This document shows, piece by piece, positions 1-64,000 of a stretch of DNA of 64,000 bases. Every line of letters starts with the position of its first letter. The first letter of the stretch is position 1. The stretch covers positions 62,001-126,000 of the forward strand of contig CACVBU010000734.1 in NCBI GenBank assembly GCA_902728285.1, in the 5' to 3' direction. Both the position numbers and the translations under genes were made by a program. The stretch comes from Clytia hemisphaerica (lineage: Eukaryota > Cnidaria > Hydrozoa > Leptothecata > Clytiidae). The notes beneath the pieces were generated by a model. The model made no database searches, had not been told where the DNA came from, and was given only the letters and a program-made list of their open reading frames with translations.

Positions 1-563
1 TCATAATTTTCACATTCGCTCTTCGTTCTTCACCATTTTGACCAGCAGGCTGATTCAGTGATGATAAGGAAGAAAACAATGAAGCCAGTATAAAATATTT
101 CAAATTGAGGTTCGATGAAAATTTCATAGTGTATTTATTTTAATTTTTAACCTGAACATGTTGGTCAAATATAGCAATCAAACATGGATTAGTCGATTTT
201 AAAATGGACAGAATATGGTCAGAATTTCTAAACTTCTTTCTGCGTTTTTCCTACTTTTTAACCCATAGTATGCACTTCTCTCACTTCGACCCTTTACAGT
301 GCACTCAAGGCAGCCTGAGAACACACCACCCGTTAAATTTCATCACTCTGTAGCTTTAACGTTGACATCTATCTATCATCCCTATCTAAGAAAAAAATGC
401 CAATCTGGATATTGTTATTCAGACCGATTAAAGATCAGTGCGGCATAGTTTGCGACGCTCCTAGCTTCAAACCTACCGGTACAGGGACCAAAAATTGAGC
501 AGTCTCATATAATGCCACTTAAATCTAAATGGGACGTACCTACTGTAGGTACATACTGTAAGC

Positions 564-672
564 ATACCTTATCGGGGAAAACTTCGTCGGGGAATATTTT
601 CGTCGGGGAAAAATATTCGTTACTTGGTCAAAATTTCGTCACTTTTCCCCGACGATGTTTTCCCCGATAAGG
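564..672. repeat. MITE-like inverted repeat
   Basis: ACCTTATCGGGGAAAAC at the left end is mirrored by GTTTTCCCCGATAAGGT at the right, with further CGTCGGGGAA repeats inside. It is about 109 bp and has no coding content. Confidence 0.75.
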
Positions 673-1007
673 TACCTTAAGTACCCTGCGCCCGGGCAAT
701 TATGAAGCTGATGCTTGTTAGTAAATAAACCCCAAATTTATTACCACACAAGATAATTGGCTAGCCTGCTTTTAAGAATCAAAAAATAATTGTAAGAAGC
801 AAGCGATAATTTCCCACTTTTTTTTTACCAACAAAATCTTTACCCAAAGGATGCACCATTCCCAATCGATTTTAAAATTTTCAAAGTATCTTTCGATTAC
901 ACATAACAACTATGTATGAAGCCTTTCTCTACTAAGCTGCGTGTATGTGTTTTCAGCTGTTGTAAGAGCAGCAATAATACACCTTTTCTACCATAGCCAC
1001 CGATTGC

Positions 1008-1147
1008 CGCACGGGCATTTTTTTGTTCACTCTATCCCACTAAAACCGTCCAAGTCCTTTTTTCGCACCTATAGACAATAGAAAAATGCGTCAAAAAAGG
1101 ATTGGGACGGTTTTAGTGGCATAAAGCGGACAAAAAAATGCCCGCGC
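1008..1147. repeat. MITE-like imperfect palindrome
   Basis: Arms such as CACTAAAACCGTCCAA and TTGGGACGGTTTTAGTG pair across a centre near 1080. The outer parts read GGGCATTTTTTTGT and ACAAAAAAATGCCC. About 140 bp; it would fold into one long hairpin. Confidence 0.75.
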
Positions 1148-1149
1148 GA

Positions 1150-1905
1150 CTACGACTATTTAAAGCAGAGAGTTTGACATCCGGATTGTATCAAAATTAC
1201 ACAGTATAAGTTCAAAACATGTGATTGTTTAAAAAAATATTTGACCACACCTCACTCTTCATCTTTACAAGTCGAGATTATTTTTTTCTTTTCCTAATCT
1301 TTTTTCTCCATTTAAGTCTAATCAATAAGTACCCAAAACTTATAAGTACCTTAAAAGGGAAATAATCTTTGGCAAGAGCCAAATTGACAAATTTCTGGCC
1401 AGTACCATGCTCTGTTCTCTCGGTTGAGTTGAATCATGAAAATATGAACGACTGGACGACTATCTTCGATTACAACAATACTGTATCCGTCACAGAATTA
1501 TTTCTTTAAATTACTTAGCTAAAAGGATTAATAGAACTTGAACATTCGAGACAGCAACAAAGCTAGGAGTGCTTTCTACAAAAATACAAAGGAGATGAAT
1601 GTTCGCAGTCTGTATTAGTTTCATGGTTGATGCAAGTCCCCAACATATTTTAATAATCTTTTTACTTAAGGACCCTTAGTTTCAGACGCATGAAAAACAG
1701 ATAAAATCAATCGCGAAAGACTTATTGGCAAATAGTCGGAAGCTACACTACTATATAAAATAGATAAAAAAATTGTCGTAGTAATCTTTTTCCAGAAGAA
1801 TTATCCCAAACTTACTGAACGACTTGTTTTGCTCCCTTTTCTAATTTGGTAAGATTTTTCCAACATTTGAAGTTAAAAATACTTATTGGTATATTTCCAC
1901 TTTTT
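1150..1905. other. No gene or repeat recognised
   Basis: AT-rich sequence without credible exons or inverted repeats. The same holds for 1-560 and 680-1000. Confidence 0.5.
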
Positions 1906-1908
1906 GTT

Positions 1909-2137
1909 GGCCGGGTAGCTCAGCATTCGCCTTACAATCCAAGGGTTGTGGGTTCGATTCCCGGTTACCGCAAATTCAGTGATCTGATCTAGGCGGTAAG
2001 TTACTTGGAGCTGAGAGAAGGTGTATCGCTCCACCTCAGTATTCAATCTCCCAGGTCTACTGCATATAGGAAAGGGGAGAGACTCCCTCACTCCCAGCTC
2101 TGCCGACAGCTACCAGATGATTATACTTACTTACTTC
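1909..2137 (+). repeat. tRNA-derived SINE-like element
   Basis: The head has an A box (TAGCTCAG) and a B box (GGTTCGATTCC) in a shortened tRNA-like frame. An unrelated body follows and ends in ACTT repeats. The D arm is too short and the anticodon arm does not pair as in a functional tRNA, so this is a SINE rather than a gene. Confidence 0.6.
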
Positions 2138-2927
2138 ACTTTTGTGGTTTTCATGGTACGAAACAGGTCATGTTTTGTATGGTACCAAACCAAAATAAAA
2201 GCCTGCAATTATGAGCTTTATGTAGAACTTTACTTTGACAAGATGTTTTATATGACACGCTCCATATAAATTGACTTGAATCAATAGTACAAAATTCTGG
2301 CTGCATATACTATAAAAACTCAAATTAGGCAAGGTACTGTAACCTGATCAAAATCAAAAATATATTTGTTTCGATTTTCATTTTCCGCTTTGCGGCTTTC
2401 AATGTGTTTCGTGGTCTGTAAATTATTCATTCTGTGTATATTGGGAAGAGATATTATTACAGAAAATATCATGTATATAAATTTTATTCATCTTTTGTGG
2501 GAAATCGAAAGTAGCAATATTGGTAATTCATAAAAAGTTTATAAATGAAGGGACCGCCAGTAAACACCACCAGAACCGGCAAGAATCAAGTATAGCTCGT
2601 AATTTTACAACCTCTGCGGAATGATGAAGGGCATTTGAACGAAAGTACACTTACACAGATTTTTTGAACTCATATATTTTAGTATCTTTAACTTCTTTAA
2701 GTTCAAAATTTCTACTGTTTTCGAAAATATTCTTGAACAACATAGTCTAGACAATATACAGCTTCAGGCTCGAAACGAAGCAAGATATGACGTAGCCTAT
2801 CTAGAATATAGCTACATGCAAAAGCATCACCTTCTTGCACAAAGTTCCCTAAAGCTAAATGGTACCCCTCATCAAACCAGCGCGTTTTTCAATCTTCATT
2901 ACACGGTCACGACTATCATCAAAATCT

Positions 2928-3076
2928 CAGGCCCGACGGAACAATCGTAAAAGTGGGGAGGCCATAGGCTCAAAATGAGATAAAATTCGCTAGGAATTCG
3001 AGAAAAAAATTTCATTTGCTCAAAAGTAGGCGGGGAGGCTGAAGTCTCCCCAGTCTCTTCGCTTCCGCCGGGCCTG
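2928..3076. repeat. MITE-like element with CAGGCCCGACGGAA ends
   Basis: The left end CAGGCCCGACGGAA is mirrored by TTCCGCCGGGCCTG at the right, about 149 bp apart. There is no coding content. Confidence 0.7.
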
Positions 3077-3224
3077 GATCTCTGTTCAGAATTATGGACA
3101 GAAATACAAAATCGCGCAGTGCAAAATTACACTTTTTTATACGCTTAGAGCCTTAACTATTTTCTGCAAATACCCTTACTCATATGCCATTACTAAAACC
3201 GCTTCTCAAATTTATAACGACAAA

Positions 3225-3325
3225 TCCAAAATAAAAGTGAGGCAGTTCCACTGACTTATAGCTTTGTCAAACGAGTAGCAAATTACGATGTAGATCAAAG
3301 GTTCTTGAAAAACTTCTACTGAAAA
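3225..3325. repeat. Diverged relic of the MITE arm found at 10671-11356
   Basis: AAAAGTGAGGCAGTTCCACT followed by GATGTAGATCA keeps the order seen in the arms of the intronic element at 10671-11356. Only one diverged arm is visible. Confidence 0.5.
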
Positions 3326-3657
3326 CGTATCATCCCCATCGTCAATTCATTCCAGAGAAAAAGGTAACATTTTTACAAAGGCCTTCTTTTAAATACGAAA
3401 GTTTGTATGGACCCTTAATTCTTTTCTTCCTTTTTATTTACTTTGGGATCATAAAGTACTATTTACATGTTGACATTGAAGAACAAAGTATTGTTTACAT
3501 GTGAAAGGTACCATTTTTAGAAACAAGGATCTTATAACTGGTCCATGAGAAGGCATTAGATGAAAAATTATCAGTTAGTTTTTTCTTCCTTAACTGAGGT
3601 CTCGTTGAAATGTATTATGGATGTTCAAATGTCGTCGTTTTGATCGAATTCTGAGTG

Positions 3658-4029
3658 CGGCTACACGTGTTTTTATTATTAGAACACCTAAAATTTGGCT
3701 GAGTTTGGATGTGCTTATTTTTTTAGCAATTTTCAGCCTAAAATGTTCTTAAATGCGTTCTTAATTTTCAGACTACTCTAAATCGAGCATATCATGCAAA
3801 ATAAAGAGCACTTGAAATTGGTAAAATTTGGACAATATTTGACCTTGATTTGACTGTCGATTGTAGAAAACCCATCTCGGTTAAAACTGCTTGAAAAGAG
3901 TAAAAAATTGTAGTTTCTTGTCATTTTTTCGAAACTGAGGCTGGGCAAGTTCTTACGATGTTCTTAAGTTTTCAACGAATTTCAGCCTTTAAAAAACTGG
4001 GTTCTAATAAAAAACGACGTGTAGCACCA
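3658..4029. repeat. MITE of the ACACGTTTTT..AGAAC family
   Basis: GGCTACACGTGTTTTTAT at the left and ATAAAAAACGACGTGTAGC at the right form the ends. The interior has repeated TTCTTAA strings. Related ends occur at 24389-25079, 33168-33400 and 44764-45112. Confidence 0.65.
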
Positions 4030-4059
4030 CCTAGGGGGGGGGGAAGAAATCCAAATTCA

Positions 4060-4350
4060 AACCCAGCCCCCGGGAGGGGGGGGTACTAGGGCAAAATGTG
4101 TTACGGGGATGCTCCGCTGGTCAGGGTACCTTTTTTAACCTCCACGAGTCCCTGGTAGGGTCGCAAAAACACCAAAATAGAAAAATTAGTTCCTCGTAGG
4201 GTGCCTATTTTTGGAAAATTCGAGGAAAAAGTAGAAATTTTGAGAACATTTTGGAATTTCAGTCCCATTCAGGGTCCATTTTTCGAACCTCGGCGGAGCA
4301 CCGCCGTCGGTCGACAAGGGTATTACCCCCCCCCCCGGGACCCAGCTCCA
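4060..4350. repeat. Inverted-repeat element with homopolymeric G/C ends
   Basis: GGGAGGGGGGGGTACTA at the left is mirrored by GGGTATTACCCCCCCCCCCC on the right; inner strings GCTCCGCTGG and CGGCGGAGC also pair. Reading frames in it are low in complexity and not credible genes. Fragments recur at 46430-46560 and 56580-56640. Confidence 0.5.
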
Positions 4351-5150
4351 TTCTTCTTTGCTCACGAATAAAGGTACCACGTCCATCAGTAAAATTAAAA
4401 AAGTGATGCAAGTGTCTCCGGGTACGAGTTTGGTTGTAATCTTTATGTGACTTTTGGTAGCAGATCAAGAGACGAAGAGGTGAAAAATGTTTTATGCTCA
4501 AGTAGTACTTCCAACTTTGTATTTGTTAAGGGGCAACCATTTATATTTCAAAAGAAGCGTATTGTGATGACGTTAATTTGAAATAAATATTTGGACCCAA
4601 AAAAAATTTGTTATTATTACCCAAAAAACATTGCTTTTGACGTCATAACGATGATGTACATTGGAATGCACCTCTTTTGATGGATATATGACACCACTGC
4701 ACCAGTGCTATTGAATTGGGTTGTATTTAAAGTTGCACACAATAAAATCTAGGTGAGGAAATACTTTGGAAAATTTGTTTCCCTTCAGCAACATCAGTCC
4801 ATATCGTTTGATCAAGCCAAGAAATAACTCGAAAATAACTTGAAACTCAGAAATATACGATTATAGAAGAAATGGAGAATAAATTTCCGAGGAGAATACC
4901 AAAAAAGTATTGCCATGTTTGTCTGTTTTGGAAGCAAATTTTACGCATTTGAAAATAAAGTTATCGATAATAAAAATCCGGGCTAATATTTCTGTTGTCA
5001 ATTTTTTTTCGAATTGCGACGTCCGGCGACGTCTGATTTAAAAAAAATTAAGGCTGAGTTCGATTATTGGATTACCGTGAAAAAAAATTAGAAAAAAAAG
5101 CAACATTTTAAAAACGATTCTTTGGTTTTACAGGTATCCCGACAAAGAGT

Positions 5151-5374
5151 CCTGTGTCAGACCACTTTTATGAGTAGAAAAAAGAATTGTTTGTGTAGAT
5201 CACCCGGTAAGAAGACAATCTTTAAAGGAATTTGTTCGGATTATTCCCCAATTGCAATTAGGTGTTTGCGTTTTGTGTCTCATTTGTTGCATTATTGTGA
5301 ATTTTAGATAATGAAGTTTCAATTACCATCCCCTTTAAAAATGAAAGTGATCTTTAAAAGTGGTCTGACACAGG
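5151..5374. repeat. MITE-like element with CCTGTGTCAGACCACTTTTA ends
   Basis: A perfect 20-bp terminal inverted repeat encloses 224 bp in total. The short open frame across it (5122-5307) reads through the left end and is not a gene. Confidence 0.8.
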
Positions 5375-5696
5375 CATTTTGTTCGATTGCCAGTAGTCAT
5401 TTTCATCCCGTTCATACCACACTTTTTTGGCTTTCTCTTAAAGTCAACCTGTGAGAACGGTCTGAATTAATTCCATCGCATGTCTCAAGTGTTATAGACC
5501 AACAGTAATGAGAGATGTTCGTCATATGATTATATTATAATAACATGAAAAGCTTTGCAGAGTAGCGCACGATATTTTTAGAATGATTTAAAGAACACAT
5601 CCTACATTTTCTCCTGCTGTGAAAACATAACAAAAACACACAGCGGATTTACAAATTGCAGAAGTCTGTGATAAGACCTGGCACCTGCTGTCTGAG

Positions 5697-6387
5697 CAGT
5701 GGCGTTGTGGCAGGGTGGCCCCCAGCGGAGCTTTTTTGAAGGGGCGCCGAAGAGCAAGAGGCGCCAAAAGAAAATTTTTAAACGCCCCGATCTTTTAAAT
5801 CATATTTTATGCGCCTTAAATTGCGCCCCAGGACCAATTTTAATGAAATAATTTTGAATTACTTGCAATTTCTTTCGCTTGCTTCGCCCGCCATAAAGTT
5901 AATTGGTAACTTCTTTGCAATCTAGCTAATTTACAAGTTTTTTTTATGTACCATATAGCATTATTAAATGAAAATCTAACTCTGCCCAAGACCAATTTGC
6001 TGACAACAATATTGAAATAATAAAATATCATAAATTTTTTCACTCACTTCGCTCGCATTACACATTGTTTCTTACTTTTTACTCTAGCAAGTGTCAAATT
6101 TGTCTATTTTTATTTAGTGATTTAGGGTATCTTGGCAGTAGATTTTCAAAAATTTTCTAGTCGGCCCCAACCATGGGTGGGGCCTGTTTCACCCTTTTCC
6201 ATACATCAGAGATCAGAGATATATCTACTCTTATCAACTAAATATTTCCTTCCTCATTATGCCTAGGCAAAGGAATTAAGTGAATTAGTAATAGTTTAGA
6301 CACTGGTGTGGGTGAGGCGCCACTTTGGAAAATTGGGGACGCCATTTAGAAAAAATTGACCAGAAAAATTTTCCCACAACGCCACTG
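5697..6387. repeat. MITE-like element with CAGTGGCGTTGTGG ends
   Basis: CAGTGGCGTTGTGG at the left and CCACAACGCCACTG at the right form a perfect 14-bp terminal inverted repeat about 690 bp apart. The subterminal sequence is rich in GGCGCC. No coding sequence is supported inside. Confidence 0.7.
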
Positions 6388-6389
6388 TT

Positions 6390-7368
6390 GAGGTTGAAAT
6401 GTCCCAAGCCCTTAAGAGTTGAAGGAAAAAATCTCAACATGTATAGGATTACTACGGTATTTCGCAACCGAAATATTTTCAGGCTGATGCCCATGGAGGG
6501 GCAATTGAACCGGATGCAAATGAGGGATAGTTATATATAATAGTTATATGTACGTGCACAACCGCGTCCCAATGTATCCCAGGCTTTACTTTACTCACGT
6601 TACTGGTGGACGCCAGAGAACTATTTGGTTCGCTATCATCAGTGAGCATAAGACAGCCTTTAAAAACACCCCTTATCTCGCTTTATCCTTTATTGTGCGC
6701 CCTCTGAGCCGCCTAATTTTCACTCGCGTTTTGGCGGCATGGCGGTTTATCTCCATAACATTTTCACCAAAAAACAGCAGATACGCGGGAAAAACGCGGG
6801 TGCGAGCTCTTCAAGGAGGCGAGTCAGAGAAGTAATCGAGGCCCCACTACAACTTTGATTTTCTAACTGTTGAAATTCATGTTGAAACTAACAAGAATGA
6901 CAAACTGACAAAACACAAGGCCAATCTTGACTTAGATAGTTTTGGTATGATGGTGTGTAAGCTATCAGTTTATTTTCTTCTTGATGATTGCTAGAATTTA
7001 TCTTCGGAGGAGGGGTGGAAGTTTCCCATACCTTTTCGATTGAAGGTTTGTAGCTACAGTAAGTGGTTTCAGGCAAAACTTTTCCTTGTAAACTCGAATT
7101 TCCCATGAACATTTGGGGAATCAGCAAAAATTAAAAAGTTGAAAAGATACTGGAAAATTAGGAGAAAATCTTGAGAAAGCTGGAGAAAAACTTTAAAAAG
7201 CAAGAGAAAGTCGGTGAAGGCTTCTTCGTAAAAGCGAAAGACATGTATCTATTTTTCGGATCCGGCATGCGGGAATAGTGTCAGGACCTGCAGGTGACCT
7301 GGTAGGGTTGGGTATGGATGTGGTTTGGGTGTGGTTACGTATCAGATTTGCTAGGAATTTGGTTATTA
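6390..7368. other. Non-coding; one GC-richer patch
   Basis: No gene is supported. The 6548-6835 stretch is GC-richer, with CGCGGG and GGCGGC strings and a 95-codon frame of low similarity to anything I know. It could be a repeat relic or an unrecognised promoter region. The rest is AT-rich. Confidence 0.35.
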
Positions 7369-7369
7369 T

Positions 7370-8109
7370 CCAGGCGGTGTCAACCGAACCCTATCGAACT
7401 GATTTTCGTTATCGAACCATCGAACAACTTTATCGATCAAAATCGAACGATAGCTGTTCGATTACCGAACCCAATCGAACAGCTATCGAACTTTACGAAA
7501 ATTTCTTGATAAGTTCGATTTAGTTCGATGAGTTTTCTTTGTTCGATGAAGTTCGATTGATGTTCGATGAGTTCGATTTAAGTTCGATGTGGTTCGATGG
7601 TTGTGTCAGATTGATTCTACTTTTCTTTACCTTTCAGAAAATTACGAGGTTGTTTAATCAAAACACAGGCACCGAATGCTTCTTTCTTTAAAGAAAGTAA
7701 TAAAGATTAAAATCTTTTTTTTTACAAATTAAACGACCAAAGAGCTTGTAAAAGCTCCAGCTTGTCCCATCCGATGGGATGGATACAGGATGGCCCGCGA
7801 GAATGGCCCGTGGGCGGCCACCAATACGCCCTCGGAATATAAATAAAAAATTGGGTGGCAAGGTATAAATCGATTTAATCGAACCAATCGAACTTCATCG
7901 ATCTTAATCGAACTGATCGAACCTCAATCGTATTCATCGAACTGCGATCGAACTATAATCGTATAATCGAACAGTCATCGAACTTTACGAAAGTTTTCCC
8001 GGTTCGATAGGTGTTCGATTGGGTTCGGTAATCGAACAGCTATCGTTCGATAGGGTTCGATTAAGTTCGATTAGTTCGATAATCGAACAGTTCGATCGAC
8101 ACCGCCTGG
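7370..8109. mobile_element. Inverted-repeat transposon built of ATCGAAC/GTTCGAT repeats
   Basis: CCAGGCGGTGTC and GACACCGCCTGG form perfect 12-bp ends, flanked by the direct repeat TATTAT (7364-7369 and 8110-8115), a probable target duplication. Inside, dozens of ATCGAAC and GTTCGAT motifs are spaced by a few bases: one strand is mostly in ATCGAAC form near the ends, with the reverse form in the centre. No transposase frame is present, so it is non-autonomous. Confidence 0.8.
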
Positions 8110-8236
8110 TATTATCAGTTAGGGTTAGGGTTGGAGCTCGAAAAAAGCACTCTTTTGTGATTTTCTCTTAATACAGTCTGGTCTGCAGTTTGTACAATAT
8201 GAATAGCCATCAGAAACGCTCTTTCGGCATGAATCA

Positions 8237-8400
8237 TCCGTGGCGCAGTGGATAAGGCATTGGGTTTCTAAACATCGGAACTTTGCATTTAGTGGTTTGA
8301 ATCCAACCGTGGGCGATCTGTCGGTAAGTCATTCAGTAAGTTAGAAAACATAGTAAATAACTCACACAGAACCAGAAAGTCAGAAAAACTGAGATCAAGA
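8237..8400 (+). repeat. tRNA-like SINE fragment
   Basis: TGGCGCAGTGGA resembles a Pol III A box, and GGTTTGAATCC 50 bp later resembles a B box. Stems do not pair as in a working tRNA, and an unrelated body follows. Confidence 0.45.
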
Positions 8401-8580
8401 GACTGGAAAGTAAGAAATAAGTCCAGATCTGTCTTTCGTCTTTACGAAGAAGCCACGACCGAGAAAGTCTTTGAAATAGCGAGAAAATTTTGAAATTTTA
8501 GGCAAGAGAAAATTTTGAAAAAATGAGAGAAATCTTGTTAGAATGAAAATTCAGGAAAAATTATTCTTGAAAGCTACTGT

Positions 8581-9210
8581 ACCGTGAGATTGGTGAGATA
8601 CCATTTTTGTTTTGATTTAAACTTTGTATTTTAATGACCAGACAGGTCTTTCATTTGACGACCCATGTTCGGGCCTGCTGGTTTATCATCATCCATTGTT
8701 AAATATTTTCATTAGACAAATTCAAAGTTCCAAATACCAGTTTGACTCGCAATGTTGTATAACAGTACAAAAAACGATCCAGAAAAATTCTGCTTCGAAT
8801 AGGAGAAGACCACAAGAAAAGGGAACGGGATATAGAATAAAAAGAAGACCATATTATGTAAGATTCAAAATCATTCTTTTTAATAATTTTCCTAACTTAA
8901 TTGGAAAATAGATGATTAACTTTTATATTTGAACAATATATATTTGAATAAAGATGAATATTTTTAAATTTTTTTGCCAAAATAAGGAATTTAAAATATA
9001 AATATTGGGTCCTGAAATTACACGCGCGATCGTAGCAAGTTTTCGAACATCTGGCCCGAACATGGTCTGAAACTGCGCGGGCCACGCGCAGGCCATTTTT
9101 AAAAAGTATTAATCAAGAGGCCCGAACATATTTGGGCCATGCCGTGGGTCGTTTCATTTGAGGGCTATGCATGTTTGCCTCCACTGATGCAAGTTACCCA
9201 ATCTCACGGT
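8581..9210. repeat. MITE-like element with ACCGTGAGATTGG ends
   Basis: ACCGTGAGATTGG at the left pairs with CCAATCTCACGGT at the right over about 630 bp. An inner pair involves CATTTGACGACCC and GGGTCGTTTCATTTG, plus several copies of GGCCCGAACAT. Confidence 0.7.
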
Positions 9211-9214
9211 GAGT

Positions 9215-9900
9215 TGGTGTATTGTTGACATAACTCATCTAATTCTGACACCCTTCTTTAGAAATAGAGGAAGGTTGGAATTGCCGATATATATATTTTG
9301 CTTAGTCAATGGGTCAGAGGAGGAAAAAGCCTTCCTTTGACATTTTTATTATTTCTTTCTCTGAAACGAAGGGTGTGGAAATTTGATGTGGGATGTTGAC
9401 ATGGTTAATTTGGAGAACGGGTCAGTATTTTGAATAACTAATTCCTCGCATGACAACAGAAATTTTCTTTAAGGCGGCAATCACAAATATCTTCATTTCG
9501 CATGTCGGTCGGTTGGTCGGTCATTGAAATCTTTTTATTTATATACTTCAAGGGAGAAAATTTTTGCAGAACAAATTTCCTGGAAATTAAATTCTGTGAA
9601 ACACAAATATTCTCAAAATTTAGGACATTATTTTAAACAAAAAATCCTCTCAACCGCAAAATTAAATTCCACAAAACTTCCGAAATTTGAACTGTGAACT
9701 GCAAAATTAAATTCCGCAAAACTTTCTTCCTTTAAGGTAGACAATGTAGGCAGAGTCTCGCAGCTATTTACAACACAGCAGTCACATCTTTAACTTAAAG
9801 GGATTATCAGCTCAACTCACATTGTTTGTGCCAAACACTCCTTGAGTTAAGTTTGTTCCTGATATATAACAGATTCATATTGTATTTTCATTTTGCATTT
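9215..9900. other. Upstream region of the Ig receptor
   Basis: No coding sequence is seen. AAATTAAATTC(C/T)GC(A/G)AAAC strings at 9590-9730 and a CCTTTAAGGTAG end resemble a decayed TTAA-family MITE. Confidence 0.4.
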
Positions 9901-9906
9901 TGTTTA

Positions 9907-9920
9907 CAATTCTTTTTTTA
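9907..9920 (+). promoter_or_regulatory. Probable 3' splice acceptor in the 5' leader of the Ig receptor
   Basis: A T-rich tract followed by TAG lies about 35 bp upstream of the receptor ATG. It reads as a 3' splice site, either for an intron in the 5' UTR or for addition of a trans-spliced leader, which is known in hydrozoans. The sequence does not decide between them. A TATA-like string (GATATATAAC) lies farther upstream near 9860. Confidence 0.35.
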
Positions 9921-9955
9921 GAAAAAAAACAAAAATACAAAAAAGAAATTCAAGA

Positions 9956-12900
9956 ATGATACTAGTAACTCTGCTATTGATAGGAAGCCTGTTTCATCAA
10001 GGTGAGCCTGATTTTGTGTTTTGATTTGTGCAGCTCATTAATTCTTCTAGTCTATTTTTCATAGTTATACTTTTCTATAAGAACCCACTTGCTATGGGGC
10101 AATTAGCTGAATGATTTGTAAAAAATCTTAACAATGTTTTTTACTCTCTAGCTCATTGTGTTAGTTCTGTAAAACCAGCGAATGAAGCAACATCAATTAC
10201 AGTACAGAAAGGGGATGATGCTCTATTTCAATGGAACATTGTACTCGAAAATGGTGACCAAGATGTTGGTTTAAAACTTTTAAATGGAACAACAGAATTA
10301 TGGACTCAGCAAACGGGTAAAGTCAGTGATGCAGGAAAAGAACTTTTGCAAGAAAGATTAAAAGTAGAAAAATCTGTAACAAATTTAAAAGCTACAATCA
10401 GAAACGTGGATTTCAATGATTCTTCAATTGAATTGAAACTAACAGGAGCCATTTCTGACAGCGGCTTCAATAAATTAAGTGATGTTGATTCTTCTATTGC
10501 ATTGAATGTCCAAGGTAAGATGTTTTTTATGAGCCTAGAAATATTAAAAGATGTTTATTGTTTCTTGTTTCTGTGTTTTGCATGCCTGCTTCCAGAAATT
10601 AATCGAATGGGGGATAAAATCCAAAGAAAACTGCGAGCTATGACAGGAGGGTAAAGACCCACTCATGTCACTCAAGTGAGTTACGGCATGTCCGAAGTAA
10701 AAGTGAAGCAGTTCCACTCACTTTCAAAATGTCAAACATAGCTGAAAAGAAGCGCCTTATGATGTAGATCAACGCGATAGCTGTTAGAAAAATTTAAGTT
10801 AAGGCTATAAGAAGTTATATCCCAAAAACCTGTATTATGACGTCATAAACATTACGTAATATTACGTCATTAAACTAAAAATTTGAATATCTCGTGAACT
10901 AAAAGCCATATACACGTCAAATTTTAACCATAAATAGATATTGATGTAAGAAAAATTTTGAATTGAAAATTTTTTGAAAAAAATGATGACGTCATTTTTT
11001 AGAGCCAAAAATCGAAAATAGCTTAAAATCGCTGACGTCATCATTTTTCAGGAGATTTGAAAATTCTTACGTCTAGAGAATTACGATATATTTATTCTGT
11101 CAAAATTTCATATTGATATCATAAACAGTTTTTGAGTTATTCAATTTTTTAATTTAATGATGTAATGTTACGTAATGTTTATGACGTCATAATACAAGTT
11201 TTTTGGCTATAACTTCTTATAGCCTCAAGTTAAATTTTTCTAACAGCTATCACGTTGATCTACACCATAAGGCGCTTCTTTCCAGCTATAATTGACATTT
11301 TGAAAGTGAGTGGAACTGCTTCACTTTTACTTCGGACATGCCGTAACTCACTTGAGCATGCAATTCCCATTATAAGAGACAACCATCTCCTTTTCTTTGT
11401 ATATTTTGATTTTCGATTTATTTTGAGAGTTGTTTGAGAGTAATTCAAAAGCCTGTTATCTTATTTTATTTTTCTACATTTTATGGCTTCTCCGTAAATA
11501 TGGTACTGTAAAAATGTCTTATTAATGGTTATTTCAAAGTCATGAAAATTTGAAAAGCAAAGCATAGCTCTTTCCCAAATAGCTTTCATTATTGTAATTG
11601 TCAGCTTTTAAAGTTGATTATACCACAATTTTCTCGTATATTTTGAAAACGCACTCTTACCAAATTGGTAAAATATAAAATTGTACCTATAGTGTTATAA
11701 TATAGATTTCCTGGGCTGTACCAAAATTTTGGTAATTGAATTTGGTTACGGATCTTTTCCTATTATAGCAGCAGCTAATTTGGCATGAATTCTTTGTAAT
11801 TTTTTTAATTTTGATGTTAATCTTTTGCATCCAAAATCACTAAAAGCAACTTGCAAAAGGTAAGCATTATTCTTCTCAGTAAATTATACACGTTAATCAA
11901 ATTATTGAGTTTTTAAAAATGACGGATGACACATTCTGTACTCATAACTTCTGTTTTTGTTAGGTGGACCAGTCTATTGTGGTGCACAGCTTAAATCTAG
12001 TTATAATATCGGACTCAATGCCAGACGAAAATATGAATTATGCATTGAAAGTAACCCAGCACCAGAAATAACTTACAAATTTCCGAGTGATGTAGAAGAG
12101 GGTGTCAAAGGAATTGTAACAGGACCAAGTTGGGACCACCAATACACAGCAAGCTTTGAGCTTCCATCTGTAACTGCAGAAAACTGTGGCAAGGAGATGT
12201 CATACACAGTTACAACACCCAATTTACAAGGAAGTACACCTTTAACAGGAAAAGCAACTTTAACATTGACAGGTATGTATGTGATTTTTATCTCAGATTT
12301 TTCAGAGAAACTTGTTAAATAAACTATTTTTTGTGGGACCAGCAGGAGTGGTTTCCTGAAAAAAAGGAATGCATAGAAAATTGAGAGAATTCATGCGCAA
12401 AAACGAGTTTGCCATCGCCATAAACTTGAGTTTGCCATAAACTTGAACTGCAAAATTTAGAATTACAGATACCCTTCTTATATAATACAACTAATTTTAC
12501 AATTCTACTTTATAGACCTACCATTAGATGTCACCATTTCCACCTTTTCATACGAGTATGGGATCCCAACAGTAATGTGGAGAAAAATTGAAGCTGGATT
12601 ATGCAGTGACAATATTGTTTATTATATGGAAGTCAGTAACCAAACAGCCATTATATCCAAAGGACCTTTGAATGGAACCTCTCAAGTAGTAGATGAGTTA
12701 GGTAATGAACCAAAAGAAGTTGTTATGTGGGCTGAATATGACGGTCCAACTGGAAAGAAGACTGGGCAACGAGTGACATTTGGATTTACCAAGACTACAA
12801 CTACGACTACCACAACAACCACCACAGGTTAAGCATTGCTGATCTTAAACTTTCTAGCGCAATACACCTATCAACCTTGATGATTAGGGTTTGAGTTTAA

Positions 12901-15052
12901 GGAATGTCATCAAGATGTCTTTAAGGAAATCAATGCAATGACTTAAGACATTATGACGTTAATCCTACCTGGTAACTCTAACCTTACTCTTTTTTCCTGC
13001 TTTAATAAGGGAGACAGGTGAATTGAAAGTTTCTACTAATAATCTGTAATAGGCTGGATGATATGCATTATTACTAGCACCCTGTGTTTCAGTTTGTTTA
13101 GCCGTTTAGCCCTTATACAACCCTACTATTTAGAGGTTTCAGAAGATAAAATAGATTACCAAGCTTGTTTGCTTCTTTCCAGTTTCAAGTGTTTTATTAC
13201 AGTGTTTATATATAAGTTTGACAGTAGTACAAGAATTGAGTCATCATTTTTTAATGGACAAGCTGGAAAGTACAGAGGTATGTAAATTTGCTAGTTTAGT
13301 TAGCCTTAATAAAGCCTCCAATCAGCTTATTTTGAATAAATTTGATAAGGAAGATACCAGTATGAGAAGTCCTTAATGATAGTTGAGATATTCCCTAATT
13401 CATTTTATATTTGGAAATATGCTTTTGTCGTTTTTTGTTATTCTTCATTGCCCCTTTTGAATGTGTGATGTTCATTCTTCTAGTGAAACCTGCTGTGCCA
13501 GTCGCCAATGATCCTGCCAAAGACGATGACAATTTGGGACTAATTGTTGGCGGTGCTGTTGGCGGTGTAATTGTTCTTGCAGTCATTATCATCATTGTTG
13601 TGATTCTAATGCGTAGAAAGAAAAGTAAGCATGCATGTCCTTTAATTTCCTTGAACATGAACACGCATGAACATGGCTTGGATATGTTTTACAAGAGTTG
13701 ATTGAAACTTTTTTTTTAAATGTTTTTGGAGCAAGTAGCCCCTTTTGAATTTGGTGTGATATGTGAAAAAAAAATATGATAGTTTTACAAAAGAAAAGAG
13801 AAAGTTTGCTCTAGCCTTTGTTTTTTCTATTTGAATTTTCTAGCAGCAAAACACGACTCCATTGATAACTCTACTAATGTTAACGAAAATCCTAATGCTG
13901 AATTTAAACGCGGTAAGAGTTTTTACTGAACTTACTGCACACAGACAATGAAATACTAACCATACCAAATCTAACAATGCACCATTTTATGCATGTCGAC
14001 AGATTATTTTTGCACCAAAGTTTTACTATTCCACTATCACACACATTTGGGGCTTCTTGTCCCAAAATTAACTTGCATGACAATCTTTTTTTTTAATTTT
14101 TATGGCATGGGTTTGCATGAGGTATTATACAAAATAACCTGGATGTTTAACACTAATTGTCCCCTTAGTATCACAGTTTTGTATTAATTTCTTCTCTTTT
14201 CTTTATTCAGGTGCACAAAAAGATGGGTAAGAAAGAATGAGACAAATCAAAACTTATTTCCAAATTGTTCTAAGTCATCTTTTGATTCAATTTCAATTTT
14301 GTTTTGTTTTGCACATTGTTAATTTTTATTATTACTTTTAAATGGAATCTTGATAAATATTCTGTATTAAAATTTCAAACTGAATGATCTAAGAAATAAC
14401 AATTTAAAATATATTCCTTGCTTTTTCAGACATACTGAAATTCCTCTTAACCAATGGAGAGAGGTATGTTTATGTGTTGTTTTCTTTTCATAATGACACT
14501 TCAGTACTCTAAAGAAGGATATTAAGTTTAAGATTTCTGCAGGAAATTCTAACGCAGCCCCAAAAACATTATAAGCATTTCAAAGTGACAGGCACATCAG
14601 CCCAGCCCCATCCATAATTATGAACTGACTAGCTTGTAAATTTTAACTTAGCTGGATGTACATCCAGGTAGTTAAGCCTAGAAAAGATCACTTTTTTTTT
14701 CATATTCACAGCCTTTATGAACCAGAAATTATCAATCCTAAATTTATGTATTATCAACAGATAGACTAATCAAGTTGCTTCTCTTTTTCAGAATGATTAT
14801 GAGCCAGTATCAAACAACTCAACTGCCAAACGACAAGGAGAGGATGATCCTAATCACGCCATTTATTCTGAATTGGGTCCTGGTGGCCGTGTTGGGCCCA
14901 AGCCGACACCGGCCTCATCAGATTACGCTGAAGTGAAGGTAGATGATTATGGTATGCCAATTACCGGTGAAACTAGGGAACCGGCTGAAACAACACTTTA
15001 CGACCAAGTCAAGAGAAACTCTGATGATTTTGATGATGGAGTTATTGTCTAG
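9956..15052 (+). CDS. Ig-like transmembrane receptor with tandem ITIM-like tyrosine motifs (Alr-like)
   Basis: Nine exons join in phase: 9956-10001, 10152-10514, 11964-12272, 12516-12827, 13484-13624, 13844-13912, 14211-14226, 14430-14463 and 14792-15052, giving about 516 residues. Residues 1-18 form a signal peptide (hydrophobic core LLLIG). Exon 2 (residues 16-136) is a V-set-like domain without a Cys pair. Exon 3 (137-239) has three Cys. Exon 4 (240-343) has one Cys and ends in a run of about 12 Thr, a likely O-glycosylated stalk. All extracellular domain exons are phase 1-1, as in the Ig superfamily. Exon 5 holds one membrane helix (361-386) followed by RRKK. The last exon carries Y455-SEL, Y475-AEV, Y483 and Y500-DQV, and ends in VIV, a possible class II PDZ ligand. 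Seen: the order of segments and motifs. Known: Hydractinia Alr allorecognition proteins share this layout. Inferred: a recognition or adhesion receptor signalling through SH2 proteins. Exon 6 may start at 13844 or 13847 (NAGNAG acceptor). True orthology was not tested. Confidence 0.82.
10671..11356. repeat. Long-arm MITE in intron 2 of the Ig receptor
   Basis: The two arms, each over 200 bp, start CTCAAGTGAGTTACGGCATG and end with its reverse complement. They pair through GAAGCAGTTCCACT, GCGCCTTATG, GTAGATCAACG and CTATAAGAAGTTATA. The centre contains several TGACGTCA palindromes. It has no coding capacity and lies wholly inside an intron. Confidence 0.88.
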
Positions 15053-15671
15053 TTGTGAAATGTTGTTTTGATATAAAAACTTGTACTAAGTTTTGTACTT
15101 GCATTATTGGTTGGCTTCCAAACTAATGGATGGTTGTTCGCACTTTTGCATTGTTCCGTGGTCATCTCCGGGGACAAATGTCAATGGTTTGAATGAAACA
15201 TATGCACGACTTTGTGGGATCGGTTCATTGTTGTAAAAAGACTTACTGCTGTTGTTTTTCGCAGATTCTCACATCTTTCCATAAAAACATTATGAAACTT
15301 CCTTAGAAAGGTTATTCTGTTAGAAACAGCAATGTTGTGAAATGTTAGTATTAATTTTAGAGAAAAAAAGGATTTTAAGTTATTATTTTTTTTGTTCAAT
15401 TAGTTTGATATGTGGACTAAAATATTTTATATGGATTTTATGAAAACTGATGTTTATAACCAAAGCATAATTTCAAGTGTTTGAGTTCAAGGACTGACTA
15501 AGGAATCCTTTTTAACTTTTTTCAAACTATTGATTTTTTTAATTAAAATGTATAAGACTTTTCTTAATGAACAAATTTGTGACCAACAGATGACTTTTAA
15601 ATGCCTGATTTGCATTGACTTTGATTGTCAGTTTGTTGTTTTTGAATACAATATGTTTAGACACGCATTTA

Positions 15672-15721
15672 TGGTGGCCCATGAGTATCAAATTTATTTT
15701 AGTGATACTGATGGGCCACCA
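15672..15721 (+). repeat. Short near-perfect hairpin in the receptor 3' UTR
   Basis: TGGTGGCCCATGAGTATCA is followed 12 nt later by its reverse complement with a single mismatch, giving a 19-bp stem. It is GC-richer than its surroundings. It could be a regulatory RNA stem or the end of a tiny inverted-repeat element; it is short for a typical animal microRNA precursor. Confidence 0.6.
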
Positions 15722-16028
15722 TATATAACATAAACTGGTTGATAATTATTTTTTATAACGGTGTTTGTACTAAAGTGCTTCTCTTTTTTCTACTATACAT
15801 AGTTTGCACTATACTGTTTTATTTTTTAAATATTTAAAACTAAAGTTATTTTTTGTGGTACTTAGTTTTAGTTTTGAGGGAGTTGATTGTTATTCCTAAG
15901 TTTTCTTACAAAGTAACTTCTCTCGGGATTTTAAATCTCAGTCTTTCTGACATTTCGAGTTTTCTTAGAAGTTTTCCTCATCGCAAAATATTTAGTTTGA
16001 GCCTGAAATTAACTACTTATACATATAT

Positions 16029-16036
16029 GTTAAATA
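16029..16036 (+). terminator. Candidate poly(A) signal of the Ig receptor
   Basis: AATAAA occurs about 980 bp after the stop codon at 15052, in an AT-rich stretch without long ORFs. It would place the hairpin at 15672-15721 inside the 3' UTR. Only the hexamer supports this; the cleavage site is unknown. Confidence 0.3.
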
Positions 16037-16589
16037 AAACGTGTATCACTTGATCATGAATTTTTTAATCAATTATTTTTTATTATAAATGATGATTTTC
16101 ATATTTTGTTGTACAGAATTAAATTTTGTTTTTTTTTGCTTCGCCAATTTATTTTCAACACTTTTAAAATATGTTATACTGTTTATGACCATGTTTGTAA
16201 TTAATTTTGTTTTCTTCCAAAAAATGATGATTTTTTTCGTTTGTTTCTAATTCAAATATATATTTTATAATTTAACATTTAAAAATTATTTTTTCATCAA
16301 TTTGATTTACCTGACCTTCATTACAGCTCCCAAAGGTAAAGAAGTAGCATTTCATACTTCGAGACACTTTTGCAATAGAGATTTTTTATCTGTCTTTTAT
16401 CAGATCAAAAAAATTTATTCTTCAGCTTTTTTGCTATCATGGATCTGATTTCCTCAATTTTTCGTCTACCCTATTACTCTGTGAACCTTCACCTCTATTT
16501 ATATATTTTCAGTAGGCTCTAGGTAAATTTTATGTTACATTACCAGTTTGATAAGGTATGAAAAAGTTTCATTTTTATGTGTAGCTGAA

Positions 16590-17005
16590 TGAAATTCCAA
16601 GGTTGAATTTTCTAAAAAAAATCTATTCATGATATGCACCAATTGCAATGTCTTTCACGGACCCAAAAGCTTATTGGTTGAAAGTAACGTATCGACTGGT
16701 TTTACGTCACTTACAACCAATTAGCTGTTGGGTCCACGTGATGTAATATGAGAAGATGTAATGGTGCATTTCATAAATTCGAAATAATTATCACCATTTC
16801 AGTCTCAATGTTTTCTAGTACTCATGATATCCACCACTGCAATGACTTCACGAAATTATGCAATTTTTCTGTTTTTGTTCCACCCAATACGTCACTTTTT
16901 CTATTGTTTAAGTGACGTACTGGGTGGAAAATTTTAAAAGTTCTCAGAGGACACTCCAGTGGTGCATATCATGAATAGTCAGAAAACCTTAACCTTGGAA
17001 TTTTC
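16590..17005. repeat. Inverted-repeat element between the two receptor 3' modules
   Basis: ATTCATGATATGCACC (16624) pairs with GGTGCATATCATGAAT (ending 16976). Flanking AATTCCAAGGTT pairs outward with AACCTTGGAATT. An inner hairpin CCACCCAATACGTCACTT is mirrored across 16880-16928. The core is shared with the element at 45720-46050. Confidence 0.75.
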
Positions 17006-17674
17006 CTGTTTGTGTTGAAGCCAAACTTTCCATTAAATTTTTGTTGAAAAGTTTCGGCAAATTTAATTGATTGGGAATTAACTGCCCGCTTTTTAATATT
17101 CACTAATATTTTCCAAAGAAATAGCGCGTAGCTGCTTTTGATACAAGTTGAAAAACATTTGATGAAAACATTTGTTGAAAACAATTTAAATTTTGACAGG
17201 CTTCACATGTATAAACAGGGGACCAGTTATACCTATAATGAAACCTACTCAAGCCTTTATGTAGGTCTTAATACTATTTTAACTGTATTTTTACCAATGA
17301 CGAGAACAAATTACTGAAACCTGTTTATAACGTGAAGTCTTTCTTTTTTGCTCTTCTCGAAAAATCTAATAAAATGAACGAACATTTTTTTAAGTTCTAT
17401 TTCTATATTTTCCATAAAAATAGGATGATTTTAATCCAAAACTCTTTAAAACTCAAACTTTGAAGTTATAAAAATTATTTGAAAATCCTGAAATAATAAA
17501 ACTTCAGTAAAGCAGCTGCGCGCTTTTTTTTTTCCGGGAAATCATTTTTGGCGAGACAAGGAAGTGACGTCAAGATTTTCCGTCTTGTAGAAATACCATT
17601 CTTTACTGTTATCTCGATAATCCAAATAAGTTTAACTCGTTGCTATGGTAACAATTCTCTTTGCATTATTTCAG

Positions 17675-19734
17675 TCGAAACACCAAGTCCACCACCATCG
17701 GGTGATGATCCAGAATCTGGTGGATCCAATGCTGGTGCAATAGCTGGAGGAGTTATTGGTGCTATCATAGTACTTGTCATCATTGTCGGAGTTGTTTATT
17801 ATTGCAAGGCCCACAAAAGTAGGTACAAAGACTCCTATCTTAATAAAATCTTATTCAAATTTAACCTCGAATTAAGGCAAGAACATGTGAAAACAACTTG
17901 CTGGCAAAACTCCTCTCAGCTGAATAGTATTTCTGTACTTTTCAGCCACTGATTTGATTATCGATTCTCTCTCTTTACAGCATCCACCAGTCACCGATCC
18001 AGGAGTAATTACGGGTATGAATTATAACTAAGTTTTGTCAGTCATTTTGCTTATCATTTTCTCAGTTTAAAGAAGGTTTTGTGTTTTTTAACAATTGCTC
18101 TTTGGTCAGCTTCAGCAATTCCCTCAAGTTCTATCGCATAGGACTATATGAATGAGCTTAGGATTTGTTCAACCAAAGCAAAAAAAACCTGAATGGCGCG
18201 AAGCAACGAGTCGAAAGATAGGATCGGTACCGAATATTGGGAAATACACGTAGGCGGTTTTTGTATATTTTATTCTGGAACTTTTCACATAATACTTTGT
18301 TTGTTTTGTTTGTACATAGTACCCTCCCTCCATTCAGTAATAGTCACATGTGGTAAAAATATCTAAAAGTGGTTGCTGCTGATATGAGAATAAAATAATA
18401 GTCTTGTTGCATAAGGTTGGCTGCTCTTTATATATAATATAGAGAACATTTGTCCCTATCTAGTTCGATCTTTAAGGACTAAGAATTTTATTCGAATTAT
18501 AAAAATATTCTTAACATGTTCTTATTTTCACCATTTTGTGAGCAATTTTGTCCATTATTTTGAGAAATTGGGTGCTTTAGATTCCCCAAAGCCTTAAAAT
18601 GATCTTAACTCGTTCTTAACATTTCTGCTATCGATCCCTTATGTTCTTATATAGTTTGTTCTCGTAAAAAGGTGTACTATGCGGCAGGTGATCTAATGTC
18701 AACATATTTCTGTATTTAATTGCGGGTACGTCATTGGCACTGACGAAGCATTAACTTTATTTATAACAACCGATGAAAAAGCCACAAACAAAATGACGTT
18801 ATGACAAGGAAATTAGAAAGAATTTTAATAATGAGTCCTTGATTGATTGCTTTTAATTAATTACTTCCGTGCACGGTGTGATTGATTAGTTAGCTGTTTT
18901 CTAATGAATGCTATTAGCTATTAGCCTGGATACTGCAGTTAATGATAGCCTCGTTAATAAGGTCTTTGAAAGGGAAATTTATCAAGGCAAATATCCATCA
19001 GGAATAAAAACAAGCTATTACGCTTTTAGGTCCCCGTAAAGAACACTCGTGGGCAGCTAATTGCATTTGTCGTAAGGCCCATACAGTATCGGCCTTGCAA
19101 GTTATGCGTATGAGAAAGTTCCCTGGGAAATGAGAAAGTTTATGTAATCTAATCCTTTTTCTTTTCTTCAGGGCCAACGGAGGAGAATTCGAGTACACTA
19201 AGAATGAAAGACAAGATGTTGTAAGTCCTTTAAAAATGCTTGATTCCTGGTCTAGTAAAGTTATTTATAATATCAATTCTTCAAATAGATTTACCTTCCC
19301 TGCATCTTAAGCTCGTGATAATTTGTCTACTTTTATGCCTATTTTTAGACTTTTTGAAAAATTTTAAAACTTTAAAAAACCCCATGATTCTTTTTTTTTG
19401 GATCTACTGATCTCTTTCTTAAATTAATTGGGGTCTTTTATCAGGGCGCCTAGTAGTGTTTCATGGTTTCACAGTATTTTTGTTTTCCTTTTTGCAGCCT
19501 CAGTATGAGAGACCAGAAAACGTAGTTCCGCCTTCCACCCAAACTGATGGCGGTGCACAACAGCAACCACAGCGTCAAAAATATGACGAATTAGGACCAG
19601 GCGGTCGCGTTGGACCGCGTGATCATGTTGTCCATTCGAAGTATGCGGAAGTGAAACAAGAAGAAGACTATGGAGAATCGGATCAACATGAAGATGAAGA
19701 AGGAAATTTGGTCAGCGATAGTGTTATCGTATGA
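17675..19734 (+). CDS. Second stalk/transmembrane/tail exon set of the Ig receptor (alternative 3' module or partial paralogue)
   Basis: Four exons join in phase: 17675-17818, 17981-18014, 19172-19220 and 19498-19734. The first starts in phase 1, as the receptor's own membrane exon does, and encodes a Pro/Gly/Ser-rich stalk followed by a membrane helix and YYCKAHK. The last exon parallels the receptor's last exon: YDELGPGGRVGP against YSELGPGGRVGP, then SKYAEVK against SDYAEVK, an acidic stretch, and the same terminal VIV. No ATG, signal peptide or Ig domain exon is visible between 15053 and 17674. Either exon 4 of the receptor (ending at 12827, phase 1) splices to this set, or this is a duplicated gene that lost its ectodomain. 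A candidate AATAAA lies near 20214. Seen: the exons and their phase. Inferred: alternative terminal splicing. Confidence 0.7.
18440..18690. repeat. Diverged MITE with repeated GTTCTTAA motifs
   Basis: Repeated TTCTTAACATGTTCTTA-type strings and a right end GTTCTCGTAAAAAGGTGTAC resemble the family with ACACGTTTTT..AGAAC ends. The left end is degraded. It lies in the long intron before the third exon of the second tail module. Confidence 0.4.
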
Positions 19735-21068
19735 GTAACACTTCATGTGAACTCTTTCCTTAATCTCTCTTTTTCTCCATCTCTTACTTGCCTCAAAACT
19801 TTGTTTCAGTCTTTCATCTAATGTCCGTTACGTTAAAGTGATGCCAGATGCTAGGTATTGGCTGAGACGACGTATTCTGCCTATTTTGCTACGGTAAATA
19901 ATGGTAACCCTTTTCCTTGTTGGCCTTTCTCCTTCTATTGTAGCCTAGAATTTCTCTTTTGGTCCAACTGGTTCAAACACTAGCTTCCCCAGGTTCAATG
20001 AATAGTTTTGATTTGGTTCATAATATATCCGTATAATATAGTTTGTATCATATTTTTGTTTACATTATTACATGTACAAATTGTTTGTGTATGTATCAGT
20101 TTTCTAGTTCTTATTACTATCATTCTCTTTGTTTTCATGCTCATCATCGTATGACGTTCGAAAGGAAATATGTGAGACAGTCTGTACCGATGTGTATGAA
20201 TATCACTTTCAAAAATAAAACCAATAGCTGCAATAGTGACACAAGATTTTTGAAATTTTCGCAAGAGAATTCAGCTGCAATTCATATCATCTGACCAACT
20301 TTGCTTTTTTTTAATAAAAGCAGAAAAAATGAGAACAATTAAGAACACTGATGAAGAATACTGAGCCTCGTATTCCTAAATTACAAGCATAATAGTAAAA
20401 GTAGTAAAAATGGAGTATAAAGGCTTAAAACGTAAATTTTGACCCAAAAATAAGAACAGGTTAGGAACAATTTGAGGCTCCAAGTATCAGTGTAAGAACT
20501 TTAACAAGTGTACATTAACTTTTCTGTGAACTTTATTTAAGGATTTTTTTTTTTGTTGGAAAAAACGATAATTTCACCCCTTGGTTAAAAATATTGTAGA
20601 CCTTTATTAGAGAGGCGATGTGGATCTCCATTGTAGATAACGTAGTTCTTGAGGTTAAGAGATTTCGAATTTTTCTTTCTCCCATAGAATATTTTGTTTT
20701 AAATAATCTGCCATGTCTCTCAAAATTATGTTCCTTTAAGATTATTTTCATAATTTAACACCATTTTATTTTTAAATTCGCACGAAATGTTATACTTTGA
20801 TATGTAAACTTCTTCAATATAACCCCCAACCTAGTCGCTTTAGAAGTTAAAGGTTACCATTTCAAGTACTAGTATTGTAGATGTTTTTAGCATCTGATCC
20901 TTATCTTAACAGGCCACCAACATCTGGAAACTTTAGTTTTTTTAAATCAGAGTTGGATTTTTATTTTAACTCATATTGTTCCATTTTTGGGTGTTTATAT
21001 CCAGCTAAAATGATGCCCTTTTTAGATTTGAAAATACTCAAGTTTAAGAAACACAACTATTTAGTATC
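19735..21068. other. 3' flank of the receptor locus
   Basis: AT-rich and without exons I can support. It includes a candidate AATAAA near 20214 and, at about 20320-20510, AAGAAC-rich sequence resembling a decayed ACACG-family MITE. Confidence 0.4.
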
Positions 21069-21416
21069 TTAAGGGAACTTATTTTGGCGGGAACTAATTT
21101 TGGCGAGTGAGCATGATATTTAATTTTGGCGGGAACTAATTTTGGCGAGCGGCGAAAATCTTAAAAAATTTTAATTTTGGTGGGAACCAATTTTGGCGAA
21201 TGACAGCGTAAATCTGTTCTATTTTGTCTTATTTTGAGCAATTTTGATGAATTTCAGGGATTATTTAGGCAAGGAAACAAAAAAATTAATTTTGGCAGGA
21301 ACTTATTTTGGCGAGTGAGCATAATATTTAATTTTGGCGGGAACTAATTTTGGCGAATTTTGTCTAAATTCGCCAAATCCGCCAAAATTAGTTCCCGCCA
21401 AAATAAGTTCCCTTAA
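21069..21416. mobile_element. piggyBac-type MITE flanked by TTAA
   Basis: TTAA followed by GGGAACTTATTTTGGCGGGA is mirrored at the right by TCCCGCCAAAATAAGTTCCC followed by TTAA. The interior repeats TTTTGGCG(G/A)GAACTAA several times. TTAA target duplication with GGG/CCC ends is the piggyBac hallmark. No transposase is present. Confidence 0.8.
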
Positions 21417-21419
21417 GGT

Positions 21420-23049
21420 ATAATCAAAATTCTAATAAGTAAGGGTTTCCAACAGTCTCGCTGAATAGTATACTGTATATTACATACTTTTTAAAGTTCA
21501 TCAAATTAACATTTTCTCTACTAATAATGTAATCAATTTATTTGTGAACCAACTCATCAGTAAACTGTATAAAATCATAGTTAACAATATTAGTTAGGTT
21601 ATATCTTTTAGAAGAATTTTCAAATATCAGCTTCACAAGCTTCAATACTTTGTAACTATAAATGATATCATTTATTTATCCTCTTGAAAGTGGGCGTGGT
21701 CATATTAAAGTATCAATTATGATGGGTTTATTGCCTCTTTTGCACTTGAACCTTTTTTCCCTCTCTTCAGATCCCGCCAAAGTAAATGCTTAATGGTCAA
21801 TACTATACTCAGTAATTATGTATTGTCAATTTGCCATACATAAAATCTTAAATTATAGTCTTAAAAGTTAAAATACTTAGAAATCGTTGTGTTATTGTAT
21901 TTTGTCTCTATATCGTTAAGCCTCTGTATGTATATACAGCTTAATGTTAGCAGGGAAATTTCCTTTTGCCATTTATTTAAAAAATGTATCATTTATAGGA
22001 CTTAACTGTGACTTAACAAGATTAAGGAAGTCTTTGGTCTTGATCTTTAATTGGCTTTCATTCACATTGTTCGCTATGTTTAACTTTGTGATTTTGACGA
22101 TTTTGAGATTTCCTTAAGACAAACAACTTATAGTATTGTGTTGGTCTGATGTTTACCGTAAAATGCTTTCCCTAAGAACATATGAGGATTGAGTCATTCC
22201 TCACATTCAATTTTTCCAGAGGGCATTTTTTCAAAGTGGAATAACCAAAAATGATCTGCTGGTCACTTGAAGGGACCTTTAAATTTAAACAACCCAAAAA
22301 ATATTCCCTTAAAATGAATTATTTGGATTTTTAATTTGATTTCGTTCCTAAATCTTTTATTTTGAACTGACAAGCTTGAATTTTCTTGAACAAATTTGTT
22401 TTAGCACGGCGCTATATGTCAAAAGGAGATAGTACAAAAGTTCTTCGAAAGGTGATAATGGAAATTCAATTATTAAATTTCTAGTTTCTATTCTTTGCTT
22501 TTTTTTCTATATAAAAATTGTTATTTAAAATTTATGAATGAGAGTACGTGCGAAAAACAATCCTTTGAATGAAGGAAGGAAGCTAATTTAATTTTGATTT
22601 TGATTTTTCATACAATCCACGTTCACTCGACAAAATTTCTACAGCTCCTGATGAAATGTTTTCTTATTTTCTGACAGTTGAAGTCCGTTGCTATAGTGTT
22701 TACGTAACACGGCTTGTCACCAATTGTCTTTCAATTAGATATCAATCTTTATTTGAATCATTTTTCGTCATCAAAACTTGAGTGAATCACCTTTTGTTTA
22801 TAAATGCCAAAAATATTTGAGTATCTCTTTCTGTAACAAGAGCCGTATTCATTTATTTTTTTTCTCTTCTCATTTAATTAATTCGGGGGTTGAGTAAACG
22901 AGACAAAACGCGGGATTTTATGGAAACGCGTTTACTATTACTCAAAACAAACAAACGACTTCGTCAATCCCTGGTCAGCGTATCAACTCTCGAGTATTAT
23001 GGAGATAATCACATCACTTCCCTAGCAATCTTATTTGTGAAAAGCTGAA
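21420..23049. other. No gene recognised
   Basis: Long AT-rich stretch with no splice-bounded exon, tRNA or clear repeat that I can support. Confidence 0.45.
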
Positions 23050-23660
23050 TTTTTTTTAAAATACTTTTTTAATTTTATTTTTACAAATCATTGTTTTTCT
23101 GAAACACTTTTGAGATTCTTTTCTCGAATTTATTTCTGAGTTCTTTTTTTCTGAAAACTTTGTTGGAATTCTTTTTTCGAATTTATCTCTTTTTTTTCTG
23201 AAAATATTTTTTGAAATTCTTTTTCTCAAATCATTTCTGGATTTCTTTCTGAAAACTTTTTTGAGATTCTTTTTCGGATACATTTCTGAGTTTTTTTTAC
23301 TGAAAACTTTTTTGAGGTTTTTTTTTCGAATTTATTTCTCACTCTCAGTTTTTTTTCTAAAAACTTCTTGAGATTCTTTTTTAGAATTTATTTCGAATTC
23401 TTTTTTCTGAAAACTTATTTGAATTTCTTTTTTTGAATTTATTTCAACTTTTTTTCTGAATTTTATTTTAAAATTCTTTTTCTCAAATCATTTCTGAGTT
23501 TGTTTTTTCTGAAAGGATTTTTGAAATTCTTTTTCTCAAATAATTGCTGAGATTTTTTTTTAGGAAAACTTTTTTGAGATTCTTTTTTCGAATTTACTTC
23601 TAATTTTCTTTTCTGAAAACTTTTTTGGAATTCTTTTATCGAATTGATGCGCTCACCAGA
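23050..23660. repeat. Degenerate T-rich minisatellite
   Basis: About ten imperfect copies of a roughly 55-60 bp unit resembling CTGAAAACTTTTTTGAGATT plus CTTTTTTCGAATTTATTTC. A detached piece recurs at 24250-24310. The minus strand reads as Lys/Arg/Phe-rich low-complexity peptides, which I do not regard as coding. Confidence 0.75.
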
Positions 23661-23959
23661 TCTACTTTGACCAGAAAGTCTGGGTTTTAAATTTAGCCGA
23701 CCTCGTGCGTGCATATAAAATACCTCATTCTCTAGTAACGGTTCTTTCGAACATCGTCAGTCTTGGTTCCCGCCCTGCCTCCAACACCTTTCCTTCATAA
23801 CTTCATTATTTGCTAATATTGAAAATAAAATGGATGCAAGTTCCTGTTTGTTAGTCATTTTATTTATATTTGCATATTTTGAGTTTCATATAAACGAGGA
23901 GTTAATTTAGTTGATTTAATTAAAGTGTATGGTCTTCTATGTAAGTAGTAATTTAGGAG

Positions 23960-24172
23960 TTGGCTTCGCTACGCTACGCTTCTATTGAAATTTTTGAATC
24001 TTCTTAATGCCAGTGATGATGTAATCAATAAGATTATTTCCACCCGGTAACCAATCCGGTGAAATGATATGAGATTATTTCCACCCGGTAACCAATCCGG
24101 TGAATGTCATTACTGATTCCTGGCATCTATAGTGTTACTTATATGATTTTAGAAAAGCGTAAGCGGAGCCTT
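23960..24172. repeat. Inverted-repeat element with an internal tandem duplication
   Basis: GGCTTCGCTACGCTACGCTT at the left pairs imperfectly with AGCGTAAGCGGAGCC at the right. Inside, a unit of about 43 bp containing ACCCGGTAACCAATCCGG is present twice in tandem (about 24028-24108). Confidence 0.6.
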
Positions 24173-24388
24173 CCCCTATAATTTCCCCAAAAATAATTAT
24201 CTTCAAATTGAAATTATTCACTTCTCAGTTCCTTCTCGATGCATCAATTAATTTGAATTTATTTCAACTTTCTTTCTTTTTCTCAAATCATTTCTGAGTT
24301 TTTCTTCAGTCCCGATTACCCATGATCCATTTCGACTGTGAAATGGCCTATGGGGATTTATCTTTCCGTTTATATACAAGAGAATCCA

Positions 24389-25079
24389 TACACGCTTTTT
24401 TTTATAAGAATACACTTTATAAGAATGTCCATGGATGAAAATGGCCAAACAATTAAGAATAACGCTAAGAATTTCACCATCATGGAATTTGGGTACTCGT
24501 GTGCTAAGAATGTCATTTAGAGCGTTAAATTATAAATTGCCAATTACCCCCAAGTAAGGCTCGCTCCTTTCACAAAAATGCCATTTTTATGCTTGACATA
24601 CGTCTCAAATGTTAAATCTAGTCTGAATTAGAATCCTAACCTAAGAATGCTGTAAGAATATTTTAGGATAATTTTCCCAAAAAAGTTAAGAATATCCGGG
24701 GGGGGGCACTGGGTTTGCGGACTGACGGTATGTGCGGGCCAAAAATTGGCTTTTAAAATTGCACCCTTACAGTGCAGCAAAAATCTGTGAAAATCATACC
24801 CTTAGAGTGCATTTTCCTCCAAATTTTCGATCCCTTTTGTGCAAAAAATGGTCAAAATTCTAGCATTTTTGGTCAAAAGATCTAGATTTTTCAAGAATTT
24901 TCTGAAATTTCTACCCTTACAGTGCATCTCTAGTTTTTCCGACCCTTACAGTGCATTTTAAACATATTGGAAAAGGTACCCTTAGGACCCGCACATACCC
25001 GTCGGTCCTTTTGCCCAGCTGCCCCCCCCCGTCCATGATGAAATGGATTTACACCATTCTTATAAAAAAAAGCGTGTAT
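24389..25079. repeat. Nested MITEs: ACACG-family element interrupted by a poly-G-ended element
   Basis: The outer ends are ATACACGCTTTTTTTTATAA and TTATAAAAAAAAGCGTGTAT. Inside, from about 24690 to 25031, a second element has ends GGGGGGGGGCACTGGGTTTG and CTGCCCCCCCCC, and pairs CGGTATGTGCGGG with CCCGCACATACCCG. The inner one carries five copies of a CCCTTACAGTGCA-type string. Confidence 0.7.
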
Positions 25080-25857
25080 TGAAGAAACTGACCAGAGTTT
25101 ATGTAGTTGGTTATTGGCATCTGCTAAAGATTCATTGTCAAATCCATCTCCTTAAAAATCAAGATTTATACTACCAACTATTGCACAGTGTTCAATTAGA
25201 TTTCTAACTTGCTATTATGAATAAATTCGCTTTTTATGCTTATCATAAAGAATCAAACCAGCTTTGTGGTTGGCTTATGCAATGTCTATTGAATAAAGAA
25301 CCTGGTCACGAAACGCAAGCAGAAAGGTTGAATTTTTGTTACGTGATCAAAGCGAATGGGCGATCCACAGTATTTTTGCTGAGTGACGTCACAATAGCCA
25401 CTCCACTGCAGTGGCTTCCAAAAAATCTTAACCAGTTTCTAACGTCAACTTTGATCATGTGACCAAAACGACTGGGTAAAGAAAATCTCAACCTCGAAAA
25501 AAAGACAACCCGACTTCCAGGTTTTTATTCTCTCCTGGAGCGATCAAGAAAGCGTACACAAGAACGAAACATAGGCGCAATGGAATCTTCACAAGTTTTT
25601 TACAAAAAGCAATCAAAACTTGCATCGAAAATGATATGCCTTGTTATATTTATACTTACGAGGAAAAACATGAATTTGTTACGTACAACGATGTAGTGTA
25701 TTGTCAAGATTTTTAAAACCTTTTTTTGTGTAAGAAGACTGTAAACTAAGTTTTACGATAAGATCTATGACTTTTTTTAATAATTTTTGTTGAGTAAGTG
25801 ATCTTAAAATCTACAAAATAAATAGATGACGTATCTTGTAAAGCAGTCCTTTAGTTT

Positions 25858-26008
25858 AGCTACCTTAAGTGGATTAATTTTGGCGGCGATCAAATTTCGT
25901 GAGATTTGGCGAATTTTTGCAAAAGCCTCCAAATCCCCGCTAAAACTTTAAAAAAATTTATCAGTCGCTGATTCGTAGATCCACGCCGAAATTTATCCAC
26001 TTAAGTTG
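25858..26008. repeat. Small TTAA-flanked MITE just downstream of ICE2
   Basis: CCTTAAGTGGATTAATTTTG pairs imperfectly with CGAAATTTATCCACTTAAG. It looks like a member of the same TTAA-targeted family as 21069-21416. It lies about 90 bp beyond the ICE2 stop codon, so it may be part of that 3' UTR. Confidence 0.55.
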
Positions 26009-26095
26009 ATTTATAAAAAGTCTGTAAAGGTATTTTATGATTTCAAATTGTCTAAATGCGTCAACTCAAAACAGTCAACATTGAAAGTATGTATA

Positions 26096-29000
26096 TTAAA
26101 ACAATTCATCAAGTGAATTCCCATACGAAATCGGATCTTTAAAAACGGGTGACCGGGTTTCATCTTCCGTGCCCGGATGCAATAAGTCGTCTTCAAATTT
26201 TTGGCTAGGTGTTGAAATCGGGGAAACAAGTTTTTTATCGGAATGCTTCCTCTTTTTACCCGATTTTTTATTCGTTTTGGCTCGCTTACCCAAGGCGATA
26301 AACTCTTGTTTTTGAATATTTGGACTGAATAAGCAAGGTATGCCATCAACATTTCGTGGAATGTTCGTATCCAGGGGTAACCAAGCAGCTGAGACTTGAT
26401 TAGTCATGATAAGTTCGTTCTTGTTGCTTAACAAATCTTTGTATTTCGTTTCAAATGTCGTAAACCCTTTCTCTTTTTCTTCAAATAAGAAGAAAAATGC
26501 ATTTCCAGACGCATGTTCGAGTACGTAACGTCCGGGTTGGGCAGTGCACAAAATATCACATAAATAGTTTAACTGACTGTAAAAATAGTGTGGGTTGTAT
26601 GGGCAACCTGGACCACACAACATGGCACGCGTGTAGTATTCTATCTTTCTCAGCATATCGTTACGTGGGTCAATTCGGCAACAAGCGATTTGTGAAGTGT
26701 TAGCCAATTTACTTGACCACCACATGTGACATAAATCCAAAATAGAAAAAGTTTCAAAACCAATACTTGGTTGAAGTTCAATTTTCGCATTCACTGAAAA
26801 TGTCTGTTGGTAGTTTTCTTCTTCACTTGCATCCACTGAACTTTCGATTAAGATTCGATGAGAACCACACGAAAACATGTTCACGTTGTTCGTCTGAGAA
26901 GCTTTCAAGAAATTGTTTTGGTAAAATGTTCGATTGGCTTCACGTATCGCAATGTTCCGTCGTGGAAGTGGCTCCTCGATTCGAATTACGCTTCGACCTA
27001 AGTTAAGAATGAAGTGATGATAAAATGGGTTTTCACAAATTTTAAAATTAAAACTCACGACACAAACTCTATTGGAAATATTTTATAAACAACATTCTCC
27101 TCTGGGCAACACAATGGGATTGAATATCAAAAAGGGCTACAGAAATGTGCTTCTTTTTCAGGTCATTTTTATTCGCATGTTAAAGTCTATCATTAGATTT
27201 CCTTTTCGTCAACGGACGAATCCTTATTTTTAGCGGTCTTAATTGCGTGTCCGTAGAAGTTTTAGCCAATTTTTGATTCAGCAGAGTTTAAAAACACCGC
27301 GTGATGGTCAGAAGCTGGCTCGTAGAAAGGGATGTAAACAAAAAACACGGAAATAGAAAAACCAATTCCCTCACCATACTCTTTTTTGAAAAATTTCGGA
27401 AATGAGAAAAATTAGACTTGAGAAAAGTGAAATGAGAAAAATTAGACTTGAGAAAAATGTCAAGAAAAACTTTGGAGACTTAGATATTCGAGATCATTTT
27501 TTCTAAGCTTGTCAAATATTTTTCAAAGATTTCCCACTTTAGGTTCGTTTTTCAAACCTCAGCACCACAACCGCGTTAGTTTCCAAGAAAATCGTAAACC
27601 TTCTCCCAGGATGATATGTTTCAACAAACTAACATTTCTCTTTAACTTTAATCCTTCATACCAAGATTTTTATTGTAGTCAATGTGAACAGGGATAAGCC
27701 ATTCTCGTGTCGGTATGGCCAAACTCTCCATGATAGCTAGAAGCGCATCTTGATGTGCAAACATGGGACATCGTTTCTCTTCACAAAGTTGTGTTGGATT
27801 AAACGGGCTTGGACTGAACTATTTAAAATATAGAAAAAAATTGTATTTATGATCTTAAAATTTCAAATTATGGAAAAGGATCGTAGCCATCTTTTAACAG
27901 AATTTTAATCTTATTGTTATATCCTAATTGAAGTTCTTTGCCTGCTCCATCTTATAGCCAAAAGCTAGTAAATTAAATTTGGCTTCTCAAATAAGAGGTT
28001 GAGAGTAAATTATCAGGAATTTATTCTAAGGTTTTTGCAAAAATTGAGCCATATAAAAATGTTCTTATAAAGAAGAGTGAAATGTATTTATCGAGATGAA
28101 GTTTGTCAGCAGCATGCATCGAAAACAACATTAAAGCAGACGTTTTGATGCACATCTGACAACAGTTATAAAAGAAATGGGATTTTCCAGAAAGAATTTG
28201 AATATAGGGGGTGATGAATATAATATAACCCTCCGGACAGCAGGTCTAACCCCCCCCCGGACAAGTATCAGTTGACCTCCTGGACACTCAAAATTCAAAC
28301 AGAGCAAAATTACCCTCAAACAGAGCAAAATTTACTCCCAAACAGAGCAAGTTAACCCCCCAGACAAGGTTAACTTTGTAGATATTTCACTACCCTTGTA
28401 CACTATATCCTTCACCCCCCATGTATAAACTTTTTCTGGAAGAGCCCAATCAAAATCCAATACAAGACTTCTGGAGACGACTACCTTTGGAGATTGCGGA
28501 ATTCCATTTTCCATCAACGTTGTATGCAAAGCAGGTATATGCAATCTATTGATCTTGTCCTACATAAAAATACAAGAGTTATCTGAGGAAGAAAACTTTC
28601 ATAAGAATCTAATTCGGGGGAAGGACTATGAACGAGTTCATACCAGGTGTCTTGGAAGAAAGTCCCCCTCTTTGAAGTGAATTTTCTCGAGTTCTATGAG
28701 CTTTTAAATAATCAATCTTTTTGCATTGGAAATAAGAAACAAACTTTGAGGGGTCATTTGTCAAATTTTGTCAACTAGATCAAAAGTATAAAACATTACT
28801 TTTCAGTCGAAGAGTCGAAAAATGACGAAAAATGAGGGTATTAAAGCATCATAAAGAAAGTACTTCTTCTATTACAAAACTTCAATCAGAAATGTTGCAG
28901 GCAATCTCTACTCTCAAATGATTCGAAACGATTTTGCATGAATAGACAATCGTTTGAATAACACTGCTTAAATTAAAATACATTTCGTGATGGATAAAAA

Positions 29001-32000
29001 AGTATTCGTGTCTTCGTCTTACAATAAATTTAATACCCTCATTTTTGGCCAATATTGGAAACATTTTTGAAAAGTAAGCACTTCCAAATGACCCCTCAAA
29101 ATTTCAGTTTATATTTCCTCTATTCAATGCAAAAGAATTGATTTTTTAAAAGCTCATAGAACTCGAGAAAATTCACTTCAAAGAGGTAGACTTTTTTTCT
29201 GGGACACCCGGTAGGTATAGTCCGTCCATTTTCATTTGGATAACAAGAAACGATTTTCAAGTGAAAAACCTTTCAAAAATATAGACTGCTGTTATCACTA
29301 GAGCTTAAGTGCTGATCTTCCTTTTCACACATCGACCTATTTGCCGCATGTCGCATATGCCGACATGGGCAACAGGTAGCGATTTTTAATTCATTTTTTG
29401 AATAACATAAGAAGTATTAGCCAAGGACTATAACTTTGAGTTGAACATTGTAGAATATTTATGCTGATATGCATATCTTATTAAGCTTTACCTAATCTCT
29501 TGTGGTTATCGGGGGTAACAAAGTATCCTTTTCAACAGAGTAATAAATGCTCAAAGAACTAAAGTTCTGAGCGTTCTATCTATCCATAATTTGTTATTCA
29601 AAATCTTTTATGATCTTCATAAACTTTTTATTGGGATGGGTGAAAAAAGCGTTATCAACGCGAAAATTTTCGGGATGACGGAATGAAACTTCCAGAAGCG
29701 AAAGTAAACTCTCGGTTATCCGATTAACTTTTATTATACGAATCCTTTTTCTATAATTCGAACTTGTTTCAAGTCCCCGTCAAGGAGAAAGCCTTTCAAA
29801 ACACTTTCTTTATTCCGAATCTCTCTGTAATTCGAACGACATAAATAAGATTCTCCATTCGAATTCAAATTAGTCGACTGTAATTTGGAGAAAAACTTTT
29901 TTATCACCTACTTGTTGTTTGGCACATTCTCCCAAAAAGTCGAATTTGATTTGAGGGTTGTTTTGAACTTGTTTCATATTGATCGTCTGTTTCAAAGAAA
30001 AACATCTCTAAAAAGAAACGAGCTACATGTTGAATAGACCTACTTGAAGGCTAATGTTGTAGAAAAATAAAAGTAAGAGAATCCAAACCTAAAAAAAATC
30101 TGAAAAAAATACCAAGCCAATCGAGATAAAGGCTCATTTTCCCTAGACTGGGAATTTCCCCAAATACTTAAAATCTGATTTTTTTAGGCACTTTTTGGCC
30201 CAAATTTGGTGAAACAATTATTTTTTCGAAAATTGGACTCAATCAGATTTTAAACGTTACCATTTTACATCATTGTGCAAAAAAATCAGAAATAAAATAC
30301 CAAGCCAATCGCTAGAAATAATTAATTTTTACCCAGGACATTCTTATTACACCCCTCCCCCCGTTTATTGATTTTGGGGAAAATCTTTTTGAAAGTTCCC
30401 TCTTTTTCCCTAATTCTGCTGTATTAGCCTCCTTTTCAAAAATTTTCCATCCAGAACATTTTTATTAAGTTTTGAGATTTATTCCAACCCTTCTGCTTAT
30501 TCCAAACCCCCCGGCTATTAGGTACCCGAGAGTAATGATCCAACTCCGAGAAAATCTTGTGACAGACGAACAAACTAACGATATGATATGAGTTAATTCA
30601 AAGGACCTTTGAGGTAAGTCCAAAAATGATAGGAACGTTCCGTCTCTCTTTAATATTGAACCCGACTTAATACTAACGTCAACTTGAAGAATGATTTGAA
30701 TCATGTAGAGCCTTTGTCAGCTAAGGAGATCCTCTCTAGTCAGTAAAATTATATTTTTACCTTGTGACAAATAATTTTGCAGCTGAAATTTAGCAGCGAG
30801 GTTCGTCTTTGGTTTTAAAATCACTAGAAAAAACTTGGACTTTTTGTAATGAGCGACTTTCAAGGGGATTGTATTTCTTTACGTACGAGAGTTAGTAAAG
30901 TGCACTGTGACAACGTTAAATCATTGAACTGGTTCAACTTTTGTTTTGAAAAAAAAACAAAAAAACTACAATGCTCTGAATTGCATTGAAGATTGCGCCA
31001 GCATTAAGCACTGCGTAGTGATCGTATTTATTCGACTCTTAACTATACATTTACTCAAACGTGTGGCGCACAAACCACACAGATTGTCTTCCATGGAAAA
31101 TCGAGCCTGTTCACGTTCTTTTCATGGGATCATATTTCGCAGGTTAAAATCAAGGTATAATCAATTATTTGTCAAGTATTATCGAGTAATTTGACTCTAT
31201 TTGTACGCACAATGCGTGTTTCGTGCTTTTTAGGCCAGGTTAAGGAGCTGGAAAATGTCCTTAGTTATCTCAGATGTCAGAAGGTATGACGTTTTGTCTC
31301 GTTCCTGATTGTTGTTCTAGAGTTTAATGTAAACAAAAAAAACGTTGAAAATATTGAGTGTGTCTCAAGAGGAGATACTCGATAATGTATTTTCATAGAA
31401 AAACCACTATCTTTTGAACCTCAAAGACCAGGATTGTGTACAGGGATGTGGGGCTGGATTGGATCCCTTTTAACCCTATAAGCCCCAGAAGGGGGGTAGA
31501 ATCTACCACGCTGGAGTTCTTTTGCGTATATCTCAGAGAAAAATTTTTTAAACGACTTGAAACTTTTATGACTTTATTGTGAAACATGACATAAAACCCA
31601 GCTAAAATCGCTTAAAACTCAAAATTTAAAGTGCTCATAACTTTTGAACTATTTATTCAATCATCTTCAAATTTTGACACGTGATAGGTATTGACAATAT
31701 AAATTTCTTTAATTAAAAAAAAAATTCTAACAATGATGACGTCATCATTTATGACGTCATCAAGTTTTGAAAATTTTACTCATATTTAGCACAGATTTTA
31801 AGATAAAATCTTCATGGAATTTGCAAAACCGGCAATTATGTTAAAGAAGAACCTTTTATCTTTCAGAATTTTCAAACAGAATCTAAATATCATTATTGGT
31901 TAGACTGTAATAGACATTTTTGTAAACCATATATTTTGGCTTTTTGCCGACAGGTGGAAATTTTGGGATGACGTCATCGGTTTTTGAATGACGTCATCAA

Positions 32001-35000
32001 ATTTTTTTTTGTTCCAGGAAATTTGTGTCATGATGGAGAACATCTGTACCAAATTTCATGACCGTAGCTCTCCTAGATCAAAAATAATCGAGGGTGGTAG
32101 ATTCTACCCCCCCCCCCTGGGGATACAAAACTCAAAAAAGCTTGGGGCTAATAGGGTTCTGTTTGCAATGAGACTTTGAGACAACAGTCCATCAAAATTT
32201 AGCAGATCTACAAAAACGGCGGTCCCGCTATAAAAGGAACATGTTTCGCACTAAAACTATTTCCTTGTTCATTTGATTTTTCCCCAAGTTAACCAGTAAT
32301 GGCATGCTTTAAGTGGCTGTGGTTTTTATTCTGTTGATTTATCCTACACCGCAACACTAGTGGTAGGTTGTCCTTGGATAAAAGGGTCATTTAGTTCGCA
32401 TTTCGCAGTTTTATGACTTTATAAGTGTTCTAGGTAGTCAAATTAAAAATCTATTTTCGTTTGGTATTGGCCCTGTACGTTCAGTTTAGTTAAATTTTCT
32501 TGGAAAAACAAGTTTGTTAGTATCGGTGTGTTGTCTCGCTGACATTTTGAGTGATAAGGCGAATGTATGAGCAATAAGCAACATCTCTAGCAAGCAGTAA
32601 CTTGGTAAGTAAGATTTGGAACTCTCTTTTTATTTGCTGGTATATGCCAAGTTTCTAATTTTGGTATTGTTTGCAGCTTTTACAGTTTTTTAGCAATTAA
32701 TTGTATTCAAATTTTACGACATAAATTGGAAAACTTTTATTAAAGAGATTTTTTAAGCGGAAACATTTTCCAAACATTCTTGGCTGCGCCACAGGGGTGC
32801 AAGCATTCTCTCTAATATATTTTAATATAGGGGATGCGTATCGTGTATAAAGATTTTCGTCCAAGAGTTACCCCCGTCTTTGTGTTTTTTTTTTAGTTTT
32901 AGAAACTTAATTAGTTTGACTAGTAAGTTTTATATGAGAGGTCTTTAAATTTAATTGAATTTTAATTAAAAATTTGAATGGCAAGAGGATAATTGAATCA
33001 TTGGATTTCTAAAACTTTTTTAAGAAAACTGAAACATGTTACCCCAAAATCGGGGGTAACTCTCGGACGGGAATTTTATACACGATACGCGTCCTCTATA
33101 TCAAAATCAATTCTGGGCATGTGCATAGCCTACTGTGACAAGGAGTGCATGTTATGGTGAGCTCAAGTACACGTTTTTTTATGAGAACAAACTATTTAAG
33201 AACATAAGGCTTCGATGGCCAAAATATTATGAACAAATTAAGAGCATTTTAAGGCTTCATGGGCTCTAAAACACCCTATTTCTCAGGAAATTGGACAAAA
33301 ATACTCACAAAAAATACATTTTTAGGCTTAAAACTCAAAAAGCTAAGAGCATTCGAAGCCTTTAAAAGTTTTTGATGTTCTTATAAAAGGAAAACGTGTA
33401 CCGTATCAAGCACCTGGGTTATTGATTTTTGTTCACTGTGTTTATTTTAGATACCAACCTACTATTCTCACTCATATGCCCCCTGATTCAAAACTCTGGA
33501 TTCCAGGTTGAAAAAATAAGGTAATGATGATATTTCAAACATAATCTAATTTTAAATGAGCCCCCCCAGCGGTTTTCGTGATGGCGTGATTGGCGTTTTT
33601 TCAAGATCGTGATTTCGTGATCGGAGGAACCAACGTAATCAACGCGATCTTGATAGAAATGAAATTAACTCATGATAGCGTGATTTGGAAATTTATTTTG
33701 CGTGATTTGAAAGGTGACTGGGGGGGGGGGGGCTCTCAAATGGTACATACCTACAATATGTTTTTATGACTTTGCAAAAATTGTTTCGCTTTTCATTGGC
33801 GATAACAATTGCTAATGCCTTCGGTAGAATGTAATTTTTTCATGATTCTATTCCTGATGTGTGCGTATTTCTTGTTATTGCTGAGAAAGAAATTCATGCT
33901 AACTTTCATTTTTGCTTCTGCAAAACATATAATGTATAATAGTTACATCCTTTTAAACCAAAATAGTCTACAATCAGTGGCAAAATATATGGCAATTTCT
34001 TGAACCCCCCCCCCAATATAAGTGTTCATGTGAGCTTTTTCTGAGCATGGCGGTAGCCTTTCCACCCATCAACATTGATTCTAGGGGGGGGGGAATCTTG
34101 CCACTGCTAGCCACAATATTTAGTCACAGATTACACTATGGTTTCGTTTTCGTTTGAGTTAGACTTACTTATGTTATGATGCGTTAAAATGACAATGGGT
34201 CATTCAATTTCATAACCATACAAGTACAGGGGGTGGATGAACTTTTCCAGGGGGTAGTCCGAGAAGAATTTCCAGGAGGTCTAAAGAAGTATTTTTTCAT
34301 TTTTCCGGGGGGGGTAAAAAGATATTTATAGACTTCCAGGGGGTAAACAACTGATATTAGTTCGTCCAACCTCACTTTAAGACATGAAAATAATTTTTTC
34401 CAAGGTGTTTTAACAAATTTTGCAATTTTCCAGGGGGTATCTACACATTTCCAAGAAATTTGTTTCGACTTGAAAAGGTTCGTCCACCCCCTCTGTATGG
34501 AAATTTTTGGAACAGTCCACTCTGAATTATTTCATCATCTCTCATCACTATTCTTATTATGTCTATTAGGTAAAGACTCGTAACCATTACTGAGTATGTC
34601 TGCTGCAAGAGGACCAGACGAAAATACTACGGCTAACAGTCATTTGTTGGGAGGCCCGTCGTACGGAACATGCTTTCAACCAGAAAACGATCCACATGCT
34701 GGTACAATCAAGACGTGGATCAAATCCTTCTGGAAAGACAACAAATTATTGGTGTTCATTTTCCTGGCAGTTGCCTTTGGCTTCTTGGTTGGTCTCTTGA
34801 TCAATGAACCAGTTCAAAAACTTGACCAACCAGCTAAAGGAAATGTTTTACTTTTTCTGGGTTTCCCCGGTGAAATTCTTATGCGCATGTTCAAAATGTT
34901 GATTCTACCCTTAATCATTACCAGCTTGATCATTGCATTCGCTGACCTTGATAAAAAATCCTCGTGGCGATTAACGAGAAGAGCTCTTGTGTATTATTTG

Positions 35001-38000
35001 TCAACAACTGGTTTTGCTATGGCGCTCGGTATCCTATTGGTCGTCACCATCAAACCTGGTAGTTATGCTGGCGATAAAGTCTTCCAACATAATGCAGACC
35101 ATCGACCAAAAGCACGTGCAATCGACACAATCTTGGATCTCTTTCGCAATGTGTTCCCTGAGAACATCGTTCAAGCATGTATTGCACAAGCAGTCACCGG
35201 AGCTGACGAAATCGCCATCAGTACCACCAATACAACCAACACCTCCTCAAATAATGCAACATTGAAGACCTTCCTAATTGCTGGTGAAACTACTTATAAA
35301 CCTGGTTCCAATATCCTTGGAATTGTCGTCTTTTCAATTGCTATCGGACTCCTTCTCGGTGCTATGGGAACGCAAGCTCATCTCCTAATTGAATTGACCA
35401 GAATTTTAAACTTCCTAACTATGAAGCTTGTCAAGTTCACCATGTGGTATGCACCCATTGGAATTTGGAGTTTGGTTACTAATAAGTTCGCTTCTATAAG
35501 TGATATCTCCGGCATCTTTCGAGGGCTGGCTTATTACATGGCTACTGTCATTTCCGGTTTGATTCTACACTCCTTGGTGGTTCTGCCGTTGACCTATTTT
35601 GCATGGACAAGACGGAATCCGTTCACCTTTATCAAAGGAACATTCAAAGCGCTCTTGACCGCGTTTGGAACGAGCTCCAGCTCAGCTACCATGCCTGTAA
35701 CCTTTAAATGCCTTGAAGATAAGAACGGAATTGATAAAAGAGTTACCAGACTCGTTCTACCAATCGGAACCACGATCAATATGGATGGTACAGCGCTCTT
35801 TGAAGCTGTCGCTGCAATCTTCATCGCTCAATCAATAGGTAAGAGCTTAAGCGTTGGCCAATATATTGCTATTGGTTTAACAGCTACAATAGCCTCTATC
35901 AGTGCTTGTGCAGTACCACAATATGATTGGATACCCGTATTGATGGTTCTTCAAGCCGCTGATCTACCTGAAGAATCGTTAACTCTTATCATTCCAGTGG
36001 ATTGGTTTTTGGATCGTCTCGTAACCGTAGTGAATGTGCTTGGTGATTGTATTGGTGCCGGCATCGTAGCTCATCTTTCTGAAGGCGAGCTTCCTCAAAT
36101 CCATATTCCTCAAACCCATGCTCCTTTGGAATTATCTGAAAGAAGTTATGACAATGCATGCGATAATCAAATGGATTTGGATGGCTCGAAAACAAGAAAC
36201 GATCATCGAATGGATCGAAATCGAAATCCAAGCACCACCAGCATCGCCAGTACCACCAGCGTTTAAAACCAGGAAACTTTTAACAACATGGGTTAAAATG
36301 CTTTTAAAACCACAGTGCCTACTAAATCAAATAATGGCTACGAGTATGATTCTAGACACTTTTTCTTCAGCGCTATTAGTTACCAAGATAAGAGCTAACC
36401 TTGAAGGAAAAGGTTTTGGCAAAATTCAATAATATAGGTGACAAAAAAGTCTTTCGGAATCTTTGGACAATGGGGCAGAGAGCTACATTCCTGGTCAATA
36501 TCTCGGGGTAGATATGGAACAGTGCAATTTTACCTTTTGGTGTAGAATTTTTTATTTTTCTGACGTTAAGTCTTTGCTAATGACTTATTGATGGTTAAAC
36601 AATCAGATCGATATGAAATCACTTGCAATGGGTGTACAAAGTTGCAATTTATCTTAGATTTTCTGAGAGGTTTTGGGAATTCTTTTAGGGGTTTTTGAGA
36701 GTTTTTGACATTTTATAAGATTTTTTTTAGGATTAAATTTTGAATTTTTTTTAAATCTTATGGGACAATTTTTATGGATTTTCTGAGAGATTTTGGGAAT
36801 TCTTTTAGGGTTTTTTGAGAATTTTTGAGATTTTATATGATTTTTTTTTAGGATTAAATTTGGAATATTTTTTAGATTTTATGGGACAATTTTTTTTGGT
36901 TTTCTGAGAGGTTTTGGGAATTCTTTTAGGGGTTTTTGAGAATTTTTGAGATTTTATAAGATTTTTTTTTAGGATTAAATTTGGAATATTTTTTAGATTT
37001 TATGGGACAATTTTTTTGGGATTTTCTGAGAGGTTTTGGGAATTCTTTTAGGGGTTTTTGAGAATTTTTGAGATTTTATAGGTTTTTTTTTAGGATCAAA
37101 TTTGGTATTTTTTTTAGATTTTATGGGACAATTTTTTTGGATTTTCAGAGAGGTTGTGGGAATTCTTTTAGGGATGTTTTTGAGAATTTTTGAGATTTTA
37201 TAGGTTTTATAGGCATTATGATTTTAGAGAAAAATCATCTAAGAGTTTCTAAAATTTCATTGCTCTCAAATTCCTTGATTAAACTTCTTTCTATAGTGTA
37301 ATGTGGTGAAAACTGTACAAACCTTTTTTTCGGCCAACAATCCTTTAATCCTCTCCATATTATTGTTCTAAAAAGAACCATGAAAGTCGATATCAGTAAG
37401 AAGTCTTACGTGTTTTGTTAAGTTACATAATTCCTGCCATTATGATAGGTAGTACTTCACAAAAAAACCAGGAATATTCATTCAGTATCACGATGAGTTA
37501 CGCTTTGATGATTTTCTGAAAAAAGAAGTCTTTCACAAGAATTCTGACTCAAAATCGATATTTTCCCTACTACAAGAGGTTCAAAATTTTAAAAGTGACG
37601 TCAAAAAGTCGAATGTTTGGAGCACGAAAACAGGGCTCAAAACATTCGAAAAAGTCGCAAAGTGAAATAGACGTTACTGCGTAGAAAAAAAGCCGTGACG
37701 TCTAGTATACATAGGCTACCATTATAGAAGCAAACGTTCGAATCGGTGAGGTATTCCCTGACGTAAATTGAATTTTTGGTGTCTTGAAAATAGTTTAAAG
37801 CCTATAATCACGATTCTCGGTTAAAAAATTGGACAATACCATACATGTGCTACGTGTATGATGAATTAATACGGGTCCCGGATTTTTTATTACAATGCGT
37901 CGATAAACAAGAATCAAACATAATTTACTCATAAAAGTGGTTTTAAACTATTCAGGAGTAAAGAATAATTATCGATGATTTAAAGGTTCTATTTTCACAC

Positions 38001-41000
38001 GCATATTTCATATCCGGACAGTGTCTGCCTATTGTTATATTGTGCTGATATAAGCAAAAAATTGTTTTTCCATCCCTTCTCTTTCTGACCAATATTGCTC
38101 CACGTCTGTGTCAATCCAATATCAAAAAGCTTGTAAATTAAAATAATGTAAACGATATCACTCTTATTTAAAAACAAAACCTTTAAAAATTCACTTATAC
38201 TTTTATTACAGAAAAGTCAAAGCAAAAAATATAAATCAAAGAATGCAGACGTACTTTAATAAATTGCTTGACTTGTTGATTGATGAAGAAATATTCTGCG
38301 GGATTTGCCATGAAACATTGGTAAAGATGAGTGGTATATTCGCTTTGTTCCTGACGCACTATCCTTGACATTTCCTACAACAGAAAAATCGAAGCAAAAT
38401 TTAACACGTGAATGGTATACCGATAATATCCGATCGAAGTTATCTTTTCACAACGAATGTAAAGAATTAAGACTTCATCAGAACAGAAAAATGATCTAAG
38501 AAAATCTAAAACACCCCCTTCTCACAGACCAACTTGGGACCCCTTTCCACTGGAAAAGTTGGCCAAAATTTAGTCCCCAGTGGGAAATTATACTTTAATT
38601 TTTGTCCCCATTGAAAAAAATCAAATAAACAAATCTTCACTTCACAATATTATGCTATTTTCCAATCCCCACTGAACTTTCTGACTTGAAAACAGTTTCA
38701 GGCTGTTATTGCTACCCCCACTGGCTGAAAAAATCATACCGGGTCTGTGAGAAGGGGGTGTTTTAAAAGAGCCCGTTTACGCGAATCATAATTATATTTA
38801 CAGAAATAAAGCGAGCCGGCCTGCCCGTAGACGTCGTAATGACAATCGAAAGAGTCTCTAAATACCGGGAAGGCTGCGTAAAATATTTAATTCTAAATAA
38901 TTCTCTTTTTGCTTTGACTAGTCTACCTTTGGCCTATATAAGCCATTTGACGGTCGAAAGAAATCGTTTCGCACGACCGCGCTCTGAAAATGATTTTCTG
39001 ATAGTCTAAAATTTTAGAGATTTTTGCATCTTGACAAGCGCGAAGCTGGCGAAGCATTCACGAGAGCGCAATCAGTCCTGATTTTACACATGTAATCATT
39101 TCGAACGTGAAATGTACTTCAAATGCTTAAACAATTAGGGAAGTGAGGTACTCACTGTATTTAAGCAAAAAAACCTTTATTATACATTTTATGCTGGTTG
39201 CACTATACATATTTTTTAGATACGGTCACTTCGGTAATAGTAATCTCTAATATGATTTTTGAGAATCCCCTTTTTCAAAAAAAGGCTTATTGATTTCTAA
39301 AGAATTGTATCAGGAAACATATACCTTAAGAGAAGAAATTTTGATGGGAGTTTAATTTGGCGGGTACAGTACTTAACCGAAAAAGATTTTTCAGAGAGAA
39401 TTTAATTTGGCGAATGGCTTAAATTATTAAATTTAGCTGTAACTTGATTTGTGGGATGAAAGATCTTTTTGTCCGAAAAACGCTGTTAGATAAGAAAAAA
39501 TTAACGCCTGAAACAGCACACCTTTGGGAGAATGAATACAATGGTTTAAGTTTGGCGGGAATTTAATTTGGCGGGAATTTAAATTGGTGGATGGCGGGGA
39601 GATTAAATTAAGAAGGAACTTAATTAAAGAATAAATTTTGGATTACGAAAATAAGAACAAAATGTATACCTTAAAACGATCCTCGTGTTGTCGCAAAAAT
39701 TTATCATTATTTTTCTTAGTAACATGTTCCATATACTTCATATAGAAATAGCGATCACCAGGTGAAATACGAGAAGGTTTAGGCTCCATCAACGTCAAAT
39801 GATACTTTGTCTTCAATTTGAATGTGTTCTCAATTAACGATTTCTTTTCGGTCTTTTGATTGTTTTGATCGTCAGCGTTCTTAGATTTCTGTTTTGATTG
39901 AGAAAATCGCTGTTCCTTAAGGATCTGTTCGCAGATATTGATTTTTTGTATGTTTAGTCTTTGTGGACTGCAGAATTGATTGAACATGGCTTCAGTGAAA
40001 AGGTGAGGTTTCGGTATCACGGCTGTTTGTTGCCTATAGAGTAACAAATAGGGGAATAACAGCAAATTGCATTGCCTTTGATATACTGGGGAACGAAAAG
40101 TTAAATTGAATTATTAGCAAGCCCAGTGTATTGATTAAAAAATAGGGGAATAACAGCAAATTGCATTGCCTTTGATATACTGGGGAACGAAAAGTTAAAT
40201 TGAATTCTTAGCAAGCCCAGTGTATTGATTAACAAATAGGGGAATAACAGCAAATTGCATTGCCTTTGATATACTGGGGAACGAAAAGTTAAATTGAATT
40301 CTTAGCAAGCCCAGTGTATTGATTAGCGTGAATATGTACTCGAGGGGGCGAACCGAGTTTTTGAAGGCTGGCGAGTTTTAATTTTCTTCGTGCCTTGGTC
40401 TGGCAGAATTCACCGTTTTCTGGGCCTAAATAACGGCCCTGTTTAGGTTAAAACCAGACGTCTCAATCTTTCAGCAATTAAATTTCTTAATATCACGAGT
40501 GAAGCTCCTTGTAATAAATACGGACAACTTGACGAAAAAAACTCATGGCTTATCTACAAAGCAGACGTCATGCTAAACGTGGTATTGATTATTTTTTAAT
40601 CTTTTTACTCAAACAATGCATTTGGTCAGGGCACTGGATTTGTAGAGGAGCGGCCGTAACATGAAAATAAAGCATCCAGCTATGATGCGCAAGGTTGTGG
40701 GTTCTATCCCAACTGGGTCATACAAAAGATTGGTACTTGATGCCTCTGTTTGATGATCAGAAACTAAAGATCCTGGGATGGAGAGGCCCTACTTATGGAT
40801 AGATAACTAAAGAAGAGAGTCTTCGGGTCGTCCTCGATTGCGGCCGCAAATTTACTAAATTATTGCTTAGGGGAGCATGCTCAATAAACAAAGAAAGTTA
40901 CCAATCAATTTTACAAGCATCATCATCGTCATCAATATTATCTTCAATCTCGTCACCTTCATCCAAAACCATAATAGTTGTTCTTTCACTATTTTCATTC

Positions 41001-44000
41001 TCATTGTCGGTGCTGACATCTTTTATTGTACTTATTTGTTTGGAGAAATTAATTTTCTTCGATTCTTTTTCACTAAGCGTCTTCAAGTCGTCACTTTTCC
41101 CATCACCAGCACCTGTTTATTAAGAATTAAAATAATATGTATTGGAAAACGTGATATGCACCACTGCAATGAATTCACGAAATTAAAACATTCTGGCTTT
41201 TCTTGTTTTTCATGTTACTTCGAAAGTTTTGCTTTGTTTTTGATAATGAATTTTTTATTGTTCTTTTGGCGCTTCATAGGCATGTGATGTTAGACTTTAA
41301 AAAGGGCGGCAATTCACAGGTTGTTAGATTATTTACGTTTTTGAATGAAAAATTAACTCCGACGAATTTTAAGATTCTAGGCCGACAATTTCTTAGCAAA
41401 CCCAGAGTATTGATTAGCGTGAATATGTATTTGAGGCGGCGAACCGAGTTATAATAGAAAGAAGTTGCAGGTCTCGTATGAAGAAAGATTGTGTGACAAC
41501 CAGTTCAAAAATAAGCTTTTTCACTGAAGTCAAAACTAATGCTGGGTTTTAATAGCCAAAGAGAGCTATTGACCAGAGAAAACAAAAGGAAGTCAGGGTG
41601 AGTTAATAAAGCCGTATAGACCATATAAACCAACTCACTCCAGTGGAGTTTCCATAACTCGAACCCACGGGAAAAACAATTTTTGTGTCAAAAAAAGTTT
41701 TTCAATGCGATATTCCTGTTATAGAGGTTCGAGTCTGTAAAAGTCAATAAAAGATAAAGCGACGTGACGCAGGCCTTTCTACGGAATTTGTCTTTTAGTG
41801 CTAGGAAACAAAGCTGCAAGTGCCATTTTTGTGTTATTTTTTGGTTTTTGAAAGCTCTCAAATCAACCTCTGTTGGAAAGGTAAATTTCCGTTTAATAAA
41901 AAAGAAGGTGGGTCATGAAATGTAGTTTTATTTTTTCCAAATCTGTCATAAATAACCGGAAGCTGCGAGGATAATCTTAAATATATAATTCCAGAGGGGC
42001 TTTCATCTACTGTACCTAGGTATCACAAAAGGTTTTCCAGGTGAACATTTTTCTCTGGAAAAAGCACGTTACCGTCCACACCAGTGTTTTAAACGCAGTG
42101 GAATTTCCATAATTTGAACACGCAAGGGGAACACAAGGCATTGTTGACTGAAGAGATCATGAAAATTGTTCGAGTTAAGGAGACTGGAGTAATAGAGGTT
42201 CGAGTTAAAGAGTTAGCTCTATTGAAATTTTTTAAATATTACCGTCGTTTTTTGATAGTTTGTGGTGGATGGCCATCATTTCACTATCAACACTTTCTTC
42301 ATCTTGATGTTGAAGAATTTCATTGACCATCTCCCCTTCTGCTTCTGTATCTTCTGTCTGTGATGAGAAGGAACAAAATCATCATGAATCCCGAGCAGCC
42401 ATTTGGAGTGACGAGGCTAATATTTTACTCTTTTCTCCCGAATAGACGTCCACCCCCGCTAATTGTTAAGAGAAAAAAAGTCAATCCCCCGCTCTTATTA
42501 AGACCCCCCCCCCGCTAATTAAATTCGAATAATTCTATATTTTATTACAGTGTATATAGACCTTAAACTTGTTAAAATTTTCTTTTTTGTTAGTATTGGT
42601 TCTTATTGCTCCGGCCTAGGAGCCTTTAATTCTCTCTTCCGACGGTCAAGACATTTTTGTTTGTTTATCTAATCCGATGATCTATTCCGATTTAACAAAA
42701 ACGGATCACTGATTCCGATAATACTGTGATTTGATTGACCGAAAGTATTTAGAAAAAGATGGCTGCCGAAAGTGGACTAGCTGACTGTGAAACAAATACT
42801 GGCGAATCTCAGTGAAAAATTGATCATTTTCATCATTATTCATGATGTTTTGGACATGATTTATGAGAAGTTTGATGCATACTGGCTCTCTAACAATGTG
42901 GAAAGACTTTGGAGAAATTTTGACCATGAATCTTCAGCTGATCGAGTGTTTATAATGCATATAACTATGGCTAAACTTCTCTTCTAGATGCACAAAACCA
43001 AAAAAACTCTGTTTTTTCAAGATTTGATGGAAACTTTTTGAGAGCAAACTATTAATATATTTGAATTCAGTTTATTACTTGTGTGTAAATTTGAGTAAGA
43101 TTGGTGCATTTCTCATGATTTTATGCTGTAAAAATGATCATATTTTGGACTTCGTCATTATTCATGATGATATAATTGGTGGTCGTCCCTTTTGGATTTT
43201 CAAACTTGACAATGAAACTTTCAAACACACAGCCATTGAAATTCAAAAGAGAATACTAAATTACAATTACAGTGTAAATTTGAAAACGATCTGAGTAGTT
43301 TTTGTGGTGTTATATATGGCTGAAAATAACCTGTTTTGGACTTCGTTATTGTCGTATTCATCATCGGCTGGTGATTTTTCAAACCCGACACGGATTCTTT
43401 CCAAACATACCACTGTAGGAATTCAATAAAGGATACGAAAAAACAATTCCTGTGTAAATTTGAACAAGATCGGAGAAATTTTCACAGTATTGTGGCTGAA
43501 AATGATCATTTTTTGGACTTTGTCGTAACTTCAAAGGTTTGGGCGTTGGGCTGTTGAAGATTTTTTAAACCGGACACAGACTGACAGATTTTTTCCAAAC
43601 ATATTACTATCACATACACACTATCGTACCATTTTATTTGATTTATCCTAGTCTCCTCCAAGTACAATCCCAAGAGAATAATGCTTACCGTCAACTGCTC
43701 TAACTTGGGACGATTGGTCGAAACATGGGACTGTTGCATATCTGTATATCAGTCTGTATTTTCACTTACTGTTAAATCTCTTTGACAACAAATTTTTTTT
43801 TGTGTATTTATTAATAAGCCGTTCCTTAATTCAAATCAAATGACCTTGGAGGTTCGGCGGTGAAATAGTGGCCGAATTGCCGTCCCATGTTTTGTCAGAT
43901 AGTCCCAAATTAGAGCAGTTGACGGTAGCTAAAAGCCGTGGCCTCTAATTTAGGCTATTTTTCTCCCGGTCAGGACAATCAAATCAACGGGCGCATCATG

Positions 44001-46681
44001 GCTTGGCTATTGGCTAGTTTAGAATAATATAAATTTATAAGAACTTGGAAATATTGACTTCTAAATGTTTATCTCCTTTAGATACAATTTTGTACTTTTT
44101 AGTCGGTGGATGAGTGGGGAGGGGGTTGGGTTGGCACTTTAGGCAAGAAATTGCATGTGTAATCACTTAGAAGAGCTAAACTTCCAGCTGGTTGATTTAT
44201 TCATTAAGATTATTTCCCATACTCGCTCTACAATAAATTTATTACTTTGCTTTCTGATTATTAGTTTGTGGGCAACGTTCTAACACAACTCAACAAACTC
44301 ATTTTTCACATCTTTTAATCTCTTAAGCCGGAGCTTCCAGCGCAGCTGGTTTATTTTACGTGTTTATGCTAAAGTCTCTTTTTTGTTGTTAAAATTGATA
44401 TCAGTTTAAAAAATTCTGTCTTCAAATCCCCCCCCTCTTATTAGAATTTAGAAAATTTTCATACCCCCCTGCTTATTCGGACCCCCCCCCCCGTCTATTC
44501 GGGAGACAAGAGTAGAGAAAAAAATGTCGGCCACCATGGTTTGGTGACGATAAATTTTACACTTCACCCTAAAAAAACCCTGAAATGTTATCTAATTGGG
44601 GAGAAAAACAGTTTTATGATGTTTTTTATGATGTCTGTTTAAAGTTGTGCTAATGTACATAAGTATGGTTTGCAAAAGTAGCGGGCCATGATAATAAGAG
44701 AAAACCTTTTAACAATTGATATGATAAACTTCTTCAAAGCATAAAATGCTTCTACCAATTCGACGTTTTTTATAAGAACCAACAATATAAGAACAAGAGG
44801 CTTCCATGGCCAAAATATTAATCTTTTCTTTTCCTCTTTCTGACCAATCTTGCTCCACATCCGTGTCAATCCAATGTGAATCAAAATTGACGAGTAAGCA
44901 GACAATATCACTCTTATTTAAAAACAAAACCTTCAAGAACATTCTAAAGCCACACAGATTTCAAAACACTAAATTTCTCAGAAAAAGTGTACGATCATAA
45001 TTAGAAAATGGTAGAAATAAAAACATTTTCGTGCTTATTTTAAAACTCAAATTGTTGAGAGCATCCGCCAGCTTCAAAAACTTTAGAATGTTCTTACTAA
45101 AAAAAAGTGTATTTCGAGGATAGGAAAAGAGACCTCAGTATTGATGACAAATCTGTCTTCTTCAGTATCACTATCTCCATCATCGACGTTGACATCACTA
45201 TCTCCATCATCGATGTTGACATCACCAGCACCTCCATCGTAATTTAGTTCATCTGAAGAAATATAAAAAACGATTCATGATAATATCACAGACCCATGGA
45301 ATACCATGCCCTTTTTATTTTTGAGAATACATTTTTGAGAATACAAAATTTAAAAGTGAGAAGTGAACATTTTGTATATATAAAAATTCTTAAAAAGACC
45401 GGACTTGACCATCAATATTAAACAATAAACTGCCAACAATTGAATACAAAAGCTAAAATTCTACGTTGATAGCCCACATATTTTATAGTGTCTAATCAAA
45501 CTTACGGTCCAGTGTCAGTATATTTACAAGAATCCAAGACTCGAGCGGAATATTCTTAAAAAGACCGGACTTGACCATCAATATTAAACAATAAACTGCC
45601 AACAATTGAATACAAAAGCTAAAATTCTACGTTGATAGCCCACATATTTTATAGTGTCTTATCAAACTTACGGTCCAGTGTCAGTATATTTACAAGAATC
45701 CAAGACTCGAGCGGAATATTCTTTCAGAAAGATGGGTTTCGGTCTTTCTCAACAGATCTGTATGTATTTATGCTATGCACCATTGCAATGTCTTCACAGA
45801 CCCAATAGCTGATTGATTGTAAGTGACGCAAAATCACTCAGTCAATACGTCACTTTTAACTAATCAGGTGTTGGGTCCGTGGAAGACATTGCAATGGTGC
45901 ATATCATGAATTGGTTGAAAGTGACGTATTGACTGATTTTACGTCACTTACAACCAATCAGCTTTTGGGTCCGTGAAGACATTGCAATGGTGCATAGCAT
46001 AAATACATACAGATCTGTTGAGAAAGACCGAAACCCATCTTTCTGAAAGAAAATGTTTAACAGCCAAAAACTAAATAAAAACTAATGAAAACGATCCAAA
46101 GAAAAATTTTATACGACCAAAATCAAGGGTAAATAGTTCAAAACAGATGTTCAAATATTACCACTACCCAAGCCAAGTGTAAACACTGCAACACACACAC
46201 AAACACAATGTCATTTCCTAAGAGTCTATTTTAAGAATTCAAATGATCTCGAGGAAAAAAAAGTGGTTTTTAGTAGTGTTGATAGGTCATGGACAAAATC
46301 ATTTGTTTGAATATCATAGAGTTTCCAAACATATTCGCCAGAATATCTTTGAACAAAGAGTGAATATTTAAAATCATGGCTACACTGACTGATTTTCTCA
46401 AAATTTTCCACTTTTTATCCAAACTCTCCCAAAAAGGTACCCTGCAAGGAACTGATTTTTCTATTGTGTCATTTTTGCGACCCTACCTGCCTTGTGAGTC
46501 ATGGGGGTTAAAAAGGTAGCCTGACCAGCGGCACATCCCTGTACCACTCCCAACTACAGAGGTTAACCAGAGGAGATAGACAAACGTATCGTCAATGATT
46601 GTAGATAAGCGACAACAATGTAAAAGATTTCATACCATCTTTGAGTTCACCTTCTTCCGAGCCATCATCTTCGACGTTCAT
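26096..46681 (-). CDS. ICE2: Little elongation complex subunit 2 (ICE2/NARG2) homologue, ten exons
   Basis: On the minus strand the exons are 46681-46636, 45252-45134, 42357-42243, 41112-40902, 40033-39670, 38374-38255, 29986-29912, 28559-28431, 27818-27662 and 27066-26096. All junctions keep phase, giving about 768 residues. Residues 1-160 are acidic and low in complexity. Residues about 165-330 (PKPHLFTEAMF, PSRISPGDRYFYMKYMEHV) match the vertebrate ICE2 N-terminal region in order. EEPLPRRNIAIREANRTFY near residue 476 and the C-terminal block (about 548-695, with YVLEHASG, AWLPLD and GIPCLF) match the NARG2 C-terminal domain. A basic stretch near 711-723 is a likely nuclear signal. Known: ICE2 acts with ICE1 and ELL in Pol II transcription of small nuclear RNA genes. 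The protein is shorter than the human one (about 980) because the central linker is reduced. Exon 8 uses a weak donor (GTTTAT). Introns carry many MITEs, and intron 6 carries the SLC1 gene on the other strand. Confidence 0.85.
27388..27448. repeat. Short tandem duplication in an ICE2 intron
   Basis: A 30-bp unit (GAAATGAGAAAAATTAGACT and the following TTGAGAAAAG) occurs twice in tandem. Confidence 0.7.
28206..28420. repeat. MITE abutting the donor site of ICE2 exon 8
   Basis: GGGGGTGATGAATATA at the left pairs with TATATCCTTCACCCCC at the right. The interior has three AAACAGAGCAA repeats. Its right end lies 10 bp from the exon 8 boundary at 28431. Confidence 0.6.
28641..29213. repeat. Long-arm MITE in an ICE2 intron
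   Basis: Outer ends are ACCAGGTGTC and GACACCCGGT. Long arms pair through CTCTTTGAAGTGAATTTTCT, CGAGTTCTATGAGCTTTTAA and GGGGTCATTTG with their reverse complements at 29080-29190. About 570 bp, non-coding. Confidence 0.82.
29695..29882. repeat. pogo/Tigger-like terminal fragment
   Basis: Repeated TTCGAA-type strings, AGTCCCCGTCAAGGAGAAA, and the end TAGTCGACTGTA resemble ends of pogo/Tigger elements. A related piece with AGTCCCCGTCAACAAGAAA lies at 62128-62262. No transposase is seen. Confidence 0.45.
31470..32160. mobile_element. TTAA-targeted MITE, long form
   Basis: TTAA plus CCCTATAAGCCCCAGAAGGG at the left is mirrored by GGGGCTAATAGGG at the right, with inner GGTAGAATCTACC against GGTAGATTCTACC. 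The right target site reads TTCT, a likely decayed TTAA. The interior shares several blocks with 60417-60850, which looks like a deletion derivative. It carries several TGACGTCA palindromes and lies in ICE2 intron 6. Confidence 0.8.
32829..33099. repeat. MITE with GGATGCGTATCGTGTATA ends
   Basis: GGATGCGTATCGTGTATAAA and AGAGTTACCCCCG at the left pair with CGGGGGTAACTCT and TTTATACACGATACGCGTCC at the right. About 270 bp in ICE2 intron 6. Confidence 0.78.
33168..33400. repeat. MITE of the ACACGTTTTT..AGAAC family
   Basis: GTACACGTTTTTTTATGAGA at the left pairs with TTATAAAAGGAAAACGTGTAC-type sequence at the right; GGCTTCGATGG and CATTCGAAGCC pair inside. About 230 bp. Confidence 0.75.
33557..33736. 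repeat. Poly-G/C-ended inverted repeat
   Basis: GAGCCCCCCCAG at the left and CTGGGGGGGGGGGGCTC at the right enclose repeated CGTGAT strings. About 180 bp in ICE2 intron 6. Confidence 0.6.
34225..34499. repeat. MITE immediately upstream of the SLC1 gene
   Basis: TACAGGGGGTGGATGAACTT pairs with AAGGTTCGTCCACCCCCTCTG near 34480-34499; CCAGGGGGTA recurs several times inside. It ends about 97 bp before the SLC1 ATG, so it must overlap or border that gene's promoter or 5' UTR. Confidence 0.7.
34596..36266 (+). CDS. SLC1-family (EAAT/ASCT-type) amino-acid transporter, intronless
   Basis: A single uninterrupted frame of 556 residues covers the full SLC1 fold, which couples amino-acid uptake to sodium at the plasma membrane. 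TM1 lies at about 51-69, and GEILMRMFKMLILPLI (92-107) is a family signature. TSSSSATMPVT (359-369) is the HP1 serine-rich loop, NMDGTALFEA (395-404) is the TM7 sodium-site motif, and DWFLDRLVTVVNVLGD (469-484) is TM8. The TM3-TM4 loop has several N-glycosylation sequons near 210-222. The C-terminus TTSV fits a class I PDZ ligand. Two oddities: the Arg that binds the acidic side chain in glutamate transporters (the second R of DRxRT) is V476, and the HP2 tip reads ACAVPQYD instead of the usual AAGIPQAG type. It therefore probably carries neutral or other substrates. It lies inside ICE2 intron 6, in the opposite direction. Lack of introns suggests a retrocopy or intron loss. Confidence 0.93.
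   Translation: MSAARGPDENTTANSHLLGGPSYGTCFQPENDPHAGTIKTWIKSFWKDNKLLVFIFLAVAFGFLVGLLINEPVQKLDQPAKGNVLLFLGFPGEILMRMFKMLILPLIITSLIIAFADLDKKSSWRLTRRALVYYLSTTGFAMALGILLVVTIKPGSYAGDKVFQHNADHRPKARAIDTILDLFRNVFPENIVQACIAQAVTGADEIAISTTNTTNTSSNNATLKTFLIAGETTYKPGSNILGIVVFSIAIGLLLGAMGTQAHLLIELTRILNFLTMKLVKFTMWYAPIGIWSLVTNKFASISDISGIFRGLAYYMATVISGLILHSLVVLPLTYFAWTRRNPFTFIKGTFKALLTAFGTSSSSATMPVTFKCLEDKNGIDKRVTRLVLPIGTTINMDGTALFEAVAAIFIAQSIGKSLSVGQYIAIGLTATIASISACAVPQYDWIPVLMVLQAADLPEESLTLIIPVDWFLDRLVTVVNVLGDCIGAGIVAHLSEGELPQIHIPQTHAPLELSERSYDNACDNQMDLDGSKTRNDHRMDRNRNPSTTSIASTTSV
36655..37215. repeat. Tandem repeat, about five copies of a 120-bp unit
   Basis: Copies start at about 36658, 36778, 36900, 37021 and 37141. 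Each contains TTCTGAGAGGTTTTGGGAAT, then TTGAGATTTTATA and TTATGGGACAATTTTT. The array begins about 390 bp after the SLC1 stop codon, in ICE2 intron 6. Confidence 0.82.
38508..38764. repeat. MITE with ACACCCCCTTCTCACAGACC ends
   Basis: A perfect 20-bp inverted repeat, ACACCCCCTTCTCACAGACC, terminates a 257-bp non-coding segment in ICE2 intron 5. Confidence 0.82.
39322..39622. repeat. Diverged TTAA/TTTGGCGG-type MITE
   Basis: CCTTAAGAGAAGAAATTTTG at the left, several TTTAATTTGGCGGG strings inside, and GAAGGAACTTAATTAAAG at the right recall the family at 21069-21416. The ends are degraded. Confidence 0.45.
40046..40325. repeat. Three tandem copies of a 94-bp unit at the ICE2 exon 5 acceptor
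   Basis: Copies start at about 40046, 40140 and 40234. Each contains ATAGGGGAATAACAGCAAAT and CAAGCCCAGTGTATTGATTA. The copies are nearly identical, so the duplication is recent. The first copy begins just upstream of the exon 5 acceptor (40034). A diverged single copy of the unit end plus its flank recurs at 41390-41455. Confidence 0.88.
40680..40800 (+). repeat. tRNA-like SINE fragment in an ICE2 intron
   Basis: AAGGTTGTGGGTTCTATCCC resembles the T arm/B box of the SINE head at 1909. The A-box side is poorly preserved. Confidence 0.4.
41640..42215. repeat. pogo/Tigger-like remnants
   Basis: CAGTGGAGTTTCCATAACTC at about 41641 and CAGTGGAATTTCCATAATTT at about 42098, each followed by TGAACACGC-type or CGAACCCACGGG sequence, and the strings TAATAGAGGTTCGAGTTAA. 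These resemble Tigger-type subterminal sequence. No transposase frame is seen. Confidence 0.45.
42425..44514. mobile_element. 2.1-kb inverted-repeat element in ICE2 intron 2
   Basis: TACTCTTTTCTCCCGAATAG at the left pairs with CTATTCGGGAGACAAGAGTA at the right. Subterminal CCCCCGCTAATT and CCCCCTGCTTATT strings recur. Frames inside are short and not recognised. A separate 245-bp MITE sits within it at 43684-43930. Confidence 0.65.
43684..43930. repeat. MITE with TACCGTCAACTGCTCTAA ends
   Basis: TACCGTCAACTGCTCTAACT pairs with AATTAGAGCAGTTGACGGTA; GAAACATGGGAC pairs with GTCCCATGTTTTG. About 247 bp, inserted inside the larger element. Confidence 0.82.
44764..45112. repeat. ACACG-family MITE carrying an extra segment
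   Basis: The ends match those of 33168-33400 (TTATAAGAACCAACAATATA, GGCTTCCATGGCCAAAATAT; right side ATGTTCTTACTAAAAAAAAG). Between them, about 44816-44946 is a segment that recurs at about 38065-38190 and is absent from the 33168 copy. Confidence 0.6.
45386..45717. repeat. Tandem duplication, 2 x 166 bp
   Basis: Two nearly identical 166-bp copies start ATTCTTAAAAAGACCGGACT; the only clear difference is TCTAATC against TCTTATC. It lies in ICE2 intron 1 next to the hairpin element at 45720-46050. Confidence 0.92.
45720..46050. repeat. Very long hairpin MITE (ATGCACCATTGCAATG family)
   Basis: CTTTCAGAAAGATGGGTTTC at the left is mirrored by GAAACCCATCTTTCTGAAAG at the right, and pairing continues inward through CAGATCTGTATGTATTTATG and TGCACCATTGCAATGTCTTC. 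A third inner copy of the ATTGCAATGGTGCATA end near 45885-45910 suggests one element next to another. It lies in ICE2 intron 1. Confidence 0.88.
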
Positions 46682-46859
46682 GATATGGATGGTTGAAAAA
46701 GTATTGTTTTTATTCCCTGTTTTGTTTTATCACTGAAAAAGAAAACAAGCAAACATTAAAACATTAAAACAAGAAACCAACAGAGAAAGGCAGAGTCAGC
46801 TGAGAAAATGTTATGCCTTTTACTCCGTCCCGGGGGGGGGAGGGGTACTACCCATGCAT

Positions 46860-46972
46860 ACACAATACAGCCGCTTGAAGTTCAAAAACATACCGACGTC
46901 AGTACGATCAAGACAAGATTTGACGTCAAATCACACAGTAGAATAATAAAATAAGCGGCTGTAATTCTTTGT
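46860..46972. repeat. Small MITE upstream of the ICE2 start codon
   Basis: ACACAATACAGCCGCTT pairs with AAGCGGCTGTAATTCTTTGTGT-type sequence. It lies about 180 bp 5' of the ICE2 ATG, in its promoter or 5' UTR. Confidence 0.65.
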
Positions 46973-47555
46973 GTGTTTTAGTCAGAGAGTTGTTGTAATA
47001 CAATTTTTTTGCTCAGAATTCCATACTCTATCAGATGGTACCGATCATTTTCGTTTATTTTGACTTTTTAAAATCAGCTATTTCTCTACCCCTTATTGTC
47101 CCTTGCAGTTTTGCCTACGGCGTCACTATTTTGGACATAAAAAGTTTTCCCGGGCCTAATCCGCGTCTTCCCTCTCAAAAATATCTTGTAATATACTGTT
47201 CTTTGCAATAGACTAAAAATGACCAGGTCGTAGAAAAGATGTCACGGAACCCCAGGCTTGGCCCCCTACTATAAAGAGTTCAAAATAATGATCATCAACT
47301 TTGCGTCTTATACAAAAAGGCAATGAAGAATGTAGTAAAAGCTTCATAAGGTAAATAAAAGTTTGGTTTTATAATTTTCATAAAAAAGATAATATCATAA
47401 CAATAAGAAAATAATTAGAAAATATCAATTATGTATAAGGTATCAAAGTAAATAAAAAAAGTTCTGGAAAAAATGAGTTAAAAAATCGAGCTACACGTAG
47501 GCTATTATAATCCTTTTAAATCAATGAGCATTGAAAAATGATTGATGTTCAACAA

Positions 47556-48723
47556 CTATGAATGAAGTTTCACAACATTTCGGTGTTTATCAAAATTGCT
47601 CATCAAACTTCTACCATTCCATGAATTCAATAAATAATACCACCACATCAAGTCCTCGATTTCTTTTTCATCCAATTTAACTAAAAAATGTAACTTATCA
47701 ACTGAATATGCTTTCTTTGTTAATCGAATCATAAAAGGCTTGCCAACGACCACTGCTTGACAACAATAGTATAAAGAACCAATCAGAGATAATAATGAGC
47801 GTTTTGTACCAGACTTTTTCTGAACCCATTGATCTAAAAGTTGTCGGATTTTATCCAATTTTTCTTCTGGAATTCGCATCTCCATCTTTTCAGTATCAAT
47901 CTCCATGCCAAGAAAGACGAGTCTGGTTGTTGGGTATATTGTTTTTCGATGCTCAATAGGAACACCTAGTTCTTGGCAAAGTCGTAAAGAGTTCTCCAAA
48001 CCTTTTTGGCAATCATTAGACTGTGATAGTCCTAGTACAAGAAAATCATCTAAAGAGTGTTGCATATGTTTGACAGGTCCTTTCTGCAGGAATATCCATT
48101 CTAAAACATCGGAGAATCTAGTAAATATTCTTGGTGCACTCCTAGCTCCGAATGGTAATGCTAGATCAACAAAGTAATAATCTTTCCATTTGATGACAAC
48201 TAAATTACGTTCATCCTCTTGTAATGGAATCATCCTATATGCTCGTTGAATATCGAATTTTGCCAACAAACATCCTTTACCGAGAGCTAGAATCTTTTTA
48301 ACTGCGGCAGTAAGTCCAGTATAGGAAACAGTCGAATTTTCTTTAGATATTCCATCGTTAACACTTTCGCCAAGGGGAAAAGACAGATCAGTGATCATTC
48401 GGAATTTACCATCTGATTTCGGTATCACACCAAACCGGTTAATTTGACACTGATCATAAGGGGGATCTTTATATGGTCCCAACATGGTTCCTTGTTTCAA
48501 TTCCATCTCCAGGTAGTCATCAATGATACCAGGTTGGATATGAGCTGATAGTAAGTTCTTGCTGGCACTTGACAACGGTGTAGAATCAAAATCTAAAGAG
48601 AATCCATTTTGAATGCCGTCTAGTACCCAGTCTCTATCTTGCATTGGACAGTCTTCAAGATAGTGTTTCCATACTGGTAGATTTAGTGAAGTGACATCAA
48701 TTGGTTTCGGTTGCTGAGTACCT
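47556..48723 (-). mobile_element. DIRS-like retrotransposon fragment: reverse transcriptase with start of RNase H
   Basis: An open frame of 362 codons from ATG 48644 continues in frame upstream to about 48720 with RT-like sequence (LPVWKHYLEDCP). RT landmarks in order: RFGVIPKSDGKFRMITDLS, KFDIQRAYRMIPL with the first catalytic Asp, LPFGARSAPRIFT, SLDDFLVLG with the Asp pair, and FLGMEID. The tail WWYYLLNSWNGRS is typical of the RT/RNase H junction of DIRS and related tyrosine-recombinase retrotransposons. The usual Tyr of YxDD is Ser. No gag, tyrosine recombinase or terminal repeats are seen nearby, so it looks truncated, although the frame is intact. An acceptor-like TTCTAG lies just upstream at about 48723, so use as an exon of a host gene is possible but unproven. 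Confidence 0.8.
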
Positions 48724-48842
48724 AGAATATAAAAGCTATCATAATTTTTTTTCTTATGTTAATTATTAAAAAGTTCTTCCTGTGCTAGCTGTGTTATCAG
48801 TTGACAATCTTAGCAATTTTAAATTCTCTTCAAAGCACCAAA

Positions 48843-49355
48843 CAGTCGGGACCACTACATGGAAAAGGCAACTATTGCCTTAACAGGAAATATTTCCCGA
48901 ACGGGAAGGTGGAAAACTTCCCGAAATGAATAGACTTTCCAAATCGGGAAGTTCACCAGTTTCCCTATCGGGAAAGTGGCCTCTGAGCACTCCGGAAATT
49001 CCTGTGGAAAGTTTTAAACTTATCCTTCTTGTAAAGGAGGGAAAATAAATAATATTCACCAGGTAGTTAAGAAATCCACCAGGTTATCGCTTCTTTAATT
49101 CTAATTTCCAGATTCCCAATTAAAAACTTCCCTATTTGGAAACTTTTTCTCGATCGGGAAACAAAATCTGCTTTGTTTACAAAATTATATTTCCCGTTCG
49201 GGGACGATGAAAAGTTCTTGACCAAAACGGGAAACAGAAAAGTAATGAAATTTTCAATCTGGAAACAGTTTCCTTTTCGGGTTATTTTTACCTTCCCGTT
49301 CGGTTAATATTTCCCGTTAAGGCAATAGTAACTTTTCATGTAGTGGTTCCGACTG
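48843..49355. repeat. MITE with CAGTCGG.ACCACTACATG ends
   Basis: CAGTCGGGACCACTACATGG at the left pairs with CATGTAGTGGTTCCGACTG at the right. Arms continue through CTATTGCCTTAAC and many internal TTTCCCG/CGGGAAA strings. About 513 bp, non-coding. Confidence 0.85.
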
Positions 49356-49635
49356 CCAAAACTCTACCTCAGCAACTAGTTTTGATGGGAGGTTGTAGCA
49401 TTCAAGAACTGACCATGGAATTACTACATGTAGTGTAAATTACGTAAATTTTGATACTATTTTAAGTCAAGTTGAACGAATTCTAAAAGTTCCAAAAAAA
49501 GGCCTTCGAAACCTACAACCAAATACATTTTCTGAGATTAACTTAGAATTATAATATTATGAGAAATCAACTGGTTATTCAACTAGTACTGATAGCAATA
49601 ATAGTAATATGAGTTTGTTGCATCAAAATGAAATA

Positions 49636-49925
49636 CCTTAAGACAAGAATTTATGGTGGAAAGAAAATTTGGCAGAATTGGCTAAAATCCATCAAATTTA
49701 TTTTTCCCGCAAGTAGTTATTGTATTTATTCTCGAAGTGTGTGCTATTTCAAGCTTTAAAACAGGTTTTTTTCTAATTTAACAGAATTTTTTGGTAAAAA
49801 ATATCTTTCATCAATTCCCATCAAACTTAATTTTTCAAGCCATCTGCCAAATTAAATTCTCTCCGAAAATTTTTTCGGCCATCCGCTAAATTAAATCTAG
49901 CCAAAATTTTGTCCTTTAAGGTAGA
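49636..49925. repeat. Diverged CCTTAA..TTAAGG MITE
   Basis: TACCTTAAGACAAGAATTTA at the left and TTTTGTCCTTTAAGGTA at the right bracket diverged copies of AAATTTGGC and GCTAAATTAAA. It resembles the TTAA-flanked TTTGGCGG family. Confidence 0.5.
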
Positions 49926-50132
49926 TCAAAGTATACCATCTGTAAGAGTATGAGGAAACGAAAGTGTATTCTTTTTTTCGTTTGCTTTCCTTCTATAGAT
50001 CCAACGCTAGAAATAAACAAAAAAAACTAAAACATTTATATTCGAAACTAAGGTATAATTTTCAAAAACTTTGAGTATAAAGATTATTGGAATTGGATTA
50101 TGGAAGAAGGTTTATAGTAGGAGGAAAACCCT

Positions 50133-50676
50133 TCAGATCCGTAGTATCTTTCGTCGTGAGACACATCTGTCCAAGTTATTGTAGTATATCTTTTTGCTCA
50201 GCATCACACGCAGTTGCGTCCCAAGAAACATGCTGCAGATCCTAAAAGTTGGCCCCCTACTAGTACTGGCAGAAAAGAAAACGTGATTTTCTGCTGCAAT
50301 AAGAAGAACATTTTCAAGTAACATAACTTTTGCCAAGTTAAGTTCAATATGCACGATATAAGAGCCCAATTTTAGACCATCCTATTAAATTATTAAATTG
50401 AGTTATGAAGTTTCTCAACAAGGCCTACTTTGTATATATTATGGCTAGCAATATTTTGTCTACCTTTATTTGGTCTTCACTACTGAACACATGATCATTT
50501 TCAACCATCAGATTTTTTATCAATTGTTTATTTTGTGGATTGGAATAATTGGTCAAACCATTTTGATAATGTTCCTCCAAAATATCACCCATCTTCAGCA
50601 TCCTTCTGAATGCACTGTGGTTTGAGAAAAATCTTTTACCTACTGATAAAAATTTCATTTTTTTCAAGCTTTTATT
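50133..50676 (-). CDS. Unidentified gene, last two exons
   Basis: Minus-strand exon 50676-50464 is preceded by a strong acceptor (T-rich tract, TTTGTAG) and ends at AAG/GTAGAC. The next exon, 50381-50133, follows TTTAATAG and runs to a TGA stop. Both junctions are phase 0, so 71 + 82 codons read through. The product is moderately basic, with SNHSAFRRMLKMGDILEEHY in the first exon and LGSYIVHIELNLAKVMLLEN and FFSASTSRGPTFRICSMFLG in the second. I do not recognise the family. Upstream exons were not found; an ATG at 50658 or 50649 could also start a short protein. It lies downstream of, and on the same strand as, the C9orf85-like and SET genes. Confidence 0.5.
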
Positions 50677-51179
50677 CTACAAATGAAAAAAAAATTTGCA
50701 TTTGAAATTTTACTTCTATCACATTGAATTTTTTCAAGAATAACTACCTTCATTCCCTTATAATTGTGCCTCTTACATTTTTGCGCCCTTCAGTTTTTGC
50801 CAATTTTCCAACCATAGATCTTAAAAATATTTTAATTTTTGAGTATTTCTCAACTACCAGATTAAACATTGTAATTTTCCTTCATTCTAGTGCATTCAAA
50901 ATAGGCTTCTTTCTTTGCAAAAATAAAAGGAATTAAAAAATTAAAAGAAATAATGCATTCGAAATTGTGATTAAGCCTAGGTGTAGTTGAGACGCCAGTT
51001 CAATCAGGAAACAAAAAAAGGAATTAAATTTGACAACACCTAAAAATTTAAAGACAAGATATCAATTATGAAGTGGACTAAATAATGGACTAAATACAAT
51101 ACTTTGACATAAAAATATATAAAATTATTGTCTCTCTTAGTAACCCAAGATATAATTTAAAATATACTTTTATTTTATA

Positions 51180-51600
51180 AGGGACCATTCAAGAAGTGGG
51201 AGAAGAAGGACATAGCTGTCAACTCTCTTGCATTGAGCGGGAGAGTGTTGCATGTCAACAATTTCTCCCGCATGAAGAAAATTCAGCCAAATCTTTGGCA
51301 TTATCAGGATTTTATCCCGCATCTCCCAATTTCCAAATATTTTCTGATTTTTTTTGAAAAAAATATCCTGATTTTGGAAAATTGGGATGAAAAACTTCCA
51401 GAATTGTTTGATTTCGGACCAAAAAAATTTCCGATATAATCGGATTTTGCCGGAGAGATTGCCCATGATTTCCTGAAAAAAAAACTGGATTATAGAGGAG
51501 AATTTTCCAACTTGGAACTCTCCTGCATTTTGGTGAGGTGAAGTTGACAGCTATGAGTAGGGGGGTCCTTTGAAAAGTGTCCAAAAGCGTACGTGGGGGA
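51180..51600. repeat. Inverted-repeat element with TAGCTGTCAACT arms
   Basis: GGGACCATTCAAGAAGTG and CATAGCTGTCAACTC at the left pair with AGTTGACAGCTATGAG and GGGGGGTCC at the right. The overlapping short frames on both strands are by-products of the palindrome. Confidence 0.55.
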
Positions 51601-52158
51601 GAAAGGGGGGATTCAATCAAGAAACACTTTACAAATTTTCGCAGCCTGTTTTTTTTTCGGATTTTCCGAATCTTCTTTTCGAAAATGAAAACCTTATACA
51701 CCCTGTAAACCCATCTTACTTGGCATATCCATCAACAATATAATCTGCATCAATTGTGTACTTATATATCTTGAAATAATTATTATCAAAATCAAAACCG
51801 AACGTCAATTTCTGCTATAAATTCAACATTAATTAATTATTAATCAATTCTTAGCTTTCTGAAATAAAATTGATAGGCTCTTCTTATATGCATGATGTTT
51901 TAATAAGCATACTGAGGCTCAAAAAATAAGCATTTTAATGTTCAACAAAAAAAGCAATCATCATAATTGTAAGAAACAAAACTCATGATCATGAAATAAA
52001 AATGAATTTGTCATTTGGGAATGGTAGTGCTCTGATTTTTTAACCCTATAAAGTCTACCCTTAAAAATATTTCATTGATACATGGTACAGCAAATTGAAT
52101 TTGAAAATACTTTTAATAAAAGGTTCAAAGTCTTAAAAACATTGAAATCAAAAATTGA

Positions 52159-52704
52159 TTATTCCTCTGGTTCAATTTCATCTTCTTCTCCACTTTCATT
52201 CTCATCATCTTCATCATCTTCTTCATCTTCTTCATCCTTATTTTCATTCATGTCCACCTTCACCTTTTCCCCTTTCTCTAATTGTCTCATAAGGGTACGT
52301 TTCTCCCGGAGTCTCATAAATTTCAATTCTTCTCTCAACAATGATTCCTCCCTTTGCTTCTCAGATGTACTTTTTTCAACTTCCCCTACTACTTCTTTTT
52401 CCATACTGCATTTTGCACAGATTTTCAAACTGACTGCACATTCTGAACAAACAATATGGTACGCATATTTGACTTTCTTCAGATCACACTTTTTACATTT
52501 GGCAGGAACAGTCAACGGCTTATACTTCTTGTACTTGATTTTCCATTCAATACAATCTTTGCATCTCTGACACACATTTGAAACTACCAATTGATTTATT
52601 TGCTTCATCTTTCCAGTGGTGTCATATTTGTCATTTATGAATTTTGTGATGTTTTTGTGCTTTTGTGCTCTCTTTTTTGTAGTATTTCCTCTTTGAGTAC
52701 TCAT
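52159..52704 (-). CDS. C9orf85-like protein (DUF2039 family)
   Basis: An intronless frame of 181 residues starts MSTQRGN, runs into a basic KKRAQKHKN stretch, and carries four CxxC pairs: CQRC, CKKC, CSEC and CAKC. The order MS-Q-GN, QKH-N, CQRCK, EWK-KY-KYKPL, YH--C and CAKC matches human C9orf85, a small conserved eukaryotic protein of unknown function. The CxxC pairs suggest a zinc-ribbon-like fold. The C-terminus, after residue about 110, is a charged helix followed by a Glu/Asp-rich tail, which is low in complexity and may be lineage-specific. It lies about 750 bp downstream of the SET gene on the same strand. The start is clear: a conserved N-terminus at ATG 52704. Confidence 0.88.
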   Translation of the reverse strand: MSTQRGNTTKKRAQKHKNITKFINDKYDTTGKMKQINQLVVSNVCQRCKDCIEWKIKYKKYKPLTVPAKCKKCDLKKVKYAYHIVCSECAVSLKICAKCSMEKEVVGEVEKSTSEKQREESLLREELKFMRLREKRTLMRQLEKGEKVKVDMNENKDEEDEEDDEDDENESGEEDEIEPEE

Positions 52705-53459
52705 TTTAACTTATCTAAAAGAGAGAGAAAACAGTTGGGAAACGTGATCAATATATTGATTTTGGATCTGAAAAAGCAATAGTTGAGAATTTTATTAACT
52801 GACAAAACAAAACATTCAAACCCAGACCTATGCAGAACTTTGATGGTATTTTCATGAATGAAAGCTTTTTTGTCAGATCTGGCAGTAAAATATATTTTTG
52901 CATTGTTTTCAATAAATAGGTATTTTAATCTATTCTATAGTATATTATGCAGTATCGTGATTTTGTCTTATCCAGACAGTTTGAACACTTGTTTGACTAG
53001 TTCTATCTACAACTAAGTAAGTATATGTATTGGCAGTAAAAACTGATGTGGATGTGTTTCTGTCATAGCTAATACTTTTCATAAATATTATGATGTGTGG
53101 AATATCTGTAAAAAAAATTAGATATACAAAATATAAAAAAGATTATTTAAAATCAAATTCCTAAAGCAAAATTAACACTAAAATTCTACTAAAAAAAATT
53201 GTTTGTTGTTTTATATTTTCAGAAAAATGGAACTATGAAAGTATAATTCTAATGAATAAGATTTTTTTAAATCACAGGTATATGCATGTATATGACGTAC
53301 TCATCGTCTGAAGGCCTGAATTTATATGTGAAATATGGTAGGTGATGTAATGTAATTACAAGTAATGTTTTATTTTGATGTATTATTAAAAAAAGTAATG
53401 AATGCAACACAGATAGAACGGTAGTTATCCATGAGTGTAGGTTTAATGGAATAGGACAA

Positions 53460-53933
53460 TCAATTGCCAGCATCTCCATCTATTTCAAGTAAATATTGTG
53501 CGTGATATCCTTTGTATAATGTTTTTATGTCCTGAGGTAAATCCTTCCAGCCAGTTATTACCCCTCTGCATTGAAGAGCGCTACACTTGCATGGTGGCAT
53601 ATGATCGACTTTGTAGTTTCCCATTGCATAATCTCCAACTATTTCATCACCAGGATGAATATCTTTGAAAGCAAAATAGTCCATTCCACCAACTGAATTG
53701 TCTCTGTAACCCACATTAGGATCACATGAATGATTGACTTTTTGTGCAAGTTCTTCTCTTAATATCCATCTGTTAACCCCTACTTGAGTTGTATGGCTTG
53801 TATTATGAGGCATTTCTTTCAGCACTTTTCCCTCCATAACAAGAGATCCTTTACAAAAATATTTTGTGGCAAAGATACCTTCACCCTTTTCAGGAGTTTT
53901 TCTCAGTTCATAACCAAGTGATGTTTTGTCCAT
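53460..53933 (-). CDS. Small SET-domain protein lysine methyltransferase
   Basis: From ATG 53933 the frame encodes 157 residues, almost all of it a SET domain. Motif I is GEGIFAT (SAM-binding GxG). NHSCDPN is the conserved catalytic-fold NHS/C motif, FKDIHPGDEIVGDY is the C-terminal SET motif ending in the catalytic Tyr, and CKCSALQC is a post-SET-like Cys cluster. An upstream ATG at 54089 in the same frame adds a hydrophobic stretch without SET similarity, so I prefer 53933. There are no pre-SET or other domains, and the substrate is unknown. The stand-alone, intronless form resembles short bacterial and protist SET proteins, so lateral transfer is possible. The 5' side lies about 180 bp from the end of a large inverted-repeat element (54111). 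Confidence 0.82.
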   Translation of the reverse strand: MDKTSLGYELRKTPEKGEGIFATKYFCKGSLVMEGKVLKEMPHNTSHTTQVGVNRWILREELAQKVNHSCDPNVGYRDNSVGGMDYFAFKDIHPGDEIVGDYAMGNYKVDHMPPCKCSALQCRGVITGWKDLPQDIKTLYKGYHAQYLLEIDGDAGN

Positions 53934-55570
53934 TTTGTCTTGTCTACTTGAAATACTTTTGGTGATATCCCAAATGATAAACCAAGTGTCCCAGAAATAA
54001 GTTATGATGTCCTCTTTTAATGTTAAATTACTCAAGATTACTATCAGTTTCAAAAAAAGTTTCATAGCCACTAATAAAAAAACCTCCACAACCTACACCC
54101 CACCCCCTTAGGGATCTTCTCAAAAATAAATTCGCTTAAATAATCGAATTTAAGCGAAAAATTCGCTTAAATAATCGAAGTACTTCGATTATTTCACAAT
54201 CGAAATTCGATTATTTAGTCACCTCAGTTCGATTATTTAGTCCCCTCAGTTCGATTATTTAGTCCCCTCGGTTCGACTATTTAATCTTATGATTCGATTA
54301 ATTAATCCTTTTGATTCCAAAATATAATCGAATTTTTTCCAAAAGATAGTCGAATATCGGTTATTTTTTCTTACGTAGATCGAAAACAGCGCAAACAAGC
54401 CTTTGTCTACTGTGGATTTGAAAGAGAGAAGAAAAAATATTTTCAAAAAGCCGTAGTCAAATCAACCAATGACTGCATAATTCTTCTTACCTTTAAGGAT
54501 TTTTGATCTACCAAGGGGCATCATAAATTATGAAATGATAGAATAATCCTTTTGTGAATCACATTATCGCATCATCTTTAAGTTTCTTAATGTTTGGATA
54601 ACAATTCCACGATCTCTCCACGATAAAGTACTTCTATCTTTTTCTATCTTTTTAATTTCCACACACTTTCCTCTGTGATCAACCTCTCAACACAGTTGCT
54701 TCTTATGTCTTTGTTATTGTTTTTCGATTCGAAAATAGCACTCCATCGCTGTGTTCATGTTCAAATCAAAAAGGGCAAAACAAAAAAAAAGATAAAAGGA
54801 TAAAAGGGAGAGCACTCACAAGATCAAGAATACGTCATTACGTCATATAAAAGCAGGAAGAAAACAATCTTTTGCTCTATTGTTCTGTTCGCAAACGTCA
54901 ATCATGGCATTTTGATTGGTCAATGCAACATTTTTTTCTTACAAGATACGTCATAAAATAAAGTCATGCTCTATTATTCGGCATACTGGAGAAGTGGGAC
55001 GTGGGACGGTGGGACGCTCAGGTGGGACGCTCGAGTGGGACGCTCAGGTGGGACGCTCAAGTGGGACGGTAGTGGGACGCTAAGGTGGGACGGTAGTGGG
55101 ACGCTAAAGTGGGACGGTAGTGGGACGCTAAGGTGGGACGGTAGTGGGACGCTAAGGTGGGACGGTAGTGGGACACTCAAGTGGGACGGTAGTGGGACGC
55201 TCAAGTGGGACGGTAGTGGGACGCTAAGGTGGGACGGTAGTGGGACGCTAAAGTGGGACGGTAGTGGGACGGTAGTGGGACGCTAAGGTGGGACGGTAGT
55301 GGGACGCTAAGGTGGGACGGTAGTGGGACGCTCTTTTATATGTATTTTGTCTTTTTCTTTTTATAATACAGTGAAGAGGGACAGGTCAAGTACTTATAAA
55401 CAATACACAGATCGATCGAAATGTTTTTGACTCTTTTCATAGTGAATGGATTATAAAATAATAACATAATCAATTTGATCGAAGCTACAAAGACCTAGCC
55501 CATGAGGTCCAAGGTCAGTTCACCCGTATATGCAGTAGTGTTTTTTATAAGGATTTTTGAATTGCTTAGT

Positions 55571-55655
55571 ATCGTATCGGCTCGATAGTACATTGCTAGC
55601 GTGCCGGACTCAGAATCATCGACAAGAGACTTTGGTAGTTCGAGCCCAGGGTCAA
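55571..55655 (+). repeat. tRNA-like sequence inside the foldback element
   Basis: A D-arm-like GGCTCGATAGT, an anticodon region GCCGGACTCAGAATC and a T-arm-like GTAGTTCGAGCCC are in order, but the stems are incomplete. It is a SINE head or tRNA pseudogene, Leu-like by its CAG triplet. Confidence 0.4.
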
Positions 55656-56877
55656 ATTTTCAGTTTTGAAAAAAAATTCTAAGTCGCAAGGCGTTCTAAT
55701 CATTTAGCTACATTTCACTCTTGGTGTTTTCAAGTTAGTCTTTAATTATTGGAAATATGAATTAAAAAGGAAAACACTTTCATTTGTCTTTTTTTCTACG
55801 CTCAATGTCAATTTTCAGGATAGGACTCCAGGTTTGCTTACATCAGAGGAAACCCCGTTCTATTTAATTGTTAAAAAAATTCCATGACACAGCATTCGAA
55901 AAAGTAGAATAATTGGGCTTTCCACAAGTATATTACTTTTTGATAAATATATCAAAAATCAATTTTCACGTATTCTCCAAGGAAAATCACAGCACTTTAT
56001 TGATTTTCTTTTGAAAGAAAAGGTATTTCCCTTGCAAAAAATACAAAATAACTGAAATTCCTTGAGCAATCATTAGTTGAATTTTTCTTTTTGAAAAAGA
56101 AGATTATTATTCCCTTGAGAAACCACAGAAAATCAATTTCCTATGCGAAAATTCATAGCCTGTCTTATTTAATTGGAAATACAGATTTTATTTATTTTTC
56201 TCTTGGAAAACTGCTCAGAATGATGATTTCACAAACTGGGGGGAGGAGTCTTCAAAAGTCATGCATCCGACATCATCTAGTCCAACAGCTAAAAAGTCCG
56301 ATAAGGCAATCGAAGGTTGCTCCAGTTTTTCCGAACCGATTTTGTCCGGCAAAAAGTGTCAAAAGAATATTTGTTTCAGAAAAAACGTTATTAGCCTGTC
56401 TGACTAGCCAACCAATTTTTAACACTTCAAAGTAGGCGGAGGACCGTGTCCGTCTAGTACAGACTTTTAAACTAAATTTAGGGAAAAAATCTCTCAAAGG
56501 GTCCCAAAATCATCAAAATTTTGTCTCTCAAAGGGGCGATTTTCGATTTTTGCCTCGGACATACCTGTCACCTCGCAAACCTAGTACCCCCCCCCGGAGC
56601 ATCCGTACCCCTTTTTGCCAATATCCCCCCCCATGTATATCTCGAGGAAAGTGTATTGGAACTTTGTATGATTCAAAGACAGATTTTGGATGAAAATTGT
56701 ATCAAAAGTATCAAAAGATTAAAGGACAACAACAAGATCTGCTATTTAAAAAGATAAATTTCTCGTCCTCCGTGCTTGAAAAATCAATATTTTTGATTAG
56801 GTCTGAAATATTTTTGATCAGGTCTGAAATATTTTTGATCCCTGTGGATAGATTAGTTTAGAAAAGAAAAAGAAATA

Positions 56878-56950
56878 CGTGTGAGGGAATCGAACCCTGG
56901 ACCACCTGACCTTGAATCTGATGCTCTACCGGCTGAGCTAGTTAGTCGTG
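56878..56950 (-). repeat. tRNA-like sequence inside the foldback element
   Basis: On the minus strand TAGCTCAGCCGGTAGAGCA is a good D arm and GGGTTCGATTCCC a good T arm, but the acceptor and anticodon stems do not pair. It is probably a tRNA-derived SINE head rather than a working tRNA. Confidence 0.5.
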
Positions 56951-58751
56951 TTTCTTTAGTGAGAGCAAATGTTTTTATATTGCCATAAAAAGTAATAAAA
57001 AATGACGTAATGTAATTGCGTAAAACATTTTCATTCGCGCATACAAACAATAGGCAGGATTTTCATTGTTATTTTGTCGATACTGGCGTAATCATTTGAG
57101 AGTATTCCGATCAGAATAACAACTAATACTGAAAGTATTCATTTACTCATATTGAGTTCTTTTTTACTCGTACATAATTATCAGAGAAGCAAAAATACAA
57201 AAGCCTTACGAGAGAGCGTCCCACTACCGTCCCACCTTAGCGTCCCACTACAGTCCCACCTGAGCGTCCCACTACCGTCCCACCTTAGCGTCCCACTACC
57301 GTCCCACCTTAGCGTCTCACTACCGTCCCACTTTAGCGTCCCACTACCGTCCCACTACCGTCCCACCTTAGCGTCCCACTACCGTCCCACCTTAGCGTCC
57401 CACCTTAGCGTCCCACTTTAGCGTCCCACTACCGTCCCACCTTAGCGTCCCACTACCGTCCCACCTTAGCGTCCCACTACCGTCCCACCTTAGCGTCCCA
57501 CTACCGTCCCACCTTAGCGTCCCACTACCGTCCCACCTTAGCGTCCCACTACCGTCCCACTTTAGCGTCCCACTACCGTCCCACCTTAGCGTCCCACTAC
57601 CGTCCCACCTTAGCGTCCCACTACCGTCCCACCTGAGCGTCCCACTCGAGCGTCCCACCTGAGCGTCCCACCGTCCCACGTCCCACTTCTCCAGTATGCC
57701 CTATTATTCTGTTTGCAAAAATGGATTCGAATTTTACATCCAGGTTTTTTTTAATGGCTAGATAAGAGATCGAATCATCGCGCAGAATTATTGATGTTGT
57801 TGCACTTTTTCTCATCTAAAAAATGAAGTCGTTGCATTGTTTTTCGCGCGAGTTCTATTTTTTGCCAATCAAATTGCGTCACGCATTCGAAAGATTCGAA
57901 AATGTTGCAATCAAAACATTGAATTCACTTGTGAGTTTGGTTTTGAGAAGAAAACATTTTCTAAAAATTAAACCTAAAATATTGTGATTTTATTCATATT
58001 TTGAAAAGACTTTGAAAACAGAAAGTTTTAAAATTTATTACATTGAGATATGGTTGTAAGAGGTATGTATGTATGGAAATGGAATGCTTTGTTTGCTTCA
58101 GTTTTCACTACAGACTTTCCTCCCTTCGAAATTCAGTTTTCGATGGGAGCCTTTATTTATCTATACTTTGTTTTTATTAATGGTGATTCATTTTTGGATA
58201 TCAAATACTCCCAAGGATAACCAGTAAGTTTTATTTATTTTGGAGCTTAAAAATGCTAAAGAGAATGAGTATATATGTGTCGGTGATTTGTAAAATAAAG
58301 GGATTTCTTTTTCGAAATTGCGCTTCCATTGAAACGTGAAGTTAAAATTGACGTTACAGCATTTGAAAAAAGATATAACTTCAAGACAAAAATATCGATG
58401 AAAATTGGGTTACAACCTGTACTTTTTTATATATCATTTTTTAGCATTTTTTATCCTCTTTCACTTGCGATGGGTGGGAAAATTGTCCAAAACAAACAGC
58501 CGAGTTTAACCGAAAACCATTTTACCGAAATTCGGTATTTTTGAGAGGATCCCTAAGATATAAGCAAAAAAGGATTAATTAATCGAATACAAGGATTAAA
58601 TAATCGAATAAAGGAGATTAAATAATCGAATATAGGAGATTAAATAGTCGAACCTATTCGACTAAACGACGGCAGCTATTCGATTAAATAGTCGAATCAT
58701 TAATCGAACTTAATAATCGAAAATCGATTATATTTTTGAGAAGATCCCTTA

Positions 58752-59842
58752 ACCACCACTCAATGTTTTCTGTGCCAAGTTTGAGTTTAGAAGACTCTCC
58801 CCTTGAAAAAAAATTAATCTTGTACGGTTGTCCTAAGCATGTGGAACGGAGGTAATCAAATTTTTCAAATTTGTCAAGAAAACAAATCAAAACTGGCCAA
58901 GAACCAACAAGTCATCTTTGTACAAGCTATATTTTTAGATTTTTATTTTTGTTATATGCTTGATTTCGACAGACGATTCAAATAAAAATGTTCAATAGTT
59001 CGATGACTATCGTTTGATTTTATTTTTTAGGCATCATTTACACTAGAAGAACTAAGAGGAAAGAAAAGAGTGTTGCGTGGGGGCGGCGGGTTGCGCTGCC
59101 GTGCTTTTTTTGTTCTCCATCAAAATGGATGAATTGGAGAATAATAGAGTGCCAGCCCCAAAACCACCCACTGCCCCCATATAATGAACAAATTACAAGC
59201 GTGTAATTTGCCGCGCGGGTGACTTCATGGGCTCCATCGTAATGCTGCAAATTTCTTCTTCATCATTTGGAGGAAAGCAAGTTTGGAGAAAGTTGAAATT
59301 GGTACCAATATTTAGCTTATGAAAGTCTCCATTCATATTTATATACAAACTTTGAAAGCCCCACAACTTGCTATCAATGGTAATTCAAAAGTTAAGGGTT
59401 AATTTCTTTGATATTTGACAATTTTCTTTTGTTCCAAAAGGTAGTTTTTTACAAAATATTGAGCTCAAAATCACACAGTAAGCTAGCGCTTGAAGTTGTT
59501 AAAAACACTTATATAATAATGCTAAAAAAAGTATTCCTTCCAGGAGTTATGTAAGTTTGAAGGTTATTTTTTCAAAAATCTTGTTTTTGTTACTCTGCAG
59601 GCGGGAGCTTCAACCTCACTAACAAAGGCAGAAAGGGAGACCTCAACATGAACATTCATTGGGCTGTTTTATTTGGTCTTTAAAACAACAAAGTGATAAA
59701 AAAGAAAGATGGAAAAGTAACATTTGGCATAGAATGAATTTCTCTAAAATTGGTAACAAATAAACATCAAGTGCGTATTACTTATGGGTAATGAATCAAC
59801 GGATCCTGCACTAATGTACTTCCCAGTTTTCTCAAAGGTAAC
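58752..59842. other. No gene recognised
   Basis: AT-rich. A possible orphan terminal exon (about 59602-59682 on the plus strand, after CTCTGCAG) has no partner and was not called. Confidence 0.4.
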
Positions 59843-59914
59843 GAATCGAGTGGGGATTGAACCCACGACCTCTTGCTTGCCGGGCGATTGCTCTCCCAAT
59901 TGTGCTATCGGTTC
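59843..59914 (-). tRNA. tRNA-like gene or pseudogene (Ala-GGC-like)
   Basis: 72 nt on the minus strand. The acceptor stem GAACCGA/TCGATTC has one mismatch, the D stem GCAC/GAGC has one mismatch, and the T arm GTGGG-TTCAATC-CCCAC is perfect. The anticodon stem pairs poorly and position 33 is C instead of the near-universal T, so I favour a pseudogene or SINE head over a functional tRNA. By position the anticodon would be GGC. Confidence 0.4.
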
Positions 59915-60123
59915 GTTGCTATTACACTAGTTCGTAGTAGACGAGGGGAGCGACGTGCTCAATGTTCACCATCCGGTACCTGAATTCTACGAATCAATGG
60001 AATTGCCACAAACTGAGACACAGCTAGTGTCCAATCTCCAAACAACCCGCTAACTTTGAGGGAACTGTTAAGCTATGTACATTGGGGAGAGAAATAAACA
60101 TCGATAATCTACATCCCATCCAG

Positions 60124-60191
60124 CCAAATGTACTAAACAGCCAACTGTACTAAACAGCCAACTGTACTAAACAGCCAACTGTACTAAACCG
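60124..60191. repeat. Four tandem copies of a 17-bp unit
   Basis: CCAACTGTACTAAACAG is repeated four times, with small changes in the first and last copy. Confidence 0.9.
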
Positions 60192-60416
60192 TCAACCCGC
60201 CCTTAGCCTGGGAATCCTTAAGCCCATAATCTTAGAAAAAATAACAAAATACCTCATCTCACAAAGTTAAGATTATAGAGCTTGGTGCAGGTAGATTAGT
60301 CTGACACAGAATGTTATAAACAGTCTGCGTGTGAACCCTTGTTGACAGACTTTCTGAACTTTGGAAACCCAGGCAGTTAGGAACATTTGGCGAGTTCCTG
60401 TACCAGTGGATACCCC

Positions 60417-60850
60417 TTAACCCTATTAGCCCCAGGGGGGGTAGAAAATTTTTGAAAATGGGTAAAATTTTCAAAATTTGATAGCATAGATTTTAAGAAA
60501 AAATCTTCATGGAAATTGCAAAACCGGCAATTATGTTAAAGAACAGTCTTTTACCTTTCAGAATCTTCAAACAGAATCGAAATATCTTTATTGATTCGAC
60601 TGTAATAGACATTTTTGTAAACCATATATTTGGGTTTTTTTCCGACAGGTGGAAATTTTGTGATGACGTCATCAGTTTTTGAATGACGTCATTAATTTTT
60701 TTTTCTTCCTGGAAAATTTTATCATGATGGAGAACATCTGTACCAAATTTCATGGCCATAGCTCTTCTAGATCGAAAATAATCGAGGGTGGTAGATTCTA
60801 CCCCCCCTGGGGATACAAAAGTCAAAAAAGCTTGGGGCTAATAGGGTTAA
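60417..60850. mobile_element. TTAA-targeted MITE, short form
   Basis: TTAA followed by CCCTATTAGCCCCAGGG is mirrored by GGGGCTAATAGGG followed by TTAA, so both target copies are intact. The interior matches the right two thirds of 31470-32160, including TTCATGGAAATTGCAAAACC-type sequence and two TGACGTCA palindromes. The element interrupts a copy of GGATACCCC/TTAA/AACC, which occurs unbroken at 63832-63850 on the other strand. Confidence 0.85.
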
Positions 60851-60860
60851 AACCACATTA

Positions 60861-62030
60861 TGTGTCGCTGCAAGCGATTTAGAGCACATTCAAGATCGGC
60901 CAGGATCGGCCAAGTAATTCTACGGCCAAAATCAGCCTAGTTCGACCAGGTCCGGTTCGGATCGGCCAAGTCCGGTCTGGATCGGCCAATAACGGCCAGG
61001 TCCGGTTTTGTTAAGTTACAAACCTGATAAAACAAAAACAGTGATGTTCGGCCAATGTAAGACCGGTCTAGGCCAAGATGGTCCGGTCCAGGCCGATACA
61101 AACCTGTCCAGAACGTTTTACGGTAGCCGAAATACTGAATATAAGCATTAACATACTGAAAGCCGAAATACTGAATATAAGCAAAATTGTTTTCAAACAG
61201 TTTTTTCGTCGTAAATGACATACTCCCCTGTATTTCATAACCTTGACTCACTCGCTCTTATGAATCCATTTAGAAAAGATTATTAGAAATCCTCCTTAGA
61301 ATAGAATTGCACTGTGTCCCTTCGTTAGTTTATTTAGACATTCCTGTTTCATTTACATATATCTCCCCTGTTATAACTTGCATGTCAATATTTTTCTTGG
61401 TATTTCATACACAGCTAGTAAAGTAACACCAAAACCAAATTGAAAAATTGGTTGTTTCAACCTTTTAACTAACGACAGCTTAATCTCTCAAAAATAAACT
61501 GTTACTTGCCTTTTCCTTTGCTGATATTCCAATAATTTATAATCTTAATTTTTAGCTCATGAAAAATTATTCTCGTGACGGTTTTCACTCTAGTGAAAAC
61601 ATAAAAATAAAAATACGTCCACCTTCTTGCTTCTGTTGTGGTACTTTTCCTTTTGCTTTTGTTTAAGAGTCAGAGACTTTTCAAAACATTTGAACGTTCT
61701 CTGGAGTTCATTCGAACACTTAACAAAAAGATTCGAAAGGCACTCGAAATTGTAAACAAAAAAATACCGGCATACGAAAAAGATTTGCTTGTTTGTTTTC
61801 AGACCGGACTTGGCCGAATTTGGCCGATTTGGACCGGTCTAGATCGGCCTTTGTTTAAAGAAAAGATTAAGAAACATGGCTCAGCTAAGATTAGCCTAGA
61901 TTGGCCCAGATCGGTCAACATCGGCCAAATTCGGCCAGGAACGGTCCAGACCGGTCCATATCGGCCAAAAGTTCGGCTTTTTAAGGATCGGCCCATTTTC
62001 AATGTGCTCCAAATCGCGTGCAGGGACACA
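60861..62030. mobile_element. Inverted-repeat element built of GGCC/CCGGTC motifs
   Basis: TGTGTCGCTGCAAGCGATTT and AGAGCACATT at the left pair with AATGTGCTCCAAATCGCGTG and CAGGGACACA at the right. Both subterminal zones (60890-61100 and 61800-61990) are dense in ATCGGCC, CCGGTC and GACCGG. No transposase frame is seen in the AT-rich centre. Confidence 0.72.
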
Positions 62031-62127
62031 TATACCTTAAAACCTACAAAGTTGGGTTTTGGGCTCTCTTAACCACCAAACTTAATTTAATATTGTATAA
62101 TTCACTTTTTTACAATCTATAATATCA

Positions 62128-62262
62128 GTACAGTTGACGCTCTCTAATTCGACGTTCTACTATTCGAGAGTCTCCTTAATTTGATGAAATTTAAAGTCCC
62201 CGTCAACAAGAAACTCTTATAAACGACGCTCCCTTATTCGATAAGCTTCCTTATTCGATGTG
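62128..62262. repeat. pogo/Tigger-like terminal fragment
   Basis: TACAGTTGACGCTCTCTAAT, repeated ATTCGA strings and AAGTCCCCGTCAACAAGAAA resemble pogo/Tigger ends and match the fragment at 29695-29882. Confidence 0.45.
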
Positions 62263-63230
62263 CATACCAAAATGTCACAAATTTTATGGAGATTTAGAAA
62301 AATATTAGTAACAATGTAGATTGTAAAGTTGTAAAGTTTTGCGGTGCATTTTTTTGCTTGAGAGTCAAGTAAACAATATAGCGCTTTCGCAGCATTAATC
62401 TTTGATACGCATTTTGGCGGGACGCTAGTCACAAGTGTTTCAACTGGTATTCCAACGAAGCCATATTTTGGTCTGTACAGAAATTTCGCCCGCTCAAATC
62501 AAAACAACAAAATGGTCAAACTCACTAAAGCAAAACATTGCCGCCACGGCATTTCCCTGGATAAAAATTCTGGTCACGTGACCATCCGTGATTTTAGACC
62601 AATGAAAACGCTTCATTTCCGCGGATTAAAGTTGTGTCTACACTAACACGCTGGAACTAGCTAGAAAAAGAGAGAAAAACCGGGGGTCAAATTTAATTTT
62701 TCTCCCTTCTTACGGCAAACATAAAAGACTTTAAGAGCCCAATTTTTGAGAAAGGGGTGTTATATCATAAATAAATTATGTAAGTGAGTGATATTTTAAG
62801 TAATAAGTTCATTAACAATTTTAATTTGAAGTTTGTTTTTAAAAACAAAACCCCCGTGCTAGATGATAATTTCATTTTCTTAACTTATGGACCCATTTGG
62901 AAATATTTGTAATACAGATCATTTGGCAGTGTAATTGCAGCCTATACAAGAATTGGAATCTAAAGTCTGAAATCGTAACTCCTTGCCAGTGACCCCGCAG
63001 AGAAAGTTTTAGTTGGCAGACACTGACTTTAGGTTGGTTTGGAAATTGTTTTATTTTGAAATGTAATTATCACTTTACAGGGTGGCCACGCTTATTTTAG
63101 ATGAAAAATCCAGCTCTTTTGGTCAATAACATCCTTTTTTCCATGTATTTTGAGCTGAAAAATGTACCTTTTTCCAGCCTTCACCAAAAAATCTGTACTT
63201 TTTTCCAGCTATAAGCGAGTGCAAAATTAT

Positions 63231-63852
63231 TACCATTGGATACCCCTTTAAAACCTACAAAAAATAGAGATACCCTCTATCTGAAAATTTAGGTAGGAAT
63301 TTAGGCTGAAACTTTTCGTGTTGAAAGTACGCTGTCTATGGTTCCTACAAAATGGTTTTTCTCCAATAGCTTTTTATATAATAGTCCTTTTGGTCTCAAA
63401 TTTTGAACAGTGATTCACTGCAAAGTAACTAATGTTGCAATTAGATCATTGGGACCTAAATATTTTCAAGACTGTATGTTAGAATCAAAATACACCTTAA
63501 AACCTAAATTAGAACTTTGAGGGCCTTAAGATTTCTCTGGGGTCTAACCATGAAAAAGAAAATGATTTTTTTCATACCTGCCATAAATGTAGGTACCAAA
63601 AAAGTATAGGTTTTATGACCCTATTAATACAATTGTGTAATCTCTAGATCCGAGAAACTAAAAATTTCGATAACTTCGAATTTTATAACACTTTGCGATA
63701 AGTGAAATTCTCAAAATTAGTTTTTTTTATGATTATGATAAAGTACATTTAAGAGGTTGTAAAAAAGTGAACTGAACATTATTAAATTAAGTTTGGTGGC
63801 TAAGAGAGCCCGAAGTGCAACTTTGTAGGTTTTAAGGGGTATCCACTGGTAC
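63231..63852. repeat. Inverted repeat with TACCA.TGGATACCCC ends
   Basis: TACCATTGGATACCCCTTTA and AAACCTACAAA at the left are mirrored by TTTGTAGGTTTTAAGGGGTA and TCCACTGGTA at the right. A third, inverted copy of the right arm's inner part (AAACCTACAAAGTTG, GGGCTCTCTTA, CCACCAAACTTAATTTAAT) lies at 62037-62108. Confidence 0.7.
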
Positions 63853-64000
63853 TTCTAGATTTTTAATAGACATTTCTTTCAAATCGATTAAACAGATCTA
63901 AGCCACAGGGTCCTACCGCCAAAAAGTTTAGGTACCCCCAAAATTTTTAGAATTCTTAGAATTCTAAAGTAGTCCCCCAACTTTGAGTTACTCCCTTGGT

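Follow-up and report, generated by a model that had tools for sequence, protein, structure and literature searches.

ITAM or ITIM motifs have been reported in Alr candidates (work of Huene 2022 and of Rodriguez-Valbuena 2022, cited in PMC12065747), and Alr-like genes have also been reported outside the allorecognition complex (PMC13119343, PMC11876637). In Botryllus schlosseri, alternative splicing of FcoR (fester co-receptor), at oligomorphic loci, swaps ITIM and hemITAM (PMC12065747). In the case of IgM and IgD, one VDJ is joined to C-mu or C-delta by the processing of one long transcript (PMC4730250), and splicing of the single CEACAM1 gene gives tails with or without an ITIM (PMC4113144). 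The tail of PD-1 has an ITIM at Y223 and an ITSM at Y248 (PMC7078208).

The locus described here lies in the 64-kb stretch of DNA that was analysed (hereafter, the window). It resembles the Alr family of Hydractinia in its type I topology, tandem domains, tyrosine-motif tails and AT-rich animal genome; the Hydractinia complex is clustered, whereas our splice-and-frame scan found one receptor in the window and no cluster. The likeness to FcoR, which belongs to the Ig superfamily and to a histocompatibility locus, is that the tyrosine motifs of the tail would be changed by splicing. FcoR, however, exchanges ITIM and hemITAM, whereas here the same ITIM-like pair is kept and the extra tyrosines vary. 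As in IgM and IgD, a single upstream recognition unit precedes two downstream exon sets to which it may be joined, but the membrane and tail exons alone would alternate here, no gene rearrangement is involved and the receptor is unrelated. The CEACAM1 tails arise by exon skipping inside one tail rather than from a duplicated membrane-plus-tail set. Tandem tail cassettes in Alr genes did not appear in the titles or abstract openings among the matches listed, and we make no claim of novelty.

Positions 9956-15052 of the + strand form a predicted type I receptor, in which a leader and three exons of domain size are followed by cassette A, made up of one membrane exon and four exons for the tail. 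Cassette B (17675-19734, + strand), with a membrane exon and three tail exons, lies 2.6 kb downstream of A. The features are as follows.

9956-10001, + strand: exon 1, with the start codon, the signal peptide MILVTLLLIGSLFHQ and a donor in phase 1
10152-10514, + strand: exon 2, ectodomain D1, 363 nt, phase 1-1
11964-12272, + strand: exon 3, ectodomain D2, 309 nt, phase 1-1
12516-12827, + strand: exon 4, ectodomain D3 and a Thr run, 312 nt, phase 1-1, donor CAG/GTTAAG
13484-13624, + strand: cassette A exon 1, short linker and membrane span, phase 1-1
13844-13912, + strand: cassette A exon 2, 69 nt, symmetric (phase 1-1), without counterpart in B
14211-14226, + strand: cassette A exon 3, a 16-nt micro-exon, phase 1-2
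14430-14463, + strand: cassette A exon 4, phase 2-0
14792-15052, + strand: cassette A last exon, with YEPV, YSELGPGGRVGP, SSDYAEV, TTLYDQV and a C-terminal VIV
15053-17674, no strand: gap between the cassettes, 2622 nt, with a palindromic element at 16592-17003
17675-17818, + strand: cassette B exon 1, Pro/Gly/Ser linker and membrane span, phase 1-1
17981-18014, + strand: cassette B exon 2, phase 1-2
19172-19220, + strand: cassette B exon 3, phase 2-0
19498-19734, + strand: cassette B last exon, with YDELGPGGRVGP, HSKYAEV, an acidic stretch and a C-terminal VIV

The signal peptide and the membrane span were called on hydrophobicity alone. The stop codons end at 15052 in cassette A and at 19734 in cassette B. 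The A model has 8 introns and the B model contributes another 4; each of these 12 is GT-AG, and reading is open through both spliced models (516 aa for A and 497 aa for B, stop excluded), the joining of 12827 to 17675 yielding an open receptor frame. The two membrane-and-tail sets of the original prediction, at 13484-15052 and 17675-19734, were thereby confirmed, and its coordinates also held for exon 4, which ends in phase 1, and for the membrane exons at 13484 and 17675, which both start in phase 1. The acceptor of cassette A exon 2 is a tandem NAGNAG (13844 or 13847). GC across the window, in 4-kb steps, was 0.30-0.39, and the genes in it, being split into exons and introns, mark the DNA as eukaryotic. 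The segment before the membrane that is specific to A is VKPAVPVANDPAKDDDN and that specific to B is VETPSPPPSGDDPESGGSN. A contrast between the two stalks had been proposed, with the Thr run as part of the stalk of A; the run is in fact encoded by exon 4 and would be common to both forms. With the Thr run common to both, the contrast is smaller than claimed; what is left is a short linker in A and Pro/Gly/Ser in B, and these two linkers are of similar length.

We compared the two cassettes with each other. The exons of A run through the phases 1-1, 1-1, 1-2, 2-0 and 0-stop, and B follows this plan minus the second 1-1 exon, giving five exons in A versus four in B. The order of tail elements expected from the original reading, YxELGPGGRVGP, S-x-Y-AEV, an acidic stretch and VIV, is right for both tails. 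Within the window, tblastn matched the last exons of A and B at an E value of about 1e-7; the local score of the tail alignment was 100, while none of 2000 shuffles exceeded 63, and 33 columns are invariant between the two last exons. The shared phase plan and the sequence match together indicate that cassettes A and B are homologous both by architecture and by sequence.

The ELGPGGRVGP core (10 codons), which was picked for its conservation, shows 8.0 differences over 9.0 synonymous sites and 0 differences over 21.0 non-synonymous sites between A and B. In a gapless block of 25 codons around the core, 16/25 residues are identical versus a neutral mean of 6.8, and 0/20000 neutral runs reached 16 identities under a null that placed the same 34 nucleotide changes at random and ignored mutation bias. 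Differences per site in this block were 0.82 synonymous and 0.33 non-synonymous, and from the latter value the constraint outside the tail motifs is loose. Cassette B is intact over 154 aa, with all 4 exons and their splice dinucleotides undamaged. When we simulated neutral substitution (2000 runs, substitutions alone, indels not modelled), the frame and the 14 splice-dinucleotide bases of B survived in 49% of runs when 0.02 substitutions per site were applied; survival fell to 17% at 0.05 and to 3.5% at 0.1, and was 0% from 0.2 upwards. The substitution pattern of the core and these survival odds indicate that the tail core was long constrained in both cassettes and that B, if it has lost its function, did so recently. 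The constraint test speaks of history and not of the present, and a recently headless B would look alike.

The gap between the cassettes was searched for a head that could belong to B. No leader-like exon with a phase-1 donor was found in the gap by a filter that recovers the true leader; on 13 overlapping control stretches, the same filter returned none in 12/13 and two in the remaining one. Open phase 1-1 stretches of 200-420 nt numbered two in the gap, overlapping each other, whose splice scores sum to -6.2 and -7.4, and 5/13 of the overlapping control stretches also held such stretches, with a top score of -8.7. The true domain exons scored 24.5, 21.9 and 9.0. The top stretch of the gap is thus slightly above the controls and far under a true exon, and this splice-scored scan of open stretches, which is blind to a domain split over two exons and whose models are small (10-12 sites each, drawn from these same exons), gave no credible domain exon in the gap. 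A tblastn search of the gap for relics of D1-D3 returned a sole match, 16 residues on the minus strand, to D1, at E 6.1. Extension of the B frame upstream of 17675 runs into a stop at 17497 with no ATG before it, and no methionine is encoded in cassette B. The claim that the second set comes without an ectodomain therefore held in these scans.

We also scanned the whole window, on both strands, with splice models trained on sites of this same receptor gene. Under the applied score thresholds, and for phase 1-1 only, this gave 19 domain-exon candidates. Those on the + strand included D1, D2, D3, a shortened D2 and two extensions of the B membrane exon, one of which uses an alternative acceptor at 17591; the other + strand candidates were five in a transporter ORF and one opposite a reverse-transcriptase ORF. 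On the - strand, six lay in the reverse-transcriptase ORF and one further, unassigned, at 39759-40085. No second ectodomain set was found by this splice-and-frame scan, to which split domains would likewise be invisible. Membrane-type phase 1-1 exons numbered two, at 13484-13624 and 17675-17818. In a Pfam search at E up to 1, only the frames of these two membrane exons matched, that of A to 11 families and that of B to 5, with every match under the curated cut-offs and TM_ErbB1 on top (E 2.2e-5, for A), which we take as resemblance between membrane spans. Poly(A) signals were considered as support and rejected: the gap has 6 copies of AATAAA/ATTAAA and the 1066 nt that follow B have 2, while 8 lie within 9956-15052 and 3 within 17675-19734, and in such AT-rich DNA these signals are uninformative.

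The closest ectodomain source for B is exon 4, by a junction from 12827 to 17675. The intron that this implies is 4847 nt long versus a longest of 1449 nt in the ectodomain and A model. In the small splice model, donor 12827 comes last of 11, and 1324/3213 background GTs score as high; it would serve A too. In a leave-one-out test, acceptors 13484 and 17675 were the first and fourth weakest of 12, and 322/3301 and 92/3301 background AGs, respectively, scored as high. When left out of training, acceptor 17675 ranked 11th of the 226 AGs in 12828-17675, and 117/3313 AGs in the window scored at least as high. In-frame joins to 17675 are possible from six donors of the ectodomain and A part, and in-frame crossovers are possible at B exons 2, 3 and 4 too. 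The phase match between exon 4 and both membrane exons had been offered as support; the match is true but weak as evidence, and we rejected it as non-specific. Every exon from the leader to D3 ends in phase 1, and the domain and membrane exons are 1-1, so the phase of the acceptors at 13484 and 17675 tells us little. Phase agreement is expected of any relative of the receptor gene. Read-through past the exon 4 donor adds one Gly in frame and then a stop; a soluble form made in this way is conceivable, and chance explains the stop equally well.

Since B is intact, its tail core was long constrained, its exons are free of methionine and the scans found no leader and no credible domain exon in the gap before it, the anatomy is best read as one ectodomain shared by both cassettes. 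We put at about 60% the probability that a single receptor gene with a choice of two 3' terminal cassettes lies here, as originally proposed, the joint use of both tails being what we infer. In this gene, a pre-mRNA would carry the leader, D1, D2 and D3. By one route, donor 12827 would be spliced to 13484 and the transcript would end past the stop of A; by the other, transcription would read on and 12827 would be spliced to 17675, with the whole of A skipped. The products would be two type I receptors with a common ectodomain and Thr stalk and with different membrane spans and tails.

The same anatomy could be left by a neighbouring duplicate in terminal decay: its leader and Ig exons would have gone recently, and the intact tail of B would be a carry-over. 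The past constraint on both copies is what one would expect if B had long served as part of a complete gene, and fragments abound at receptor loci of such sort: 44 Alr-like models of the Hydractinia reference were deemed pseudogenes (PMC11067881), and the rabbit IgD membrane exons downstream of IgM are largely intact yet non-functional (PMC5568218). These two cases indicate that such remnants occur. We nevertheless consider a dying remnant unlikely, as tblastn found no relic of D1-D3 in the gap beyond the minus-strand match, and intact exons and splice dinucleotides would require the loss to be recent, at roughly <0.1 substitutions per site.

B might instead be a separate transcript, either with a leader that was missed or with a spliced leader trans-spliced to 17675, and would then encode a headless membrane adaptor whose tail bears tyrosines. 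Adaptors of this build, with tyrosine motifs, exist (DAP12 and Fc receptor gamma), trans-splicing exists in hydrozoans, and the gap is 2622 nt long. This is improbable, however, given that no leader-like exon passed the filter there, that B offers neither a methionine of its own nor an in-frame ATG upstream before the stop, and that its tail lacks an ITAM pattern. Slighter still is the chance that the assembly joined two divergent haplotypes or paralogues and dropped the second ectodomain; the divergent second Alr1 allele of Hydractinia was kept on another reference scaffold (PMC11067881), but the window contains no Ns and the GC of the gap, 0.294, resembles the 0.296 of 20001-24000.

As a lead, the receptor may be cnidarian and Alr-like, judging from its architecture, its tail motifs and recall. 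The Alr-type layout is present, with a signal peptide, tandem domains, one membrane span and a tyrosine-motif tail, and the domain exons (363, 309 and 312 nt, all 1-1) have the form of Ig-like exons, with a length of about 100-120 codons and symmetric phases, a trait that is typical and not unique. D1, D2 and D3 matched no Pfam family at E up to 10 (HMMER filters on) and no PDB sequence at E 10. Alr domains are reportedly unusual Ig domains, and a profile miss is weak evidence against Ig. Single-sequence AlphaFold models were of low confidence, with a pLDDT of 39 for D1 and of 56 for D2, the latter all-beta with eight strands. The D2 fold had no match in the PDB at E <=0.001 among 50 of 219 rows, the best standing at 0.099 with no Ig domain in its title. 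A search for relatives of the tail in viral and prokaryotic contigs gave 60 and 63 pattern matches, respectively, none of them confirmed.

The tails themselves share a tyrosine pair, YxEL and S-x-Y-A-E-V, 20 residues apart in both (112/132 in A and 105/125 in B); Y223 and Y248 of PD-1 give a scale for this spacing. The short ITIM pattern [S/I/V/L]xYxx[I/L/V] is present as SDYAEV in A and SKYAEV in B. The two tails do differ in extra tyrosines, as had been predicted: A adds the YxxV sites YEPV and TLYDQV, the latter fitting the ITSM pattern, and the remaining tyrosines of B fall outside the YxxPhi pattern. No ITAM, searched for as a pair of YxxL/I at a spacing of 6-12, was found in tail A or B. 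The C-terminal VIV of both tails resembles a class II PDZ ligand. Because both tails keep the same tyrosine pair and A adds two YxxV sites, A would be the fuller SH2-docking tail and B a reduced one, with graded rather than opposite output expected if, as we infer, these sites are phosphorylated and signal. The different output that had been proposed would probably amount to a larger or smaller number of docking sites, and opposite signs are unlikely with the pair kept.

A more specific version, which we hold only tentatively and regard as rather doubtful, is that this is a hydrozoan-type self-recognition receptor with a switch in the style of IgM and IgD, its ectodomain joined to a tail with four YxxPhi sites (A) or to one with two (B), with in-frame crossover open to it at four levels (the membrane exon and each of the three tail exons) and possibly with a soluble form. 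If this switch were true, the meaning of a self match could be altered by tissue or stage while the definition of self stayed unchanged. The ELGPGGRVGP core beside the tyrosine pair is a tail module of interest. If both tails are used, recognition identity and its consequence would be separable at one locus, which would offer a handle on how a self/non-self match by an invertebrate receptor leads to different outcomes.

Neighbouring genes in the window were named by Pfam match, and the tRNA was the only Rfam match to reach the gathering score.

Other genes and frames in the window
26096-27082, minus strand, NARG2_C (Pfam)
34584-36266, plus strand, sodium:dicarboxylate symporter, a long uninterrupted ORF (Pfam)
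39643-40110, minus strand, open frame of 155 aa; Pfam search gave no match at E 0.01
47556-48758, minus strand, reverse transcriptase (Pfam)
52159-52710, minus strand, DUF2039 (Pfam)
53460-54092, minus strand, SET domain (Pfam)
59842-59914, minus strand, tRNA (Rfam)

The gap between the two membrane/tail exon sets, cassettes A and B, holds a MITE-like palindromic element at 16592-17003, with outer ends AAATTCCAAGGT and ACCTTGGAATTT and inner arms CTATTCATGATATGCACC and GGTGCATATCATGAATAG. Intron 2 of the receptor gene carries an inverted repeat at 10671-11356, a fold-back transposon-like element with arms of 230 nt that are 92% complementary.

The acceptor of the second exon of cassette A is a tandem NAGNAG (13844-13850), and the choice between its two sites would keep or lose one residue. 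At 12820-12836 the weak donor of exon 4 has an in-frame TAA directly behind it, and AATAAA occurs at 13308 and 13335, both within intron 4. Together these signals may represent chance occurrences, or they may provide a route to a soluble form of the receptor.
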